Assembly (NCBI RefSeq): GCF_008973715.1
Contig: NZ_WBOL01000004.1
Span: 124,001-188,000, forward strand
DNA: 64,000 bases
Origin: Nitrincola schmidtii
GTDB taxonomy: Bacteria; Pseudomonadota; Gammaproteobacteria; Pseudomonadales; Balneatricaceae
Reading direction: 5' to 3'
Shown here: in pieces, positions 1 to 64,000 of the stretch
How positions within the stretch are numbered: the first letter of the stretch is position 1
Layout of the letters: each line of letters starts with the position of its first letter
Notes under the pieces: model-generated
What the model was told of the DNA's origin: nothing
Database searches by the model: none
The model's input: only the letters and a program-made list of their open reading frames with translations
Position numbers and translations under genes: made by a program

Positions 1-1
1 G

Positions 2-223
2 CCCACCGAAGGCATTCAGCCGAACGTGGTACAGGAAATTGGCGACATCATTCGTAAACTTAACCGTGAAATGGGGCTGACCGTATTACTGGTCGAGCAA
101 AAGCTACCCTTCGCTCGTAAAGTCGGTGACCGTTTCTGCATTCTGGATCGTGGACGCAAGGTCGCTGAAGGCGAGATGGCGACACTGGATGAGGGACTGA
201 TTAAGCAGTATTTGACGGTTTAG
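2..223 (+). CDS. urtE: Urea ABC transporter ATP-binding subunit UrtE, C-terminal fragment
   Basis: The 5' part lies off the left edge; reading from base 2 gives 73 codons before TAG. The visible part starts with PTEGIQPN, which follows the Walker B/D-loop region in UrtE and other branched-chain-type ABC ATPases, then has the H-loop-region segment LLVEQKLPFARKVGDR and a short C-terminus typical of LivF/UrtE. In the family UrtE pairs with UrtD to energise high-affinity urea uptake at the inner membrane; urtABCD would lie further left. The context fits, because urease follows 5 kb downstream. Its stop codon overlaps the stop of the convergent ATPase gene by 4 bp, so an inserted gene block abuts urtE directly. 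LivF is the alternative, less likely next to urease. Confidence 0.88.
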   Translation, partial: PTEGIQPNVVQEIGDIIRKLNREMGLTVLLVEQKLPFARKVGDRFCILDRGRKVAEGEMATLDEGLIKQYLTV

Positions 224-1536
224 TCATTGTGTAATGGCAAATACTGAGCAAAATACAGAGGCATCACGATATGAGTTTGTTCCATTGCTGAAGAGCCTTG
301 AGTGCCCGTTAACTTAAACGTTTTGTTGGGACTGCACTTCTCAATATAGGACGCCAGCGATTTGGCTCGTGTGCGTTTTCCACTTTTGACTTCAACGGGG
401 ACTATATCGCCTTCATCCGTAGCCAAAATGAACTCAATTTCAGCACGAGCGTCATTCCAAGAATAACTCGGATCAATACCTATCGCTGTGAACTCCTGTT
501 GAACAAAGTTTTCGGCAACGTAACCTTTGTATTCGTAGTTTTGCTGTTTAATTTCCTTGTAACTGCTGCCAAGCATATGGTTGAGCAAACCCACATCAAA
601 CAGAAACAGCTTTACCTTATTCTCTTTTTTATAGGCCGCAAGCGGCGCTTTCGGCTGCCCTTCAATGGGATAATTCGCTAACGCCAAGCGGCAAGACCTT
701 AACCAGTGGATAGCGGTGTCGAAATCATTGTAACGAGATTTACGCTCATGAACGTTTTTAAATTTAAAGCGCTTCACAGACTCATCAGATACCAGCGATA
801 ACTGTGATGGAATGCTATTGAATACCGATTCGATCAATTTCGCATCAACCTTACCCGCATACTTACCAAAATCACGACGATAACCTTCGACTAGATCGGC
901 ATGAACTTTAGAGACCTTCTCAATGCGCTCTAAAATGCTCGACTCTTTATGGTGATACCAAGTAACCACCGCTTCTGGCATACCACCGGTAAAGAAGTAA
1001 TCCGTCAATTTATCCATTAACTTACTGTGAACCGCTGGGGAACTTGCTTGGCTATCAAACGCTTTAATCAGTGCAGGCTCCCCTGAAGCATAAATAAACT
1101 CTTGAAAGCTTAATGGGCGTAGGTTGTACTGCTCTACCTTGCCAACTGGAAAACTGTTCAACAATCCAATATTCGAACCACTGGCTGCCACATAATAGGA
1201 AGGTGCTTTTTCGGCAAAATACTTTAAAGAGGTCACCGCCCGTTCACACTCACCAATTTCATCCAAAATCAACAAATCCGTTTCTGGATTAAACACTTGA
1301 TTGGTGAGCAGCTCAATATTCATCACTAGCTCGTCTGGCGACAGTGAGCCATCGAATGCTTCTTTGAAGGAGGGGTTTTCTAAGAAGTCGATACGCAGAA
1401 CCTTAGCAAAGGTGTCACCAAACAACTCTTGCAGCAAGAAGGTCTTGCCCGTTTGCCTTGCACCATCAATTAACAATGGCTTACGAGTGGTCTGATTTTT
1501 CCATGCTATCAAGGAATTGAGCAAAGTACGCTGCAT
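220..1536 (-). CDS. AAA-family ATPase with DUF4143 domain (AAA_14)
   Basis: 438 aa. Walker A GARQTGKT is at residues 25-32 and Walker B LLILDEIGE near 88-96, followed by the AAA_14 core and a DUF4143 C-terminal domain. A PD-(D/E)XK-like pattern (AEIEF ... VPVEVKSGK) lies near residues 365-390, as in other members. These ATPases are widespread, patchily distributed and strain-variable; their cellular role is not established, and transfer or selfish-type maintenance has often been suspected. The ATG at 1536 has an AGGACAAG ribosome site upstream. The gene is convergent with urtE (4-bp overlap) and divergent from the helicase gene at 1858. I would not assign a function beyond ATP-dependent, possibly nuclease-like, activity. 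Confidence 0.85.
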   Translation of the reverse strand: MQRTLLNSLIAWKNQTTRKPLLIDGARQTGKTFLLQELFGDTFAKVLRIDFLENPSFKEAFDGSLSPDELVMNIELLTNQVFNPETDLLILDEIGECERAVTSLKYFAEKAPSYYVAASGSNIGLLNSFPVGKVEQYNLRPLSFQEFIYASGEPALIKAFDSQASSPAVHSKLMDKLTDYFFTGGMPEAVVTWYHHKESSILERIEKVSKVHADLVEGYRRDFGKYAGKVDAKLIESVFNSIPSQLSLVSDESVKRFKFKNVHERKSRYNDFDTAIHWLRSCRLALANYPIEGQPKAPLAAYKKENKVKLFLFDVGLLNHMLGSSYKEIKQQNYEYKGYVAENFVQQEFTAIGIDPSYSWNDARAEIEFILATDEGDIVPVEVKSGKRTRAKSLASYIEKCSPNKTFKLTGTQGSSAMEQTHIVMPLYFAQYLPLHND

Positions 1537-1581
1537 CTCTTGTCCTGCCTGTGGGATTGTTCATGACCCCATACTATAACT

Positions 1582-1633
1582 AAAATTACATTTTTATGCG
1601 CAGAAAAGTGTAATTTTTATCATTTTCATGCGC
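1582..1633. promoter_or_regulatory. Repeat-rich control region of the DUF4143 ATPase gene
   Basis: The gap 1537-1857 holds no credible gene. It contains a 9-bp inverted repeat, AAAATTACA (1582-1590) and TGTAATTTT (1609-1617), interleaved with a direct repeat built around ATGCGC at 1596-1601 and 1628-1633, each preceded by a T-rich run and followed about 8 bp later by a TGT. The 32-bp spacing (three helical turns) suggests paired operator sites 50-95 bp upstream of the ATPase start. The binding factor is unknown. The rest of the gap up to the helicase start shows nothing I recognise. Confidence 0.4.
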
Positions 1634-1857
1634 GTAAATGTGTGTTTCGTACTACGATACCTCTCCTTCTGACTACAGTGGCATTAGTGAGTGTATGATT
1701 TCGAAATGCATTCACGTCACCAAACCAGAAATAGCCTTGTGCTATGATCAACAGTTGATAGGATGTTCGACTATGGAGCCTACAATTTTTTTATCGGTAG
1801 CATGTTTATTGGGGTAGGCTGACATTCATGCTGCAAAGTAGGCATTAAAGGGAACGC

Positions 1858-4800
1858 ATGCAACAAGTTGGAATTTATGAACAGTTAATTACACAGCTTA
1901 TCGCTAGTCGCATTGATCGAGAACGATTCTATGTGGGCGAACGAGAACTGAATAGTCATGAAGCCTCCACTTGGTTATCTCGTTTCCTTTCACACATTCT
2001 TGAGTATGCCATTGATTCAGTGCCTACCACTGATGACCGTCTGCAACAGCAAATTGCCTTATCCAATCAATTGTTACTATGGTTAAAAACGCAAATCCAA
2101 GATAAAGATTTTATCGAAGACAATTTACTAGCCAGCCAAGGCAAAATTCTGACCGCACTATACGAACTCGAAAATCCTGTCTCAGCCGATTTAAAAAACT
2201 ATATTCAGGACATTTTTCCTCTAACTGGACTTAGCCAGAGTGAGTTGTTTTGTGGCAGTAATGCAGGGTTATCACTGGAATCTGAATTGAAGCGAGAGAT
2301 CTTGTCAGCGGATAAAATCTGCTGGCTGGTATCCTTTATCAAGTGGGCAGGTATCCGTATTTTTCGAAACGAACTGGAAGAGTTCACTTCCAGTGGTCGC
2401 GAGCTAAACATCATTACCACCTCCTACATGGGAGCGACCGACGCTAAAGCAGTCGAGTATTTGGCCAGTTTACCGAATACTCAGGTTAAGCTCAGTTATA
2501 ACATCGAGCGCGAACGCTTACATGCCAAAAGCTATCTGTTTCTGCGCAATACTGGGTACCACACTGGCTATATAGGTTCTTCAAATCTCTCACGTTCTGC
2601 ATTAACAAACGGCTTAGAATGGAATCTAAAAATTACCTCGCAAGAAATCCCACATATCATTAAGAAGTCATTGAGTACATTTGAAACCTACTGGGCGTCT
2701 CATGACTTTGAATCATTTAATGGCGATGCAACAAGTCGCGCAAAACTCAGAAAAGCCTTAAGCCAGCAACGGGGTGACGATGAGGCAGGTCAAACACATT
2801 TCTTTGATATTTCGCCTTTCCCCCATCAAAGTGACATCTTAGAGCAATTAGCCGTTGAGCGAAGTATTCACCAGCGCTTTCGCAATTTAGTGGTTGCGGC
2901 AACAGGCACCGGAAAAACCCTGATTTCTGCCTTTGATTTTGCCCGCTTCATTAAAGAGAAGCCAAATGCACACTTCTTATTTGTTGCTCACCGAGAAGAG
3001 ATCTTAAAACAAGCGAGAGCAGCTTATCGTGGTGTATTACGAAACGGTCAATTTGGCGAACTATGGGTCGGTGGGCATACGCCAGAGCATTACCGACAAC
3101 TCTTTGTTTCCATCCAAACGTTAAATAATCAACTAAGCCAGCTCAATCTGACACCTGACTATTATGATTACATCGTCATTGATGAGGTGCATCACATTGC
3201 CGCATCCAGTTATCGTGCGCTGCTAGCGCATTTCACACCCACTATATTGCTTGGTCTGACAGCAACACCTGAACGACATGATGGTGGTGATATTCTAGCG
3301 GATTTTGGCGGTGTGATTGCGGCTGAGATACGTTTACCCGAAGCAATCAATCGTCGGCACCTTTGCCCCTTTCAGTATTTTGGTATTGATGACGATACAG
3401 ACTTACGCAACATCCCCTGGAGTCGAGGGCGTTATGACATTGCTCAATTAACCAACCTTTACACCCATAACCAAGCACGCTTTAACAAAATCTTGCTGAG
3501 TATGCAGGAGATAATCACAGACCTAGGCAAAATGAAAGCTTTAGCCTTTTGTGTGAGTAAAGAACATGCGCAATACATGGCACAGCAACTCTTATTGAAA
3601 GGCATTAAAGCTGATGTATTGACCAGTGATAACAGCCACGAGCGGCAACAAAAGCAGCAAGCCATTCGTTCTAGCAGCATCAACGTGCTCTGTGTCGTTG
3701 ATATATTTAACGAGGGTGTCGATATTCCCGAAGTGGATACCTTATTGTTTTTGCGACCCACAGAAAGCTTAACGATTTTCTTGCAACAGTTAGGACGAGG
3801 TTTGCGTTTAGCGGAAGGCAAAGAGTGCTGTACCGTGCTGGACTTTGTCGGTAATTCCCGCCCTGAGTATGATTTCGCCAATAAATTTAGAGCCTTGGTC
3901 GGTAAAAGTAATCGAGCCATCAGTGATGAGATAAAGCAGGGCTTTCCGCATGTTCCACTGGGTTGCCGCATCGAATTAAGTAAACGTACGCAAGAGATGG
4001 TGCTGAGTAATATTCGGCAGGCTTCACTGACATTGAAGCGCCTAGTATCGATGATACGACAGTATCCACAGCATTCCTTGTTACCCTTAACACTGTCTAA
4101 TTTCTTGACCCTAAACCCTGACATCGACTTAAACGAACTCTATAAGCGTGGATGTTGGTCCGATCTTGTGCAGCAAGCGCAAGATCACATCAACGACAAT
4201 GCGATAGACGCAAGCCTGCTAAAAATGTTCAAAAAGGCAATCCATAACAGAATTTTGACCTGTGATGATCACAGCTATCTCAGCTTTTTAAAGCAGCTTT
4301 GCCAAACTAACTTTGCAATGGAAGATCTTTTTCATCGTCATGCATTGATGTGTCATTACGATTTTTGGCAGAAAACAGGCCCAGAATCTGGCTTCGATTC
4401 GATTACACAGAGCCTTGCAAAACTGAATGTTTTCGAATTAAAAGCGGAATTACTGGACGTTCTAAACTGGCAACTGGCACAGACCAAACATCAACAACCA
4501 CCCATGCATGCTTTGCCCGAGGTTCCGTTAAGATTGCACGCTCGTTATGCCCGAGAGCAAATCTTAGTAGCCTTTGGAGCAACAACTTTTGAGCGACAAC
4601 CAGCCGCTCGTGAAGGAGTATTTGTTGTTAAAGCTCAGAATATTGAGCTGATGTTTGTCACCTTAGACAAAAACGAAAAACAGTTCTCACCCACCACCAT
4701 GTATCACGATTACGCGATAAACGAACACCTCTTTCATTGGCAGTCGCAAAATAGTGCCAGACCCGACAGAGGTCGAGGTTTGGATTACATCCAGCATAAA

Positions 4801-4998
4801 AAAATCGGTAAGCGTTTGTTTTTATTTGTGCGCGAGCAAACTAAGGATGAATACGGCCGTACCATGGGTTTTGTTAATTACGGCGAGGTGGAATATGTGT
4901 CGCACACAGACTCTCAACCGATGAGCATTACTTGGAAACTAAAAGAGCCGATGCCGAACTTTATGTGGCAACAAGCGGCCAAATTAGCGGTGGGGTAA
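1858..4998 (+). CDS. PLD-like nuclease / superfamily 2 helicase / DUF3427 protein
   Basis: 1046 aa. Residues about 130-290 form a phospholipase-D-type nuclease domain with one HxK motif (HAKSYLF at about 222) followed by GSSNLSRSAL. An SF2 helicase core follows: Walker A AATGTGKT (about 346-353), DEVH box VIDEVHH (about 440), motif III GLTATP (about 467), and motif VI QQLGRGLRLAEG (about 643-655). The remaining ~350 residues match the DUF3427 region of this architecture. Start ATG 1858 has AAAGGGAA about 6 bp upstream. Proteins of this layout are DNA-acting ATPases, often found in variable islands and suspected of defence or DNA-repair roles; the function here is inferred only. It is followed after 2 bp by a truncated antitoxin ORF. 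The reading frame is intact with all helicase motifs. Confidence 0.85.
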   Translation: MQQVGIYEQLITQLIASRIDRERFYVGERELNSHEASTWLSRFLSHILEYAIDSVPTTDDRLQQQIALSNQLLLWLKTQIQDKDFIEDNLLASQGKILTALYELENPVSADLKNYIQDIFPLTGLSQSELFCGSNAGLSLESELKREILSADKICWLVSFIKWAGIRIFRNELEEFTSSGRELNIITTSYMGATDAKAVEYLASLPNTQVKLSYNIERERLHAKSYLFLRNTGYHTGYIGSSNLSRSALTNGLEWNLKITSQEIPHIIKKSLSTFETYWASHDFESFNGDATSRAKLRKALSQQRGDDEAGQTHFFDISPFPHQSDILEQLAVERSIHQRFRNLVVAATGTGKTLISAFDFARFIKEKPNAHFLFVAHREEILKQARAAYRGVLRNGQFGELWVGGHTPEHYRQLFVSIQTLNNQLSQLNLTPDYYDYIVIDEVHHIAASSYRALLAHFTPTILLGLTATPERHDGGDILADFGGVIAAEIRLPEAINRRHLCPFQYFGIDDDTDLRNIPWSRGRYDIAQLTNLYTHNQARFNKILLSMQEIITDLGKMKALAFCVSKEHAQYMAQQLLLKGIKADVLTSDNSHERQQKQQAIRSSSINVLCVVDIFNEGVDIPEVDTLLFLRPTESLTIFLQQLGRGLRLAEGKECCTVLDFVGNSRPEYDFANKFRALVGKSNRAISDEIKQGFPHVPLGCRIELSKRTQEMVLSNIRQASLTLKRLVSMIRQYPQHSLLPLTLSNFLTLNPDIDLNELYKRGCWSDLVQQAQDHINDNAIDASLLKMFKKAIHNRILTCDDHSYLSFLKQLCQTNFAMEDLFHRHALMCHYDFWQKTGPESGFDSITQSLAKLNVFELKAELLDVLNWQLAQTKHQQPPMHALPEVPLRLHARYAREQILVAFGATTFERQPAAREGVFVVKAQNIELMFVTLDKNEKQFSPTTMYHDYAINEHLFHWQSQNSARPDRGRGLDYIQHKKIGKRLFLFVREQTKDEYGRTMGFVNYGEVEYVSHTDSQPMSITWKLKEPMPNFMWQQAAKLAVG

Positions 4999-5000
4999 TA

Positions 5001-5195
5001 ATGCAAACACAAATTAAAAAATGGGGTAAAAGTGCTGCAGTGCGTCTTCCTGCAAACATCTTAGCCCGTGTGGGATTATCGGTACACAGCCTCATAAATC
5101 TTGAAGTTATATGGAGTAATGCTCTGTTACGCTATGCAATAAGCGCTATATACAGATTTAACGCATTTAATCCGATACGCTTTGGATTAACGTAA
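5001..5195 (+). pseudogene. Truncated MazE/AbrB-type antitoxin
   Basis: The first ~36 codons read as a MazE-like swapped-hairpin DNA-binding domain (MQTQIKKWGKSAAVRLPANI, then LARVGLSVHS and INLEV). From about base 5110 the sequence loses all resemblance, lacking the usual DGxLVI strand and toxin-binding tail, and runs on to a stop at 5193-5195. No toxin gene follows. It begins 2 bp after the helicase stop, with the helicase 3' end (GGTGGGG) serving as ribosome site, so it looks operonic with the helicase. Best read as the broken end of a toxin-antitoxin pair at the edge of the inserted island. A 7-bp inverted repeat (TTAATCC 5167-5173, GGATTAA 5184-5190) lies in the junk tail. Confidence 0.7.
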
Positions 5196-5222
5196 CCCGA
5201 GTGGATTCAATAAAACCAAAAC

Positions 5223-5237
5223 GCACCACAATGGCGC
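5223..5237. promoter_or_regulatory. Candidate NtrC enhancer site upstream of ureA
   Basis: GCACCACAATGGCGC matches the NtrC dyad GCACC-N5-GGTGC at 9 of 10 arm positions. Its centre is about 117 bp upstream of the predicted ureA start point, a normal enhancer distance. The island on the left ends before this site, so the urease control region is intact. Confidence 0.6.
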
Positions 5238-5320
5238 AAAAACACCCCCTTCGAACCAATCAAGCGCACTCAATGCACCCCTTCCGAGCGTGAACACCTT
5301 ATTTGCAGGGTCAGGATAAC

Positions 5321-5336
5321 TGGCACACTCCTTGCA
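5321..5336 (+). promoter_or_regulatory. Sigma-54 promoter of the urease operon
   Basis: TGGCACACTCCTTGCA is an exact match to the consensus TGGCAC-N5-TTGCA, with GG-N10-GC spacing. Transcription would start near 5347, leaving a ~77-nt leader before ureA. Together with the upstream NtrC-like dyad this predicts induction under nitrogen limitation. Confidence 0.85.
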
Positions 5337-5423
5337 AAAATCTGTTGAACTACTGACAAGCGCTTTGCGAACATCTGCCAAGTGCCAGATGTACAAGCCA
5401 GATTTTTTAAGAGAGTCATTACG

Positions 5424-5726
5424 ATGGAATTATCACCCCGCGAGAAAGATAAGCTGCTTCTGTTTACCGCAGCCTTAGTGGCTGAGCGTCGCAAGGCTCG
5501 TGGCGTAAAGCTCAATTATCCCGAATCCGTCGCCTATATCAGTGCCGCCATTATGGAAGGTGCGCGTGACGGACGAACCGTTGCCGAATTAATGGACTAT
5601 GGCCGCACCCTATTGACCAGTGATGATGTGATGGATGGCATTCCCGATATGTTGCCTGAAGTTCAAATCGAAGCCACTTTTCCGGATGGCACTAAACTGG
5701 TCACTATCCACGATCCTATCGTTTAA
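5424..5726 (+). CDS. ureA: Urease subunit gamma
   Basis: 100 aa, the standard UreA length. Starts [10 protein letters not shown] and carries [20 protein letters not shown], the conserved core of the small gamma subunit. The longer in-frame ORF opening at 5382 is rejected because its extra 14 residues have no counterpart in the family. UreA assembles with UreB and UreC into the cytoplasmic nickel enzyme that hydrolyses urea to ammonia and carbamate. First gene of ureABC-E-hupE-FGD, 77 nt downstream of the predicted sigma-54 start point and 10 bp before ureB. Confidence 0.97.
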
Positions 5727-5736
5727 CGGAGGCTTT

Positions 5737-6042
5737 ATGATCCCAGGCGAAATGAAAGTAGCGGAAGGTGAAATCGAGCTGAATGTCGGTCGCGAAACAC
5801 GCCAAGTCAGCGTCGCAAATACAGGTGATCGACCGGTGCAAATTGGCTCTCATTATCACTTTTACGAAGCCAATAACGCGTTAGTCTTTGATCGTGAAGC
5901 CACTCGTGGCTTTCGCTTAAATATTGCCGCAGGTACCGCTGTACGTTTTGAACCCGGACAAAGCCGAACCGTCGAGTTGGTTGCCTATGCAGGCTTGAAG
6001 CGTGTGTTTGGTTTCCAAGGCAAAATCCAAGGCGATCTATAA
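5737..6042 (+). CDS. ureB: Urease subunit beta
   Basis: 101 aa, the usual length. Starts [20 protein letters not shown], with the family's conserved [17 protein letters not shown] and [12 protein letters not shown] segments. A GGAGG-type ribosome site (ACGGAGGC) lies 4 bp before ATG 5737; the upstream in-frame extension into ureA is not real. Structural beta subunit of the (UreABC)3 complex. Followed 17 bp later by ureC. Confidence 0.97.
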
Positions 6043-6059
6043 CGAGGTAGGAAAACACC

Positions 6060-7763
6060 ATGGCAACGATTTCACGACAAGCCTATGCAGAAATGTTCGG
6101 TCCTACCAAAGGTGATCGACTCAGGCTGGCAGATACTGAACTCTGGTTAGAGGTTGAAGAGGATCTCACCATTTATGGCGATGAGGTTAAATTTGGCGGT
6201 GGCAAAGTCATTCGCGATGGCATGGGGCAAGCGCAGTGTCCAAGTGCCAAAACAGCCGATCTAGTCATCACCAACGCTCTCATTATTGACCACTGGGGCA
6301 TTATCAAAGCAGATGTGGGCATTAAAGAGGGGCGTATCCAGCATATCGGTAAAGCGGGCAACCCCGATACTCAACCCGGTGTGGATATCATCATTGGTCC
6401 CGGTACTGAGGTCATTGCCGGTGAAGGTCAGATCCTGACGGCAGGTGGCATAGACGCGCACATTCACTTTATTTGTCCTCAACAAGTTGAAGAAGCTCTG
6501 TGTTCTGGTGTTACCAGTATGATTGGTGGTGGAACGGGGCCCGCGACAGGAACCAATGCAACGACCTGCACACCCGGACCTTGGAATATTCATCGCATGC
6601 TGGAAGCGGCAGATTCATTACCCATGAATATCGGTTTTTTAGGCAAGGGTAACGCCAGTCTTCCAGAAGGGTTACGTGAACAAATTACAGCAGGTGCCAT
6701 GGGGCTTAAGCTGCATGAAGACTGGGGAACCACACCCGCGGCCATCGACTGCTGCTTAAGTGTCGCGGATGAGATGGATATTCAGGTTGCCATCCATACC
6801 GATACTCTGAATGAATCCGGCTTCGTCGAATCGACTCTGGCTGCGATTAATGGTCGTGTGATTCACACTTATCACACGGAAGGGGCCGGTGGTGGTCACG
6901 CACCTGACATCATTAAAGCCTGTGGCGAAAACAACGTTCTGCCCTCTTCAACCAATCCGACTCGTCCCTACACCATTAATACCGTCGATGAACATTTGGA
7001 TATGTTGATGGTATGTCATCACTTAGATCCTTCTATTGCAGAAGATGTGGCGTTTGCAGAATCTCGGATTCGTCGCGAGACGATTGCCTCTGAAGATATT
7101 CTGCATGATCTTGGTGCGTTTTCGATTATTTCCTCTGATTCACAAGCAATGGGTCGTGTTGGAGAGGTGATTACTCGCACTTGGCAAACCGCACATAAAA
7201 TGAAGGTACAACGAGGTCCATTAGCGCAGGATTCTGCGGAAAATGACAACTACCGAATCAAGCGTTATATCGCTAAATACACCATCAACCCTGCCATCGC
7301 ACAGGGAATCAGTCACGAAGTCGGGTCGATTGAAGCAGGCAAATTGGCTGATCTAGTGTTATGGAAACCGGCGTTTTTCGGCACGAAACCGAGCTTGGTA
7401 TTGAAAGGTGGTTTTATTGCCACTGCACCGATGGGCGATCCCAACGCATCAATTCCAACGCCTCAACCCGTTCACTATCGTCCTATGTTTGGTAGTTATG
7501 GTAAAGCGAGTCAAAAAACCTCGATGCTGTTTTTATCCAAGGCTGCCATTGCTGCCGGTGTGCCTGAGCAATTAGGACTGCAAAGCCTGATTGGTGAAGT
7601 TCGCGATTGCCGAACCGCGACCAAGGACAAAATGATTCACAACAGCTATCAACCCAACATTAGCGTCGATCCACAGACCTATGAGGTGATGGCAGATGGG
7701 GAATTACTGACTTGCGAACCGGCTACGGAGCTACCGATGACACAGCGTTACTTTTTGTTTTAA
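6060..7763 (+). CDS. ureC: Urease subunit alpha (catalytic)
   Basis: 567 aa, full length. Catalytic residues fall at the positions numbered for Klebsiella urease: the carbamylated nickel-bridging lysine in GLKLHEDWG is residue 217, and the flap general-acid histidine in MVCHHLD is residue 320. The nickel-binding [12 protein letters not shown] and [10 protein letters not shown] segments are also present. Hydrolyses urea delivered by Urt uptake and released internally by allantoicase and ureidoglycolate lyase. The last codons and stop form the first copy of a 15-bp tandem triplication. Confidence 0.98.
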
Positions 7764-7798
7764 GAGCATTTGTTTTAAGAGCATTTATTTTAAAAGCA
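7754..7798 (+). repeat. Three tandem 15-bp repeats spanning the ureC stop codon
   Basis: Copies at 7754-7768 and 7769-7783 are identical (TTTGTTTTAAGAGCA). The third at 7784-7798 (TTTATTTTAAAAGCA) differs at two positions. The first copy contains the ureC stop codon; because the unit is a multiple of three, each copy repeats a stop in frame. It lies in the ureC-ureE gap. Confidence 0.85.
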
Positions 7799-7847
7799 GC
7801 TCTTTTACAAACAGAGTTATTTTAACGAGATCAATTTGGAACGCCCC

Positions 7848-8333
7848 ATGATTCGATTAACCGAGAAACTAGACAAGCCACAAACTGCAGACGCCAGCCT
7901 AAGTCTGACCATTGATCAGCGCATCAAAAGTCGCCTGAAAGTCGCCTTAGACGATGGACGTGATGCAGGTCTATTTCTGCCTCGTGGTCTGATTTTACGC
8001 GGGGGTGATTGCCTGCGAAGCGAATGTGGCCTGACCATTGAAGTGAAAGCCTCTGTAGAAACCGTTTCGACGGTTCAATGTGATGACACGCTGCTACTCG
8101 CTAGGGTCAGTTATCATCTTGGTAATCGTCATGTTCCTTTGCAAATTGCACCCGGATTTGTTCGTTACCAGCATGATCATGTGCTGGATGCCATGGTTGA
8201 AGGCTTGGGCGCAAAGGTCATTTGCGAACAGCAACCCTTTGAGCCAGAAGCCGGTGCATACAGCAGCGAGGGAGGTGGTCATAACCACTCGCATCACCAC
8301 TCACATGATCACGACCCTTCCCATTCACACTGA
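7848..8333 (+). CDS. ureE: Urease accessory protein UreE (nickel chaperone)
   Basis: 161 aa from ATG 7848 (MIRLTEKL); a TTG at 7836 with AACGAGA upstream is an alternative giving 4 more residues. It has the UreE N-terminal domain and the metal-binding domain containing GNRHVPLQI and HDHVLDAMVEGLG. The C-terminal ~20 residues are histidine-rich (ten His, HNHSHHHSHDHD), the nickel-storing tail known from Klebsiella UreE. Delivers nickel to the UreDFG-apourease complex. Confidence 0.95.
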   Translation: MIRLTEKLDKPQTADASLSLTIDQRIKSRLKVALDDGRDAGLFLPRGLILRGGDCLRSECGLTIEVKASVETVSTVQCDDTLLLARVSYHLGNRHVPLQIAPGFVRYQHDHVLDAMVEGLGAKVICEQQPFEPEAGAYSSEGGGHNHSHHHSHDHDPSHSH

Positions 8334-8411
8334 CTGATATTTAAGAAACATGTTTAGAAGCTTTTTCAAAAGCGTCCAAACAAACCATTTTAGACCGAAG
8401 GAACCATCATC

Positions 8412-8975
8412 ATGAATACACGATATCGTTTACTGACAGGATTTGCTTTGATTCTATTTTCATCAATGGCGCTTGCACACCCAGGTCATGGCCATGATCA
8501 CGCGTATAGCAGCTTTTTATCCGGACTGCTTCACCCACTGACCGGTTTAGACCATCTAGCCATGCTATTGGGTATTGGTGCCTTAGGTGCTTGGCAATCG
8601 ACTAAGCAACGCATTCAACTTTTTACGGGTACGCTAGGAATCATGTTTGCGGGTGCCGTCATGGGTTTGATAACCGGCTTTGCGAACGGAATTGAAGTGA
8701 TCATCCTGGCTTCAATGTTCCTTATCGCTGTCGGTCTGTTTTTCTCTTTACGTGGCTTGTTACCGATGCTTGCGGCGTTGGTTCTGGTCATGTTCCACGG
8801 TTGGGCACATGGTTTAGAAATGCCTGCAGGCGGGGTTCTTTCCTTTATGCCGGGTATGCTGATCATGGCTGCCGTGATCATGGCCACAGGCTATGCACTG
8901 GGCAAAACCTTCCAACCTAAATGGTTGGGCGCTGGCAGCGGTATTGCGGCTGTTCTAATCAGTGTTCTGGGTTAA
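8412..8975 (+). CDS. hupE: HupE/UreJ-family nickel permease
   Basis: 187 aa. An N-terminal signal-like segment (LLTGFALILFSSMALA) is followed by HPGHGHDHAYSS and the family signature HPLTGLDHLAMLLGIG, then about six hydrophobic segments with a second histidine motif (FHGWAHG). HupE/UreJ proteins move nickel (or cobalt) across the cytoplasmic membrane for hydrogenase or urease. Its position between ureE and ureF indicates nickel supply to urease. Start ATG 8412 has GAAGGAACC upstream. Confidence 0.92.
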   Translation: MNTRYRLLTGFALILFSSMALAHPGHGHDHAYSSFLSGLLHPLTGLDHLAMLLGIGALGAWQSTKQRIQLFTGTLGIMFAGAVMGLITGFANGIEVIILASMFLIAVGLFFSLRGLLPMLAALVLVMFHGWAHGLEMPAGGVLSFMPGMLIMAAVIMATGYALGKTFQPKWLGAGSGIAAVLISVLG

Positions 8976-8990
8976 GTCATAGGTTGTTGT

Positions 8991-9656
8991 ATGTTACCTA
9001 ATTTGCGTCTCTTTCAACTCATCAGCCCTTCCCTGCCTGTCGGTGCTTTCACCTACTCACAGGGCTTGGAATGGGCGATTGAGGCAGGCTGGGTAACCAA
9101 CGCTAAAGAACTTCATGACTGGCTTCTCGGCGTGTTGCAACAGAGTGTGACCAGCCTAGAGCTCCCAGTGTTAATCAGACTTTATCATGCTTTCGAGAAA
9201 CAGGATTGGGATCAAGTCACCTATTGGTCAACCTATCTCTACGCCAGTCGCGAAACCTCAGAATTACGTGCAGAAGAGCGTCAGCGTGGTAAAGCCCTAT
9301 CGGTGCTATTGCCCTCACTCGATATAGAGATCCCTGAGGCTAGTGAGTCTTCACTTCATCTCACTCAACTGGCGGGTATGGCACTGGCTGCCAGTCGCTG
9401 GCAAATTCCACTAGATCAGCTATGTAGCGGCTATTTATGGAGCTGGATTGAAAACAGCGTCATGGCTGGCGTAAAACTGGTGCCGTTAGGACAAACTCAA
9501 GGACAGCAATTGTTAATGACACTGTCAGAAGCTTTACCCGAATTACAGCAACAGGCGATGCAAATCCGCGATGAAGATGTTGCCGGTTGCACACCCGCAC
9601 TCGCTATCGCCAGTTCACGACATGAAACCCAATATACACGACTCTTTCGTTCTTAA
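8991..9656 (+). CDS. ureF: Urease accessory protein UreF
   Basis: 221 aa, typical length. Opens with LFQLISPSLPVGAFTYSQGLEWAIE in slightly interrupted form, the conserved UreF N-terminus; all-helical throughout. UreF bridges UreD and UreG on apourease and is proposed to gate GTP hydrolysis by UreG. Starts 15 bp after the HupE gene and ends 21 bp before ureG. Confidence 0.95.
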   Translation: MLPNLRLFQLISPSLPVGAFTYSQGLEWAIEAGWVTNAKELHDWLLGVLQQSVTSLELPVLIRLYHAFEKQDWDQVTYWSTYLYASRETSELRAEERQRGKALSVLLPSLDIEIPEASESSLHLTQLAGMALAASRWQIPLDQLCSGYLWSWIENSVMAGVKLVPLGQTQGQQLLMTLSEALPELQQQAMQIRDEDVAGCTPALAIASSRHETQYTRLFRS

Positions 9657-9677
9657 TTTTTTACAGGAAATTCACCC

Positions 9678-10298
9678 ATGAGTGACTATAAATCTCCTTT
9701 GCGTATCGGTGTTGGTGGCCCTGTTGGATCAGGAAAAACGGCACTCTTAGAAGTGCTTTGCAAAGCAATTCGTGACCAATACAGTATTGCCGTCGTCACT
9801 AACGATATCTACACCCAGGAAGATGCCAAAATTCTGACCCGTGCAGAAGCCTTACCGGCTGACCGAATAGTAGGCGTGGAAACTGGTGGTTGCCCTCATA
9901 CCGCCATTCGTGAAGATGCCTCGATGAACCTTGCTGCTGTCGAAGAGTTGGCCAAGCTTCATAAAGATCTCGATGTGGTGTTTGTTGAAAGCGGCGGTGA
10001 TAACCTCAGCGCCACATTCAGTCCGGAACTGGCAGACCTCACGATTTACGTTATCGATGTAGCGGAAGGCGAAAAAATCCCACGTAAAGGGGGTCCAGGA
10101 ATCACTAAATCGGATTTGCTCGTCATCAATAAGATCGACTTGGCGCCTTATGTGGGTGCCAGCCTTGAAGTGATGGAATCGGATACTCAGCGTATGCGAC
10201 CCAACCGCCCTTATGTCTTTACTAACCTAAAGACGGGTATTGGATTGGACGTGATCATCGACTTTGTTGTTAAACAAGGCATGCTGGATGCGGCTTAA
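9678..10298 (+). CDS. ureG: Urease accessory GTPase UreG
   Basis: 206 aa. P-loop GPVGSGKT near residues 12-19, the CPH nickel-binding motif in [26 protein letters not shown], and the guanine-specificity motif NKIDLA. A SIMIBI-class GTPase that couples GTP hydrolysis to nickel insertion into urease with UreD, UreE and UreF. Full length; ribosome site ACAGGAAA before ATG 9678. Confidence 0.97.
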
Positions 10299-10307
10299 AG
10301 GTGATCT

Positions 10308-11171
10308 ATGACTGATCTGAATCTTCCAACACTACCGCCCAACTCGACTACTTCAGATGGATGGCGTGCGCGTATTGCATTGACCTTTGGTGTGCGTCGA
10401 GAAAAAACGCGTGTCATCGCTTCTCAGCGCTTGGGACCCTTATCGGTTCAACGTGCTTTTTACCCAGAAGATTCAGTCTGTCACAGTTACTTGTTACACC
10501 CCCCCGGAGGCGTGGTCGGCGGTGATCGCTTGTACGTAAAGGTTCAAGTCAATTCCCAAGCTCATGCACTGATCACCACCCCGGGAGCGACCAAGTTTTA
10601 TCGCTCTGGCGGACGCTTAGCGCATTACCATCAACATTTGCAGGTCGATGAAGATGCGGCACTAGAGTGGTTACCCCAAGAAAATATCTTCTTCCCCGAC
10701 AGTCAGTTAAGGATGCAAACAGAGATAGATCTTGGTGCGACCTCCCGCTTTATCGGTTGGGAAATTCAATGCTTAGGTCGCCCTGTGATTAATGAACATT
10801 TCGACCGAGGGCAGATTCGTTCTTCCTTGAAACTTAGCATCGATGGAAAACCGTTACTGATAGAACATTTCAACTCACTAAATGATGAGCTGCAACGCTC
10901 TAGCAGCGGGCTACGCGGATCTCCGATGCAAGCGACGATGTTCATCACCTCTTCAGACGATGTGCTGTTGGAACAGATACGTGACACGTTGTTAAGCCTC
11001 AAGCATGACCAGATTGTTAGCGGTGCCACACGATTAGATAACTTGATCGTGGTTCGCTTTTTAGGCCCGCAAACCGAGCCTTTATTGCAGCAAATGGTGA
11101 AAGTTTGGCAAACAGTACGACCCAGTGTAATGGGACGTGAAGCGTGTTTGCCTAGGATATGGGCGACTTAA
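10308..11171 (+). CDS. ureD: Urease accessory protein UreD (UreH)
   Basis: 287 aa. Shows the UreD landmarks: GPLSVQRAFYPED, HPPGGVVGGD, TTPGATKFYRS, and WLPQENIFFPDS. Scaffold that binds apourease and conducts nickel from UreG. It is the last gene of the operon, 9 bp after ureG; in many proteobacteria ureD comes first, so this order is a local variant. No clear terminator follows, and 11172-11218 shows nothing else. Confidence 0.95.
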   Translation: MTDLNLPTLPPNSTTSDGWRARIALTFGVRREKTRVIASQRLGPLSVQRAFYPEDSVCHSYLLHPPGGVVGGDRLYVKVQVNSQAHALITTPGATKFYRSGGRLAHYHQHLQVDEDAALEWLPQENIFFPDSQLRMQTEIDLGATSRFIGWEIQCLGRPVINEHFDRGQIRSSLKLSIDGKPLLIEHFNSLNDELQRSSSGLRGSPMQATMFITSSDDVLLEQIRDTLLSLKHDQIVSGATRLDNLIVVRFLGPQTEPLLQQMVKVWQTVRPSVMGREACLPRIWAT

Positions 11172-11218
11172 GACAGCTCTAAATTACCGATAAGATTTTC
11201 AGCCAATCATACTAGACG

Positions 11219-11914
11219 TTAGCTAAGCATCTCTTTGAACACCGATTCAATATCAAAATCATCTTGCTCTTCGTCGTCAATTTTTAGAGATTTTTCGACA
11301 TGCTCTAGATGTTCTAGCATCAGTGATCTAGCTGTAATTGCATCACCAGAAGAAATCGCTTCGACGATATTATTATGCTCATTATCCTTGCATGCAGACG
11401 CCGAAGGTGAGTCATACAAATAGATTATCAAGCTGGACAAAGCCGTTAAACGTCGCACAATATCATGATAGATGCTATTGCCGCTAAGTTCTGCCAAAAG
11501 TAAGTGGAAGTCCCCCGTAAGCTGGGTTAAACGGGCATGATCCTTTTCAGATCGTGCAGAGGCTTCTTCAGCAAGGTGTTGTTGAAGACGTTTGATGACT
11601 TGAGCGCCAGCCGAATTGGCCAACTGTTCCACAACAGAAACCTCTATTGCTCGACGTGCAGCAAACACCTCTGTTGCATCACGCGCCGTTGGACGCGTCA
11701 CATAAGCACCTCGATTATGTTTCAAGGTAATGATGCGGTCTTGCGCTAAGCGAAAAAACACTTCGCGAAGTCGCGTACGGCTGACTCCAAAAACACGACA
11801 TAAACGCTCTTCAGACAGCTTTAGCCCGGGTGGTAATTTACGATTGGCAATCGCAGCAAACATTAGGTCATATATGCTTTGGTTATCTGTCACTGTTTTT
11901 GATTTAACCACCAC
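11219..11914 (-). CDS. GntR-family regulator, FCD subfamily
   Basis: 231 aa. N-terminal winged helix-turn-helix (LSEERLCRVFGVSRTRLREV, then wing NRGAYVTRP) and an all-helical FCD ligand domain with the metal/ligand pattern DFHLLLAELSGN. The C-terminus is long and acidic. The start is GTG at 11914 with AAGGAA 6 bp upstream; an in-frame TAG two codons earlier rules out an extension. FCD regulators usually sense carboxylates or related small acids. It is transcribed towards ureD, so its target is not obvious; it may act on the racemase/ABC module at 14.5-21.2 kb, whose promoter region has TGTATAC half sites. Confidence 0.88.
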   Translation of the reverse strand: MVVKSKTVTDNQSIYDLMFAAIANRKLPPGLKLSEERLCRVFGVSRTRLREVFFRLAQDRIITLKHNRGAYVTRPTARDATEVFAARRAIEVSVVEQLANSAGAQVIKRLQQHLAEEASARSEKDHARLTQLTGDFHLLLAELSGNSIYHDIVRRLTALSSLIIYLYDSPSASACKDNEHNNIVEAISSGDAITARSLMLEHLEHVEKSLKIDDEEQDDFDIESVFKEMLS

Positions 11915-11949
11915 AAGCTATTCCTTATAAGCAAACAATAGACCGCATT

Positions 11950-11963
11950 AAGTGCATACACTT
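11950..11963. promoter_or_regulatory. Palindrome upstream of the GntR/FCD gene
   Basis: AAGTGCATACACTT is an imperfect dyad 36 bp upstream of the GTG start. It contains TGCATACA, one base different from the TGTATACA seen at 20413-20420. Possible autoregulatory operator. Confidence 0.3.
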
Positions 11964-12014
11964 TATTAAATTTTCTACCTACAATATAGTAATTTATTGT
12001 ATTAAAGATAAGCA

Positions 12015-12563
12015 CTAATAATGTATCACATCCTGAAATACCAACACTCCTAAACCCGAATTTCGATAGCCATGTGGTTGGTCTGCGTTAAAGCTGACAG
12101 TCTCACCGGCGGAGTACTGATACCACTGGCCTGATAAACATAGATCTAGAATCCCTTCTATGACAAGAATACGTTCTGTGACACCTCCTTGATGAGGCTC
12201 AGAATGAGATTCAGCGCCTGGTGCTAGATGAAGTTCCAGCCATTCAAAGTTGACGGTTTCATCAAATGGAAAATGTACTCTAACATCAATACCAGAGGTT
12301 ACTTTAGGTTCATTGACCGGACGCACGGATGACAGGTCATTGGGTTGGTAAAAACACCCTCTGATCAAATGCGTGAATGAGATTTGAAAGCCTGTGGCAA
12401 TTTTCCACAAAGTTGCCAACGTGGGACTGGATTCTCCACGTTCTATCTGACCCAGCATCGCTTTACTGACGCCAGACTTCGCTGCCGCTTGATCTAAACT
12501 CCATTGCCTTGACTGCCTGAGTTCGCGTAATCCTTTGCCTAAACTGCTGGGTTGATTTTCCAT
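12015..12563 (-). CDS. XRE-family regulator with C-terminal cupin domain
   Basis: 182 aa from ATG 12563. Residues about 8-65 form an HTH_3 domain (LRELRQSRQWSLDQAAAKSG, MLGQIERGESSPTLATLWKIA); residues about 110-180 a cupin (PGAESHSEPH, ERILVIEGIL, FNADQPHGY). A longer in-frame start at 12608 is rejected because it would place the first codons inside an operator-like palindrome (12592-12609). XRE-cupin proteins are usually repressors sensing a small molecule in the cupin barrel. Divergent from the BenE-family transporter, which is its probable target together with itself. Confidence 0.88.
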   Translation of the reverse strand: MENQPSSLGKGLRELRQSRQWSLDQAAAKSGVSKAMLGQIERGESSPTLATLWKIATGFQISFTHLIRGCFYQPNDLSSVRPVNEPKVTSGIDVRVHFPFDETVNFEWLELHLAPGAESHSEPHQGGVTERILVIEGILDLCLSGQWYQYSAGETVSFNADQPHGYRNSGLGVLVFQDVIHY

Positions 12564-12591
12564 CACGATAGCCTGCTGTAGATTTTCTATT

Positions 12592-12645
12592 TGTACACTA
12601 TAACGCACAATGCTAAGCTAACCAAATTATGCGCTATAACGCACA
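12592..12645. promoter_or_regulatory. Paired operators between the XRE-cupin gene and the BenE-family gene
   Basis: Two imperfect palindromes share the 12-mer CTATAACGCACA (12598-12609 and 12634-12645), spaced 36 bp. Site 1 (12592-12609) fits TGTnCnnTATAnnGnACA; site 2 (12628-12645) has the stronger dyad TGCGnTATAnCGCA. Both lie in the divergent promoter region and are the natural candidates for binding by the adjacent XRE-cupin protein. Confidence 0.6.
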
Positions 12646-12659
12646 GCCAAAGGTGCTCT

Positions 12660-13829
12660 ATGTCATTACTGAAAGACTTTTCACTCTCCAGTCTCACCGC
12701 AGGTTTTGTTGCGGTGTTAGTGGGTTATACCAGCTCAGCGGTCATTATCTTTCAAGCCGCCGCTGCAGCGGGAGCCTCTCAGGCGGAAGTGACCTCGTGG
12801 TTTTTCGCACTGGGAATCGGCATGGGTCTTTCAACGCTAGGGCTATCGTTGTATTACAAAACCCCGATTTTAACCGCATGGTCAACTCCAGGTGCGGCAT
12901 TGCTAGTAACCAGCTTACCGGGTCTGAGCATGGCGGAGGCGATAGGAGCGTTTATTTTCTGTGGCGCTTTAATTACGCTGGCAGGGATCACGGGTTGGTT
13001 TGAACGCTTGATGAAGTTTTTACCGCAAGAATTAGCCACAGCGATGCTGGCGGGGGTACTGCTTCAATTTGGTTTAGCCGCCTTTCACTCTGCCGAAACC
13101 CACTTAATACTAGTGATAAGCATGTTTGCACTTTACCTATTGGGCAAGCGCTTTTTTCCACGTTATGCGATTCTGATGGTTCTTTTTGGATCGGTAGCAC
13201 TGGTGTATCTGATGGGTGAATTACAACTCGATAGACTGAGCTTTGAACTCGCTACACCGATCATGACTCTGCCCTCTTTTTCGTTGACAGCGTTAATCGG
13301 TGTCGGCATTCCACTGTTTATCGTCACCATGGCATCTCAAAATATGCCCGGCATTGCCGTCATTAAAGCATCGGGTTATCTCCCTCCTTTATCACCCATT
13401 ATTACCTGGACAGGCATCACCACTCTGCTATTGGCTCCTTTAGGTGCTTTCGCACTTAATTTAGCCGCCATCACCGCTGCCATCTGCATGAGTGAAGAGG
13501 CACATCCTGATAAGCAGCGTCGTTATACCGCTGCTGTTGCCGCCAGTATTTTTTATATCTTAAGCGGGCTTCTGGCTGCCTCCGTTGCGACCTTGATGTT
13601 TGCCTTTCCTCAAGCCTTGGTCTTAACCCTAGCGGGACTAGCGTTGTTATCCACCATCGGCAATAGCTTATCGGTTGCGTTAGCCAACCCTGACGGGCGT
13701 GAAGCAGCCTTAATCACCTTTTTAGCCACCGCATCAGGCATGACATTGTTTGGTATTGGCAGTGCTTTTTGGGGGTTATTAGCAGGCGTGCTGGCTTGGC
13801 ATTTGATGCGTAAACCATCCATCAAGTGA
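12660..13829 (+). CDS. BenE-family benzoate/H+ symporter-like transporter
   Basis: 389 aa from ATG 12660 (MSLLKDFSLSS), with AAAGGTG 5-6 bp upstream; the 23-residue extension to 12591 overlaps the operators and is rejected. About 12 hydrophobic segments and the BenE signature region AWSTPGAALLVTSLPG near residue 75. Family members are proton-coupled aromatic-acid carriers of the inner membrane. No benzoate catabolic genes are nearby, and the flanks are nitrogen-metabolism genes, so the true substrate is uncertain. Confidence 0.87.
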   Translation: MSLLKDFSLSSLTAGFVAVLVGYTSSAVIIFQAAAAAGASQAEVTSWFFALGIGMGLSTLGLSLYYKTPILTAWSTPGAALLVTSLPGLSMAEAIGAFIFCGALITLAGITGWFERLMKFLPQELATAMLAGVLLQFGLAAFHSAETHLILVISMFALYLLGKRFFPRYAILMVLFGSVALVYLMGELQLDRLSFELATPIMTLPSFSLTALIGVGIPLFIVTMASQNMPGIAVIKASGYLPPLSPIITWTGITTLLLAPLGAFALNLAAITAAICMSEEAHPDKQRRYTAAVAASIFYILSGLLAASVATLMFAFPQALVLTLAGLALLSTIGNSLSVALANPDGREAALITFLATASGMTLFGIGSAFWGLLAGVLAWHLMRKPSIK

Positions 13830-13838
13830 TCAGAGAAC

Positions 13839-14351
13839 CTACCTAGTCATCAAGTAGGATAGTAAATAACCGGCTGCAAGAATGACGATATAACTGCTTT
13901 CTACTCTTCGACGCTTGGTTTCGTCTTCTCTAGAATTTGTCAGATCAAGCACTGCTTGGTGAAGAAGAAAGGTATAAAGCACAAAATACAAAAACGGAAT
14001 GACATGGACTTGGAAGGGATAGTCACTGATATCTCGACCAAATAGCGCGAGCAACCAGCCCATTTGCGTGAAGATCCCTAAAGCACCCAGCCCTGCGTTG
14101 ATAAACATCCACTTTACTTCGTCCATTCCGAAGATGAATAAGTAAAAGATGACGTATACAAGAATCGCGACTCCCCCATGAAAATATAAAAAAAGAATAT
14201 TCTCAGGGGTATCCGCATAAGCCATCACAAAACCCGAACCGCCAAACGCCAGCATATGGACTAGAAAGAACGGATAGATCTTGTACCAAGCTATCTCTTC
14301 ACCCTTTTTATAAAGTCGTCCATTGATAGTGATATCTGCTCGAAGCTTCAT
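13839..14351 (-). CDS. Unrecognised four- to five-helix membrane protein
   Basis: 170 aa. Short polar N-terminus with a KKGEEI segment (MKLRADITINGRLYKKGEEI), then hydrophobic segments at about 23-45, 52-74, 80-103, 115-135 and 150-168. I do not recognise the family. A 7-codon copy of its N-terminus (MKLRADI) survives at 21933-21953, immediately downstream of puuE, so the gene probably once formed the end of an alc-allA-puuE operon. That links it to allantoin catabolism or ureide transport, but no function can be assigned. It converges on the BenE-family gene with a 9-bp gap. Confidence 0.75.
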   Translation of the reverse strand: MKLRADITINGRLYKKGEEIAWYKIYPFFLVHMLAFGGSGFVMAYADTPENILFLYFHGGVAILVYVIFYLFIFGMDEVKWMFINAGLGALGIFTQMGWLLALFGRDISDYPFQVHVIPFLYFVLYTFLLHQAVLDLTNSREDETKRRRVESSYIVILAAGYLLSYLMTR

Positions 14352-14356
14352 GACGA

Positions 14357-14463
14357 CTATCGTTTAACGAACTGGACTTTCTGCATAGACTTCTCCTTTA
14401 TGCCCAATCAACACTACGAACCTGACCAGGCTCAAAGGCAAACTCATCACAATTTAGTAAATG
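14357..14463 (-). pseudogene. Remnant of allA 3' end fused to an internally deleted puuE
   Basis: Bases 14381-14460 match the allA/puuE junction at 22889-22968 with about 85% identity by eye. The reverse strand encodes the last ~20 residues of ureidoglycolate lyase (NCDEFAFEPGQVRSVDWA, stop 14398-14400), the same AAAGGAGAAG ribosome site, then a puuE start codon at 14386. That ORF has only nine codons (MQKVQFVKR) before TAG: the first two match the puuE start and the last ones resemble its end, so about 300 codons are deleted. The unknown membrane-protein gene begins 5 bp later. This is a fossil of a second allantoin locus. Confidence 0.75.
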
Positions 14464-14481
14464 TTTAAACTCAAATGCGTT

Positions 14482-14517
14482 GAAGCTTGATCTGTATGCA
14501 AGTCTTGATCAAGCTTC
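14482..14517. terminator. Hairpin downstream of the oligopeptide-type ABC operon
   Basis: Perfect 11-bp inverted repeat, GAAGCTTGATC (14482-14492) and GATCAAGCTTC (14507-14517), 14-nt loop, 9 bp beyond the stop of the last ABC gene. There is no strong T-run, so it may act as an mRNA 3' end stabiliser rather than a classical terminator. Confidence 0.5.
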
Positions 14518-14525
14518 TTGTATGA

Positions 14526-15503
14526 TTAAACCTCAGCTAATGCATGAATACAACGTACTGCACGAGTTTGCGCCTGATAAGCTGCTGGCATTGGTTTCAT
14601 ACACTCATCGGTTCGGTAACTACAGCGTGCAGCAAACGCACACTCTGTAATTTGCCGTGTAAGCTGCGGCGGTGATCCGGGTATAGCTGGCAGTGCCTGC
14701 TTACGATCCATCCCAGGATGAACGGTAGCACCGAGAAGACCTTGTGTATATGGATGCCAAGGATTAGATAACACATCATCAACAGGCCCTTCTTCGATAA
14801 TACGCCCGGCATACATCACCGCAGTTCGATCAGCCACTTCAATAGCAACACCAACGTCATGAGTGACAAAAATCATACTCATGCCTAACTCACGCTGAAG
14901 CTCTTTTAACAACAATAACACCTGTATCTGAACAGTAGCATCAAGTGCCGTAGTTGGCTCATCTGCAAGCAAAATCTTAGGCTTACACGCAAGAGCCAAT
15001 GCAATCATGGCTCGCTGACGCATACCACCCGACATTTCATGAGGGTAAGCATCCAAACGCTTAGCCGCTGAAGGTATACGAACACGTTCTAACATTTCTA
15101 ATGCTCGCTTACGCGCATCAACTCGACTAAAACCTTCATGTCGCATCACCGATTCAATAATTTGATCACCCACCGTATATACAGGATCAAACGCCAACAT
15201 AGGTTCCTGAAATACCATCGAAACCGTTTTTCCTCGCATCGCCGATAAGGCGGCAGGGCGCATCGACAATAGATCCACACCGTCAATATTTATCTGTCCT
15301 TCAATGCGGGTTTTATGTGCAGGATGCAGACGCATCAACGACTTCATAGTGACACTTTTACCACAACCTGATTCACCCAATAATGCTAAGGTTTCGCCAG
15401 CCGCTAGATCAAAACTGACATCTGACACAGCATAAACAGGTCCCTCTTCACCTTTAAAAGTTACATTCAGGTTACGAACGTCTATTAATTTATCAGCACT
15501 CAT
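14526..15503 (-). CDS. Oligopeptide-type ABC transporter ATPase (DppD/OppD-like)
   Basis: 325 aa. Walker A GESGCGKS (about 43-50), ABC signature MSGGMRQRAMIALALA, Walker B ILLADEPTTALD, H-loop FVTHD, and the C-terminal oligo_HPY region (NPWHPYTQGLLGA) ending in a cysteine pattern (CAFAARCSYRTDEC, then C near the end) typical of DppD/OppD. Its start overlaps the stop of the partner ATPase gene by 4 bp. Last gene of the five-gene importer operon. Substrate unknown; see the binding protein at 18452-20092. Confidence 0.9.
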   Translation of the reverse strand: MSADKLIDVRNLNVTFKGEEGPVYAVSDVSFDLAAGETLALLGESGCGKSVTMKSLMRLHPAHKTRIEGQINIDGVDLLSMRPAALSAMRGKTVSMVFQEPMLAFDPVYTVGDQIIESVMRHEGFSRVDARKRALEMLERVRIPSAAKRLDAYPHEMSGGMRQRAMIALALACKPKILLADEPTTALDATVQIQVLLLLKELQRELGMSMIFVTHDVGVAIEVADRTAVMYAGRIIEEGPVDDVLSNPWHPYTQGLLGATVHPGMDRKQALPAIPGSPPQLTRQITECAFAARCSYRTDECMKPMPAAYQAQTRAVRCIHALAEV

Positions 15504-16516
15504 GCTGACACCTCCTGTAACTGAATGTATTTTTCATGATTAGGATTTGCTGGCAGCATAAAACAAGCGGCTTGATGCAAACCCTCAACTCTTGTGGTCT
15601 CTGGCTGCTGTGAAGAACAGATGGCACGAGCATGCTCACAACGTGGATGAAATCGGCAACCTGAAGGCGGAGCAATTGGATTGGGTGGATCGCCTTCTAG
15701 GACTTTGTGTTGTTTGCGTTCATGTGGCGTTTGTGAGGGCACCGAACTTAGTAGTGCACGGGTATAGGGATGAGCTGGGTTTTGATACAGTTGCTCGACA
15801 GGACCTGATTCCACGACTTGTCCCAAATACATCACCATGACGTCGTCACTGATATACTGAACAACATTGAGATCATGAGAGATAAAAAGATAGGTCAAAC
15901 CAAACTCTTTCTTCAAATCAGATAAGAGGTTTAGCACTTGTGCCTGAACCGATTTATCCAATGCAGAAACTGCTTCATCCAAAAGCACAATTTCCGGCTT
16001 GATGGCGAGCGCTCTGGCAATATTCACCCTCTGCCGCTGACCACCCGATAACTCATGTGGATATCGACGTACAAAGACATTTGGATTCAAACCCACTTTT
16101 TCTAGTAAATCTCTGGCCTGCTGACGTGCTTCACGCTCACTAACACCGTGTATCTGTGGACCAAAAGCGATGCTGTCTTCTATCGTCAAGCGCGGATTTA
16201 AAGAGGCGTAAGAATCCTGAAATACCATCTGCATCTGACGACGTAGTTCAGCAACGGGATGGCGGCCACTGATGTTACCAAACTCTTTGCCACGAATACT
16301 GATACGCCCCTCATCTGGTTCAATAAGATGCATGAGTAAACGAGCCGTAGTGGATTTACCACAACCAGATTCTCCCACAATACCAAGGGTTCTCCCTTTT
16401 TCAACACTGAAGCTAACGCCATCAACCGCCTGAACCACTTGTGTCGGGCGTCCAAGCAGATCCTTACCTACTGGGAAATATTTTTTCAAATCCTGTACAC
16501 GCAATAAGGCAGTCAT
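15500..16516 (-). CDS. Oligopeptide-type ABC transporter ATPase (DppF/OppF-like)
   Basis: 338 aa from ATG 16516; a TTG one codon upstream is less likely. Walker A GESGCGKST, Q-loop VFQDSYASLNP, signature LSGGQRQRVNIARALA, Walker B IVLLDEAVSALD (Ala replaces the usual Pro after Glu), H-loop ISHDL, and the oligo_HPY C-terminus NPAHPYTRALL with RFHPRCEHA. Heterodimerises with the DppD-like ATPase at 14526-15503 to drive import. Sits 5 bp after the second permease gene. Confidence 0.9.
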   Translation of the reverse strand: MTALLRVQDLKKYFPVGKDLLGRPTQVVQAVDGVSFSVEKGRTLGIVGESGCGKSTTARLLMHLIEPDEGRISIRGKEFGNISGRHPVAELRRQMQMVFQDSYASLNPRLTIEDSIAFGPQIHGVSEREARQQARDLLEKVGLNPNVFVRRYPHELSGGQRQRVNIARALAIKPEIVLLDEAVSALDKSVQAQVLNLLSDLKKEFGLTYLFISHDLNVVQYISDDVMVMYLGQVVESGPVEQLYQNPAHPYTRALLSSVPSQTPHERKQHKVLEGDPPNPIAPPSGCRFHPRCEHARAICSSQQPETTRVEGLHQAACFMLPANPNHEKYIQLQEVSA

Positions 16517-16521
16517 CAATA

Positions 16522-17427
16522 TTACCTCTTGATATCCATGGCACTGCGCAATCCATCAGACAGCAGGTTAAAACACAGTGAGGTGATAAAAATCATTAGC
16601 CCGGGGAGAACAGAGATCCAAGGCTGGATGTAAATTGATTGCCGCAGAGTATTCAGCATCAATCCCCATTCAGGGGTCGGTGGTCTAACTCCTAACCCAA
16701 GAAAACTTAATCCCGCTGCCAGAATCATGCAAACAGAGACGAGACTTGTGGCGTAAATAAACACAGGTCCCAGAACATTGCCTAAAACATGCACACGAAT
16801 AATGGTGAAGTTACCTGCACCAGAAGCACGAGCCGCCTCGACAAAATCCAAATTTCGTACTGATGTGGTCACACTTTCAGCCACACGAGCTATCGGTGGA
16901 ATAAACACCAGAGTGAGCGAAATAATGGCGTTAATAAAACCTGCCCCCAAGGCACCTGAAATAGCTATCGCCAAGAGCACCGCAGGAAATGCAAAGAATA
17001 CATCAGTGGTACGCATGATGAGTGAGTTGATCCAACCACCAAAAAAACCAGCAATTAAGCCTAACGATGTGCCTATTGCAAAGGCGATAAATACAGGGAG
17101 TAAACCCATCATTAGGCTCATCTGTCCGCCGTGCATCAGTCGCGATAACATGTCACGACCCAATTCATCTGTACCCAGCCAATGCCCTTCTGTACCTATA
17201 GGAGATAAGCGTTTCAACATGGTACCCTGACTAGGATCATAGGGTGCCAGCAAAGGTGCAAAGACTGCAATTAACACCATTAGTAGTAATACAACAGCAC
17301 AGCCAACGGATACGGGATCTCTAACCAGTCTTGTCCAAACGGTTGTCCAGTAACCTCTTGAGACTGCTGCTGTTTCTGCTGCAAGTGCAAATTTTTCTTT
17401 TGAAGTAGTGGAAGCTATGGTGGTCAT
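16522..17427 (-). CDS. Oligopeptide-type ABC transporter permease (DppC-like)
   Basis: 301 aa. Cytoplasmic N-terminus, the OppC-type N-terminal membrane segment near 40-62, then APYDPSQ and GTDELGRDMLSRLMHG, the characteristic DppC/OppC periplasmic segment. The EAA loop is EAARASGAGNFTIIRVHVLG near residue 215. Forms the membrane pore with the DppB-like subunit, whose stop lies 4 bp upstream of this start. Confidence 0.9.
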   Translation of the reverse strand: MTTIASTTSKEKFALAAETAAVSRGYWTTVWTRLVRDPVSVGCAVVLLLMVLIAVFAPLLAPYDPSQGTMLKRLSPIGTEGHWLGTDELGRDMLSRLMHGGQMSLMMGLLPVFIAFAIGTSLGLIAGFFGGWINSLIMRTTDVFFAFPAVLLAIAISGALGAGFINAIISLTLVFIPPIARVAESVTTSVRNLDFVEAARASGAGNFTIIRVHVLGNVLGPVFIYATSLVSVCMILAAGLSFLGLGVRPPTPEWGLMLNTLRQSIYIQPWISVLPGLMIFITSLCFNLLSDGLRSAMDIKR

Positions 17428-17431
17428 CCGA

Positions 17432-18385
17432 TTACCCTCGCTTGATCCGTGGATCCATCAGTGTTTGTAGAACATCCACTAATAGGTTCAGACCAACAAA
17501 AAACATTGCCAATACCAGAATAATGCCCTGTAACAAGGGGATATCGCGCTGAAAGATTGCTGTATTCAACAAATATCCGGTGCCGGGCCAAGAAAACACC
17601 GTTTCGACCAGAATCGAGCCGCCTAACAAATAACCAAACTGCAATCCCATAACAGACAACACGGTAGGTGCGGCATTTTTAGCCACATGCAGGGCAATAC
17701 GACGTCCACGCAAGCCTCGCGCATACAACGCAGTAACAAACTCGGAGTTCAAGATCTCAGAAACCGTTGCACGAACTGTACGAGTAACAATACCCATAGG
17801 AATAAAACACATAGTGACTGCTGGCAACACTAAATGACGCAGATGCGCCCAATCTAAACGCCAGTCAGATGATCCTCCTGGACCTGCACCCATTGAAGGA
17901 AGCCAATCTAGGTGTACAGAAAAGATAATTACTAACAATAAGCCCAACCAATAGTGCGGTATAGATACTCCTGTAATAGCCAGAGCTGTCGCCAGCTTAT
18001 CAATCCAAGTACCGTTATAGATGGCCGCTAAAGCACCTAAGAGAATGCCTCCCAAAAAACCCAGCAAAGCCGCCGCAAATGCCAATAATAGGGTATTACT
18101 CAAGGCTAGGGCTATGTCACCCATGACAGGGCGCCCTGTGGCAACGGAAACCCCTAGATCTCCTTGGAGTGCTCGCTGTATCCAACTACCAAATTGCACC
18201 AATAAAGGTCGATCCATTCCGTAGGCTTGCTGTATGGCGATCACGACTTCGGCCGGTGCATCCGCTGGAATAATTGCCGTTAAAGGATCACCCGGTGCTA
18301 GGTGAACCAGTGAGAAACACACAGCTGCAACGGCTAAAGCGATTGGAATGGCATAAAGAAAACGCCGAATGATAAAGACAAACAT
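17432..18385 (-). CDS. Oligopeptide-type ABC transporter permease (DppB-like)
   Basis: 317 aa. N-terminal IRRFLYAIPIALAVAAVCF, then HLAPGDPL, the hallmark DppB start, six predicted membrane segments and the EAA loop (ALYARGLRGRRIALHVAKNA). Inner-membrane partner of the DppC-like subunit. Separated from the upstream binding-protein gene by 66 bp that hold a stable hairpin, which probably lowers permease expression relative to the binding protein. Confidence 0.9.
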   Translation of the reverse strand: MFVFIIRRFLYAIPIALAVAAVCFSLVHLAPGDPLTAIIPADAPAEVVIAIQQAYGMDRPLLVQFGSWIQRALQGDLGVSVATGRPVMGDIALALSNTLLLAFAAALLGFLGGILLGALAAIYNGTWIDKLATALAITGVSIPHYWLGLLLVIIFSVHLDWLPSMGAGPGGSSDWRLDWAHLRHLVLPAVTMCFIPMGIVTRTVRATVSEILNSEFVTALYARGLRGRRIALHVAKNAAPTVLSVMGLQFGYLLGGSILVETVFSWPGTGYLLNTAIFQRDIPLLQGIILVLAMFFVGLNLLVDVLQTLMDPRIKRG

Positions 18386-18405
18386 AATGGTTACCCGCAG
18401 TCAGC

Positions 18406-18438
18406 GAGGTGATCAACGAAAGAAGGCTTGATCACCTC
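18406..18438. terminator. Hairpin between binding-protein and permease genes
   Basis: Perfect 11-bp stem, GAGGTGATCAA (18406-18416) with TTGATCACCTC (18428-18438), 11-nt loop, directly after the binding-protein stop codon. No T-run. Such hairpins after the first gene of importer operons typically protect the binding-protein mRNA or partly stop transcription. Confidence 0.55.
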
Positions 18439-18451
18439 TATTCAAGCTGAA

Positions 18452-20092
18452 TTATTCTTCCATGTAGACAGGTGTTAAATCCTGAAACCAGCTTTTAGCT
18501 TGAACAAAACCAGCCACTTTTGGTCCCATGGCTCGTGGGCCTGTGTCATGACCTACGAACAAGAAAGGTGCATCTTCAACGAGAGTTTCATGCAACTGGC
18601 GATAGATACGAAGATTCTCTTCAGGGTCAAACGCTGTTTGCAGTTCTGCAATCAAACCATCGACTTCAACATTGTTGTAATGACCCCAGTTAAGCGACAC
18701 AGGTGCTACATTTTTCGAATCGATAAAACGAATCATCGCTGCAAAAGGATCATGAGTTGCAAAGGTGATATTGGTTGCATGGGCACCTAAAGAGGCCTGA
18801 TCAGCCGCGCCTTGACGCCAGTTATTGAACAGCGTTTCCCATACTAAGACTTCAAACTCAATCTCAATACCCACTTCTTTCAACTGCTGCTGAATCAGCT
18901 CATTCATCTGAAGAGGCTGCATTTGACCTGAACCAGACGCAGATATTAACACTTTGGCTTTGACAGGATTGTTCGGACCAAACCCTGCTTCGGCAAGCAA
19001 CGCTTTTGCAGCTTCAGGATCATAACCGATGTTAAATTCAGGCTCACCAAAGCCTGCATCGTCAGGTAATAATAGCCCTTGTGCTGGAACCATATAACCA
19101 CCGAGTAACTGCTGAATGGATTCACGATCAACCGCTAGGTTTGCAGCCTGACGTACACGCTTATCCAACCACGGAGAATCCGCTAAAAAGCTGAACTGCC
19201 ATGGCCAAATATGAGGATAACCATTGCTGGTGATCTGATAACCACGACTTTGTAACATTGGCAAGGTATCGGCCGGTGGATTCTCGATCCAATCAACCTG
19301 ACGAGACAACAAAGCATTGGCTCGAGTATTAGCTTCTGGAATTGGAATTAAAACCAAGCGATCTGCTTTTGCACGGCGAGATTCATCCCAATAGTCAGCA
19401 AATGGAATCAATTCAGCACGCTCACGTGGTACTAAAACGTCCAGTGAAAAAGGGCCGGTTCCTGAAGGGTTTTTCTCAAAGGCTTCCCAGTCACCATTTA
19501 ATGCTTCCCAGTGAGCAGGACTCGACATAAACATAAAAGGTAATTGATTGATAAACATTGCGTTGGGAGTTTTGGTCGTAATCTCTACAGTGTATTCATC
19601 CAACTTTTGAATACTTTCATAGGCAGGCAAACGAGCAACAACTTGGGCTGCTTGACGCGCATCATATTGAGGCGACTGGTCATTGAAAACCTTATCAAAG
19701 TTGAACACGACAGCATCTGCATTGAATTCAGAACCATCATGGAACGTGACACCCTCACGTAATTGAAAAACCCACTTACGAGGGTCTGCTTCATCAACAT
19801 GCCAGGCTGTCGCCAACTGTGGCACTAAGGGTGCTACCTTATCGTCTACGGAAAGATCCCAACTGACTAAGGCATCGTAAAGGGTCATACCAGTAAAACG
19901 AACACCCTCAAATCCAGAATTTGGTGCACCTGACGTCAATGGAATATCCGAAGCTGTCATTCCGATACGTACCGTACCACCCTGAGCCATCGCCGTAATC
20001 GGTATCAATGTGGCCAGCGTAGCAATGGCAAGTGATTTGAGTGGAAAAACTCTTTTCAGTGAATTGTGTGCAAAAGTTGTCTTAGATTTCAT
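18452..20092 (-). CDS. ABC transporter substrate-binding protein, family 5 (DppA/OppA type)
   Basis: 546 aa. Signal peptide with hydrophobic core LAIATLATLIPITAM ending AMA-Q, then the SBP_bac_5 fold (LYDALVSWDLS, WVFQLREGVTFHDGSEFNADAVVFN). Family members bind peptides, nickel, or other small polar compounds in the periplasm. The linked racemase and the surrounding allantoin genes suggest a hydantoin, carbamoyl amino acid or ureide substrate, which is inference only. First gene of the operon, with an AAAGGAG ribosome site and a sigma-54 promoter about 35 bp upstream. Confidence 0.9.
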   Translation of the reverse strand: MKSKTTFAHNSLKRVFPLKSLAIATLATLIPITAMAQGGTVRIGMTASDIPLTSGAPNSGFEGVRFTGMTLYDALVSWDLSVDDKVAPLVPQLATAWHVDEADPRKWVFQLREGVTFHDGSEFNADAVVFNFDKVFNDQSPQYDARQAAQVVARLPAYESIQKLDEYTVEITTKTPNAMFINQLPFMFMSSPAHWEALNGDWEAFEKNPSGTGPFSLDVLVPRERAELIPFADYWDESRRAKADRLVLIPIPEANTRANALLSRQVDWIENPPADTLPMLQSRGYQITSNGYPHIWPWQFSFLADSPWLDKRVRQAANLAVDRESIQQLLGGYMVPAQGLLLPDDAGFGEPEFNIGYDPEAAKALLAEAGFGPNNPVKAKVLISASGSGQMQPLQMNELIQQQLKEVGIEIEFEVLVWETLFNNWRQGAADQASLGAHATNITFATHDPFAAMIRFIDSKNVAPVSLNWGHYNNVEVDGLIAELQTAFDPEENLRIYRQLHETLVEDAPFLFVGHDTGPRAMGPKVAGFVQAKSWFQDLTPVYMEE

Positions 20093-20126
20093 AACAGTGC
20101 TCCTTTGAGTGTGTTAAATAACCTTT

Positions 20127-20142
20127 TGCATAACTCGTGCCA
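20127..20142 (-). promoter_or_regulatory. Sigma-54 promoter of the oligopeptide-type importer operon
   Basis: On the minus strand it reads TGGCACGAGTTATGCA: perfect -24 TGGCAC, -12 ATGC (one base from TTGC), GG-N10-GC spacing. The start point would be near 20116, 24 bp before the binding-protein ATG. Confidence 0.75.
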
Positions 20143-20263
20143 CAACATATAATATTTTTTGTATTTTCTATTGTATTCAATATTTACATGCATTTATGTA
20201 GCCAGACACAACACCTATTCATATAACCATCGATTTAAAATCTCTTAAAAACAGTCTATTGAT

Positions 20264-20309
20264 CGCACCAATTTGGATAGATTGATGTAAAATGCACAAT
20301 AAAAGTGCA
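20264..20309. promoter_or_regulatory. Paired NtrC-like sites upstream of the importer operon
   Basis: TGCACAATAAAAGTGCA (20293-20309) has both full arms of the NtrC dyad TGCAC-N7-GTGCA. CGCACCAATTTGGATAG (20264-20280) is a partial second site centred 29 bp away, about three helical turns. They lie 150-190 bp upstream of the predicted start. The divergent gap 20093-20432 also holds a near-palindrome TATTGTATTCAATA at 20169-20182 of unknown role. Confidence 0.65.
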
Positions 20310-20390
20310 ATAAACATCTTTCGCTAGCGCCTTTAATTGAACTAAATTTTTCTAATTTTTTAAACAACAGCTAGTCGAAATGTGCTTTTT

Positions 20391-20420
20391 TGTATACCTT
20401 AATATCAATTAATGTATACA
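20391..20420. promoter_or_regulatory. Inverted TGTATAC repeat before the racemase gene
   Basis: TGTATAC (20391-20397) and GTATACA (20414-20420) form a 7-bp inverted pair just ahead of the racemase start at 20433. Each half is itself the GTATAC palindrome, similar to operators of GntR/FCD repressors (TnGTnnnACnA). The GntR/FCD protein at 11219-11914 is a candidate binder. Confidence 0.4.
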
Positions 20421-20432
20421 GAGACCAATCAA

Positions 20433-21158
20433 ATGATCATCAATCTAATTAATCCCAACACTTCTGAATCTATGACATCCTGCATAGCAGAAGCAGCCCA
20501 ACTTGTTGCCTCTCCAGAGACTCATCTACGCAGTTGTCACCCTTTACATGGCGCAGCATCTATCGAAGGTTTTTTGGATGAATTGATCGCTGCAACAGGC
20601 GTCATCGAACAAATAAAACTTGGTGAAAAAGAGGGGTGCCAAGCGCATATCATTGCCTGCTTTGGTGATCCTGGGCTCGATGCTGCAAGAGAGGTATCTA
20701 ATTCCCCAGTCATAGGTATTGCTGAAGCCGCAATGCATACCGCAACCTTTCTTGGACATCGTTTCAGTGTCGTCACCAGTTTATGTCGTACCGTAGCAAT
20801 GACAGAACATCTATTGATTAAGTATGGAATGGAACATCAGTGTGCCAGTATCAGAGCCGTCGATATTGCCGTACTGGATTTGCATAATCCCGAGTCAGAC
20901 GCCTATCGGAAAATTTTGGAATCCTGCCAAGAAGCCATTCAAAAAGATAAAGCAGATGCGATTGTTTTAGGTTGTGCAGGAATGGCTGACTTACAAAAGA
21001 ACCTCACTAATGCGCTTGGCATCCCTGTGATTGATGGTGTTGCTAGCGCAATAGGTATAGCCGAAATGTTAATACGCTGCGGACTATCGACCGGAAAGCG
21101 TGGTTGCTATGCACCACCCTTAGCCAAAAAATATACAGGGTGGGCCAATAACTTATAG
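20433..21158 (+). CDS. Asp/Glu/hydantoin racemase family; hydantoin or allantoin racemase
   Basis: 241 aa from ATG 20433 (MIINLINPNTSESMT). An ATG 7 codons earlier lies inside the GTATAC repeat and lacks a ribosome site. The two catalytic cysteines of cofactor-independent racemases are at residues 76 (ACFGDPG) and 181 (LGCAGMA), the same spacing as in characterised hydantoin racemases (Cys76/Cys181) and close to allantoin racemase HpxA. It would interconvert 5-substituted hydantoin enantiomers. Because puuE, uraD and alc lie alongside, racemising allantoin to feed stereospecific PuuE is the most economical role. No hydantoinase or carbamoylase is present. Divergent from the importer operon. 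Confidence 0.82.
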   Translation: MIINLINPNTSESMTSCIAEAAQLVASPETHLRSCHPLHGAASIEGFLDELIAATGVIEQIKLGEKEGCQAHIIACFGDPGLDAAREVSNSPVIGIAEAAMHTATFLGHRFSVVTSLCRTVAMTEHLLIKYGMEHQCASIRAVDIAVLDLHNPESDAYRKILESCQEAIQKDKADAIVLGCAGMADLQKNLTNALGIPVIDGVASAIGIAEMLIRCGLSTGKRGCYAPPLAKKYTGWANNL

Positions 21159-21195
21159 CAAAATCAGTCGACTAGACTCTTGTTATTGCTTCTGT

Positions 21196-21873
21196 TTATT
21201 TAGACCAGATTCGCTCACCACTGTCTTGAGAAGCAGCCCATTCATCAACAGACTTTACTGATAAGTCAAAGTACTCTCGAGTGAGAGAATAGCCTTGACC
21301 TCCCATTCGGCCCACAGCATCCAATAACTGTTGGTCAATATGAAGTTTTTCAGGGTCACAAAGATCTTGATGGATATGCGCAAAAACTACTTCACCGAGG
21401 ACGATCTCGCCCTTCGGTCCGGTAGGTATTATCATAGTTTTATTACATTCCAAAGACACTGGAGCGTCTAATATTCTGGGTGATGGTACCAAAATACCAT
21501 TTTCTGAACTTAAACCTGCAGCGACCAATTCACTATCTTGTTCTGGAAAGGCGATAGCGCATATGCTCATTGCTTCGACAAGAGAGTTGTTAACAATATT
21601 GATCGTAAAAACACCCGTTTCTTGTATATTTCGCAAGGTATCTTTTTCTACACCATCTGCTTTTCGTTGAATACCAAAACCTACCAAGGGAGGATCAGCG
21701 GATAAAGCATTAAAAAAACTAAAAGGAGCCGCGTTAACTCTTCCAGAGTTATCAATAGTGGTTATCCATGCAATAGGTCTCGGAACAATACTACCTATAA
21801 GCACCTTGTAGCACTCATGAGGCGTTAGTTGAGAGAAATCAATTCCATAATGCGTATCGCTTTTTGATGTCAT
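21196..21873 (-). CDS. Flavin reductase-like domain protein (FMN-binding)
   Basis: 225 aa from ATG 21873 with AGGAG 6 bp upstream; the longer ORF to 21900 is rejected. Flavin_Reduct fold: IGSIVPRPIAWITTID, VNAAPFSFFNALSADPPLVGFGI, then NIQETGVFTINIVN, matching the larger DIM6/NTAB-type branch rather than short two-component reductases. Binds FMN; could reduce flavin for an oxygenase or act on its own substrate. No oxygenase lies nearby. Its start codon overlaps (ATGA) the stop of a 27-codon ORF left from a broken copy of the membrane-protein gene, so it may be read by coupling from the puuE message. Confidence 0.85.
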   Translation of the reverse strand: MTSKSDTHYGIDFSQLTPHECYKVLIGSIVPRPIAWITTIDNSGRVNAAPFSFFNALSADPPLVGFGIQRKADGVEKDTLRNIQETGVFTINIVNNSLVEAMSICAIAFPEQDSELVAAGLSSENGILVPSPRILDAPVSLECNKTMIIPTGPKGEIVLGEVVFAHIHQDLCDPEKLHIDQQLLDAVGRMGGQGYSLTREYFDLSVKSVDEWAASQDSGERIWSK

Positions 21874-21953
21874 TGAACACTCCTGTTGTTGGACATGCAT
21901 TTAAGTTTTATGAAAATTATCCGCTCAACCACGATATCTGCTCGAAGCTTCAT
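21870..21953 (-). pseudogene. 5' remnant of the unknown membrane-protein gene
   Basis: The reverse strand from ATG 21953 encodes MKLRADI, identical to the start of the 170-aa protein at 13839-14351 (a 21-bp identity, 21933-21953 with 14331-14351). It then diverges and stops at 21870-21872, overlapping the flavin-reductase ATG. It marks the right-hand junction of the inserted module. Confidence 0.7.
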
Positions 21954-21964
21954 AATGGAAACTC

Positions 21965-22894
21965 TTATTTACGAACCGGATGCTCCGCAATCCAATGTCG
22001 CGCAATATCTTCACGTCGTGTCACCCAGACACCCTCATGTGCTTGCACATAATCCAAGAATCTCTGTAACGCCTTAAAGCGCCCAGGACGACCCACTAAA
22101 CGACAATGTAATCCAACGGACATCATTTTAGGAGCATCAGCCCCTTCGGCATACAGCACATCAAAGCTGTCACGAAGATAGTTAAAGAACTCTTCCCCAT
22201 CCGCAAAACCAGTTGGTGATGAGAACCTCATATCATTACAGTCTAAGGTGTAAGGAATAACTAAGTGATGTTTCGACTCCCCCTGCGTTGTTTCAACTTG
22301 AGTCCAGAAAGGTAAGTCATCACCGTAGTAATCTGAATCGTAAAGAAAACCACCCTGCTCGACGATTAAGCGGCGAGTATTGGGAGAATCGCGACCCGTA
22401 TACCAACCCAATGGAGCCTTTCCGGTGAGTTGTTCAAAGATCTGAATCGCTTCTTTCAGATGCTGACGCTCTTTGGCCTCCGGCATCTCTTGATAGTGAA
22501 TCCATCGCAATCCATGACAGCAGATATCATGACCGAGGCGCTGAAACTCAGCCGTGACATCTGGATGACGCTGCAGTGCCATGGCAACACCAAAAATCGT
22601 CATGGGCAAACTGCGACGCTCAAACTCCCGAAGAATGCGCCAGACGCCCGCTCGCGATCCATATTCATAGATCGACTCCATGCTTAAATGTCGATCAGGA
22701 TAAGGCGTTGCACCGGCAATTTCTGACAGAAAGGTCTCTGCATGGGCATCACCATGCAACACGGACATTTCGCCACCTTCTTCGTAGTTCAACACAAAGT
22801 TAAGTGCTATACGTGCTTGATTGGGCCAACGAGGATTGGGAGGATTGGCACCGTAACCGACTAAATCACGCGGGTAGTGTTGATTATTCTGCAT
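21965..22894 (-). CDS. puuE: Allantoinase PuuE (polysaccharide-deacetylase family)
   Basis: 309 aa from ATG 22894, with AAAGGAGAAG as ribosome site; the ORF upstream of this is spurious. Opens with MQNNQHYPRDLVGYGANPP in conserved form, contains LNFVLNYEEGGE, YGSRAGVWRILREFERR, DICCHGLRWIHYQEM and YTGRDSPNTRRL, the cofactor-independent allantoinase family described in Pseudomonas. Converts (S)-allantoin to allantoate in the cytoplasm. Third gene of rpiR-alc-allA-puuE, 11 bp after allA. Confidence 0.93.
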   Translation of the reverse strand: MQNNQHYPRDLVGYGANPPNPRWPNQARIALNFVLNYEEGGEMSVLHGDAHAETFLSEIAGATPYPDRHLSMESIYEYGSRAGVWRILREFERRSLPMTIFGVAMALQRHPDVTAEFQRLGHDICCHGLRWIHYQEMPEAKERQHLKEAIQIFEQLTGKAPLGWYTGRDSPNTRRLIVEQGGFLYDSDYYGDDLPFWTQVETTQGESKHHLVIPYTLDCNDMRFSSPTGFADGEEFFNYLRDSFDVLYAEGADAPKMMSVGLHCRLVGRPGRFKALQRFLDYVQAHEGVWVTRREDIARHWIAEHPVRK

Positions 22895-22905
22895 CGACTT
22901 CTCCT

Positions 22906-23412
22906 TTACGCCCAATCAATACTACGAACCTGATCAGGCTCGAGGGTAAATTCATCACAATTCGGTAGCTGACCGCTTCGATCTACAACCAGCAATTCGT
23001 CTTCATCGGCTGTAACGATCAAAGGATGGTGCCAAACGCCGGCTGCATAGTTCACTCCTTGCGAACCATCGCTGATAAACAGGCACATTTGACTCAGGTC
23101 TGGCTGATCTCCCGGCGGTGCAACGACGATTAGAAACGGCTTTCCTTTTAACGGAATAAAGGCTTGAGAACCGAAAGGATGACGTTCAAGCATTTTAATG
23201 TCTAAAGGAAATTGATCCGCCTTGGGTTTGCGAAAAATACTAATAATCACCTGCCCATCGTCTGGACCTGTTTCGACCTGAGCCATATTGTGATAGCGCT
23301 CAGTACTACCACCATTAATCAGAAAATGACTGTGCTGTTGTCGATCAATCACTTGACCAAAAGGAGCAAAGTTTTTTGCCGTTAAAGGTTGCGGCGTCAG
23401 TTGAATCGACAT
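22906..23412 (-). CDS. allA: Ureidoglycolate lyase
   Basis: 168 aa, typical length. Contains LTAKNFAPFGQVI at the start, KMLERHPFGSQAFIPL and GVNYAAGVWHHPLI, the cupin-type metal-site segments of AllA. Splits ureidoglycolate into glyoxylate and urea, the second urea released from allantoate. Two bases after alc. The last 20 codons and the following ribosome site exist in a diverged second copy at 14398-14460. Confidence 0.93.
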   Translation of the reverse strand: MSIQLTPQPLTAKNFAPFGQVIDRQQHSHFLINGGSTERYHNMAQVETGPDDGQVIISIFRKPKADQFPLDIKMLERHPFGSQAFIPLKGKPFLIVVAPPGDQPDLSQMCLFISDGSQGVNYAAGVWHHPLIVTADEDELLVVDRSGQLPNCDEFTLEPDQVRSIDWA

Positions 23413-23414
23413 GC

Positions 23415-24416
23415 TTAGCGCCTCGCAATATGGCCTAGTAAACGTAATCGGCTAACACCCCCATCCGGGAAAATATTCAGACGCACATGGGTAATCGGGC
23501 CTAGATCCTGCAGTTCTGTGGTAAACGTATGCTCTTGGTGCATCTGAAGCTTATGTGAGGGTAGCAATTCTTTCCAGTAGAGACTTTGGGTCTCGATCTG
23601 ACTTTCGGTACCGCCTTTCACATACGCCGCCTGAATAGAGCAGCTATCGGGATAGTTACCTTTAAAGTGTAGCGTATCCACAATAATCTTTTCGACCACG
23701 CCAGGATGCCCTAACGACAGAATCACCCAATCATACCCAGGCGTGCGACGACGAGCGGTTTCCCAACCATCACCCATATTGATTCCACGACCTGGATTAA
23801 TCAGATTACTGATGCTGCCGTAATGCTCATCAGAACAGGCCAGCGCTCGACCACCGTTTAGCACAGAGACAAGATCTAACGCTTCTGTTTCGCTGACCGA
23901 TGACCAATCACGGTAAGGAATACCATAGACTCGTAAGCGAGCCACACCCCCATCAGGGTAGATATTGAAACGCAAGTGCGTCCAAGCTTGGTCGGAATGC
24001 AAGGTTTCATGCAGATGATGGCTATTGCCCTGCAAATCAACGGAATGAAGAATCTGAGTCCAGCGTGTTTGCTCATCGGGATCACCCGTTTCACAGAAAC
24101 ACGCTTCTAAAGATGCGGAAGGAGGATAGTTACCGGTAAAATAAGACGTATCGATATCAACACCTTGAATATAACCCGGCACACCTAAGCGAATAATCGC
24201 ATGATCATAGCCTTCAAAGCGCTTACGGCGACTTTCCCAGCCATCCATCCATTTACCATTGTCATCGAATACACCCTCTTTCCATACCGGTGCTTCAGGA
24301 TTAAACAACCGATTAACATCGGCAAACCAATCATCCGTGACAAAAACGGCACGTGTACCCAAACGGGCGTCGGCAAGGTTAATACTGCGTTTATAAGGGT
24401 TTTCAACGGACTGCAT
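23415..24416 (-). CDS. alc: Allantoicase
   Basis: 333 aa. Two tandem allantoicase (galactose-binding-like) repeats: the first has [16 protein letters not shown] and [20 protein letters not shown], the second [17 protein letters not shown] and [20 protein letters not shown]. Hydrolyses allantoate to ureidoglycolate and urea. The allantoicase branch (rather than allantoate amidohydrolase) makes urea, which explains the co-located urease. Starts 20 bp after the RpiR-family gene. Confidence 0.95.
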
Positions 24417-24436
24417 GATGGCCTCTCGAAATAAGG

Positions 24437-25282
24437 TTAGTAGGATAGATTGATATCCAATTCTTCGGTTGAATCATATAACTGATTAATTTTCTCAATA
24501 CGCGCGCGGCCTTTATCTAGCTGATAATGAAGCAGCAAGTTACTGAGTAAACTCACCACACTCATGGGCAGTGCGTAGCTGTCAAAGGCAGAGATGGTGT
24601 CCAGTGGAAGTTCCAGAAACCATTTAGGTTTACTTTTCCCTAGACCGCTCTGTTCTTCACTAATTAACAACACGGGAACATTTAGTTTTTGCAACGTTTT
24701 CAGTAAGGCATTAAAACCAGCGGGGCGACGATGAAACGCCAATAACACTACGACATCCTGTGGGGTAAAATCTGCAACCTCTTCTGATACGGTCTGACCC
24801 GGTTGCGGTAACAACAAAACGGCTGGACGAATTTGAATAAGCTGTTGACGCAAATGCAGCGCAACGGGATAGCTATTGCGAAAGCCAATCACCGCAATAC
24901 GGTTAGCAGCATCTAACTGCTCGGTAATGTCCGCTAGTAACGAAGTTTGAGCCAAGGCCTGTAGACGCTTTAGATTTTTCATTTCGCTTGCAAGGTGCCG
25001 ATCGACCAAACTAGCTTCACTATTGAGTTTAGGACCCGGTAACGGCACACCGGACTGACGTAAACGACGTAAATCTTCACGCACCTCTTTAAAATTGGAG
25101 TAACCTAAGCGACGAAACAACCGGCTAATGGTTGCTTTTGATGTATCACATTGGCGACTCAGTTCTACCGAATTATAGGTTGCTAAATCATCAAGATGAT
25201 CGAGTATAAAGCTAGCTACACGTTTTTCTGTAGGCGATAGCTGATCATATTCTTGACGTATTTGTGCTGAAATTCGACGCAT
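24437..25282 (-). CDS. RpiR/MurR-family regulator (HTH_6 + SIS)
   Basis: 281 aa. N-terminal HTH_6 domain ([20 protein letters not shown], then [20 protein letters not shown]) and a C-terminal SIS fold ([32 protein letters not shown]) of the kind that binds phosphosugars or related ligands. First gene of the operon with alc, allA and puuE, so the obvious target is its own promoter and an allantoin-pathway compound is the likely effector. The ligand cannot be deduced. Confidence 0.88.
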
Positions 25283-25338
25283 GTGGTTCTCAATAAAACG
25301 AGTGATGTCACGGCATTCTGATATGAAACTGCTTTTTT

Positions 25339-25354
25339 TGCAACTTTAGAACCA
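25339..25354 (-). promoter_or_regulatory. Candidate sigma-54 promoter of rpiR-alc-allA-puuE
   Basis: The minus strand reads TGGTTCTAAAGTTGCA: -12 TTGCA is perfect, -24 TGGTTC keeps GG, and GG-N10-GC spacing is exact. The start would be near 25328, 46 bp before the gene. No convincing NtrC dyad was found between it and 25456, so it is less certain than the ureA, importer and GSIII cases. Confidence 0.45.
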
Positions 25355-25456
25355 TAAAAATATCCAATTGAAACGAAAGTTACAGAAGACAAAGCATCTA
25401 TCGTACTGGCTGATCCTAAAGAGTAGAATGTTGAAAGTTTCTTAAAGGAATTTTGA

Positions 25457-26761
25457 ATGATGCGATCTAACTATCTTTTTTCTCCTTGTCGTTCACTCAT
25501 ACTGAGCGCCACTTTAATACTGCCACTGACCATGCTTTCTGCCTGTGCTTCGACGCAAATCGAAAAGGAACAGGTTGAAGCATCCAATACCTCTACTGCT
25601 GTAACGCAGACAGTGGCACAAAACACCCCTCAGCCGGCACAGCCACAGCAACGCCACGAAAGCTTTGATGCTTGGCTAGCTGACTTTCGTCGTGATGCTG
25701 CGAGTCAGGGTATCAGTGCGCGAGCTCTGTCGGCCTTGGACAATGTTCGCTATATTGAACGGATCATAGAACTTGATCGTCACCAGCCCGAATTTGTCAG
25801 ACCTATTTGGGAATATTTGGATGGTGCTGTCTCCAGAACTCGCATCTCCAACGGCCAAAACAGATTAGATGAACATCGTCAAACCGCGCTGCAAATGCAG
25901 CAACGCTATGGTGTGCCGGCTGAAATTATTGTCTCTATCTGGGGCATTGAAAGTGATTATGGTCGTAACTTTGGCAGCTTTTCAGCATTAAGCTCCTTTG
26001 CCACCCTAGCCTACGATGGTCGCCGCAGTGAGTTTGCGCGAACAGAGCTATTGGCCGCATTACGCATCATTGATAGTGGCGAGATTGCTGCTGATGAGAT
26101 GATCGGTTCATGGGCGGGTGCAATGGGGCATACTCAATTTATTCCATCCAGCTTTGAATCTTACGCTAAAGATGGTGATGGCGATGGTCGTCGAGATATT
26201 TGGGGTAGTATTCCTGATGTCATGGCATCCACGGCCAATTATCTGGCACAAGCAGGTTGGCAAGCCAATCAACCTTGGGGGATAGAGGTCATCTTACCCG
26301 CCAACTTTGATTTTACCCAAACCGATCGTCGCAGCAGTGCTGAATGGTCAGCTCAGGGTATTAGAGCCATCAGTGGCAACCTTCCCAATTTCGCTAGTGC
26401 TGCAGTGATTGTTCCCGCGGGTGCACAAGGCCCTGCGTTTATGGTCGGACCTAATTTCAATGCCATTCTTCGCTATAACAACGCCACCAGCTATGCCTTA
26501 GCGGTCGCTACTCTGGCTGATGCCATCATGGGCAGACCCGGTATTCAGCAATCTTGGCCTCGTGATCAAGTGCCTTTAACACGTGCTCAAGTGCGTGAAT
26601 TGCAAGAAGCACTCAACAACCGTGGTTACAATGTTGGCGTCGCCGATGGCATTATGGGGCCAAATACACGCAATGGTTTAAGAGCTTTTCAGCGCGACCA
26701 AGGACTTGTGCCTGATGGTTTTGCGACCCAGTCGCTGTTAGAGAGAATTAGAGGTCGTTAG
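25457..26761 (+). CDS. Lytic murein transglycosylase, MltB family, with peptidoglycan-binding domain
   Basis: 434 aa. Lipoprotein signal with lipobox LSAC (Cys near residue 29), a Pro/Gln-rich linker, then the SLT_2/MltB domain (FDAWLADFRRDAASQGIS, WGIESDYGRNFG with catalytic Glu at about 165, GSWAGAMGHTQFIPSSF). A C-terminal PG_binding_1 domain follows (VRELQEALNNRGYNVGVADG, then GLRAFQRDQGL). Cleaves the MurNAc-GlcNAc bond to 1,6-anhydro products, anchored to the outer membrane. A strong terminator follows. Divergent from the RpiR gene and functionally unrelated to the nitrogen genes. Confidence 0.93.
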   Translation: MMRSNYLFSPCRSLILSATLILPLTMLSACASTQIEKEQVEASNTSTAVTQTVAQNTPQPAQPQQRHESFDAWLADFRRDAASQGISARALSALDNVRYIERIIELDRHQPEFVRPIWEYLDGAVSRTRISNGQNRLDEHRQTALQMQQRYGVPAEIIVSIWGIESDYGRNFGSFSALSSFATLAYDGRRSEFARTELLAALRIIDSGEIAADEMIGSWAGAMGHTQFIPSSFESYAKDGDGDGRRDIWGSIPDVMASTANYLAQAGWQANQPWGIEVILPANFDFTQTDRRSSAEWSAQGIRAISGNLPNFASAAVIVPAGAQGPAFMVGPNFNAILRYNNATSYALAVATLADAIMGRPGIQQSWPRDQVPLTRAQVRELQEALNNRGYNVGVADGIMGPNTRNGLRAFQRDQGLVPDGFATQSLLERIRGR

Positions 26762-26768
26762 GATATCC

Positions 26769-26804
26769 GAGTGAGTTGGATGCTCTCATCCAACTCACTC
26801 TTTT
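26769..26804 (+). terminator. Rho-independent terminator after the lytic transglycosylase
   Basis: Perfect 14-bp stem, GAGTGAGTTGGATG (26769-26782) and CATCCAACTCACTC (26787-26800), CTCT loop, then TTTT and TTTGG/TTTT stretches on the plus strand. Also separates it from the convergent TonB-receptor gene. Confidence 0.9.
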
Positions 26805-26808
26805 GGTT

Positions 26809-28827
26809 TTAGAATCTAGTTGTCAACTTGACCCAGCCAGATCGACCCGGTTCATTCACTTGCGTATTATTTCCAAACACATCTTCTCGATTGAGATGGT
26901 TAGCGTAGGTTTTATCCAATAAGTTATTCACACCAGCGCTCAAGGTAAAGGCTGGATTTAACTGATAGGCCAAGTGAGCATTAACAACATCGTAACCAGA
27001 CGTTTTTCTTGAGTCCTGACCACCGCAACTGGTTCCAGCTAGACATACCTTGTCCTGTTTCGCCGCAATCAACCAGTCCAAACCAGCGGTTAAAGCATCT
27101 TGCTGGTAAGTTAAACCCAGTGTGGCCGTTAAAGGCGGTATTTGTGACAGATTCGAATTGTCATCACGATTCTTTCCTCTTACCCAAGCAATACCATTAC
27201 TGAATTGTAAATTAGGTGTCATCTGCCACACCAGATCCGCTTCAGCACCATAGATTTCAGCTGTTATATTGGAGTAACGGTTATTTTTTCTGAGAATGTA
27301 GTCGTCTACACGATTGTAATAACCGGCTAGTGACCAACTTAAATCCGAAGTTTCCGAGGCTAAGACGAGCTCTAACTGATGATGCTTTTCTGGATCTAAG
27401 GATGGATTGCCACGCCAATTACCCATCGCGATATAGCGCTCTGTTGCATCAGATGTTCTCACACTGCGTGACACAGTTGTTTCAACACGATACTGCTCAT
27501 CAAGCTTGTGTATCCAACTTAAAAAGCCACTCAGATTATTCTCAGAACTACGGTTCTTAGCATTAGCACCGAAAAGATCATTGGGTGTTTGCCCATTGAG
27601 CATACCACCTGTAAATGTCTCATTTGCCCTGCCTGCTTTTGCACTAACATGATCATATCGAGCACCCGCTTGAAGCAAATCTCGCTCTGTCAAAACATGA
27701 GTGAGTTGTGCAAACAGACCCGTTTGTTCCAAATTGACATCTGGCCATTGAATACCTGTGACCCTTCCCTTCATTGGACCCTTTCCAATGATTGCAGAGG
27801 CATTACGATTATTTTTCTGGTAATCCAAACCCCATTGTATGTCGGTGCTACTCAGATGACTATCAAACAGCAACCTTGCACCCGACGTATCAGAGTTCGT
27901 TGGTGCTCTCATCGCCATCGGTGCGGTTTGATTTCTCAGTGAAAAGTTATCCATTAAATGATCTACTTCAGCACGATATATCTCGGCTCTGACTCTTTCG
28001 ATCACGCCACCCTGAGTCACATGATCTAGTTTTAACCGATAGGTTGTTGAGTCACTATAAGGCGAGTCCATCCCTGCGCCTGGGAAGAGAACATCTTTTT
28101 CATTGGCTTGCTCTACACTCGCCTCAAGCCATGTCGAGTCTGCTACCTTGAGCCCAGCTAGCAACGCATAGGATTCAGATTCAAAAGAAGATCGAATGGT
28201 TCTGCTACTGCCATCTTTATAGTTTCCTGCACCTGTATGTCCAGCAATAAAGCGAACATAACCTTCTTCTGTCCCTGCCGCTAAATCGGCAGCTAATTGG
28301 GTCGTATCACTATTACCCGTATAGGCAGCTGAGATTTCTCCACGTGTTTGTTTGTCAGCAAAGAAAACTGGGCGTACTCGTTCAAATAATACGGTACCAC
28401 CACTTCCTCCAGGTCCATAAATTACATCACGATTACCTTTAATCAAGGTAACGCGGTCAAAGGTTGCTGGAGATGCGTAAGTGGTTGGAGGGTCCATGCG
28501 ATTTGGACAACCTCCATATAAGAAAGCACCATCTAAGATAACATTAAGCTGATTCTGGCTTTGACCGCGGATCACCGGATCTATCCCTCTGCCTCCCATT
28601 CGAGAGCCAGAAACACCATTAATGGCCCGTAATAGATCTCCACCATCACTGGTAGGGGAAGCTTGAATGGATGGGACAGGTTGAGAAAAAACTCCACTAC
28701 CTAAAGGAATAGGTGCCGTAACCTCAATGGTGTAAAGCGGTTGAGTTGAGGTTTCAGCATTCGCAAACGATGCAACTACTGCACTGACAGCTATAGCTAA
28801 AGGAGTTAATAACCTAGACGATTTCAT
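26809..28827 (-). CDS. oprC: TonB-dependent copper receptor (OprC/NosA type)
   Basis: 672 aa. Signal peptide ending ANA-E, a plug domain (LLRAINGVSGSRMGGRGIDP, VILDGAFLYGG), and a 22-strand barrel finishing with a terminal aromatic residue (KLTTRF). The plug contains GGCPNRMDPPT, matching the CxxxM copper-binding site of Pseudomonas OprC. Imports copper across the outer membrane with TonB-ExbBD. Monocistronic on the minus strand; a 17-bp palindrome lies about 75 bp upstream. Confidence 0.92.
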   Translation of the reverse strand: MKSSRLLTPLAIAVSAVVASFANAETSTQPLYTIEVTAPIPLGSGVFSQPVPSIQASPTSDGGDLLRAINGVSGSRMGGRGIDPVIRGQSQNQLNVILDGAFLYGGCPNRMDPPTTYASPATFDRVTLIKGNRDVIYGPGGSGGTVLFERVRPVFFADKQTRGEISAAYTGNSDTTQLAADLAAGTEEGYVRFIAGHTGAGNYKDGSSRTIRSSFESESYALLAGLKVADSTWLEASVEQANEKDVLFPGAGMDSPYSDSTTYRLKLDHVTQGGVIERVRAEIYRAEVDHLMDNFSLRNQTAPMAMRAPTNSDTSGARLLFDSHLSSTDIQWGLDYQKNNRNASAIIGKGPMKGRVTGIQWPDVNLEQTGLFAQLTHVLTERDLLQAGARYDHVSAKAGRANETFTGGMLNGQTPNDLFGANAKNRSSENNLSGFLSWIHKLDEQYRVETTVSRSVRTSDATERYIAMGNWRGNPSLDPEKHHQLELVLASETSDLSWSLAGYYNRVDDYILRKNNRYSNITAEIYGAEADLVWQMTPNLQFSNGIAWVRGKNRDDNSNLSQIPPLTATLGLTYQQDALTAGLDWLIAAKQDKVCLAGTSCGGQDSRKTSGYDVVNAHLAYQLNPAFTLSAGVNNLLDKTYANHLNREDVFGNNTQVNEPGRSGWVKLTTRF

Positions 28828-28901
28828 AACATCTTTCCTTGGGTGTACTACTAGTAATGTTGATGGTCGGAAAGACTAGATGAAATGTTACTTATATAAA
28901 A

Positions 28902-28918
28902 TGTGACATGATGTCGCA
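28902..28918. promoter_or_regulatory. 17-bp palindrome upstream of oprC
   Basis: TGTGACATGATGTCGCA is a near-perfect dyad (TGyGACAT-n-ATGTCrCA) 75 bp before the oprC start, placed for a metal-responsive repressor. The regulator is not in the window. Confidence 0.5.
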
Positions 28919-28941
28919 GCAAAATATGAAAGCAACCTTAG

Positions 28942-28975
28942 TTGATGTTGGCTAGCTTAAAATAACCAACATCAA
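28942..28975 (-). terminator. Hairpin at the 3' end of the methyltransferase operon
   Basis: TTGATGTTGG (28942-28951) pairs with CCAACATCAA (28966-28975), overlapping the last codon of the methyltransferase gene. No T-run follows, so terminator status is tentative. Confidence 0.4.
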
Positions 28976-29436
28976 AACCAACGCGGCACACGCCTCTTAT
29001 AGTTAAGATACTCATTGCCAAAATGCACTTCCAACGCCTCTTCTTCTGGCTCTATCTGCATTTTAACTAACACCAAGATAAAGATCGGTAACATCAGGAT
29101 AGGTGTCACACTACCTAACCAAATCCACCAACCGACTAACATCACTAGCATGCCGAAATACATAGGATTTCTGGAGTAGCGATAAAGTCCAGTGGTCACC
29201 AGATGTGTGGCAGCACTGGGACGCATGGGATTGGGAGTGGTATGAAGCTTTAAAAATAAGCTTAAGGACCATAGATCAGATAAACCTGCCAGCACAATCA
29301 ATACCAATCCTGCATAACGCCAAGGCATTTCTAGCCAGTGATAAAGCGGAAAATAACGATTCAGCAGCCACATCAAAGCCGCGAACAATAGTAAGTAGAC
29401 TGGTGGTGGTATCAGAGTTTTCAATCGATTGCGCAT
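28972..29436 (-). CDS. Isoprenylcysteine carboxyl methyltransferase-like membrane protein
   Basis: 154 aa from ATG 29436 (MRNRLKTLIPPPVYLL), which avoids overlap with yigZ. Four hydrophobic segments and the ICMT/PEMT-type SAM-binding signature LVTTGLYRYSRNPMYFGMLVMLVGW, with RVPRWF at the C-terminus. Family members methylate small lipophilic or protein carboxyl substrates at the inner membrane; bacterial substrates are mostly unknown. Downstream of yigZ and srkA in one operon. Confidence 0.85.
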   Translation of the reverse strand: MRNRLKTLIPPPVYLLLFAALMWLLNRYFPLYHWLEMPWRYAGLVLIVLAGLSDLWSLSLFLKLHTTPNPMRPSAATHLVTTGLYRYSRNPMYFGMLVMLVGWWIWLGSVTPILMLPIFILVLVKMQIEPEEEALEVHFGNEYLNYKRRVPRWF

Positions 29437-29452
29437 ACATCGCTCGTATTCT

Positions 29453-30067
29453 TTATGGGTTACTATCTTGATCAATAGAATTTTCGTGAATATCCAATTC
29501 ACCCCGCGACTGATTTTTTAGTGCTTCTAGAAAAGGTTGTATCTGCTCCATGTCACCCCTCACTTCAGCCGTCACTTTTTCAGCATAGTGTATTTCTAGG
29601 CTAAGTTCGTATTGATCCGATAGATGTCTAAGTAATGACTCATGTTCATAATCAATGCGGACAACGACAGAGGATTGCGGACGAACTTCGATAAGTTCAG
29701 CACTATTTAGCGGTTCACTGATGGCTTGGCTGTATGCCCTCACAAGACCACCAGCTCCTAACTTTATCCCGCCAAAATAACGCACCACTGTCGCCAATAC
29801 ATTATCTAAGCCTTTATGCTGCAATACGTTCAGCATAGGGCGAGCTGCGGTTCCAGATGGCTCACCATCATCGGATTGACGCACTTGTCCGTTAACGAGC
29901 ATGGCATAGCAGATATGGCGTACGTCAGGGTGTTGCTGCCAGAGAGAGTCGACTATCGCCAGACCTTCAGCATGACTATAGATAGGTTCCACTCGACCGA
30001 TAAAACGCGATTTTTTGATTTCAAAATCACTGAATACTGAGTTATCAAGTGTTATAGAGTGTGACAT
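29453..30067 (-). CDS. yigZ: YigZ/IMPACT family protein
   Basis: 204 aa from ATG 30067 (MSHSITLDNS), the same length as the E. coli protein; 21 further in-frame residues upstream have no family support. Contains FEIKKSRFIG, the UPF0029 core SDDGEPSGTAARPMLNVL, VVRYFGGIKLGAGGLVRAYS and a C-terminal DUF1949 domain. Related to eukaryotic IMPACT, a regulator of GCN2; the bacterial role is not settled. Begins 16 bp after the srkA stop. Confidence 0.93.
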   Translation of the reverse strand: MSHSITLDNSVFSDFEIKKSRFIGRVEPIYSHAEGLAIVDSLWQQHPDVRHICYAMLVNGQVRQSDDGEPSGTAARPMLNVLQHKGLDNVLATVVRYFGGIKLGAGGLVRAYSQAISEPLNSAELIEVRPQSSVVVRIDYEHESLLRHLSDQYELSLEIHYAEKVTAEVRGDMEQIQPFLEALKNQSRGELDIHENSIDQDSNP

Positions 30068-30083
30068 AAGACAAGTATTCGAT

Positions 30084-31073
30084 TTATAACACCCGTAATA
30101 CCGGTTCCTGCAATGCTGAGAGCTGTTCACGCAATTGCAGTATATGCTCTCCCCAATAGCGCTCGGTATTAAACCATGGAAAACTTAGTGGAAACGCGGG
30201 GTCTTCCCAGCGACGAGCCAGCCATGCGCTATAGTGAAGCATTCGCAGAGTACGAAGCGGTTCAACCAGATGCAGCTCTCGTGGATCGAAGTCAGCAAAC
30301 TCTTGATAGCCCGCCAGCACTTCAGCCAACTGAAGTTCTCGCAGATGGCGTTCATTCTCACTTAGCAGCATCCACAAATCCTGCATTGCAGGTGCCATTC
30401 GCGCATCATCGAAGTCAACGAAATGGGCAAGATCATCACGCCACAACAGATTACCGCCGTGGCAATCGCCATGGACTCGTATGCTTTTGATATCGTCAAA
30501 GCGATGGAAAGCCTCTTCTATTTTCTGCATCAGATCACGAGTCAGCGATAGGTAAGCTTCACGCAGCGAGGCTGGCATAAAATCACGTGCTATCAGCTCA
30601 ATACTGTTATAGCCAAAGGAAGCTAAGTCGAGGGCTGGGCGTTCAATAAACGGTTTGGCTGCGCCAACTTGGTGCATGCGCCCCAAGGTATTACCTAACT
30701 GGTAAAGATGATCTGGGTTATCTAAATCAGGGGCGCGACCACCGCGTCTTGGAAACAGAGCTAGGCGAAAGTCTTGATAACGCAATAGACTCTCACCTTG
30801 ACTATTTTTTAATGGGGTAACAACTGATAGCTCTTGTTCTTCAAGTTCATAACAGAACTGATGTTCTTCTAAAATCTGGGCGTCTGACCAGCGACCGGGA
30901 CGGTAGAATTTCGCAATGATGGGGACTTCATCTTCAATACCCACCTGATACACTCGGTTTTCATAGCTGTTGAGCGCTAGAATACGGCCATCCGACAGAA
31001 AACCCTGCGCCTCAATGGCATCCAGAATAAAGTCTGGTGTCAGGGTTTCAAAAGGATGAGAAGATGTGTTCAC
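30084..31073 (-). CDS. srkA: Stress response kinase A (SrkA/RdoA/YihE)
   Basis: 329 aa from GTG 31073, chosen because CGGAG lies 7 bp upstream and the N-terminus (VNTSSHPFETLTPDF) then aligns with E. coli SrkA; a TTG at 31094 gives 7 extra residues. Kinase-like APH fold with LNSYENRVYQVG, catalytic loop VHGDCHGGNLLW and Mg-binding FVDFDDARM. A Ser/Thr kinase that counters stress-induced cell death in E. coli. Confidence 0.93.
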   Translation of the reverse strand: MNTSSHPFETLTPDFILDAIEAQGFLSDGRILALNSYENRVYQVGIEDEVPIIAKFYRPGRWSDAQILEEHQFCYELEEQELSVVTPLKNSQGESLLRYQDFRLALFPRRGGRAPDLDNPDHLYQLGNTLGRMHQVGAAKPFIERPALDLASFGYNSIELIARDFMPASLREAYLSLTRDLMQKIEEAFHRFDDIKSIRVHGDCHGGNLLWRDDLAHFVDFDDARMAPAMQDLWMLLSENERHLRELQLAEVLAGYQEFADFDPRELHLVEPLRTLRMLHYSAWLARRWEDPAFPLSFPWFNTERYWGEHILQLREQLSALQEPVLRVL

Positions 31074-31191
31074 TGAATACTCCGTAGCGTTCAAAAAATG
31101 ACTATAGCGATCAGAGTAACCTAAACACCTCGGAACTGACAGAGTTGATCGCTAAAGCCATCGATTAAAGCGAATAACTTCATAAAGTTAT

Positions 31192-31731
31192 TCATGTCTT
31201 GCCAAGCTTTTTGACCACCTCTATCCACTCAGGATCCAAGCGTATTTGCTCTGGATCTAACCCTAAGGATTCAATTTTAGTCATCAGTTTTTGCATGGGT
31301 TTTTGTAGCTCACTGATACCCGAATCATTTCCTTCTAGTTTATGCATCTGGGTCAACGCGAGATGATAAAAGCGTAATAGCTGAATAGCCGTGACGTTAT
31401 CTTGCTCTACGCCTGCTTCCACATGATGCATAATATTGGTTACTTTCATTAAAGAACGCTTTAACTTCCAGCTATATGCCGATGCTTCCATGATCGGGTG
31501 CTTCCACAAAATGGTTTTAAAAATAATCGTTGTCAGGGCAAAGCCTGCAAAAACGCCTGCCACATTCCAGACAAAATTATTGCCATCCGGGGTGCCGAAA
31601 TAAGACACACTTAAGGTCGATAACCCCATACCTAACACGGCAAAGATCGCGATCAGTATCCAGGTACTTTTGCGCGTTTCTTGGCGAAAAGCTTCTGGAT
31701 CTCGTTGTTCAATTTCAAAAAAGTCAGACAC
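31192..31731 (-). CDS. DUF3087 family membrane protein
   Basis: 179 aa, GTG start at 31731 with AGGAAA upstream. Two hydrophobic segments (about 25-45 and 52-75) followed by a soluble helical C-terminal half (ILWKHPIMEASAYSWKLKRS, then YHLALTQMHKLEG). Resembles the DUF3087 family of gammaproteobacteria, whose function is unknown. Located 118 bp upstream of srkA on the same strand. Confidence 0.8.
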   Translation of the reverse strand: MSDFFEIEQRDPEAFRQETRKSTWILIAIFAVLGMGLSTLSVSYFGTPDGNNFVWNVAGVFAGFALTTIIFKTILWKHPIMEASAYSWKLKRSLMKVTNIMHHVEAGVEQDNVTAIQLLRFYHLALTQMHKLEGNDSGISELQKPMQKLMTKIESLGLDPEQIRLDPEWIEVVKKLGKT

Positions 31732-31823
31732 CGTTATTTCCTGTCATCAGTTAGTAAGGTCTTATCCGCTCATCATACCCTCAAGTCACAGCCTGGCAAG
31801 ATTTACAGCATTTGTTGTTATGT

Positions 31824-31852
31824 GCGCTAGAGAACCGACAGAAGGCTAGCGC
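31824..31852. other. Short inverted repeat in the DUF3087 / Gly-zipper gap
   Basis: GCGCTAG (31824-31830) and CTAGCGC (31846-31852) with a 15-nt loop, in the divergent 215-bp gap. No regulator is apparent; nothing else recognisable in the gap. Confidence 0.35.
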
Positions 31853-31946
31853 TTCTATCATACTGATTAGCGACAGAGGCAAGCATCTGTGCAAGCTAAC
31901 ACTCTTGGCAGTTTAAGCTCATTAAATCATTCATTTAGGTATCAAC

Positions 31947-32186
31947 ATGAATATTTCAACAAAAACACACGGTAACTCAATTACTAAACGATTGATTGGA
32001 TTTACATTTATTGCAACAACACTGCTGGTGATGGGTTGTAGTGGTATGTCAAATCAAGACAAAAACACGGCCGCGGGTGCAAGTATCGGCGCGGTAGGTG
32101 GCGCAATACTGACTGGAGGTAGCGCAGCAGGCGCTGTTGGTGGCGCGGCAGTGGGTGGCGTTATTGGTCATGAAATCGACGAGTAA
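31947..32186 (+). CDS. Glycine-zipper outer-membrane lipoprotein
   Basis: 79 aa. Lipoprotein signal with lipobox VMGC (Cys at about 31). The mature part is mostly a Gly-zipper helix hairpin (GASIGAVGGAILTGGSAAGA, VGGAAVGGVIGHEIDE), like OsmB/YmgG-type proteins. Probably a small stress-related envelope protein. Followed 29 bp later by a DUF3096-like gene. Confidence 0.85.
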   Translation: MNISTKTHGNSITKRLIGFTFIATTLLVMGCSGMSNQDKNTAAGASIGAVGGAILTGGSAAGAVGGAAVGGVIGHEIDE

Positions 32187-32215
32187 TTGATTAACTTACG
32201 TTAAGAGGCCTACCT

Positions 32216-32371
32216 ATGAACATTAACTTAGCACTCACCCCAATCGTGTCGCTGATTGCAGGCATCCTCATATTACTGATGCCGCGCCTGCTCAACTACA
32301 TTGTTGCCATCTATTTGATTCTTATTGGCGTAATCGGCATTTTTGGCGCGGGTAATTTTAACTTTCGCTGA
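32216..32371 (+). CDS. DUF3096-like small membrane protein
   Basis: 51 aa (MNINLALTPIVSLIAGILIL, then LMPRLLNYIVAIYLILIGVI and GIFGAGNFNFR). Two adjacent hydrophobic segments separated by MPRLLN, the layout of DUF3096 proteins. AGAGGCC precedes ATG 32216. Easily missed because of its size. Co-directional with the Gly-zipper lipoprotein and convergent with gpt (19-bp gap). Confidence 0.8.
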   Translation: MNINLALTPIVSLIAGILILLMPRLLNYIVAIYLILIGVIGIFGAGNFNFR

Positions 32372-32390
32372 ATACCCTTACAGGAGCATG

Positions 32391-32900
32391 TCACTCAGAC
32401 TTTTTAGGACGTTCTGCTAAAGGTGTCGAGAAGATATGCTCCATATCCCAAGGAAAACGTATCCAAGTATCTTGGCTTACTTCAGTGATGAAAGTATCGA
32501 CCAAGGGCTTACCAGCGGGTTTAGCATAGATAGTGGCAAAGTGCGCTTTGGGCAACATTTCACGAACATGACGAGCGGTTTTGCCGGTATCGACTAAATC
32601 ATCAATTAAGATCATCCCTTCGCCGTCACCTGCCACACCTTTCAAAACCGACAGTTCGCCCTGAGCTGCAGCCGTGCCTGATTCATCACTTTTTTGATAA
32701 CTCACCACGCAAATAGTATCGATCAAACGGATATCCATCTCGCGCGCCAAAATGGCTGCAGGAACTAATCCACCCCGTGTTATCGCGATAATTCCTTTCC
32801 ATTCACCTTTATCCAGCAGGCGCCATGCTAATGCACGCGCATTACGGTGCAGTTCCTCCCAGCCTACAGGGAAGTCCATGCGGTAGTGATGTTCAGTCAT
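32391..32900 (-). CDS. gpt: Xanthine phosphoribosyltransferase
   Basis: 169 aa. PRPP-binding motif [14 protein letters not shown] near residues 95-108, N-terminal [19 protein letters not shown], and the XGPRT-type ending IRFPWD. Converts xanthine and guanine to nucleotides with PRPP. It competes with the catabolic GuaD/Xdh route encoded 8 kb to the right. Divergent from the GSIII gene. Confidence 0.93.
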
Positions 32901-32997
32901 GCTGTATTTCTCCAGAACGTCGTCAAGACGAGCCTAATTAGAGCCGTTGAGTAAAATGGTTAACTAATCGAGTAACGTAATGGGTTTTTCATTGTTA

Positions 32998-33045
32998 CTC
33001 ACCAAAATAGTGCACAAAGTTTATCAAAAGAACTATTTTGGTGTT
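32998..33045. promoter_or_regulatory. Two inverted NtrC-like sites upstream of GSIII
   Basis: The 12-mer ACTATTTTGGTG occurs at 33032-33043 and inverted as CACCAAAATAGT at 33000-33011. Extended, the first site reads CTCACCAAAATAGTGCA (32998-33014), close to TGCACC-N5-GGTGCA. Centres are 31 bp apart (three turns), about 100-130 bp upstream of the predicted start. An outer inverted repeat, AATGGGTTTTT (32979-32989) with AAAAACCCATT (33049-33059), encloses both. Confidence 0.7.
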
Positions 33046-33108
33046 AATAAAAACCCATTTTCTACGTAATTAACAGAAACGATAGCGCTAAGCCTTTAAA
33101 GTGACCCA

Positions 33109-33124
33109 TGGCTTAATACTTGCA
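33109..33124 (+). promoter_or_regulatory. Sigma-54 promoter of the GSIII gene
   Basis: TGGCTTAATACTTGCA: TGGC, N7, TTGCA, with GG-N10-GC spacing. Predicted start near 33135, 31 bp before the ATG. With the paired NtrC-like sites this is a textbook nitrogen-limitation promoter. Confidence 0.8.
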
Positions 33125-33165
33125 TCAATTATAGTTTATTTCCGATTCAACATTGAGGTTACTAG

Positions 33166-35340
33166 ATGAGCAGCAATTTAGCGCGTTCCCAAGCACTCCA
33201 AACCATTAGCCAACGTGCTCCAATGGATCTGGGTAAGACAGAGCCTTTGAGCAAGATTTGGGCTTGTGACGTTTTCAATCTAGCACGCATGGAAGAGTCT
33301 CTTTCTAAAAACGCTTTTAAAGCGATGAAAAAAACCTTTCAAACAGGTGCATTACTTGACCCTGCTACTGCCGATGTCGTTGCAGCAGCCATGAAAGAGT
33401 GGGCAATCTCTAAGGGTGCGAAGTTTTTCTCACACATTTTTTACCCCATGACCAATGTCACGGCCGAAAAACATGATGGTTTTATTATTACCAGTCCAGA
33501 AGGTAATGCCATTACCGATTTTAGCGGAAGCTTGTTGATCAAGGGTGAACCAGATGGTTCCTCTTTCCCTAACGGAAGTATCCGTGCAACTAACTCTGCA
33601 CGCGGTTATACCGCATGGGACCCCACTAGCCCCGCATATATCATGCATACCGCTAATGGTGCTACGCTGATGATTCCCTGTGTGTTTCTCTCTTGGACAG
33701 GTGAGTCTCTCGATAAAAAAATTCCTTTGTTACGCTCAAATTCGGCGATGGACAGTGCAGCTCAACGTGTATTGACGCTGATGGGTGAAACCGAGATTAC
33801 AACACTGAACTCAAGCTGTGGTGCGGAGCAAGAATACTTCCTCATCGATGAAGCCTACGCTTATGCTCGTCCAGATATTATGCAGTCAGGAAGAACATTG
33901 TATGGCGCTCCACCTGCAAAAGGTCAGCAATTTGATGACCATTATTTCGGTGCGATTCCAGAGCGTGTACAAGTGTTCATGCAAGACTTTGAAGACAAAC
34001 TCTATCGTCTCGGCATTCCTGCTAAAACACATCACAACGAAGTGGCACCGGGTCAGTTTGAAATAGCGCCATATTTTGAAGCATCCAATATTGCCGCTGA
34101 CCACCAGCAGCTGTTAATGGTGATCATGAAAACCACGGCTAAAGCACACGGCTTTTTATGTATGCTGCATGAGAAGCCGTTTGCGGGTGTCAATGGTTCG
34201 GGTAAACACGTTAACTGGTCTGTCGGTAACAGCACCCAGGGCAATCTTCTCGATCCAGGTGTGACTCCAGAAGACAATCTACATTTCTTGGTATTTTGTG
34301 CGGCGGTGATTCGAGGTGTACATTTGTACGGACCATTACTTCGAGCGGTTATCGCAACAGCCTCTAATGACCATCGCTTAGGCGCAAATGAAGCACCACC
34401 AGCCATTCTATCGGTTTACTTAGGTGATCAGCTGGAAAAAGTCTTCAATGAGATTAAAGATGGCAAAATTAGTAAAACGGTTAAAGGTGGTCAAATGGAT
34501 TTGGGTCTTTCACAGATTCTAAAATTTGATCGTGATCCTGGTGACCGTAACCGTACTTCACCTTTTGCGTTCACGGGCAACCGTTTTGAATTTCGCGCAG
34601 TCGGTTCGTCTCAGTCCGTTTCAGGTCCATTAGTTGCTATGAACACCATGCTAGCCGATTCTTTGGGCTGGATTGCTGACAAACTAGAGTCTGAACTCAA
34701 TAGCGGTAAAGATGTTGCTACCGCTTCGTTAGCAGTGCTGAAAGAAGTCATGGAATTGCATGGTACGGTTATTTTCGGTGGCGATGGCTATTCCTCTGAA
34801 TGGCACACTGCTGCAGTTAAGGAGCGCGGACTGAAAAACTTACCCACGTCTGCTGATGCACTACCAGAATTGATCAGTCCTGAAGTGGTCAGTCTTTTTG
34901 AGCGCACTGGCGTATTAACACCTGCTGAGTTGCATAGCCGTTTCGAAGTCTACGCCGAGCAGTACATCAACAGTATCGATGTTGAAGCAAAATTGATGGT
35001 TAATATGGCCACTACAATGATTTACCCAGCTGCAGTCAGCTATTTATCAGAGCTTTCAGCTACTTCAGCCACGCTTCAAGAGCTAGGTATCGAGCTAGAC
35101 AATAGTGTAGCCAAGGACATCGCTAAAGAAGCCAGTTCACTGATGGCAACATCCAGTCAATTAAAAGCGGCTTATGAGCGCCATGACTTCGACAGCGTTC
35201 AAGATCATATGCGCTTCTTAGCTGACACTGTCTGTCCTTTAATGGCAGAACTTCGCGGTTATGGTGATACGCTAGAAACACTGATTTCAGACGAACTATG
35301 GCCATTGCCTAAATACAGAGAAATGCTATTTATTAAGTAG
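33166..35340 (+). CDS. glnN: Glutamine synthetase type III
   Basis: 724 aa, the length of GSIII (GSI is ~470, GSII ~350). The N-terminal GSIII-specific domain contains AMKEWAISKGAKFFSHIFYP in interrupted form; core motifs include TLNSSCGAEQEYFLID, THHNEVAPGQFEIAP, GVNGSGKHVNWSVG and NRTSPFAFTGNRFEFRAVGSS in part. Condenses ammonia and glutamate to glutamine with ATP. It captures ammonia released by urease. Lacks the GSI adenylylation loop by family, so control is likely transcriptional, matching the sigma-54/NtrC region upstream. Confidence 0.95.
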   Translation: MSSNLARSQALQTISQRAPMDLGKTEPLSKIWACDVFNLARMEESLSKNAFKAMKKTFQTGALLDPATADVVAAAMKEWAISKGAKFFSHIFYPMTNVTAEKHDGFIITSPEGNAITDFSGSLLIKGEPDGSSFPNGSIRATNSARGYTAWDPTSPAYIMHTANGATLMIPCVFLSWTGESLDKKIPLLRSNSAMDSAAQRVLTLMGETEITTLNSSCGAEQEYFLIDEAYAYARPDIMQSGRTLYGAPPAKGQQFDDHYFGAIPERVQVFMQDFEDKLYRLGIPAKTHHNEVAPGQFEIAPYFEASNIAADHQQLLMVIMKTTAKAHGFLCMLHEKPFAGVNGSGKHVNWSVGNSTQGNLLDPGVTPEDNLHFLVFCAAVIRGVHLYGPLLRAVIATASNDHRLGANEAPPAILSVYLGDQLEKVFNEIKDGKISKTVKGGQMDLGLSQILKFDRDPGDRNRTSPFAFTGNRFEFRAVGSSQSVSGPLVAMNTMLADSLGWIADKLESELNSGKDVATASLAVLKEVMELHGTVIFGGDGYSSEWHTAAVKERGLKNLPTSADALPELISPEVVSLFERTGVLTPAELHSRFEVYAEQYINSIDVEAKLMVNMATTMIYPAAVSYLSELSATSATLQELGIELDNSVAKDIAKEASSLMATSSQLKAAYERHDFDSVQDHMRFLADTVCPLMAELRGYGDTLETLISDELWPLPKYREMLFIK

Positions 35341-35378
35341 TCTGTAGCGCCTTAAAACTCTTCACGAGTCTTAAAAAC

Positions 35379-35411
35379 AAAAGCCCTTGAGCGAACTGCT
35401 CAAGGGCTTTT
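35379..35411. terminator. Bidirectional terminator between GSIII and the BMP operon
   Basis: Perfect 14-bp stem AAAAGCCCTTGAGC (35379-35392) and GCTCAAGGGCTTTT (35398-35411), GAACT loop, with a T-run on either strand. Serves the convergent GSIII and BMP-importer operons. The following 35420-35505 is AT-rich with short CTAAGTAGC repeats and no gene. Confidence 0.92.
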
Positions 35412-35505
35412 TAGTTTTACTTTTGCTATCTAAATTTCTGATATCTAACTAAGTAGCGATCTAAGTAGCTAACTAAATTAGTCGCTACCTTTATTAAGCT
35501 GCCTA

Positions 35506-36570
35506 TTAGTTAGGGATATCGGAAGTAATTCCTTCAACGTAGAAATCCATCGTCAGTAGATCGCTATCCGGTGCAACTTCACCTTCAGCTAACCATGGCG
35601 TACCATCTTGCTTATTGATAGGACCTGTGAACGGATGGTATTCACCGGCAGCAATCGCCTCGATCATCGCTTCCGCTTCTGCACGAACCTCTTCAGGGAT
35701 TCGGTCACTCATCGGTGCGAAGCCAACCATGCCGTCAACGATACCATGCCAAACATTACCAGCTTCCCAAGTACCATCTTTGACTGCTTGAACGCGTTCA
35801 ATATAGTAAGGTGTCCAGACGTCTAGAATACCGGTTAAATGCGCTTCTGGCGCAAAGGCTGACATATCAGAAGCCTGACCAAATGCCATGATACCGGCAT
35901 CTTGCGCAACAATCAGCGGCGCGGTTGAGTCAGTATGTTGCATAATGATATCAGCACCTTGTTCAATCAGCGCTTCAGCAGCAGCGGCTTCTTGAGCTGG
36001 GTTGTACCAGCTATAAACCCAAACAACGTTGAATTCAACATCTGGGTTAACCGCTTTTGCATGGCGATACGCAGAGTTGATACCCATAATCACTTCTGGG
36101 ATCGGGAAAGAAGCGATGTAGCCTACTTTATTCGTCTCTGTCATCTTACCCGCGATATGACCTATCACAGCACGACCTTCATAAAAGCGCGCATTGTAAA
36201 GGCTGACATTGTCGGTTTCTTGAATGTAACCCGTAGCGTGCTCAAATTTCACATTCGGAAATCTGGCTGCAACCGTGTTCATATCGGGTCCATAGCCAAA
36301 CGAGGTAGCAAAGATCAGATCCGTACCTGATAGCGCCATTTGCGTCATTACACGTTCAGCATCAGCACCATAGCCAACATTTTCTACAAAGCTGGTTTGT
36401 ACTGAATCGCCAAACTTCTCTTCTAGCGCAAGACGAGCGATATCATGGGTATAGGTCCAACCGTGATCTCCGACAGGGCCGATGTAAACGAATCCGACCT
36501 TAGTGGTGTCGGCCATGACAGGCGCAGCAAGCGCAGCACAAAGTGCACCGACAGTTAGCAGTTTTTTCAT
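35506..36570 (-). CDS. BMP-family ABC transporter substrate-binding protein
   Basis: 354 aa from ATG 36570 (MKKLLTVGALCAALAAPVMA, a signal peptide). Mature BMP/Med fold: VGFVYIGPVGDHGWTYTHD, GTDLIFATSFGYG, TDSTAPLIVAQDAG. BMP proteins of this layout bind nucleosides or purine bases; next to xdh and guaD a purine nucleoside, xanthine or urate is likely. Not a lipoprotein. Last gene of ATPase-permease-permease-BMP, 33 bp after the second permease. Confidence 0.9.
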   Translation of the reverse strand: MKKLLTVGALCAALAAPVMADTTKVGFVYIGPVGDHGWTYTHDIARLALEEKFGDSVQTSFVENVGYGADAERVMTQMALSGTDLIFATSFGYGPDMNTVAARFPNVKFEHATGYIQETDNVSLYNARFYEGRAVIGHIAGKMTETNKVGYIASFPIPEVIMGINSAYRHAKAVNPDVEFNVVWVYSWYNPAQEAAAAEALIEQGADIIMQHTDSTAPLIVAQDAGIMAFGQASDMSAFAPEAHLTGILDVWTPYYIERVQAVKDGTWEAGNVWHGIVDGMVGFAPMSDRIPEEVRAEAEAMIEAIAAGEYHPFTGPINKQDGTPWLAEGEVAPDSDLLTMDFYVEGITSDIPN

Positions 36571-36603
36571 GAGTTTAGGTCTCCCCATTAACAGCATAAT
36601 GCC

Positions 36604-37536
36604 TCAATTTGAGGCGTGAAAAGGCCGGTTCAGCGATCCGGGTGCATTGAGCGACCCTCGTGCCTTGCCCGACGAAATAAATACCAATACAGCAATCGTG
36701 ATCAAATAGGGTGACATCGACAAATACTCAACCGGTATTTTGACACCCGCCGCTTGTAAATTAAGCTGAAGAACCACGATCCCACCAAACAGATAGGCAC
36801 CTGCCATCGCACGCCACGGGCGCCAACTGGCAAACACAACCAATGCTAAAGCGATCCAACCAATACCGACGGTCATGCCTTCGGTCCATTGAGGAACTCG
36901 AATCAGTGACAGGTAAGCTCCTCCCAAACCCGCACAGGCACCACCAAACATAATGGCAAGCACACGAACACGTTTAACATGGTAACCAAGCGCATGAGCG
37001 GCATCATGATTTTCACCGACAGCTCTTAAAATCATACCGCCTCGAGTGTATTTCAAAAACCACCAGACTGCGGCGACTAAGGCGATGGTCAAATAAACCA
37101 TAATGTCATGTGAAAATAGTGCGCGACCCAAAAACGGGATTTCTGACAATGGACCTAAATCAAGCTTGGGTGTTCTAGGAGGGGTCAAACCAACATACTT
37201 TTGGCCTAACAATGCAGATAAGCCCAAACCAAACAGGGTTAATGCTAACCCCGATGCCACTTGATTGGTCATTAAGGCTTGGGTCAATAAGGCAAAGAGT
37301 AATGACAAAGCCATTCCTCCGAGCGCTGCACCGATGAAACCCATTAACGGGCTACCGGTGTTGATCGCAATGATAAAACCGACGCAGGCACCCATAATCA
37401 TCATGCCTTCGACACCCAAATTCAGTACGCCGGCTTTTTCCACTACTAATTCACCAATGGCGGCCAACAAAATAGGTGTTGCAGCCACCATCAGCGCGGC
37501 CAATAACACAGCAATATTGATTGATCCAATCATCAT
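36604..37536 (-). CDS. BMP-type ABC transporter permease
   Basis: 310 aa (BPD_transp_2, as in nucleoside importers of the NupQ/YufQ kind). Hydrophobic throughout, with LAAIGELVVEKAGVLNLGVE and GMMIMGACVGF in the family position, and RAVGENHDAAHALGYHVKRV as the ATPase-contact loop. Overlaps the upstream permease by 4 bp. Pairs with the 361-aa permease to form a heterodimeric pore. Confidence 0.9.
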   Translation of the reverse strand: MMIGSINIAVLLAALMVAATPILLAAIGELVVEKAGVLNLGVEGMMIMGACVGFIIAINTGSPLMGFIGAALGGMALSLLFALLTQALMTNQVASGLALTLFGLGLSALLGQKYVGLTPPRTPKLDLGPLSEIPFLGRALFSHDIMVYLTIALVAAVWWFLKYTRGGMILRAVGENHDAAHALGYHVKRVRVLAIMFGGACAGLGGAYLSLIRVPQWTEGMTVGIGWIALALVVFASWRPWRAMAGAYLFGGIVVLQLNLQAAGVKIPVEYLSMSPYLITIAVLVFISSGKARGSLNAPGSLNRPFHASN

Positions 37537-38618
37537 GTGCGGACACCTCTGGTTAAACGCAAGCGATAGTTGGTTTGAAAATCAAGCGCCAGCAGGAAGA
37601 ACAGTAACATGCCCTGAAACACTTGAATTGACGCACTAGGCAGTTGCAGCATCATTTGACTCAATTCACCACCAATATAGGTCAAACCAAGCAATAAACC
37701 TGCAAAAACGATGCCGATGGGATTAAGTCGTCCAAGAAACGCCACAATGATGGCGGTAAAACCATAGCCAGAAGCAAACTCGATGCGCACTTGGCCACCA
37801 GGTCCTGAGACTTCGAACATACCGGCTAAACCTGCCAACATCCCAGAAATACCTAAACAGATAATCACCAGTCGTGTCGGCGACACGCCACCAAATCGAG
37901 CAGCACGAGGCGCTTGACCAGCCAGTTGAACATGGTAACCCAGCATATGACGTTTCATCATCGCATAGGCAAAGATCACCGCAATCAGCGCTGCCACGAC
38001 ACCCCAGTGAACTCCTGATCCTGCAAAAAGTTCTGCATTATGCGCTGCTTCATAACGTCGCAGATCGCGTGAACCTGGGAAACCTGGAATATCGGGATTT
38101 CGCATCAGCCCCAGCGCCATGGCTGCTAGAATTTTTTCAGCAACATAAACCAACAGCAGCGACACCAATATCTCATTGGTGTTAAAGCGAGTTTTCAAAA
38201 TCGCAGGAATCATCGCCCACAAGAAGCCACCAAAAGCGCCCGCTAACACCATCAATGGGAAGATATACCAGCCGGGTTGCGGGAAAAACAATAATGCAAC
38301 TCCAGCTCCAAACAGCGCACCGATAATGTACTGACCTTCCGCACCGATATTCCAGATATTCGCTTTAAAGCCTATCGCTAAGCCCACGGCGATCAGAATC
38401 AAAGGAGCCGACTTAATCAGCAACTGTGGGCGTGAGTAGCTACCAAAGGTTTCCGAAAAAATCGGATCAAAGAAAATTAAGCGTATTGCAACAACTGGGT
38501 CTTTGCCGAGCATGGCGAACATAATGCCACCGGCTAACATGGTCAGCGCAACGGCTAGAAAAGGATTGGCGATGCGCCAAAATTTTGAAGGTTCTTTGCG
38601 TTTCTCAAGCCGAATCAT
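37533..38618 (-). CDS. BMP-type ABC transporter permease
   Basis: 361 aa (BPD_transp_2, NupP/YufP kind). Contains ALIL-type membrane segments with GLAIGFKANIWNIGAEGQYI and the coupling loop LAGQAPRAARFGGVSPTRLV. Overlaps the ATPase gene by 4 bp and the next permease by 4 bp, so all three are translationally coupled. Works with the other permease and the dual ATPase. Confidence 0.9.
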   Translation of the reverse strand: MIRLEKRKEPSKFWRIANPFLAVALTMLAGGIMFAMLGKDPVVAIRLIFFDPIFSETFGSYSRPQLLIKSAPLILIAVGLAIGFKANIWNIGAEGQYIIGALFGAGVALLFFPQPGWYIFPLMVLAGAFGGFLWAMIPAILKTRFNTNEILVSLLLVYVAEKILAAMALGLMRNPDIPGFPGSRDLRRYEAAHNAELFAGSGVHWGVVAALIAVIFAYAMMKRHMLGYHVQLAGQAPRAARFGGVSPTRLVIICLGISGMLAGLAGMFEVSGPGGQVRIEFASGYGFTAIIVAFLGRLNPIGIVFAGLLLGLTYIGGELSQMMLQLPSASIQVFQGMLLFFLLALDFQTNYRLRLTRGVRT

Positions 38619-40141
38619 GCTGAACCCTCATGTGCTGGATGCATATCATGTGCTCCACCCATCATTAAACCTATCTCGTCTACACTTAAACCTTTAGCAG
38701 GTCGCACAGGAGTTAATCGCCCTTCATTCAACGCGGCAAAACTATCAGCAACCTCTAAGAGTTCATCCAAGTCTTGGCTAATCACTAGCACTGCAGCTCC
38801 TTTGCCTGCTAAATCTAACAAAGCTTGGCGAATAAAAGCAGCGGCAGCAGCATCTACTCCCCAGGTTGGCTGATTGACGACAATCACATCCGGATTTAAC
38901 TCGATTTCACGCCCTATCACATATTTTTGTAAGTTACCGCCTGATAAAGCGCGTGCTAAGACGTGTGACCCTGGCGTTCGTACATCAAAACGCGCAATCA
39001 CTTCTTGTGCAAAGGCATCCGTCGCACGCCAATTGATAAATCCGTATTTTGTAAGTTTTTTTCGTTCTGCAGCTGACAGTAACGCATTTTCTGTCAGGCT
39101 CATATCTGGCGCTGCGGCGTGGCCTAAACGTTCTTCAGGCGCTGCCACTAAACCTAAGCTTCGTCGTGCATTAGGTCCTAAGTTACCGATGGCATTACCT
39201 TTTAATCGAACTTGTTCTGCCGGTGCGGTCAATTCACCCGATAGCATCAGCAGTAACTCATCCTGACCATTTCCAGCAACACCCGCTATACCTAGGACCT
39301 CACCTGAGCGCAATGAAAAGGAGATATTTTTCAGTGAGGTACCAAAAGGGTTATTGGAAGCCAGTGACAACTTATCCACCTGCAAGACCACATCACCCAA
39401 GGGTCGATCGGGTTTTTCTGGCGGGGTCAGTATCTGCCCTACCATTAATTCAGCCAATTCTCGTGATGATTTTTCACGTGGATCACAGGTCGCTATTTTT
39501 CGACCCCCACGTAAAATGGTCGCTTCATCACACAGCGCACGAATTTCATCCAACTTATGCGAGATATAGAGAATCGCTGTACCTTCAGCAGATAACTGTC
39601 GTAGGGTTTTAAAAAGCACATCCACTTCCTGAGGCGTAAGCACCGATGTCGGCTCATCCATAATCAGAAGTTTAGGGTCCTGAAGAAGGCAGCGAACAAT
39701 TTCTACACGCTGGCGCTCACCCGCTGATAGATCTCCGACCAAACGGGTAGGATCTAGGGGCAAACCATACTCTTCTGAAACATCGCGGATACGCTGTGCT
39801 AAGTCTCGTAATGGCGGAGGATTTTCCATCCCAAGCGCCACGTTTTCGGCAACGTCCAGCGCATCAAACAAGCTAAAATGCTGGAATACCATCGCTACGC
39901 CGTTACGACGTGCTTCGGAAGGTTGTGATGGCGCATATGGCTGTCCGCGCAGGATCATTTCGCCCTGATCAGGTTTAACCAAACCATAAATCATCTTAAC
40001 CAGCGTTGACTTACCTGCACCATTTTCACCCAACAGCGCATGAACCTGACCTTCCCCGATTTCAAAAGAAACATCGTCATTGGCCAGTACACCTGGATAG
40101 GCCTTAGTCAAACCCTTCAGGCACAACAACGGCTTGCGCAT
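38615..40141 (-). CDS. BMP-type ABC transporter dual ATPase (NupO/YufO-like)
   Basis: 508 aa with two ABC cassettes. N-terminal: Walker A GENGAGKST, signature LSAGERQRVEIVRCL, Walker B LLIMDEPTSVLT. C-terminal: degenerate Walker A GVAGNGQDE, signature LSGGNLQKYVIGREI, and VIVVNQPTWGVD where Asn-Gln replaces the usual Asp-Glu. The asymmetry of a functional and a degenerate cassette is normal for this subfamily. First gene of the operon, divergent from xdhA. Confidence 0.9.
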   Translation of the reverse strand: MRKPLLCLKGLTKAYPGVLANDDVSFEIGEGQVHALLGENGAGKSTLVKMIYGLVKPDQGEMILRGQPYAPSQPSEARRNGVAMVFQHFSLFDALDVAENVALGMENPPPLRDLAQRIRDVSEEYGLPLDPTRLVGDLSAGERQRVEIVRCLLQDPKLLIMDEPTSVLTPQEVDVLFKTLRQLSAEGTAILYISHKLDEIRALCDEATILRGGRKIATCDPREKSSRELAELMVGQILTPPEKPDRPLGDVVLQVDKLSLASNNPFGTSLKNISFSLRSGEVLGIAGVAGNGQDELLLMLSGELTAPAEQVRLKGNAIGNLGPNARRSLGLVAAPEERLGHAAAPDMSLTENALLSAAERKKLTKYGFINWRATDAFAQEVIARFDVRTPGSHVLARALSGGNLQKYVIGREIELNPDVIVVNQPTWGVDAAAAAFIRQALLDLAGKGAAVLVISQDLDELLEVADSFAALNEGRLTPVRPAKGLSVDEIGLMMGGAHDMHPAHEGSA

Positions 40142-40224
40142 CGCCTTCCCCTTGTTAAATACCGTCTATCGAAACCTTGAAATATAAACACCTTTTTCAC
40201 ACAAACTCCATTTTTTTTAAAAGT

Positions 40225-40240
40225 TGGCAAGCTTCCTGCA
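40225..40240 (+). promoter_or_regulatory. Candidate sigma-54 promoter of the xdh operon
   Basis: TGGCAAGCTTCCTGCA keeps GG-N10-GC and TGGCA but has CTGC for TTGC. The predicted start is near 40251, inside the 16-bp palindrome at 40246-40261. No NtrC dyad was found in the 174-bp gap, so a sigma-54 reading is tentative. Confidence 0.45.
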
Positions 40241-40245
40241 ATTTT

Positions 40246-40261
40246 CTGACCAAGCAGTCAG
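40246..40261. promoter_or_regulatory. RutR-like operator upstream of xdhA
   Basis: CTGACCAAGCAGTCAG, dyad CTGAC-N6-GTCAG, 13 of 16 bases identical to the palindrome at 53417-53432 before the operon that ends in the RutR-like repressor gene. Its half site TGACC resembles the E. coli RutR half site. Confidence 0.65.
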
Positions 40262-40321
40262 GTTTTATTTGAACTATAGTAGTTAAAAATACAAAAACAT
40301 CAGTCTTTAGGAAGGATGCAG

Positions 40322-41794
40322 ATGCAATTTATGCTGAATCAGACACCCGTCACACTAGAAGAGTACGCACCAGATACGACTCTTTTGGAGTTTTTGCGCA
40401 CAGAAGTGGTGCAAAGAGGCACCAAAGAGGGATGTGCTTCAGGTGATTGCGGAGCCTGCACCGTAGTCGTTGCTGAACCAGACGGTGATCAATTGCGATA
40501 TCGTAGCATTAATAGCTGCATTACTTATTTAGGGGCGGTTGATGGCTGCCAAGTGATCACCGTAGAAGGACTCAGCTCATCATCAGAAGCATTGCATCCG
40601 GCTCAACAAGTGATGGTTGATCATCATGCCTCTCAATGTGGTTTTTGTACGCCGGGTTTCGTCATGTCGCTGTTTGCGATGATGCATCAACCTGCGAAGC
40701 TTACCTCTGAGGAGTACATTTATCAGGCACTGGGTGGCAATCTTTGCCGCTGCACAGGATACCGTCCGATTATTGATGCCGCGAAAGCCCTAATCTTATC
40801 CCCGCAGTCGACTGAGCAGACCGATGAGTTCGCCAAAAGAGAAACTCAACTGGTCAACACCTTACGGCAGTGGCAAGCAGATAAAGATGCGTCCGCATTG
40901 ACCCTGAAAGGGAAAAATTCATCCTTTTTTGCTAGCCCTCGATCCATGAACGAGCTACTTAGCCTACTCAACGAACACCCCGATGCTCGCTTGGTTGCTG
41001 GGTCAACCGATCTGGCATTAGAAACCACACAACAACTGCGAACCCTGCCAAAGCTTGTTTTTACAGGACATGTCGCAGAGATGCGCCAGATTGAAGATCG
41101 TGCTGACGTTTTACAGATAGGTGCAGCCGTGACCTACAGTGAAGCTGAATCCCAGTTAGTTCAGGCTTTTCCGGCAGTGTCTAATTTACTGCATCGCCTC
41201 GGCTCTCTTCAGGTGCGTAATCAAGGCACCTTAGGAGGTAATATTGCCAACGCATCGCCCATCGGCGATATGCCTCCCGTATTACTGGCTTTAGATGCCC
41301 GTTTACGCATCCGAAATGCTCACGATGTCACCGAGATACCGATCCATGAGTTTTTTACCGGCTATCGACAAACGTGTCTAACGACTGGCAGCGTGATTGA
41401 ATCCATTATTCTACCTAAGCTAGGTGAGAAGAGTTTTTTACGTATCTATAAACTGTCCAAGCGACTCGATGATGATATTTCGGCGGTCTGTCTTGCTCTG
41501 CATTTAACGCTGGACGGAACTCGCATTCTGGATGCACGACTGGGACTGGGAGGTATGGCAGCCATCCCTGCACGCGCTTATCAGGCTGAGGCCTCGTTAA
41601 TCGGTAAAGATTTTATTCCCGAAGAACTGCATGAAGCACAAATGGCACTTGCAGATGAGTTTTCACCCCTCAGCGATGTGCGCGCCAGTGCTGAATACCG
41701 CATGAAAAGTGTACAAAATTTGTTGCTACGTGCGGCGTTAGAATATCAAAGTAACCAATCGCTGGAGGTGATGCACTATGCGCACCTTGACTGA
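40322..41794 (+). CDS. xdhA: Xanthine dehydrogenase small subunit (2Fe-2S and FAD)
   Basis: 490 aa from ATG 40322, which sits 6 bp after AGGAAGG; an ATG two codons earlier abuts that site. N-terminal plant-type ferredoxin cluster (EGCASGDCGACT) and helical 2Fe-2S domain (CGFCTPGF, LCRCTGYRP), then an FAD domain with LVAGSTDLALE and LGGNIANASPIGD. Passes electrons from the molybdenum centre in XdhB to NAD+. First gene of the purine operon; overlaps xdhB by 17 bp. Confidence 0.95.
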   Translation: MQFMLNQTPVTLEEYAPDTTLLEFLRTEVVQRGTKEGCASGDCGACTVVVAEPDGDQLRYRSINSCITYLGAVDGCQVITVEGLSSSSEALHPAQQVMVDHHASQCGFCTPGFVMSLFAMMHQPAKLTSEEYIYQALGGNLCRCTGYRPIIDAAKALILSPQSTEQTDEFAKRETQLVNTLRQWQADKDASALTLKGKNSSFFASPRSMNELLSLLNEHPDARLVAGSTDLALETTQQLRTLPKLVFTGHVAEMRQIEDRADVLQIGAAVTYSEAESQLVQAFPAVSNLLHRLGSLQVRNQGTLGGNIANASPIGDMPPVLLALDARLRIRNAHDVTEIPIHEFFTGYRQTCLTTGSVIESIILPKLGEKSFLRIYKLSKRLDDDISAVCLALHLTLDGTRILDARLGLGGMAAIPARAYQAEASLIGKDFIPEELHEAQMALADEFSPLSDVRASAEYRMKSVQNLLLRAALEYQSNQSLEVMHYAHLD

Positions 41795-44165
41795 AGGCAG
41801 CCTTCACTCCACCACTCTAGACGACAGAAACAGCAACAGCGCTGGCTCCAATATTACTGGCGCCAATATAACGCTAGGCAAACCCATACCTCACGACAGT
41901 GCACGTCAGCATGTCACGGGAACGGCTCGTTATGTCGACGACATTCCTGAGCCGAAAGGCACGCTTTATGCGGCTGTGATCGGCAGTCATATCGCTAAAG
42001 GTCGACTTCGTTCAACCGACTTTTCTCAGGTGCTCAAGGCTCCTGAGTTTGTCGAGCTTTTAACACTCAAGGATGTTCCGGGTCACACCGATATCGGCCC
42101 GGTATTTCCGGGTGACCCGGTACTGACGGATGATGTCATTCGCTACGCAGGACAACCCATTGCACTGGTGGCTGCCACAACGGAAAAAGCGGCACGACAA
42201 GCCGCTTTGCTCGCCAAAATAGAGTATGACGCGGAGGTTCCAAACCTTAATGCTGAAGTCGCGCTGAGTCAGCAACACTTACTTCGTCCTAGCCATCGAA
42301 TGCAGATAGGCGATTGTGAAACGGCGCTCTCGTCGGCACCGATTCAACTCGCAGCGAGCCTGCAGGTCGGAGGACAAGAACATCTTTATTTAGAAGGCCA
42401 AGTTAGCATGGCGGTTCCCGGTGAAGACGGTGAGATGATGATTTTCACCTCAAGCCAGCATCCCACCGAAGTGCAAAAGCTGGTCGCCGAAGTTCTGAAT
42501 ATTCCTTTTAACAAAGTCACCGTCGATATGCGACGTATGGGCGGCGGGTTTGGTGGTAAGGAAACTCAAGCGGCACCATGGGCCTGTTTGGCAGCCTTGA
42601 TGGCAGTCAAAACGGGTTTACCGGTCAAACTTCGTCTTCCCCGTAAAGAAGATATGCTGATGACGGGCAAGCGCCATCCCTTTGTCAATCGTTATCATAT
42701 CGGCTGTGATCAACAGGGACAGATCATCGCCGCCGATATTGAGGTAATTGGTAATGGCGGCCATTCACCCGATCTGACGGATGCCATCGTCGATCGCGCT
42801 ATGTTTCATGCGGATAATGCCTATTGCTTACCTCATGCGGACATTCGCGGACATCGAGTCGCCACTGATACGGTTTCTCATACCGCCTTCAGAGGCTTTG
42901 GTGGTCCACAGGGTATGCTGATTATCGAGCGTGCCATGGATGATATCGCCCGTCGACTTGGCTGCGACCCTTTGGATATTCGCAAACGCAACCTCTATCG
43001 CAAAGATCGAGATTTAACACCCTATCATCAGCAGGTTGACTATCAACCGCTTCAGCAACTGATCGATGAACTTGAGAAAACCAGCGAATATCGTGCTAGA
43101 CGCCAAGCGATCACTCAGTGGAATCAACAAAGCCGAGTATTGAAGCGAGGCTTGGCGCTGACTCCGGTTAAGTTTGGTATCTCGTTTACCCTGCAACACT
43201 TAAACCAAGCGGGAGCGCTGGTACATATCTATACCGATGGCAGCATTCAATTGAACCACGGCGGGACCGAAATGGGTCAAGGTTTGCATACTAAGGTCTC
43301 TCAAGTCGTAGCTAGCACACTGGGGATAGATCTACAGCGAGTGCGTGTGACCGCTACCCGAACCGACAAAGTACCTAATACGTCCCCTACAGCTGCCTCA
43401 AGCGGATCAGATTTGAATGGCAAAGCCGCCGAAAATGCCGCGCTAACCTTAAAACAACGTCTAGCAGAGTTTTTAGCTGAACAGAAGTCGGTCGATGTTG
43501 CTGCGATACGCTTTATGGATAACCGTGTCTGGTGGAGTGAAGAGGACTCGATCGCTTTTACCGAATTAGTTCAGCAGGCCTATCTAGCGCGTATTTCTCT
43601 TTCAACAACGGGTTTTTACCGCACGCCGAAAATTTGGTATGACCGTGAAAAAGCGCAAGGCCGCCCTTTCTTCTATTTCGCCACCGGTGCTGCCGTTTCA
43701 GAGGTGCTGGTAGATACCCTGACAGGCGAATATCGTCTGCTACGTACCGATATTCTGCATGATGTCGGCAGAAGCCTGAATCCGGCCATCGATATTGGAC
43801 AGATAGAGGGGGGCTTTATTCAGGGGATGGGCTGGTTAACCACGGAAGAACTGGTATGGAACAGTGATGGGCAATTACTGAGCAATTCTCCCGCAACCTA
43901 CAAGATTCCTGCAATCAGTGACACACCGCCTGTTTTTAATGTGAAACTTTTTGATCAGGCGAATACTGAAGAAACGATTTATCACTCTAAAGCCGTGGGC
44001 GAGCCGCCCTTAATGTTGGCGATTTCGGTATGGTCGGCATTAAGAGATGCGATCAGCAGCCTGAGTCATTATCGCATCAGTCCTGATTTAGATACCCCTG
44101 CCACACCTGAAAGAGTGTTAATGGCCATCGAAAAACTACAAGCAGACCTAAGGCTAACCAAATGA
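41778..44165 (+). CDS. xdhB: Xanthine dehydrogenase large subunit (molybdopterin)
   Basis: 795 aa. Full CO-dehydrogenase-type aldehyde/xanthine oxidase fold: GTARYVDDIPEPKG near residue 45, molybdopterin motif MGGGFGGKE near 255, FRGFGGPQGM, TEMGQGLHTK, and the catalytic glutamate in KAVGEPPLML near 742. Hydroxylates hypoxanthine to xanthine and xanthine to urate. Slightly extended polar N-terminus. Its stop overlaps the xdhC start (ATGA). Confidence 0.96.
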   Translation: MRTLTEGSLHSTTLDDRNSNSAGSNITGANITLGKPIPHDSARQHVTGTARYVDDIPEPKGTLYAAVIGSHIAKGRLRSTDFSQVLKAPEFVELLTLKDVPGHTDIGPVFPGDPVLTDDVIRYAGQPIALVAATTEKAARQAALLAKIEYDAEVPNLNAEVALSQQHLLRPSHRMQIGDCETALSSAPIQLAASLQVGGQEHLYLEGQVSMAVPGEDGEMMIFTSSQHPTEVQKLVAEVLNIPFNKVTVDMRRMGGGFGGKETQAAPWACLAALMAVKTGLPVKLRLPRKEDMLMTGKRHPFVNRYHIGCDQQGQIIAADIEVIGNGGHSPDLTDAIVDRAMFHADNAYCLPHADIRGHRVATDTVSHTAFRGFGGPQGMLIIERAMDDIARRLGCDPLDIRKRNLYRKDRDLTPYHQQVDYQPLQQLIDELEKTSEYRARRQAITQWNQQSRVLKRGLALTPVKFGISFTLQHLNQAGALVHIYTDGSIQLNHGGTEMGQGLHTKVSQVVASTLGIDLQRVRVTATRTDKVPNTSPTAASSGSDLNGKAAENAALTLKQRLAEFLAEQKSVDVAAIRFMDNRVWWSEEDSIAFTELVQQAYLARISLSTTGFYRTPKIWYDREKAQGRPFFYFATGAAVSEVLVDTLTGEYRLLRTDILHDVGRSLNPAIDIGQIEGGFIQGMGWLTTEELVWNSDGQLLSNSPATYKIPAISDTPPVFNVKLFDQANTEETIYHSKAVGEPPLMLAISVWSALRDAISSLSHYRISPDLDTPATPERVLMAIEKLQADLRLTK

Positions 44166-45019
44166 TTAGATGGAGTGATGCACTCGCTCAATGTCAACGA
44201 TCTGACACTGCACATGTTCTGGTGACGGTGATCGGCACTGCCGGATCCGTGCCCCGCAACAGTGGTACTAAAATGCTGGTGACGGCTGAGGAACTGTTTG
44301 ACACCATCGGCGGCGGTAATCTGGAACTTCATGCGGTAGAGCAAGCAAGGCAGCTGATCAAAGAACAGGTGACCGGACAAAACTTAGTCAAATTTCCCTT
44401 AGCGGCTGCCTTAGGTCAATGCTGTGGTGGCCATGCCACGCTATTGTTTGAAAGTTTTTGCCAGACCAGCCAAACCTTATGGTTATTTGGTGCGGGGCAT
44501 GTCGGCAGCGCTTTAATCAACATCCTCAGTGAACTCCCACTGAATGTGCATTGGGTGGATACTCGTGCTGATCAATTCCCCAGCGATATCAACGCTGCAA
44601 TTCAGTGCCACCATCCAGATGATCCCACCGACGTGTTCACACAAATAAATTCGAATGCACTACTGCTGATCATGACGCATTCCCATGATCAAGATTATCA
44701 AATTTGTGAACAGGCATTGACTCAGCAGCACCAGGGTTTTATTGGACTGATCGGCTCCAAAACTAAAGCCGCTCGATTTAGACACAGGCTGCGTCATGCT
44801 GGACTGTGTCAAACGGCAATTGACGCTATTGAAAGCCCGGTAGGATTAAGCGAAATCGGTGGCAAACGACCGATGGAAGTCGCCGTATCCATTGCTGCTC
44901 GGGTCATTCAGTGCTATCAAGCTAGCCTTGCCGCACTGCCTGAAAAAGCCACCCTTTCGTCGCAAGATTTCACAGATATCTCTAAACAATTAACGAGAAA
45001 ACCTGATGACCTTAACTGA
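44162..45019 (+). CDS. xdhC: Xanthine dehydrogenase accessory protein XdhC
   Basis: 285 aa. N-terminal XdhC/CoxI domain (VIGTAGSVPRNSGTKMLV, TIGGGNLE) and C-terminal Rossmann-like domain (WLFGAGHVGSALINIL, GLIGSKTKAARFRHRL, SPVGLSEIGGKRPMEVAVSI). Binds and sulfurates the molybdenum cofactor and inserts it into XdhB. Overlaps both neighbours. Confidence 0.95.
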   Translation: MIRWSDALAQCQRSDTAHVLVTVIGTAGSVPRNSGTKMLVTAEELFDTIGGGNLELHAVEQARQLIKEQVTGQNLVKFPLAAALGQCCGGHATLLFESFCQTSQTLWLFGAGHVGSALINILSELPLNVHWVDTRADQFPSDINAAIQCHHPDDPTDVFTQINSNALLLIMTHSHDQDYQICEQALTQQHQGFIGLIGSKTKAARFRHRLRHAGLCQTAIDAIESPVGLSEIGGKRPMEVAVSIAARVIQCYQASLAALPEKATLSSQDFTDISKQLTRKPDDLN

Positions 45020-45524
45020 ACTCAATCAGCTGGATAAAGAAATGGCTGCAAATCATTTTCGCCAATGCTGTGTCAGCGAGGCGTGGATCGCGGGAATGCT
45101 CGATGCCATGCCTTTTGACTCGTCTCAAGCACTCTATACAGCAGCCGACCGAGTCTGGCTAGGCTTAGCGCCCAGTGACTTTAAGCAGGCCTTTGAAGGC
45201 CATCCCAAAATCGGCGATGTCAGTAGTTTACGTGCCAAATATGCTAACACCAAAGCTCTGGCCGAGGGTGAACAATCCTCCGTCAAGCAAGCGGATGAAG
45301 ACACACTTCATGCACTGGCAGCAGGTAATACCGCCTATGAGCAGCGTTTTGGTTACATTTTTATTGTCTGCGCTACCGGAAAATCGGCGCAAGAGATGCT
45401 GTCTTTACTCAAATCAAGACTCAATAACGATCCCGAGTTTGAAATAAATATTGCTGCCGCTGAGCAGCAAAAAATCACTCGACTCCGTTTAGAAAAACTT
45501 CTACAACCGAATGAAGCCGCTTAG
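45006..45524 (+). CDS. uraD: OHCU decarboxylase
   Basis: 172 aa. Contains the conserved FEGHPKIGDV (active-site His) and GEQSSVKQADEDTLHALAAGN, with YEQRFGYIFIVCATGKSAQEM, the standard UraD core. Decarboxylates 2-oxo-4-hydroxy-4-carboxy-5-ureidoimidazoline stereospecifically to (S)-allantoin. Overlaps the xdhC end by 14 bp; uraH follows after 9 bp. Confidence 0.95.
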   Translation: MTLTELNQLDKEMAANHFRQCCVSEAWIAGMLDAMPFDSSQALYTAADRVWLGLAPSDFKQAFEGHPKIGDVSSLRAKYANTKALAEGEQSSVKQADEDTLHALAAGNTAYEQRFGYIFIVCATGKSAQEMLSLLKSRLNNDPEFEINIAAAEQQKITRLRLEKLLQPNEAA

Positions 45525-45533
45525 GAGCCTAAT

Positions 45534-45875
45534 ATGCAGCGCATTTCATCTCATGTACTCGACACAACTCTTGGAAAACCTGCCGCTGGCATTCGGATAC
45601 AACTCTATATATATCAAGGTAATGAATGGTTAGAGCTAAATCAAGGCACTACCGATAACGATGGTCGTGTAGGTAATTTTCTTAGTGAAGCCCTTAAACT
45701 TGAAACGGCACGTTACCGTTTGCGTTTTAGTTTAGAAGAGTATTTTGCACAGCAGCAGCAACCCTGCTTCTACCCTCAAGTAGAGATAGAGTGTCAATTA
45801 AAAGCTGAAGACGATCATTACCATATACCCTTGCTGATCAGTCCATTTGGCTATTCTACTTATCGGGGGTCATAA
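45534..45875 (+). CDS. uraH: 5-Hydroxyisourate hydrolase
   Basis: 113 aa, transthyretin-related. N-terminal SSHVLDTTLGKPAAGI with the active-site His, mid RVGNF, and the C-terminal signature YSTYRGS that separates HIU hydrolases from transthyretin. Opens the ring of 5-hydroxyisourate made by PuuD. No signal peptide, so cytoplasmic. AGGAG ribosome site; guaD starts 3 bp after its stop. Confidence 0.96.
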   Translation: MQRISSHVLDTTLGKPAAGIRIQLYIYQGNEWLELNQGTTDNDGRVGNFLSEALKLETARYRLRFSLEEYFAQQQQPCFYPQVEIECQLKAEDDHYHIPLLISPFGYSTYRGS

Positions 45876-45878
45876 CGA

Positions 45879-47180
45879 ATGAGTATGCAGGCCTACCGTG
45901 GTTCAATTTTGCACTACCTGGAGGATCCTTACACTCATCCAGAAACCTCTCGCGCTTTTATCGAGGATGGTTTATTAGTGATCAACGATGGTCATATCCA
46001 TGCGGTGGGACCTTTCTCTGCTCTGATTGCCAGCTTACCTAAAGAAGCAACCCGTATCGATTACTCAGGCAAAATCATTATGCCGGGGTTCATTGATCTT
46101 CATACCCATTATCCACAAACAGAGATAGTTGCTGCTTATGGGCGTCAACTTTTGGATTGGTTAAATAACTATACTTTTCCTACTGAAAAAAAGTTTTCAG
46201 ACGCCTCCTATGCACGAGAAGTTTCAGAATTTTTTATTCAAGAACTGCTTCGCAATGGCACCACCACAGCCATGGTTTTTTCCACTGTTCATCCTGATTC
46301 GACCGATGCATTCTTTGAAACTGCTAATGCTTTAGATCTTCGCATGATTGCTGGCAAGGTAATGATGGATCGGAATGCACCAGACTATTTAACCGATACT
46401 GCCGCCAGCAGCTACGAAGATTCGGCTGAACTTATTGAGCAATGGCATGGAAAAGGACGACTGTCTTACGCCGTTACGCCCCGCTTTGCGCCGACTAGTT
46501 CACCTGAACAGCTAAACTTTGCAGGACGCTTATTACAAGAATATTCGGGTGTTTATCTTCAGAGTCATCTCGCTGAAAACAAACAGGAACTGGAGTGGGT
46601 TGCTGCTCTATTTCCCAATGCTCGTGATTATTTAGATGCCTATGAACAGGCAGGATTACTGGGACCACAGAGTATCTATGCTCATGGCATTCATTTAAGT
46701 GATTCTGCCTGTCAACGACTTGCAGAGACCGGCACCGTGTTAGCTCATTGCCCTACTTCTAACCTATTTTTAGGTTCGGGATTATTCGAAATGTCGCGCC
46801 TAACGGATCAAGGAGTGCGTTTCGCATTAGGAACAGATATAGGCGGAGGAACCAGTTTCTCTTTGTTCAGCACCATGGCGGAAGCCTACAAAATACAACA
46901 ACTACAAGATCTTTCTTTACACCCAGATAGAGCCTTTTACCTTGCAACACTTGGGGGCGCCAAAGCGCTTTCGCTGGATCACTGCATAGGTAATTTTCTA
47001 CCGGGCAAAGAAGCCGACTTTATTGTCCTTGACCCCTCAACCACACCTTTGATGCGTTTTCGAATGGAACACTGCCAAGACATCACAGAAAAGCTCTTTG
47101 TGTTCGCCATTCTAGGAGACGATCGACTCATTTCAGCCACTTATGTACTCGGTAACCTGGTTTACCGTCAGGAGCAATAA
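45879..47180 (+). CDS. guaD: Guanine deaminase
   Basis: 433 aa, amidohydrolase fold. Zn-binding PGFIDLHTHYPQ near residues 68-80, LQSHLAENKQEL, YAHGIHLSD, and LGTDIGGGTSFS with the catalytic Asp; the spacing matches GuaD rather than chlorohydrolases. Converts guanine to xanthine and ammonia, the entry step to the operon's pathway. Competes with Gpt salvage. Confidence 0.94.
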   Translation: MSMQAYRGSILHYLEDPYTHPETSRAFIEDGLLVINDGHIHAVGPFSALIASLPKEATRIDYSGKIIMPGFIDLHTHYPQTEIVAAYGRQLLDWLNNYTFPTEKKFSDASYAREVSEFFIQELLRNGTTTAMVFSTVHPDSTDAFFETANALDLRMIAGKVMMDRNAPDYLTDTAASSYEDSAELIEQWHGKGRLSYAVTPRFAPTSSPEQLNFAGRLLQEYSGVYLQSHLAENKQELEWVAALFPNARDYLDAYEQAGLLGPQSIYAHGIHLSDSACQRLAETGTVLAHCPTSNLFLGSGLFEMSRLTDQGVRFALGTDIGGGTSFSLFSTMAEAYKIQQLQDLSLHPDRAFYLATLGGAKALSLDHCIGNFLPGKEADFIVLDPSTTPLMRFRMEHCQDITEKLFVFAILGDDRLISATYVLGNLVYRQEQ

Positions 47181-47185
47181 TCGTT

Positions 47186-48379
47186 ATGGATCCGTATTTT
47201 TACGATTGGATACAGATGCTGGTAAGACTACTGCACGTCATTACCGCCATCGCATGGATAGGAGCATCCTTCTACTTTGTCTGGTTAGATAACTCATTAG
47301 AGGATCCTCCGCAATGGAAAAAAGATAAAGGCATTAAAGGAGATCTTTGGTCTATTCATGGGGGTGGCTTTTACGAAGTCGCTAAATACCAATTAGGCCC
47401 AGAGAAGATGCCGAAACATCTGCATTGGTTCAAGTGGGAAGCCTACTCGACCTGGATTACCGGGATGTTCCTGCTGATATTGATTTATTACGTCGGTGCG
47501 CACAGCTTTATGATCGATCCGGCTAAAGCGGATTTAACCGCATGGCAAGCGATTTCGATTGGATTAGGTACCATCGTAATCGGCTTTTTGATTTATGAAG
47601 GCCTCTGTCGCACCCCACTCGTCGATAAAGAGCTTATCTTTGGACTCTTACTGGTCGCTATTGTTACTTTTTTAGCTTGGATGCTGAGTCAATTTATTGG
47701 TAACCGTGCTGCGTATATTCACATAGGCGCGTTAATCGGTACCTGCATGGCGGCGAATGTCTTTACCACCATCATGCCCTCGCAACGGGCATTGGTCGCA
47801 GCGGTTGAAAAGGGAGAAGCACCCGATCCTATCTATGGTTTAAACGCTAAACGCCGCTCGACGCATAATAACTATGCCACCATTCCCGTGGTCTTTATTA
47901 TGCTGAGTAATCATTCCCCTATGACCTATAGCCATGAGTATGGCTGGGCAATTTTAGCCGCCTTGATCTTAATCGGCGCTTGGGCAAGACACTTTTTCAA
48001 TCTTAAACATAAGGGAATTGTAAAACCCTCAATTTTGGTCAGTGCCTTTGCTGCGTTTATTCTTCTGATCATTGTCGCTAAACCTCAACCACTGCCCGCC
48101 TTTGATAGCAGTCAGCGTTTAATCAGTGACAATGAAGCCTTCGGTATCGTTATGGAGCGCTGTGCAACCTGTCATAGCCGCCAACCCACCGATGACATTT
48201 TTAGAGTCTCTCCGGGTGGTGTTTACTTAGAAACAGGATCTGACATTCTTCGACAACTGGATAGAATAGAAGCCAGAACGTTACTCACCCATGACATGCC
48301 ATTCTTGAATAAAACTGAAATGACGTTAGAGGAGCGAAGCTTACTGGCGAGCTGGATTCAACATCGCAGACAATCGTAA
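47186..48379 (+). CDS. puuD: Membrane urate oxidase PuuD with C-terminal cytochrome c domain
   Basis: 397 aa. N-terminal urate oxidase membrane domain (DUF989) with about eight hydrophobic segments, starting WIQMLVRLLHVITAIAWIGA and containing SIHGGGFYEV and NVFTTIMPSQRALVAAVEKG in part. The C-terminal ~85 residues form a cytochrome c domain with heme motif CATCH near residue 327 and a candidate axial Met (DMPFL). This family replaces soluble uricase and passes urate electrons to the respiratory chain without making peroxide. Last gene of the operon. Confidence 0.94.
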   Translation: MDPYFYDWIQMLVRLLHVITAIAWIGASFYFVWLDNSLEDPPQWKKDKGIKGDLWSIHGGGFYEVAKYQLGPEKMPKHLHWFKWEAYSTWITGMFLLILIYYVGAHSFMIDPAKADLTAWQAISIGLGTIVIGFLIYEGLCRTPLVDKELIFGLLLVAIVTFLAWMLSQFIGNRAAYIHIGALIGTCMAANVFTTIMPSQRALVAAVEKGEAPDPIYGLNAKRRSTHNNYATIPVVFIMLSNHSPMTYSHEYGWAILAALILIGAWARHFFNLKHKGIVKPSILVSAFAAFILLIIVAKPQPLPAFDSSQRLISDNEAFGIVMERCATCHSRQPTDDIFRVSPGGVYLETGSDILRQLDRIEARTLLTHDMPFLNKTEMTLEERSLLASWIQHRRQS

Positions 48380-48389
48380 AACTTAACGT

Positions 48390-48455
48390 GCGGTGTTTTG
48401 AATAGGTGTTTTGATGCGGTGTTTTGAATAGGTATTTTACCTCGAAACACCGCAT
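48390..48455. terminator. Duplicated repeat and hairpin between puuD and tetR
   Basis: A 23-bp element occurs at 48390-48412 and 48416-48438 (22/23 identical, 26-bp period). The second copy's GATGCGGTGTTT (48413-48424) pairs with AAACACCGCATC (48445-48456), and AGGT with ACCT inside, making a long hairpin. The right arm is the end of the tetR coding region. It likely terminates the convergent puuD and tetR transcripts. Confidence 0.65.
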
Positions 48456-49093
48456 CCCTTTAAGATGATATGAATCAGCGTATCTTCTGCTGCTTTAAAA
48501 TCATCAGCTTCAGGACACGGCTTATTCAGTGCCGCTGCTATCTGAACGGAAAAATCAGCATAATGTTGAGTCGTAGACCAGATCATAAAGAGCAAGTGTT
48601 CCGGTGTAATCTCAGCATCTAGCTTGCCTTCATCCATCCATTGCTGGAATACAGCGACACGTCCAGAAAACCAACCATGGTAATCATCGCTAAAATACGC
48701 CTTCATGTTATGTGCGCCACTGATGATTTCAGAGGCAAAGATACGTGATGCCATAGGGTATTCTTGAGAAAAAGCGATCTTACGGCGAATGTAGTTTGGC
48801 AGCACATCAGCAGGATCATCGTCCACCGAAATACTTCCCAGCGTTTCATCCCAAAGATCAATGATGTTGCTCAATACAGCAACATATAAACCCATCTTGT
48901 TTTTAAAGTAGTAGTGAATATTTGCTTTTGGCAAGCCTGCTCGGTTAGCGATGGCATTGATACTTGCACCGGCAAAACCTTTTTCAGCAAACTCTGCCTC
49001 TGCAGCACGAAGGATTAATGTTTCATTGTGTTGGCGTATTTTGCCGACGTTACGTTCTTTTTCTGTTTGATGTGAATCGATTTTGAACAACAA
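48437..49093 (-). CDS. TetR-family regulator, RutR-like
   Basis: 218 aa. TetR HTH (AEAEFAEKGFAGASINAIAN, GLPKANIHYYFKNK) and a C-terminal domain ending FMIWSTTQHYADFSVQIAAA, the RutR-type pattern. RutR senses pyrimidine bases in E. coli; here xanthine, urate or another purine base is more likely from context. The start is TTG (49093), with GGAGAG 6 bp upstream; a second TTG follows. Last gene of the NMT1-importer/NCS2 operon. Confidence 0.85.
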   Translation of the reverse strand: MLFKIDSHQTEKERNVGKIRQHNETLILRAAEAEFAEKGFAGASINAIANRAGLPKANIHYYFKNKMGLYVAVLSNIIDLWDETLGSISVDDDPADVLPNYIRRKIAFSQEYPMASRIFASEIISGAHNMKAYFSDDYHGWFSGRVAVFQQWMDEGKLDAEITPEHLLFMIWSTTQHYADFSVQIAAALNKPCPEADDFKAAEDTLIHIILKGCGVSR

Positions 49094-49146
49094 CGGGGAC
49101 TCTCCGGGGCGGAAATACGAATGCTGATCGTATCAGAAGAGTGGGT

Positions 49147-49187
49147 CACTGCAACCCCCAGTATTGGTAAATCTTGGAGTTGCAGTG
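49147..49187. other. Hairpin in the gap between the NCS2 permease and tetR
   Basis: CACTGCAAC (49147-49155) pairs with GTTGCAGTG (49179-49187); further pairing CCCCA/TGGA is possible inside. No T-run. It may reduce readthrough into tetR. The gap 49094-49225 shows no other promoter-like element I can support. Confidence 0.4.
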
Positions 49188-49225
49188 GAGAAGTTGACGT
49201 TTAAATTAGATAGTTATAGATATAT

Positions 49226-50614
49226 CTAGTTGGTTTTTACCAGTGACGAGGATGTTTCATCCACAACGTCACTAGAGACCTGCTCTACCTCTGTTTCTTC
49301 TTGAGGTAAAATCAGCGATAAGATAATGGCGGTCAAACCACCCGCCGTTACAGCTGAACCAAACACATTACGAACCAAATCTGGCATTTGTGCCAATAAG
49401 TCGGGTGTCATGGTAACTCCTAAACCTATACCAAACGAAGCCGCCATAATCAGTAGATTACGACGATCGAGCGTTTCATTGGCAAGAATTTTAATTCCAG
49501 CTGCAGCCACAGTGCCAAACATCACTAGGGTGGCTCCACCCAAAACAGGCTTGGGAATCTGCTGCAACACGGCACCGATGATTGGGAACAATCCCAACAA
49601 GACTAAGATACCGGCTACGTAGTAACCAATATAACGACTGGCCACACCGGTTAACTGAATCACACCATTATTTTGACTAAATGTTGTATTTGGAAAGGTG
49701 TGAAAAACAGCAGCAATCATAGAATTGATACCATCTGCCAACACACCACCTCTAATGCGGCTGACGTAGGCTTCACCTTTAATCGGCTGTTTAGAGACAA
49801 TACAGTTAGCGGTAATATCACCACTGGTTTCGATAGCAGTCACTAGATAGATCAGTGCGACAGGAATAAACGCTCCCAGATCAAATGCAAAACCATACTG
49901 AAAGGGGATCGGCAAGGTCATAAAACTGACTTCAGAGACTTGAGCAAAACTGACTTTACCCATGAAAAACGCAATGACGAAGCCAGCAGTTAAACCCAGC
50001 ACAATGGATGATAAACGGATCCATGGGTTTTTTGAGCGGTTCAGCAAAATAATGCTAACAAGTACAAAACCACCCAATCCTAAGTTCGCTAAGCTGCCAA
50101 AATCTGCTGCATTTACACCCCCAGCAAGGTCTGTCATGCCGACTCGAATTAAGCTGATGCCTATGATAGTAATAACGATACCGGTGACTAACGGCGTCAG
50201 TATTCGTTTCAGTTTATGCAGTATTTGACTGATAAAGATTTCAACAAAAGCACCTAAAAAACACACGCCGGTGATTAACGCCAATATCTCTTCAGGGCCA
50301 CCGCCTTTGCTTTTAGCAATAAACCCTGCGGCTAATACTGCGCTTAAAAAGGCAAAACTGGTTCCCTGTACACACACCATACCAGCACCAATACCCCAGG
50401 CACGACGGGCTTGAATAAAGGTACCAACACCTGAGACAAATAGTGCCATGCTGATTAAGTAAGGAAGATGTTCACCTAGCCCTAACACACCACCGATGAT
50501 CAAGGTAGGTGTAATGATACCGACAAAACTGGCTAACACATGCTGAATAGCCGCAAAGGTGGATGCTTTGACTCCAGGTCGAGAGTCGAGTGGATACAGT
50601 AGTTCATTATTCAT
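49226..50614 (-). CDS. NCS2-family xanthine/urate permease
   Basis: 462 aa from ATG 50614 (MNNELLYPLDSRPG), with TGGAG upstream; 28 upstream in-frame residues overlap the ABC permease gene and are rejected. About 14 hydrophobic segments; signature elements include AAIQHVLASFVG, ETSGDITANC with the key Glu, and TFSQNNGVIQLTGVASRYIG. The QNNGVIxLTGVASR form is typical of the xanthine/urate branch (XanQ, UacT) rather than uracil permeases. Proton symport of purine bases feeding XdhABC/PuuD. Confidence 0.92.
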   Translation of the reverse strand: MNNELLYPLDSRPGVKASTFAAIQHVLASFVGIITPTLIIGGVLGLGEHLPYLISMALFVSGVGTFIQARRAWGIGAGMVCVQGTSFAFLSAVLAAGFIAKSKGGGPEEILALITGVCFLGAFVEIFISQILHKLKRILTPLVTGIVITIIGISLIRVGMTDLAGGVNAADFGSLANLGLGGFVLVSIILLNRSKNPWIRLSSIVLGLTAGFVIAFFMGKVSFAQVSEVSFMTLPIPFQYGFAFDLGAFIPVALIYLVTAIETSGDITANCIVSKQPIKGEAYVSRIRGGVLADGINSMIAAVFHTFPNTTFSQNNGVIQLTGVASRYIGYYVAGILVLLGLFPIIGAVLQQIPKPVLGGATLVMFGTVAAAGIKILANETLDRRNLLIMAASFGIGLGVTMTPDLLAQMPDLVRNVFGSAVTAGGLTAIILSLILPQEETEVEQVSSDVVDETSSSLVKTN

Positions 50615-50637
50615 CTGTGTTCTCCATTTATTCAATA

Positions 50638-51420
50638 TCAGACCGCAACACTGTTGCTGCCCCGATTTGCCCAACGTGTGAAACGCTTTTCCATCCATGC
50701 AAAGAGTTCATACATCACCACGCCCATGACACCGATGACAATCAACCCTGCAAAGACCAGTGCCATATCCATTGACGAACTAGCCGCCATCATCAAATAG
50801 CCAATCCCCATATTTGAAGCCACGGTTTCCGAGATAACAGAGCCAACAAACGCTAGGGTAATAGCCACTTTTAGGGATGCAAAAAAGTAAGGTAGTGCGC
50901 GTGGCAAACCTACTTTTCGAAGAATATCCAGCTTGGATGCACCTAAAGAGCGCATTACATCTTCAAGCTCTGGTTCCAGTGTTGCTAAACCTGTTGCGAC
51001 GTTAACCAGCACCGGAAAGAAAGAGATTAAGAAAGCCGTTAAAATGGCTGGAACCGTACCGATACCAAACCACACCACTAATACAGGGACAAAGGCAACC
51101 TTAGGAATACTGTTAAATCCTACTAATAGAGGATATAAGGCTTTATAAACAATAGGGTAGGTTCCGACAGCGATACCTAGCACCACACCCACCACCACGG
51201 CAATGGCAAAGCCTACTAGCGTGGTGAAGAAGGTTTGCCAAGCATGCATCATGATCGGTTCCCAGCGGTCTATACCTGCACTCCACACTGCCGTAGGTGC
51301 CGGAAAGAGATATTCAGGAACCTCTAATCCCACACATAAGATTTCCCACAGCAGTAATAACACTACGATCAGCATCCAACTGGCATTGCGAATCATAAAT
51401 TTACGTCGATTAAACGCCAT
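50638..51420 (-). CDS. ABC transporter permease (SsuC/TauC/ThiX-like)
   Basis: 260 aa from ATG 51420 (MAFNRRKFMIRN), with GGGAGAT upstream. Six membrane segments and the EAA loop DVMRSLGASKLDILRKVGLP near residue 160. Single permease of an NMT1-type importer, homodimeric by family. Sits between its ATPase gene and the NCS2 permease. Confidence 0.9.
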   Translation of the reverse strand: MAFNRRKFMIRNASWMLIVVLLLLWEILCVGLEVPEYLFPAPTAVWSAGIDRWEPIMMHAWQTFFTTLVGFAIAVVVGVVLGIAVGTYPIVYKALYPLLVGFNSIPKVAFVPVLVVWFGIGTVPAILTAFLISFFPVLVNVATGLATLEPELEDVMRSLGASKLDILRKVGLPRALPYFFASLKVAITLAFVGSVISETVASNMGIGYLMMAASSSMDMALVFAGLIVIGVMGVVMYELFAWMEKRFTRWANRGSNSVAV

Positions 51421-51433
51421 TTTTATCTCCCAA

Positions 51434-52213
51434 TCAGTGCTTACGAATCGCACCAATATGATCACGCAACACATGGACTTGTGATGCAAAACCTTCGGTA
51501 TAGGTATCTTCTAAGGTTCTTGGACGAGGCAGATCGACTTCTCGTCGAACCAAGATCTCGCCTGGACCTTTACTCATCACATACACGGTATCCGCTAAAA
51601 ACACCGCTTCTCTTAAGTCATGTGTCACTAGCACGACAGTGAAGGGTTGTTCCCGCCATAGATCCTGTAACATGCACCACAGCTCTTCACGGGTGAAGGC
51701 ATCTAATGCACCAAAGGGCTCGTCTAGCATTAACAATTCAGGTTTATGAATCAGTGCCCGACAAATGGAGGCACGTTGTTGCATGCCACCGGATAATTCC
51801 CAAGGGTATTTATCTTCCCACCCCGCTAAACCCACACGGGCAATCAGTGCTCGCGCCATCTCTTCGAACTCTTTGCGCTTCTTGCGCATCTGAGAACGAT
51901 AGGGCTGCACTATCTCTAGCGGTAACATGACGTTTTGCAGTGTGGTGCGCCAAGGCAGTAGATTGGATGCCTGAAACGCCATACCGATACATTTTTGTGG
52001 GCCTGAAATCTCTCGACCATTCAGATACACATAGCCTGATGTGGGATTGGAAAGCCCAGACACCAATTTCATCAAGGTAGACTTACCACACCCTGAAGGT
52101 CCGACTACCGCAATAAACTCATTTTTTCTTACAGATAGCGAAACATCACGTATCGCCAGAGGACCGCCCTCTTCGTAGGCTAAACTGACCTTTTCAAAGG
52201 TTACAAACTCCAT
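51434..52213 (-). CDS. ABC transporter ATPase (SsuB/TauB/ThiZ-like)
   Basis: 259 aa from ATG 52213 with GAGGTG upstream. Walker A GPSGCGKST, Q-loop AFQASNLLPWRT, signature LSGGMQQRASICRAL, Walker B LLMLDEPFGALD, H-loop LVTHD. Drives the adjacent permease. 13 bp before the permease start. Confidence 0.92.
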   Translation of the reverse strand: MEFVTFEKVSLAYEEGGPLAIRDVSLSVRKNEFIAVVGPSGCGKSTLMKLVSGLSNPTSGYVYLNGREISGPQKCIGMAFQASNLLPWRTTLQNVMLPLEIVQPYRSQMRKKRKEFEEMARALIARVGLAGWEDKYPWELSGGMQQRASICRALIHKPELLMLDEPFGALDAFTREELWCMLQDLWREQPFTVVLVTHDLREAVFLADTVYVMSKGPGEILVRREVDLPRPRTLEDTYTEGFASQVHVLRDHIGAIRKH

Positions 52214-52273
52214 AATCCACCTCAAACAAAGCCTCTCTAGTCAGCTAAGACAGACTGACTAGAGAGATGACAA

Positions 52274-53326
52274 TTAACGAGGAACCGTGCGCTCGGTCAG
52301 TTCCGGTAAAAAGGCGGTATTAAAGAGTTGTGCAGCGTCAGGAGTCACATCCAATCCAAACGCACTGACAGCTTCCTGAATTGATTGTTCTAAGCGATCT
52401 TGAGTCACCGCACCTAGCCCTTCAGCTAAAGTTTCTTCGGTAACGACTTGAGCGTCTAATGCTAAGTTCAAACGTCTTAGTTCTAATGCTTCGTTAACAA
52501 GCGCATCACGTCGTTTAACGTGCTTAACCGCTGCTGCAGGATCTTCAAGGGTTTCAACCAAAGCTCGGTTAAACGCACGAACAAAAGCTGAAACCGCATC
52601 TGGATTTTCCGCTAGCAACTTTTCACTGGCGATAATGGCATTACCATACAAAGCGACACCAAAATCGGAATAAGGCATGACGGTAATCATCTCAGGGTCG
52701 ATACCACGCGCTTCTAAATTCAATAAGCTGGTGAAGTAAAAGCCGGTGATACCATCGACTTGGCGACGAGCCAGTAAGGTTTCACGAATTGCGGGATCAA
52801 CACTTTGCCAGGTCACACTATCGACATCGAGACCATTATGCGCTGCAAAGGCAGGCCAAGCTTTACGACCTGCATCAAAGACAGGAGCCGCCAAGGTTTT
52901 ACCGACTAAATCTGCGGGTGTATCAATACCAGAATCCTTCAGGGTAAACACCGCCGCAGGGGTATTGTTATACAACATATAAACGCCTTGAATGCCGGAT
53001 GAAGGGTTTGCTGATGCATATTCAATCAGCGCATTAAAATCCGCTAAACCCATATCATAGGCACCCGTCGCCACGCGGGTGACCGCACCGGCAGAGCCGT
53101 TACCCGAATCGATATTGACGTTTAATCCTTCTTCGGCAAAGTAGCCTTTATCTAACGCGAGTAAGAAAGGTGCAGAGGGTCCTTCAAAGCGCCAATCTAA
53201 GGTGAAGTTAATTGCAGTTGAGGCCTGTACATCTGATGCCATCAGTGTTTGTAAGCCCATACAAGCAGTTAAACCACACACCACTGCCATTTTTTTCAAG
53301 GTTAAACGCTTTGCAATATTCATCAT
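52274..53326 (-). CDS. ABC transporter substrate-binding protein, NMT1/THI5-like
   Basis: 350 aa. Signal peptide (VVCGLTACMGLQTLMASDVQA), then the NMT1 fold: INFTLDWRFEGPSAPFLLAL, GYFAEEGLNV, GNGSAGAVTRVATGAYDMGL. The opening resembles pyrimidine-precursor and riboflavin-type binding proteins that bind nucleobase-like heterocycles; in this operon, with an NCS2 permease and a RutR-like repressor, a purine or related base is the likely substrate. First gene, under a sigma-54 promoter with an operator at its start point. Confidence 0.88.
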   Translation of the reverse strand: MMNIAKRLTLKKMAVVCGLTACMGLQTLMASDVQASTAINFTLDWRFEGPSAPFLLALDKGYFAEEGLNVNIDSGNGSAGAVTRVATGAYDMGLADFNALIEYASANPSSGIQGVYMLYNNTPAAVFTLKDSGIDTPADLVGKTLAAPVFDAGRKAWPAFAAHNGLDVDSVTWQSVDPAIRETLLARRQVDGITGFYFTSLLNLEARGIDPEMITVMPYSDFGVALYGNAIIASEKLLAENPDAVSAFVRAFNRALVETLEDPAAAVKHVKRRDALVNEALELRRLNLALDAQVVTEETLAEGLGAVTQDRLEQSIQEAVSAFGLDVTPDAAQLFNTAFLPELTERTVPR

Positions 53327-53416
53327 TTTTTCCTTTCAAATAAAATATCGATTCATGTCTAGAAAGTCTGTCTGGATGCCTAGATAGCCATCAGGCTGTT
53401 TGGCTTCAACGCAAAA

Positions 53417-53432
53417 CTGACCGACCAGTCAA
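53417..53432. promoter_or_regulatory. RutR-like operator of the NMT1-importer operon
   Basis: CTGACCGACCAGTCAA, near-palindromic, 13/16 identical to 40246-40261. It lies at about +8 to +23 relative to the predicted sigma-54 start (near 53440), a position suited to a roadblock repressor encoded by the last gene of the same operon. Confidence 0.65.
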
Positions 53433-53450
53433 CTTATTTGATTTTTTATT

Positions 53451-53466
53451 TGCAAAGCTTATGCCA
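53451..53466 (-). promoter_or_regulatory. Sigma-54 promoter of the NMT1-importer operon
   Basis: The minus strand reads TGGCATAAGCTTTGCA: TGGCA(T), N5, TTGCA, with GG-N10-GC. One mismatch to TGGCAC-N5-TTGCA. Confidence 0.8.
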
Positions 53467-53505
53467 CTATTTATCCGTGTTATTTCAGGATTTTTGTTAC
53501 TGCAT

Positions 53506-53522
53506 TGCACCAAAATACTGCA
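53506..53522. promoter_or_regulatory. NtrC-like site upstream of the NMT1-importer operon
   Basis: TGCACCAAAATACTGCA has 9 of 10 arm bases of TGCAC-N7-GTGCA, centred about 74 bp upstream of the predicted start. The 332-bp gap 53327-53658 holds this site, the sigma-54 promoter and the palindrome, and no gene. Confidence 0.65.
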
Positions 53523-53658
53523 AAAAGTAAAAATACTGGTCAAATAAGCATCAAACTGAATCACTCACTTACCAAAGTGTTTAAGTCATTAAGTAAACTT
53601 TTCAGTGTGCTATGCTGTCCCTATATAATTAAGGGCTAATTTGAACTAAGGATATGTT

Positions 53659-54339
53659 ATGAAAGACGATGTAAAAGTCTGGGATTGGAGTATTCGGGTA
53701 TTTCACTGGAGTTTACCCATCTTACTCTTTTTACTCTGGTTTTCTGCGACACAAAGCCAAAACTTTGATGCTATTGAACATCACATGATACTGGCGCAAA
53801 TCTTATTAGGCTTGATGATTTATCGAGTGATTTGGGGATTTGTTGGTACGCCAGCAGCACGCTTTAGCCGTTTTATTACGGGCCCCGCAACCTGGTGGGT
53901 CTATGCTTCTGCACTGCTAAAGCGCCAGCCTATACACTATTTAGGCCATAATCCTCTGGGTGGAATCATGGTCATTGTGTTGCTAAGTGCCTTAGGTTTT
54001 CAGTTAACGACCGGACTATTCACCAATGATGATATTTTGTTTGCAGGCCCGTTATCTAACTCAGTAGATCGAGATACGGTTCGCTGGATGAGCCGCTGGC
54101 ATAAGAATTTCTTTGACTGGATTCTGATTCTGGTCGCACTTCATCTAACCGCCATTGCTTTGTACAAGCTTTTGGGCGAGGGACTGGTAAAAGCCATGTT
54201 TACCGGCAAGAAGCCGATGATCGACAGCGCACCTGATAAAGAGAAAGTGCTTCCTGCACCTGAATCCTTTCCTTGGATACGTTTTGCGATCACTGTCGCG
54301 ATTGCTGCTAGTACAGTTTATTACCTATTTCATTTTTAG
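53659..54339 (+). CDS. Cytochrome b561-family membrane protein
   Basis: 226 aa. Four to five hydrophobic segments with the paired histidines expected for two b hemes (VWDWSIRVFHWSLP, EHHMILAQ, WHKNFFDWILILVALHLTAIA), like Ni/Fe-hydrogenase-type cytochrome b subunits. Probably a quinone-coupled electron carrier. Stands alone, convergent with the RND pump genes; an electron-transfer link to PuuD cannot be shown. Confidence 0.88.
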   Translation: MKDDVKVWDWSIRVFHWSLPILLFLLWFSATQSQNFDAIEHHMILAQILLGLMIYRVIWGFVGTPAARFSRFITGPATWWVYASALLKRQPIHYLGHNPLGGIMVIVLLSALGFQLTTGLFTNDDILFAGPLSNSVDRDTVRWMSRWHKNFFDWILILVALHLTAIALYKLLGEGLVKAMFTGKKPMIDSAPDKEKVLPAPESFPWIRFAITVAIAASTVYYLFHF

Positions 54340-54366
54340 CGTGAAGTGATAACGTTCGAATATCGT

Positions 54367-57300
54367 TTAAGCGGTTGTAGCCACCTGAGCCAAGCCACTG
54401 ACCTTGCGCTCAGCGGGCTGCAAATAAGAGTAGATGACAGGCACCAACAACAAGCCAACAAACATCGAAAAGCTTAATCCAAAGACAATAGAAACGGCTA
54501 AGGGTTGCAGCATTTCTGAACCCTCCCCGATACCTATAGCCAAGGGTAGCATTCCTGCCACAGTGGTCATGGTTGTCATCATGATAGGGCGAAGCCTTAG
54601 TTTTGCTGCTGAGATAATCGCCTCATCGCGACGCAGTCCTTTATCCTGTTGCAGTTCAATGTATTCAACCAAGACGATAGCGTTGTTCACCACAATACCG
54701 GCTAGCATAATCATGCCTAACCAGACTGGCATTGAAAGCGGCATCCCCAATAGATTTAAGCCCCCTGCAACACCTATGGCACTAAACGGAACACTGAGAA
54801 TAATGACTAAGGGATTGCGCAAGGATTCATATTGAACCGCCATCACCACAAACACCAAAAATAGGGCCAGTAATAACAATATGCCGGTTAAACGCTGACC
54901 TTCTTGCAATGTTTGCCCTGCTCCACCATCAAATCGCGTGTAACCACTCGGCAATGCCAACTCTGCTAAGGCTTGATCTATGCTCTGTAATACTTCTCCA
55001 AGTGGATAACCCGACATTAATGTCGCGGTGACTTCAACAATACGCATTTGACTGTCTCTGCGAATCGTTCCTGGGGATTGCGTTAATTCAATTTGAACTA
55101 GGTCGCCCAAGTAGACTGGCTGTCGACCATTGGTGGCAGGAAACAACAATACCGATTCTAAGTCTTGTACATCACGTGTCAGATGCTGAGGAAGACGTAT
55201 GCGAATATCAAAACCTCGACCTCCCTCATAAAAGTCGGTGACGACTCTTCCCTCTAATGCCATCATCAAGGCCGCATTAACATCTTGAACATTCACACCT
55301 AACACAGCAGCTCTATCTCTATCGACACGAAAATCCAGTTCTAACACTTGTTCTTCCGATGAAAAGGCTAGGTTTTGCAACCCTTCAACTGATGCCATTC
55401 TATCGACCGATTCTCTGGCTAATCGATCCAACACCTCTAAGTCAGGCCCTTGAATTCGCACACTGATATCATCGTCACTGGTACTGGTTCGAATACCTCG
55501 AATACCGCGTTGGCGCATACGGACCTGAACACCCGCTAACTGCTCTTCTGCAATCTGCTGGTTTTTACGGTTGATCCATTGCTGTGAGGTGATCTCTCTA
55601 TCCGCTAGGGACTTTAATTGAACAGTGATACTGGCTTGGTTAGCGGCCTCTCGAGCTGTTCGGCCCCACACGAAGCCTCCGGAAACGACAAAAGCGCTTT
55701 CTACATGAGGATCTCTTCTGATGATGGATTCAATGATAAGCACCCGTTGATCCATTTCATCTAAGGTAATATCAGGATCGCCGATCACGCGAATATCAAT
55801 TTCACCATTATCCATGGTTGGTAAAAACGTCTGGGCTCCACTTAAAAATGTTGGAGCGCTAATGACCAGCAAACCAATAAATATCAAGGGAATGGGCCAA
55901 CGAAACGTTAAGATTTTACCTATCAGAAAGGCATAACCTCGCTGTAAGGTGTCAATAAAGCGATCTACTAGTCGACGGAAGGCGCTGGTTTTATGAGTAA
56001 GCACTCGAGACGCCAAAGCGGGTACCAGTGTCAGCGCAATCACCATCGACGCTACGACCGCAGCCGAGATGGTAATAATTAACTCTCTAAAGAGTAGTCC
56101 CACCAATCCACCGACAAATAGAAACGGCAAAATTGCAGCTAAGTTGGTCGACGTGGAGGCTAAAATCGCACTATTCACCTCTGCAGCGGCATTTTCTGCA
56201 TCTTCAAGTGTTGCCTCACCTTCGCGTTGATGGCGATAGATATTTTCCAGCATAACAATGGTGTTATCGACCAACATCCCCACACCTAATGCCAAACCAC
56301 CTAAGGTCATGATATTTAGGGTGAGATTGCTGATACCCATCAATACAAAGGTCACCATCACTGCGATGGGAATTGCGCTACCAATGATCAACGTGCGTCG
56401 TAGGTTACCCAAAAACAGATAGACCACTGACATGGCCAATAATGCACCACTGACAACCGCAATAACTGAGTTATTCAATGCCTGACGCACATAAATGGAT
56501 TGATCAGAGATAGGATAGATCTCTATATCATCGGGTATCAGTCCCTGATCGCTAAGCCATTGCATCCGTGTTTGTACATGGTTAGCAACCGAAATAGTGT
56601 TCGCGTCAGGTTGATTCTGGATGGATAACTGTAGCGCGGGAATACCATTGGCACGGATTCGTAAACGCTCATCTTTATGGGTATCTAATATCGTCGCCAC
56701 CTCATCTAATGAGACTCGACTACCATCCGCTAGGGGTATGGATAACGAAGCTAAGGCTTCAACACTATCAAATCGTCCACTAATACGACCACTAATCTCT
56801 TGTCGCTCTGTCCTTAAACGACCCGCTGGATCTTCACGATGATTACGCGTTAAGGCATCAACGACATCATCTACTTCTAATCCTAGCCCTGCCAATCGAA
56901 CCGGATCGGGTAGTATCTGAATTTCTCTTTCCAACCCTCCACCCACCTCGGCAGCCGCAACGCCGGGTAAATTAATAAACCAATTGGCAAACACATCGTC
57001 AACCCATGTACGTAACTCAACGGGATCTCGCAAAGATGAGCTGATGGCAAATTGCATCACGGGGATTTGTGAGGGGTCTCGCTTAAATATAGTGGGTTGT
57101 TCGATGGAATCCGGCAGTAAACGTCTTGCTCTATCCAGGCGTGTGCTGGCATCTCTTAAGGCGATATCAATATCTTTGCCATAAGGGAAGATTAAATCCA
57201 CTGAAGCTCGACCCTGACTGGTACTTGACTGGATATTGACCATATCCTCAGTGACGGCCAATTGCTCTTCTAAAAAGCGTGTTACACGATCTTCCATCAC

Positions 57301-57498
57301 TACGGCTGGAACACCCTGATCAGTGATGCTGACACGTATTTCGGGATAGATTAGGCGTGGCAGAAGATCAACCGACAATCGACTTAAGCTAAACACACCT
57401 AACACGATCACTGCCAGTGCAATCATTGTGACACCGACAGGATGTCGAATGGACCAACCCGCTACACCAGAGCTATGTCGTAATACCGTTTTAGACAT
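54367..57498 (-). CDS. RND efflux pump permease (AcrB-like family)
   Basis: 1043 aa, full length. N-terminal membrane segment (GWSIRHPVGVTMIALAVIVL), 12 membrane segments in two halves, the proton-relay region GGLALGVGMLVDNTIVMLEN with the conserved Asp, and TMDNGEIDIRVIGDPDITLD in the porter domain. Exports small molecules using proton motive force with the adjacent adaptor. No outer-membrane factor gene lies here, so it likely borrows a TolC. Starts 1 bp after the adaptor gene's stop. Confidence 0.93.
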   Translation of the reverse strand: MSKTVLRHSSGVAGWSIRHPVGVTMIALAVIVLGVFSLSRLSVDLLPRLIYPEIRVSITDQGVPAVVMEDRVTRFLEEQLAVTEDMVNIQSSTSQGRASVDLIFPYGKDIDIALRDASTRLDRARRLLPDSIEQPTIFKRDPSQIPVMQFAISSSLRDPVELRTWVDDVFANWFINLPGVAAAEVGGGLEREIQILPDPVRLAGLGLEVDDVVDALTRNHREDPAGRLRTERQEISGRISGRFDSVEALASLSIPLADGSRVSLDEVATILDTHKDERLRIRANGIPALQLSIQNQPDANTISVANHVQTRMQWLSDQGLIPDDIEIYPISDQSIYVRQALNNSVIAVVSGALLAMSVVYLFLGNLRRTLIIGSAIPIAVMVTFVLMGISNLTLNIMTLGGLALGVGMLVDNTIVMLENIYRHQREGEATLEDAENAAAEVNSAILASTSTNLAAILPFLFVGGLVGLLFRELIITISAAVVASMVIALTLVPALASRVLTHKTSAFRRLVDRFIDTLQRGYAFLIGKILTFRWPIPLIFIGLLVISAPTFLSGAQTFLPTMDNGEIDIRVIGDPDITLDEMDQRVLIIESIIRRDPHVESAFVVSGGFVWGRTAREAANQASITVQLKSLADREITSQQWINRKNQQIAEEQLAGVQVRMRQRGIRGIRTSTSDDDISVRIQGPDLEVLDRLARESVDRMASVEGLQNLAFSSEEQVLELDFRVDRDRAAVLGVNVQDVNAALMMALEGRVVTDFYEGGRGFDIRIRLPQHLTRDVQDLESVLLFPATNGRQPVYLGDLVQIELTQSPGTIRRDSQMRIVEVTATLMSGYPLGEVLQSIDQALAELALPSGYTRFDGGAGQTLQEGQRLTGILLLLALFLVFVVMAVQYESLRNPLVIILSVPFSAIGVAGGLNLLGMPLSMPVWLGMIMLAGIVVNNAIVLVEYIELQQDKGLRRDEAIISAAKLRLRPIMMTTMTTVAGMLPLAIGIGEGSEMLQPLAVSIVFGLSFSMFVGLLLVPVIYSYLQPAERKVSGLAQVATTA

Positions 57499-57499
57499 C

Positions 57500-58555
57500 T
57501 TAACTACCCCGTTCCGATAACGGAGTGACTGGGGTCACGTGTCGACCTTCCGTGAGTCCCATAAAACCTCGAATGACGACCGCTTCATTAGCAGTGAGAC
57601 CTTCTAAAATCTCTACTCGATCTGCCACTCTAAGTCCAGTAATGACCTCACGTTTTTCTATACGCTGCTGCTCATTCATCACGTAAACATATTCACCCTG
57701 CTCAAAGCGCAGGGCGGCAAACGGAATCATGATTCGCTGTTGCAAATTGGCCGTTAAACTAACACGCGCTAGCTGACCCGGTAGCGCGCCATTAGGTACT
57801 GGATCTAAACTGATCTCTACCTGCCCTCGACGCGTTAGTGGATCAATTTCCGGATAGATACGCGATACTTTGCCCATGAATATTTGTGAGCCTAACGCAT
57901 CAAGCTGAATATCGACCAGATCTTCAAGATTAAGGTGTGTCATCACTTGTTCTGATAACTGAAGATCAACCACTAATGACTGAGGATCAATCAATGTGAG
58001 TAGATGTGTATTTTTTGATGCGAAATTACCCGGATCAGAAAGTCGTTCGGTAATGACACCAGAAAAAGGTGCTTCGGTTCGCGTAAAGGAAAGACGAGTA
58101 TTTAGAATAGCCAACTCTGCACGAGCGATTTCAAGCTCAGTTTCGCGTTTTTGTAACTCTTCAACGGACGTTAAGTTTCGTTGAGAAAGCGAGCGCACTC
58201 TTTCTAAATCTCGCTCAGCTCGGCTGAGTTCTGCGCGACTTCGGGCTATTTGTGACCTCAGCAAACTATCATCTAAAGCCATCAACAGCTCACCTTGATT
58301 AACTGTATCACCGGGATACCAGGGCAAGGCTGCCAGTTGACCTTCCTCTTGTGCAAACACCCTAAAGCGTGTTGTTGCCCTTAGCGTACCCGTTCGCATC
58401 CGATCTAATTTCACGTCTTCAAAGTTGACGTTATAAACCTCAACGAGATGTGGGCGGGGTTGTCTTTGTTGTTCATTACTTTGTGCTGCCGGTTGATCAC
58501 AACCCGTTAAAAACAACAATGAGCTGATCAGGATCGCAAACAACGATGGTCGCAC
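57500..58555 (-). CDS. RND efflux periplasmic adaptor (membrane fusion protein)
   Basis: 351 aa, GTG start at 58555 with AGGAG 7 bp upstream. Lipoprotein signal with LTGC lipobox (Cys 19), barrel-sandwich hybrid (YPGDTVNQGELLMALDDS), a coiled-coil hairpin at about 95-150, and EAPFSGVITERLSDPGNFA. Links the RND permease to an outer-membrane channel. Confidence 0.92.
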   Translation of the reverse strand: MRPSLFAILISSLLFLTGCDQPAAQSNEQQRQPRPHLVEVYNVNFEDVKLDRMRTGTLRATTRFRVFAQEEGQLAALPWYPGDTVNQGELLMALDDSLLRSQIARSRAELSRAERDLERVRSLSQRNLTSVEELQKRETELEIARAELAILNTRLSFTRTEAPFSGVITERLSDPGNFASKNTHLLTLIDPQSLVVDLQLSEQVMTHLNLEDLVDIQLDALGSQIFMGKVSRIYPEIDPLTRRGQVEISLDPVPNGALPGQLARVSLTANLQQRIMIPFAALRFEQGEYVYVMNEQQRIEKREVITGLRVADRVEILEGLTANEAVVIRGFMGLTEGRHVTPVTPLSERGS

Positions 58556-58589
58556 ACGGTCTCTCCTTGAGATATTTTTAATAACGCAG

Positions 58590-58603
58590 TTAAACGCGTT
58601 TAA
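58590..58603. promoter_or_regulatory. 14-bp perfect palindrome upstream of the RND operon
   Basis: TTAAACGCGTTTAA, 35 bp before the adaptor start codon. Position and symmetry suit a repressor operator; no regulator gene is adjacent. Confidence 0.45.
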
Positions 58604-58708
58604 TGATTAGAAGCTAATAAGAAGATTTTAGCTTTTATACATAGCAATAACATGACGATCACAGTAAAGATACGTAAAAAGTCAGGTTATAGATGACTTA
58701 GGACAGAC

Positions 58709-58741
58709 AATCGAGCAGCAGGTTCACCCTACTACTCGATT
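58709..58741 (-). terminator. Hairpin downstream of the aap operon
   Basis: AATCGAGCAG (58709-58718) and CTACTCGATT (58732-58741) pair over 10 bp with one G-U, 10 bp past the aapP stop. No T-run; tentative. The rest of 58604-58708 shows nothing. Confidence 0.45.
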
Positions 58742-58751
58742 GAGAATGGGA

Positions 58752-59501
58752 TTAATGCCCCAGTACTTGACTGAGGAATAACTTGGTGCGGTCTGATTGA
58801 GGATTATTGAAGAACTCTTCTGGCTCATTCTCTTCTACAATTTGACCAGCATCCATAAAGATAACGCGGTCTGCCACTTTTTTCGCAAAGCCCATTTCGT
58901 GAGTGACGCACAACATGGTCATCCCTTCTTGAGCTAGTTCCACCATAACATCCAACACTTCCTTTATCATCTCTGGGTCAAGAGCAGAAGTCGGCTCATC
59001 AAACAGCATTACCCTTGGATTCATACATAAGCTTCTTGCAATGGCGACACGCTGTTGCTGCCCACCCGATAGCTGTCCTGGAAACTTATTGGCCTGCTCT
59101 GGAATTTTGACACGTTCCAAATATTTCATTGCAATCGCCTCAGCTTCTTTTTGAGGCATTTTTCTGACCCAAATAGGTGCCAACGTGCAATTTTGCAGAA
59201 CCGTCAGATGTGGGAAGAGGTTAAAGTGTTGGAACACCATACCTACTTCTTTACGTATCTGACCAATGTTCTTCAAGTCATTATTCAACACCACACCATC
59301 AACAACGATATCTCCTTCTTGATGCTCTTCCAAGTGGTTGATACAACGGATCATGGTTGATTTGCCAGAGCCTGAAGGACCACAAATAACGATCCTTTCA
59401 CCGACCTTCACGTTTAGGTTGATATCCTTCAATACGTGAAACTGGCCGTACCATTTATTTACATTATTCAGAGTGATAATAAACTCTTGTTCGTTCGTCA
59501 T
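58752..59501 (-). CDS. aapP: General L-amino acid ABC transporter ATPase
   Basis: 249 aa from ATG 59501 with GGAG 10 bp upstream; a TTG at 59516 is an alternative. Walker [11 protein letters not shown]-loop [12 protein letters not shown], signature [15 protein letters not shown], Walker [14 protein letters not shown]-loop CVTHEM, the polar amino acid (GlnQ-type) subfamily. Energises AapQM. Last gene of aapJQMP. Confidence 0.92.
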
Positions 59502-59516
59502 AGACCAGAACTCCAA

Positions 59517-60611
59517 TTAATTCCGATGGCCGGTATTGAGGCGATCTTCAAGATAAATACTGTAACGAGACATACTGAAACAGAAGATCCAGAACATGAA
59601 GGCAGCAAATAGATAACCCTCTGCTGGATAACCCAACCAAGCTGGATCAGACAGCGCTTGGCGAACCATACCCAATACATCTAACAAACCGATAATGACG
59701 ATTAGACTGGTGTCCTTAAATAAGGAGATCAGGGTATTCACTATGCCCGGAATCATAATTTTCAAGGCTTGGGGTAACACCACTAGGTTCATTTTTTGCC
59801 AATAACTCAAACCTAGCGCATCCGCGCCTTCAAACTGTCCTTTACTCAGTGCTTGCAAACCACCACGCACCACTTCAGCCATGTAAGCAGACTGAAACAT
59901 GATGATCCCGATCAATGCACGCATCAATTTATCTGCATCAGTTCCACCGGCAAAAAATAGCGGAAGCATGACTGACGCCATAAACAAAATGGTGATCAAC
60001 GGTACGCCACGCCAAAACTCAATAAAGATGACACAAACCATCTTTATGACAGGCATCTCACTTCGACGCCCAAGCGCCAGCAGAATACCGATTGGAATCG
60101 CAGCGACAATACCGATAAGCGCCAATACCAGTGTTAGCATTAAGCCACCCCAACGGTGAGTTGGGATCACTTCTAAGCCAAAACCACCATAAAGCAAGGT
60201 ATACGCAACCACTGGATAGACAGTAATGGCAGCAATACCCACCCACTTTTTGAATGGCAAATTAGGAATTGAAAGCCACGCAATTGTCACTATCAGCAGA
60301 ATAAATGCGAGATTGGGGCGCCAGTAACTATCTTCAGGATAGAAACCATACATAAACAGGTTCCAACGCACCGTCACAAATACCCAGCAGGCACCACCAC
60401 TGGAGCAATCTTCACGAGAAGTTCCAAACCAGTCAGAACTAATAAAAGCCCAATTTATAAATGGCACCAACACAATCCACAACATATACGCTGTGAATAA
60501 GGTCACCAGAGTATTTGGAATACTAGAAAAAAGATTTCTTCTCATCCAGCCTATGATGCCAACCTCAACCAAGGGTGCAGGACGACTTTCAATGGGAGTA
60601 AATTTTTCCAT
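59517..60611 (-). CDS. aapM: General L-amino acid ABC transporter permease
   Basis: 364 aa from ATG 60611 (MEKFTPIESRP), with GGAG 8 bp upstream. Longer than GlnP-type permeases because of an N-terminal extension with extra membrane segments and a periplasmic loop (SSDWFGTSREDCSSGGACWV), as in AapM/BztC. EAA-type loop EGADALGLSYWQKMNLVVLP. Forms the pore with AapQ. Confidence 0.9.
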   Translation of the reverse strand: MEKFTPIESRPAPLVEVGIIGWMRRNLFSSIPNTLVTLFTAYMLWIVLVPFINWAFISSDWFGTSREDCSSGGACWVFVTVRWNLFMYGFYPEDSYWRPNLAFILLIVTIAWLSIPNLPFKKWVGIAAITVYPVVAYTLLYGGFGLEVIPTHRWGGLMLTLVLALIGIVAAIPIGILLALGRRSEMPVIKMVCVIFIEFWRGVPLITILFMASVMLPLFFAGGTDADKLMRALIGIIMFQSAYMAEVVRGGLQALSKGQFEGADALGLSYWQKMNLVVLPQALKIMIPGIVNTLISLFKDTSLIVIIGLLDVLGMVRQALSDPAWLGYPAEGYLFAAFMFWIFCFSMSRYSIYLEDRLNTGHRN

Positions 60612-60612
60612 T

Positions 60613-61791
60613 TTATCGCTCCACCAACGCAACACGTTTGTTAAACCAGTTCATAAAGGCTGATACCGATAAACTGATCGTCAGGTAAACCAGCATCGTC
60701 ATGGTAATAATTTCTATTGCCTGACCCGTTTGATTGAGGGTTGTTCCAGCAAAAACGGACACCAAATCGGGGTAACCTATCGCCGTCGCCAACGAAGAGT
60801 TTTTAGTTAAATTCAGGTACTGGCTAGTCATTGGTGGGATCATGACACGCATCGCTTGCGGGAGAATGACCAAATTCATACGCTGCTTTTCATTTAAACC
60901 CAACGCACGACAAGCTTCTGTTTGACCATGAGCTACTGACTGTATGCCTGAACGCACTATCTCACCGATGTAGGTACTGGTGTAAATAGTCAGGGCAAAC
61001 CATAAAGCCAAAAGCTCTGGCAATAAGGAGATACCTCCGCGGAAATTCAAACCGCGTAATTCAGGATATTCTAGTGAAATGGGACGTCCAGTAATAAAGT
61101 ATCCAATCAGGACTGTTCCAATCAGAATGCCAACCGATGTCCAAAATACTGGAAATTGCTGTCCTGTATCGATCATTCGGCGTTTAGCCCATCGACCTAG
61201 AACAAACACACCGATAATCGCAGCCACGATCAGTATCACATAAAAGGTAAAGCCTGTTTCTGCCATGGGCTTGGGAACAAAAACACCACGAACATTGATA
61301 AAGATAGCTTCGCCAAAGGTAATACTGTCTCTAGGTCTTGGCAGTGTCTGTAATACAACGAAATACCAGAAGAAAATTTGTAATAGCAGTGGAATGTTTC
61401 GCAGTATCTCGATGTAAACCATCGAGATTTTTCGTAGTAGCCAGTTTGGAGAAATTCGACTGATCCCCACAAACACACCCAATATGGTTGCTGCGACGAT
61501 TCCTAATGCGGAAACTAACAACGTATTCAGCAACCCAACAATAAAGGTTCGACCAAAAGAAAAGGTCTCGTTATATTCAATCAGGGTTTGTGATATGCCA
61601 AAGCCAGCTGGTTGACTCAAAAAGCCAAAGCCAGTAGATATTCCTCGAGAGTCGAGGTTGGTCATTACATTACCTATAATGGTAAGCATGAACCAGAGTA
61701 ATCCACCTAGCACAACGGCCTGAAAAAACAGACTGCGCGCTGTCGGGTTATAGATTAGGCGGGTAAGACCATTACGGTTATTTGATTTCAT
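60613..61791 (-). CDS. aapQ: General L-amino acid ABC transporter permease
   Basis: 392 aa. Membrane protein of the His/Glu/Gln/Arg/opine permease family with the AapQ/BztB insertion between the first segments and the core. EAA loop EACRALGLNEKQRMNLVILP near residue 295. Its stop lies next to the aapM start. Preceded by a 107-bp gap that carries two hairpins separating it from aapJ. Confidence 0.9.
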   Translation of the reverse strand: MKSNNRNGLTRLIYNPTARSLFFQAVVLGGLLWFMLTIIGNVMTNLDSRGISTGFGFLSQPAGFGISQTLIEYNETFSFGRTFIVGLLNTLLVSALGIVAATILGVFVGISRISPNWLLRKISMVYIEILRNIPLLLQIFFWYFVVLQTLPRPRDSITFGEAIFINVRGVFVPKPMAETGFTFYVILIVAAIIGVFVLGRWAKRRMIDTGQQFPVFWTSVGILIGTVLIGYFITGRPISLEYPELRGLNFRGGISLLPELLALWFALTIYTSTYIGEIVRSGIQSVAHGQTEACRALGLNEKQRMNLVILPQAMRVMIPPMTSQYLNLTKNSSLATAIGYPDLVSVFAGTTLNQTGQAIEIITMTMLVYLTISLSVSAFMNWFNKRVALVER

Positions 61792-61823
61792 TGAGAATAA
61801 GCGCCTCTGACAGTCAAAAGGAA

Positions 61824-61874
61824 ATCTCAGACTAGGTTCTGAGATGGATCATGAGGCTTTAACCCCATGATCCA
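61824..61874 (-). terminator. Two adjacent hairpins between aapJ and aapQ
   Basis: ATCTCAGA (61824-61831) pairs with TCTGAGAT (61838-61845), and TGGATCATG (61845-61853) pairs with CATGATCCA (61866-61874). No T-run. As in the oligopeptide-type importer, they sit directly after the binding-protein gene and likely set the excess of binding protein over permease. Confidence 0.6.
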
Positions 61875-61898
61875 GACTGTTAACCCAGAATTGAACTA

Positions 61899-62912
61899 TT
61901 AACGAACAGGTGGTGCGTACTGAATACCACCATCAGTCCATAGTGCGTTCACGCCACGTTCAATGTTAAGCGGAGAGCCCTTACCAACTGTACGCTCAAA
62001 CACTTCGCCGTAGTTGCCTACTTGTTTAACAATGTTGTAAGCCCAGTTATTTTCTAGATTTAACAACTCACCCATGTTGCCCGATACGCCCAAGAAACGC
62101 TGAACTGAAGGATCATCGGAAGACAACATTTCTTCTGCATTGACCGTGGTAATGCCCATTTCCTCAGCATTGATCTTAGCAAACAGAGTCCATTTTACGA
62201 TATTAAACCATACATCATCACCTTGACGTACAACGGGTCCTAGAGGTTCTTTAGAGATGATTTCTGGAAGAACAACGGCAGCATCCGGATTTGAAAGCTG
62301 TAGACGAAGAGCTGAAAGCTGAGATTGGTCAGACGTTAAAATATCGCAACGACCGGCTTCAAAACCTGCAGTCGTTTGATCTGATGTATCATAGAGGACT
62401 GGCTCATAACTCATGCCGTTCATACGGAAATAATCAGCAAGGTTAAGCTCTGTGGTGGTACCTGACTGGATACATACAGAAGCACCATCCAGTTCTAACG
62501 CGCTATCCACACCTAAATCTTTGCTTACTAGGAAACCCTGACCATCGTAGTAGTTTACACCAGCGAAGTTTAGGCCCAAAGACGCATCGCGAGTCAGTGT
62601 CCAAGTGGAGTTACGAGAAAGGACATCAATTTCACCCGATTGCAATGCAGTGAAACGCTCTGTTGCAGTCAAAGATACGAAATTTACTTTTTCAGCATCA
62701 CCTAAAACAGCGGCAGCAACAGCACGACAGAAATCAGCATCAAGACCTTGCCAACGACCAGCGCTATCAGTAGCAGAAAAACCAGGTAGACCATCACTGA
62801 CGCCGCATTGAAGAGCGCCACGGTTTTTAACAGAATCTAAAGTACTTGCATTTACACCAGCTGCAGCGGTAACCGCCATTGCAGCGCCAACGATTGTTGC
62901 AATCTTCTTCAT
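61899..62912 (-). CDS. aapJ: General L-amino acid ABC transporter binding protein
   Basis: 337 aa from ATG 62912, with GGGAG 8 bp upstream; 13 in-frame residues further up are rejected. Signal peptide (ATIVGAAMAVTAAAGVNA), then SBP_bac_3 fold: LQCGVSDGLPGFS, LDADFCRAVAAAVLGDAEKV, ENNWAYNIVKQVGNYGEVFE, the AapJ/BztA type. Periplasmic receptor for a broad range of L-amino acids. First gene of aapJQMP, under a sigma-54 promoter. Confidence 0.92.
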   Translation of the reverse strand: MKKIATIVGAAMAVTAAAGVNASTLDSVKNRGALQCGVSDGLPGFSATDSAGRWQGLDADFCRAVAAAVLGDAEKVNFVSLTATERFTALQSGEIDVLSRNSTWTLTRDASLGLNFAGVNYYDGQGFLVSKDLGVDSALELDGASVCIQSGTTTELNLADYFRMNGMSYEPVLYDTSDQTTAGFEAGRCDILTSDQSQLSALRLQLSNPDAAVVLPEIISKEPLGPVVRQGDDVWFNIVKWTLFAKINAEEMGITTVNAEEMLSSDDPSVQRFLGVSGNMGELLNLENNWAYNIVKQVGNYGEVFERTVGKGSPLNIERGVNALWTDGGIQYAPPVR

Positions 62913-62990
62913 GTAGTTTCTCCCATGAATGTTGTTTATTGTTTTACGCAACTTTTAAATAGTAGTTACGCATAAACGCACGGGAGCTAT

Positions 62991-63006
62991 TGCAATTTTC
63001 GAGCCA
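62991..63006 (-). promoter_or_regulatory. Sigma-54 promoter of the aap operon
   Basis: The minus strand reads TGGCTCGAAAATTGCA: one mismatch in TGGCAC, perfect TTGCA, GG-N10-GC spacing. The start would be near 62980. Confidence 0.75.
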
Positions 63007-63102
63007 GCAATGAAAACCTACTGGAATTTTTCGAAAAACCGAGCGTTTAACGCGCTTCTACTTATTAACAGACTTTAAGCCTAAAACTAAGGTAGCCCAT
63101 AA

Positions 63103-63149
63103 CGCACCAAAAATACACAAAAAAATGTTTACTGCGCTACTTAAGTGCA
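63103..63149. promoter_or_regulatory. Paired NtrC-like sites upstream of aapJ
   Basis: TGCGCTACTTAAGTGCA (63133-63149) has 9 of 10 arm bases of the NtrC dyad. CGCACCAAAAATACACA (63103-63119) is a weaker partner centred 30 bp away. The pair lies 130-160 bp upstream of the predicted start. The 358-bp gap 62913-63270 holds these, the promoter and the aldolase terminator, and no gene. Confidence 0.6.
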
Positions 63150-63230
63150 AGACAAGAAAAGTTCATATTTAAAACAAACAGTTGTTTTGGAAAGTGAGGG
63201 GGAATTAGGGGATATCAGGCATAAAGGAAA

Positions 63231-63253
63231 CAGGTGAAGCATGGCTCCACCTG
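63231..63253 (-). terminator. Terminator of the aldolase gene
   Basis: CAGGTGAAGC (63231-63240) pairs with GCTCCACCTG (63244-63253) with one mismatch and a 3-nt loop; on the minus strand it is followed by TTTCCTTT. It lies 17 bp past the fba stop. Confidence 0.7.
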
Positions 63254-63270
63254 AAAAAAACAGATATGAA

Positions 63271-64000
63271 TTAATTAATCTTAACGTCTAACTCACCAGA
63301 CTCATAACGATCAGCCATGTTCTCTAATGAGATTGGCGTGATCAGACTTGCGTTACCTGCGGTACCAAACGCTTCATAACGATCGATACAGATATCGCGC
63401 ATCGCGGTCATGGTCTCTTTTAGATACTTACGTGGATCAAATTCAGCTTTGTTATGCGCCAAGAAACGGCGAATAGCGCCGGTAGAGGCTAAGCGAAGAT
63501 CGGTATCAATATTGACCTTGCGCACACCGTGCTTAATCCCTTGAACGATCTCTTCTACCGGCACACCGTAAGTTTCAGGAATCTCGCCACCGTATTCATT
63601 AATGATGGCCAACCAATCTTGAGGTACTGATGAAGAGCCATGCATCACTAAGTGAGTATCAGGAATGCGTGCATGAATCTCTTTGATTCGCTGAATCGCT
63701 AGCGTATCGCCAGTAGGTGGACGGGTAAATTTGTATGCTCCATGACTGGTACCTATGGCAATCGCTAAGGCATCCACGCCTGTTTTGCGAACAAAGTCAG
63801 CCGCTTCTTCAGGGTCAGTTAACATCTGATCGTGCGATAAAATCCCTTCTGCACCGATACCATCTTCTTCGCCTGCCATACCCGTTTCCAGTGACCCTAA
63901 GCAGCCCAACTCACCTTCAACAGAAACACCACACGCATGCGCCATTTCAACGGTACGACGGGTCACTTCAACGTTGTACTCGTAAGAAGTCGGCGTTTTA
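63271..64000 (-). CDS. fba: Class II fructose-bisphosphate aldolase, C-terminal part
   Basis: The 5' end lies beyond the right edge; the frame stays open to base 64000, so the GTG at 63966 is an internal valine codon. Visible elements are [20 protein letters not shown] in part, [17 protein letters not shown], the zinc ligand His in [10 protein letters not shown], and [11 protein letters not shown] with NIDTD binding the substrate. This is the longer CbbA/FbaA-like class II type. Cleaves fructose-1,6-bisphosphate in glycolysis and gluconeogenesis. Ends with a terminator; unrelated to the nitrogen genes. Confidence 0.93.

Follow-up and report, generated by a model that had tools for sequence, protein, structure and literature searches.

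Allantoin-operon remnants on both sides of a transporter module in Nitrincola schmidtii: a possible swap of two native gene blocks

Results

The 64,000-nucleotide stretch of Nitrincola schmidtii DNA analysed here (the window) carries ends of an allantoin operon, belonging to a nitrogen-scavenging gene cluster, on both sides of a set of ABC-transporter, racemase and flavin-reductase genes (Table 1). Our leading, still tentative, reading is that two native neighbouring blocks were swapped, the left block (XRE-BenE-membrane protein-puuE-allA end) having been imported from a close relative. Most likely, the transporter kept its place, and what moved was the membrane-protein/BenE/XRE side, which took ends of the allantoin operon along.

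Table 1 Features of the locus in window coordinates.
Feature	Position	Strand	Basis or remark
ureD	10308..11171	+	tblastn maps; named by eye, ureG/ureF-like ORFs alongside
GntR regulator	11219..11914	-	separated from oppD in the window
2.6-kb block (XRE-BenE-membrane protein-puuE'-allA')	11912..14517	-	missing at the corresponding place in G009
XRE-type regulator	12015..12608	-	named by eye; neighbours BenE also in G010, G001, G006
BenE-type transporter	12591..13829	+	named by eye
Membrane-protein gene, 170 aa, intact	13839..14351	-	start codon at 14351
puuE remnant (puuE'), 9 codons (MQKVQFVKR) and stop TAG	14357-14386	-	
allA 3' end fragment (allA'), ~21 codons	about 14398-14463	-	tblastn 14401-14463
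Perfect 11-bp inverted repeat, oppD/allA' seam	14482..14517	-	
oppD-type ABC ATPase	14526..15503	-	Pfam/NCBIfam
oppF-type ABC ATPase	15500..16519	-	Pfam/NCBIfam
oppC-type permease	16522..17427	-	Pfam/NCBIfam
oppB-type permease	17432..18385	-	Pfam/NCBIfam
Family 5 solute-binding protein	18452..20092	-	Pfam
Hydantoin/allantoin racemase-type racemase	20412..21158	+	Pfam, structure-entry matches
Flavin reductase-like protein (flavR)	21196..21900	-	Pfam
Membrane-protein fossil, first 7 codons (21 bases)	21933..21953	-	identical in G009
puuE allantoinase, intact	21965..22915	-	TIGR03212, above cut-off
allA ureidoglycolate lyase, intact	22906..23412	-	profile matches
alc	23415..24416	-	tblastn maps; named as in the first-pass annotation

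Operon ends at the edges of the module

The first-pass annotation had described duplicated, fossil operon ends around the module, and both the coordinates and the repeat alignments confirmed them. Its three left-edge elements (membrane-protein start, nine-codon puuE and allA 3' end) and its right edge of seven membrane-protein codons with intact puuE and allA were found at the positions in Table 1. The deletion it had placed inside one puuE was also observed, the left puuE being internally deleted. Following the same annotation, we take the gene next to allA to be alc (allantoicase). The membrane protein gave no Pfam or NCBIfam match, and a pattern scan of genome contigs with it returned 34 matches, with no relatives among them. 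Its gene is probably the last of the opp transcription unit at present, and the ribosome site and nine-codon frame of puuE', whose stop lies 5 bases ahead of the membrane-protein start codon, may act as its leader.

The repeats spanning the allA end and puuE start (14379-14454 and 22887-22962) aligned without gaps at 68 of 76 positions (89.5%), slightly higher than the earlier estimate of about 85%; the 21 allA codons by themselves are 71% identical as protein between left and right. The membrane-protein start repeats were identical (21/21), and this 21-mer occurs only twice in the whole window. In local alignment the two repeats scored 112 and 42 (the latter for the 21-mer), whereas 300 single-base shuffles of the left edge reached at most 31, which rules out chance similarity. 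The 68/76 alignment likewise ruled out that the similarity is confined to the ribosome-binding site, a check that the annotation had proposed.

The left fossil belongs to a larger block, membrane protein-BenE-XRE at about 11912-14517, that has been displaced and in the window separates oppD from GntR. By eye, no shared sequence was apparent at the oppD/allA' seam, which carries the inverted repeat (folding -15.9 kcal/mol, z -3.6); the hairpin is single-copy, with no second site in the genome. A Pfam scan covered the ten proteins of 13839-23412. No integrase was matched among these ten, and the sole transposition-related match was that of the oppD ATPase to TniB (24.1 bits, cut-off 22.4), a protein that also matches ABC_tran at 108 bits. 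A transposon insertion is unlikely, given only this weak cross-match among the ten proteins and the single-copy hairpin.

Functional fit of the module

The racemase matched PF01177 (Asp/Glu/hydantoin racemase domain) at E 1e-54 and the structure entries 3qvj ('putative hydantoin racemase', presumably Klebsiella HpxA) at E 1e-68 and 5lfd ('allantoin racemase') at E 6e-54. Its C83 and C188 aligned to two cysteines of 3qvj that are both serine in 3qvk, positions we take to be those of the two catalytic active-site cysteines. Entry 5lfd has a glycine opposite C83; the first cysteine is not universal under the name allantoin racemase. Among the loci of the best 80 of at least 559 relatives, one of them from the sister genome G009, puuE was present in 54, allA in 39 and alc in 37. 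With its racemase similar to allantoin racemases and a puuE close by in 54 of these 80 loci, the module would fit the allantoin cluster functionally.

The locus resembles allantoin clusters of enterobacteria, presumably of the hpxSAB type, in grouping a GntR regulator with a racemase and the PuuE allantoinase, as loci such as L068 also do; it differs in that the group here includes an ABC transporter of the oligopeptide type and a flavin reductase-like gene and is flanked by urease genes. Within the genus, flavR was found only in the window and G009 (E 1e-20), and no relatives were detected in the other genomes of a 369-genome class sample at E 1e-50. The family sample gave 41% as its best match beyond the genus, and at one locus (L108) a relative at 52.7% adjoins a distant solute-binding protein. 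A literature search found no paper on Nitrincola with allantoin.

Gene order across the genus

The genus set comprised 11 genomes, several of them drafts. Of the seven bearing the transporter, six have oppD directly adjoining GntR (G001, G003, G005, G007, G008 and G009), the window being the single exception. Beyond GntR lies ureD in G001, G003, G006, G007 and G008 (in G009, its end only), and ureD is also beside the locus in G010. The uninterrupted order alc-allA-puuE-membrane protein, which the first-pass annotation had suggested seeking in relatives, is present in G010 and continues there into BenE-XRE. BenE-XRE stands beside puuE, with or without the membrane-protein gene, in G001, G006 and G010; BenE adjoins puuE in the first two and the membrane-protein gene in the third. 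G006 and G010 are transporter-less. In G006, puuE-BenE-XRE lies beside GntR and the oppD tail (VRCIH) is kept there; no membrane protein was found in this 87% complete genome.

The distance from alc-allA-puuE to the transporter/racemase/GntR block, measured from puuE to the racemase, falls from about 76 kb (G003) and 66 kb (G007) through 5.8 kb (G001) to 0.8 kb, the value shared by G009 and the window; in G005 the two lie on different contigs. No second solute-binding protein or second puuE was found in any of the 11 genomes at E 1e-60, a count in which collapsed repeats of the drafts would be missed.

Comparison with the sister genome

Based on rpoB (93.9% identity, bootstrap 100, in a comparison and tree that took in G002), G009 is the sister of the window. 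It is a draft metagenome bin with the locus on a 14.9-kb contig, positions 1-853 and 960-11735 of which match window positions 11057-11911 and 14518-25282. Because G009 is thus colinear with the window apart from the missing 2.6-kb block, and oppD adjoins GntR in six of seven genomes, the transporter most likely stayed put. G009 shares the seven-codon fossil and the flavR junction and lacks the left fossil, a correction to the earlier reading of the flavin-reductase end of the module. Neither BenE nor the membrane protein was found elsewhere in this 92% complete bin.

The oppD-GntR spacer of G009 appears ancestral and not restored, because it is homologous to the spacer of G008 (75/99, equalled or bettered by 0 of 500 shuffles) and, more weakly, to that of G001 (52/63, 3 of 500). 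A later precise deletion in G009 as the origin of this spacer was rejected on the homology to the G008 spacer. The two spacers of the window were not clearly similar to that of G009 (145 and 40 of 500 shuffles were as good).

Identity to G009 was 92.6-93.8% for oppB-D and oppF, 98.0% for oppA, 91.3% for puuE, 85.8% for allA and 93.1% for GntR. The 855-base GntR/ureD-end stretch was 90.5% identical, with no donor-like tract found. Over the allA end, left and right copies differ at 8 of 76 positions, left and G009 at about 5, and right and G009 at about 9 (the latter two by eye). The three are nearly equidistant, so this comparison does not discriminate between a donor origin and vertical descent. 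In the left puuE tail, some letters absent from the right copy agree (by eye) with G009, which indicates that the left copy was not recently derived from the right. Near 24518, at the RpiR 3' end just past alc, identity to G009 drops from 95.6% to 70.4% in 250-base bins; for RpiR, the distances window-G010, G009-G010 and window-G009 are all about equal, so this drop marks no donor edge.

Discussion

In the reading that we favour, the old order would have been ureD-GntR-oppDFCBA-racemase-(LysR, TDT, DMT, AraC)-XRE-BenE-(membrane protein)-puuE-allA-alc. Before the window and G009 separated, a deletion ending at membrane-protein codon 7, together with the gain of flavR, would have joined the transporter/racemase block to puuE. 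In the window lineage, the block XRE-BenE-membrane protein-puuE-allA 3' end would then have entered the oppD-GntR spacer, and its puuE would later have been cut to nine codons. The first and last of these steps are read from sequence comparison. For the middle one, we infer as the most likely route DNA uptake from a close relative that kept XRE-BenE-membrane protein-puuE-allA beside GntR, with a homology anchor at GntR and a non-homologous join just past the oppD stop. The missing 2.6-kb block in G009 and the GntR-adjacent puuE-BenE-XRE of G006 argue for such an import; against it, no sequenced donor carries the whole block, G006 being without the membrane protein. Homology-facilitated illegitimate recombination (PMC3240628) would be similar in that one end may lie in the GntR/ureD homologous flank and the oppD/allA' join may lack homology; it differs in that here no donor was found and the homologous end could not be located.

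That the left block is the moved part is common to the import and to a tandem duplication, a history we consider possible although less probable. A stretch reaching from the oppD-GntR spacer into allA would have been duplicated head to tail, with complementary loss thereafter: copy 1 may have shed most of its puuE along with the transporter half, copy 2 may have lost its LysR-to-membrane-protein half and gained flavR, and in G009 the transporter copies might later have recombined with each other and so collapsed the duplication. This is the route proposed in the SNAP paper (PMC7055797), which the locus resembles in its swapped block order, in retained genes that are intact once each and in pseudogene ends matching intact copies. 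The leftovers lie where predicted (copy 1 keeping allA' and puuE', copy 2 the seven-codon fossil), no donor is necessary, and the collapse would give G009 the ancestral spacer that is observed. The left-right divergence is also on the scale of the allA difference between the window and G009, which fits duplication near the species split. Against this, more steps are needed (the duplication, two deletions, the puuE deletion and the G009 collapse), as are two breakpoints inside one spacer of about 100 bases, and a second solute-binding protein or puuE turned up at E 1e-60 in no genome of the genus set (11, including several drafts). Nor were LysR, AraC or opp leftovers found in the window gaps: at E up to 0.5, the search matched, besides the homologous spacers and fossils, only stretches of 12-14 bases (E 0.28-0.37). 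The locus differs from the SNAP description in PMC7055797 in that no relative with two full copies was found among the 11 genomes, and one import accounts for it just as well.

We regard it as unlikely that the import ran in reverse, a transporter-less resident (ureD-GntR-XRE-BenE-membrane protein-puuE-allA-alc) having taken up a G009-like linear segment (opp-racemase-flavR-fossil-puuE-allA-alc) that joined the resident's allA without homology and, in or close to alc, recombined through homology. The final order and fossils come out equal, transporter-less genomes exist, and identity to G009 falls sharply near 24518. However, the window lineage would have had to lose and regain the transporter, the segment, except oppA, is no closer to G009 than the flanks are (GntR, rpoB), and the RpiR comparison removes 24518 as a donor edge.

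Similarly unlikely is the history proposed in the first-pass annotation: a single crossover that brought a segment with the ABC/racemase/flavin-reductase genes and a homologous allA-puuE-membrane-protein end, here taken to be circular, into the allantoin operon, then deletion in puuE. Direct repeats with the extents expected of such an integration do flank the module, as direct copies of the target would in the Campbell scheme, and the uninterrupted relative exists. A foreign insert with both junctions arising together was not found: in G009 the right junction is present and the left one absent, and the oppD-GntR adjacency is ancestral and kept by that sister, which disfavours this direction. 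The proposal also fits the relatives poorly in view of that adjacency, and no integrase was matched among the ten proteins scanned. Its duplicated ends, puuE deletion and uninterrupted order stand, and its direction of insertion is poorly supported; the misplaced part would be the left block.

The rearrangement is ordinary in kind and unusually legible. The SNAP authors stated in 2020 that there was no direct evidence for late intermediates or the route in modern species (PMC7055797). If duplication with complementary loss were demonstrated here, the locus would be a worked natural example of that route as described there (PMC7055797). It might then, with some doubt, be a fossil of selection-driven gene-order change, in which a catabolic stretch was tandemly duplicated and complementarily trimmed; possibly, urease, transporter, allantoin racemase and allantoinase were thereby brought together, with allA', puuE' and the seven-codon stub as remains. 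Across the genus, the block distances form a graded series from 76 kb to 0.8 kb, so that a pathway cluster can be watched assembling through loss of the genes in between, with its scars still readable.

Edges of the duplicated allantoin-operon ends

The first-pass annotation had a module of opp ABC transporter, racemase and flavR (flavin reductase-like) genes put into the allantoin operon by a single crossover, followed by deletion inside one puuE. The edges proved to be as claimed, with a truncated puuE (puuE') and an allA end (allA') on the left and, on the right, 21 membrane-protein bases (the fossil) followed by intact puuE and then intact allA. The left and right copies of the allA-end/puuE-start repeat are identical at 68 of 76 positions, and the left-edge similarity scores of 112 and 42 compare with a maximum of 31 in 300 shuffles of that edge. 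The seam between oppD and allA' carries a perfect 11-bp inverted repeat, single-copy in the genome, which folds at -15.9 kcal/mol (z -3.6; 1/200 shuffles as good); no T run was seen beside it by eye.

Features at the two edges (window positions)
Feature	Position	Edge	Remark
Membrane-protein gene	13839-14351	Left	
Membrane-protein start	14351	Left	
puuE remnant (puuE')	14357-14386	Left	MQKVQFVKR + stop
allA end fragment (allA')	14398-14463	Left	
Inverted repeat	14482-14517	Left	
Membrane-protein gene piece (fossil)	21933-21953	Right	21 bases identical to left copy

The membrane protein had no family match and is scattered, occurring in 3/38 relatives and 4/369 class genomes (own genome included in both); in genus genome G002 it has no other locus gene nearby except a weak GntR match. 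By eye, the start in the window is not preceded by a dedicated ribosome site. The puuE' ribosome site (AAAGGAGAA) and the 9-codon frame, whose end lies 5 bases upstream of that start, might serve its expression. In a simple scan of 11800-14700, the minus strand from oppD to the membrane protein had no promoter-like site; the evidence is weak, since the scan gave 3 sites in total versus 4.7 expected by chance.

Gene order and identity across the genus

The uninterrupted alc-allA-puuE-membrane protein order, sought in relatives, is present in G010, and oppD adjoins GntR in 6 of the 7 transporter-bearing genus genomes.

Gene orders in genus genomes (LysR, TDT, DMT, AraC, PhoD, XRE and BenE are ORF names given by eye, with no family search behind them)
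Genome	Order	Remark
G010	ureD...DMT-AraC-PhoD-XRE-BenE-membrane protein-puuE-allA-alc-RpiR	Transporter absent
G001	alc-allA-puuE-BenE-XRE-AraC-DMT-TDT-LysR-racemase-oppABCFD-GntR...ureD	
G006	allA-puuE-BenE-XRE-[oppD tail]-GntR-ureD	Tail reads VRCIHSLETLTPVS
G003, G007	racemase-opp-GntR...ureD	Allantoin genes ~76 kb (G003), ~66 kb (G007) off, same contig
G005	racemase-opp-GntR	puuE on separate contig
G008	oppC-F-D-GntR-ureD	Contig begins within oppC
G009	alc-allA-puuE-fossil-flavR-racemase-opp-GntR-ureD	
Window	alc-allA-puuE-fossil-flavR-racemase-opp-[allA'-puuE'-membrane protein-BenE-XRE]-GntR-ureD	

The last oppD codons persist in G006 between XRE and GntR (L131, its locus, ~4370-4420), the trace of a transporter that this genome has lost; the G006 XRE is split over two frames, and alc and RpiR were not found on its 12-kb stretch.

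The 3.14-Mb host genome (window, G000:C29:124001-188000) has G009 as its sister in an rpoB tree of nine genomes (93.9% identity, bootstrap 100); rpoB was present in 9 of the 11 genus genomes searched, G006 and G008 being without a match. At window 24437-25282, identity to G009 in 250-base bins falls from 95.6% (bin 24268-24517) to 61-70% in the following three; the drop lies in the RpiR-type gene adjoining alc, in its 3' end. RpiR distances are about equal (window-G010 76.2%, G009-G010 71.9%, window-G009 71.9%). The oppB end and oppA (18018-20267), 95-99% identical to G009 amid bins of ~85-96%, are an apparent mosaic patch. The G009 allA stop carries a 14-base imperfect tandem duplication (L124, its locus, ~9345-9380), absent from both window copies.

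Origin of the left block

Without 11912-14517 the window corresponds to G009, which has 106 different bases at that place. The G009 oppD-GntR spacer is homologous to that of G008 (75/99; 0/500 shuffles as good) and to that of G001 (52/63; 3/500), and given this homology it looks original; the window's two spacers show no clear resemblance to it (145/500 and 40/500). The insertion reading is borne out in part: the duplicated ends are real, but the relatives point to the left block as the moved part. The simplest account has the membrane protein-BenE-XRE block, carrying an allA-puuE end, arriving between oppD and GntR in the window lineage.

The window and G009 share the fossil/flavR junction, which, if inherited, predates their split. 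Because the common ancestor's membrane protein was then already cut to 7 codons, the block would have been either brought in from a relative or retained as an earlier duplicate. By eye, the left puuE tail has letters in common with G009 that are gone from the right copy, which makes the two copies siblings and rules out a recent descent of the left one from the right. Left and right differ at 8/76 positions, left and G009 at ~5 and right and G009 at ~9 (the last two by eye), counts too small for a branching order to be claimed. By import or by duplication with loss, the event is of an ordinary kind and its traces are clear.

Function of the module

Both 3qvj and 5lfd, an allantoin racemase, match the racemase of the module, which keeps the two 3qvj cysteines; the first of them stands opposite a glycine in 5lfd. 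Among the 80 best racemase loci kept, out of at least 559 relatives, 54 have puuE. The solute-binding protein is of the family 5 type, nearest to dipeptide- and heme-binding proteins, and from gene context we would guess a ureide as its substrate. Nearest to flavR are 2-nitrobenzoate nitroreductase and a protein named nitrilotriacetate monooxygenase component B. From the racemase matches and the puuE linkage, the cluster reads as one for allantoin uptake, racemisation and breakdown to urea, with urease genes alongside; the module is no functional stranger.
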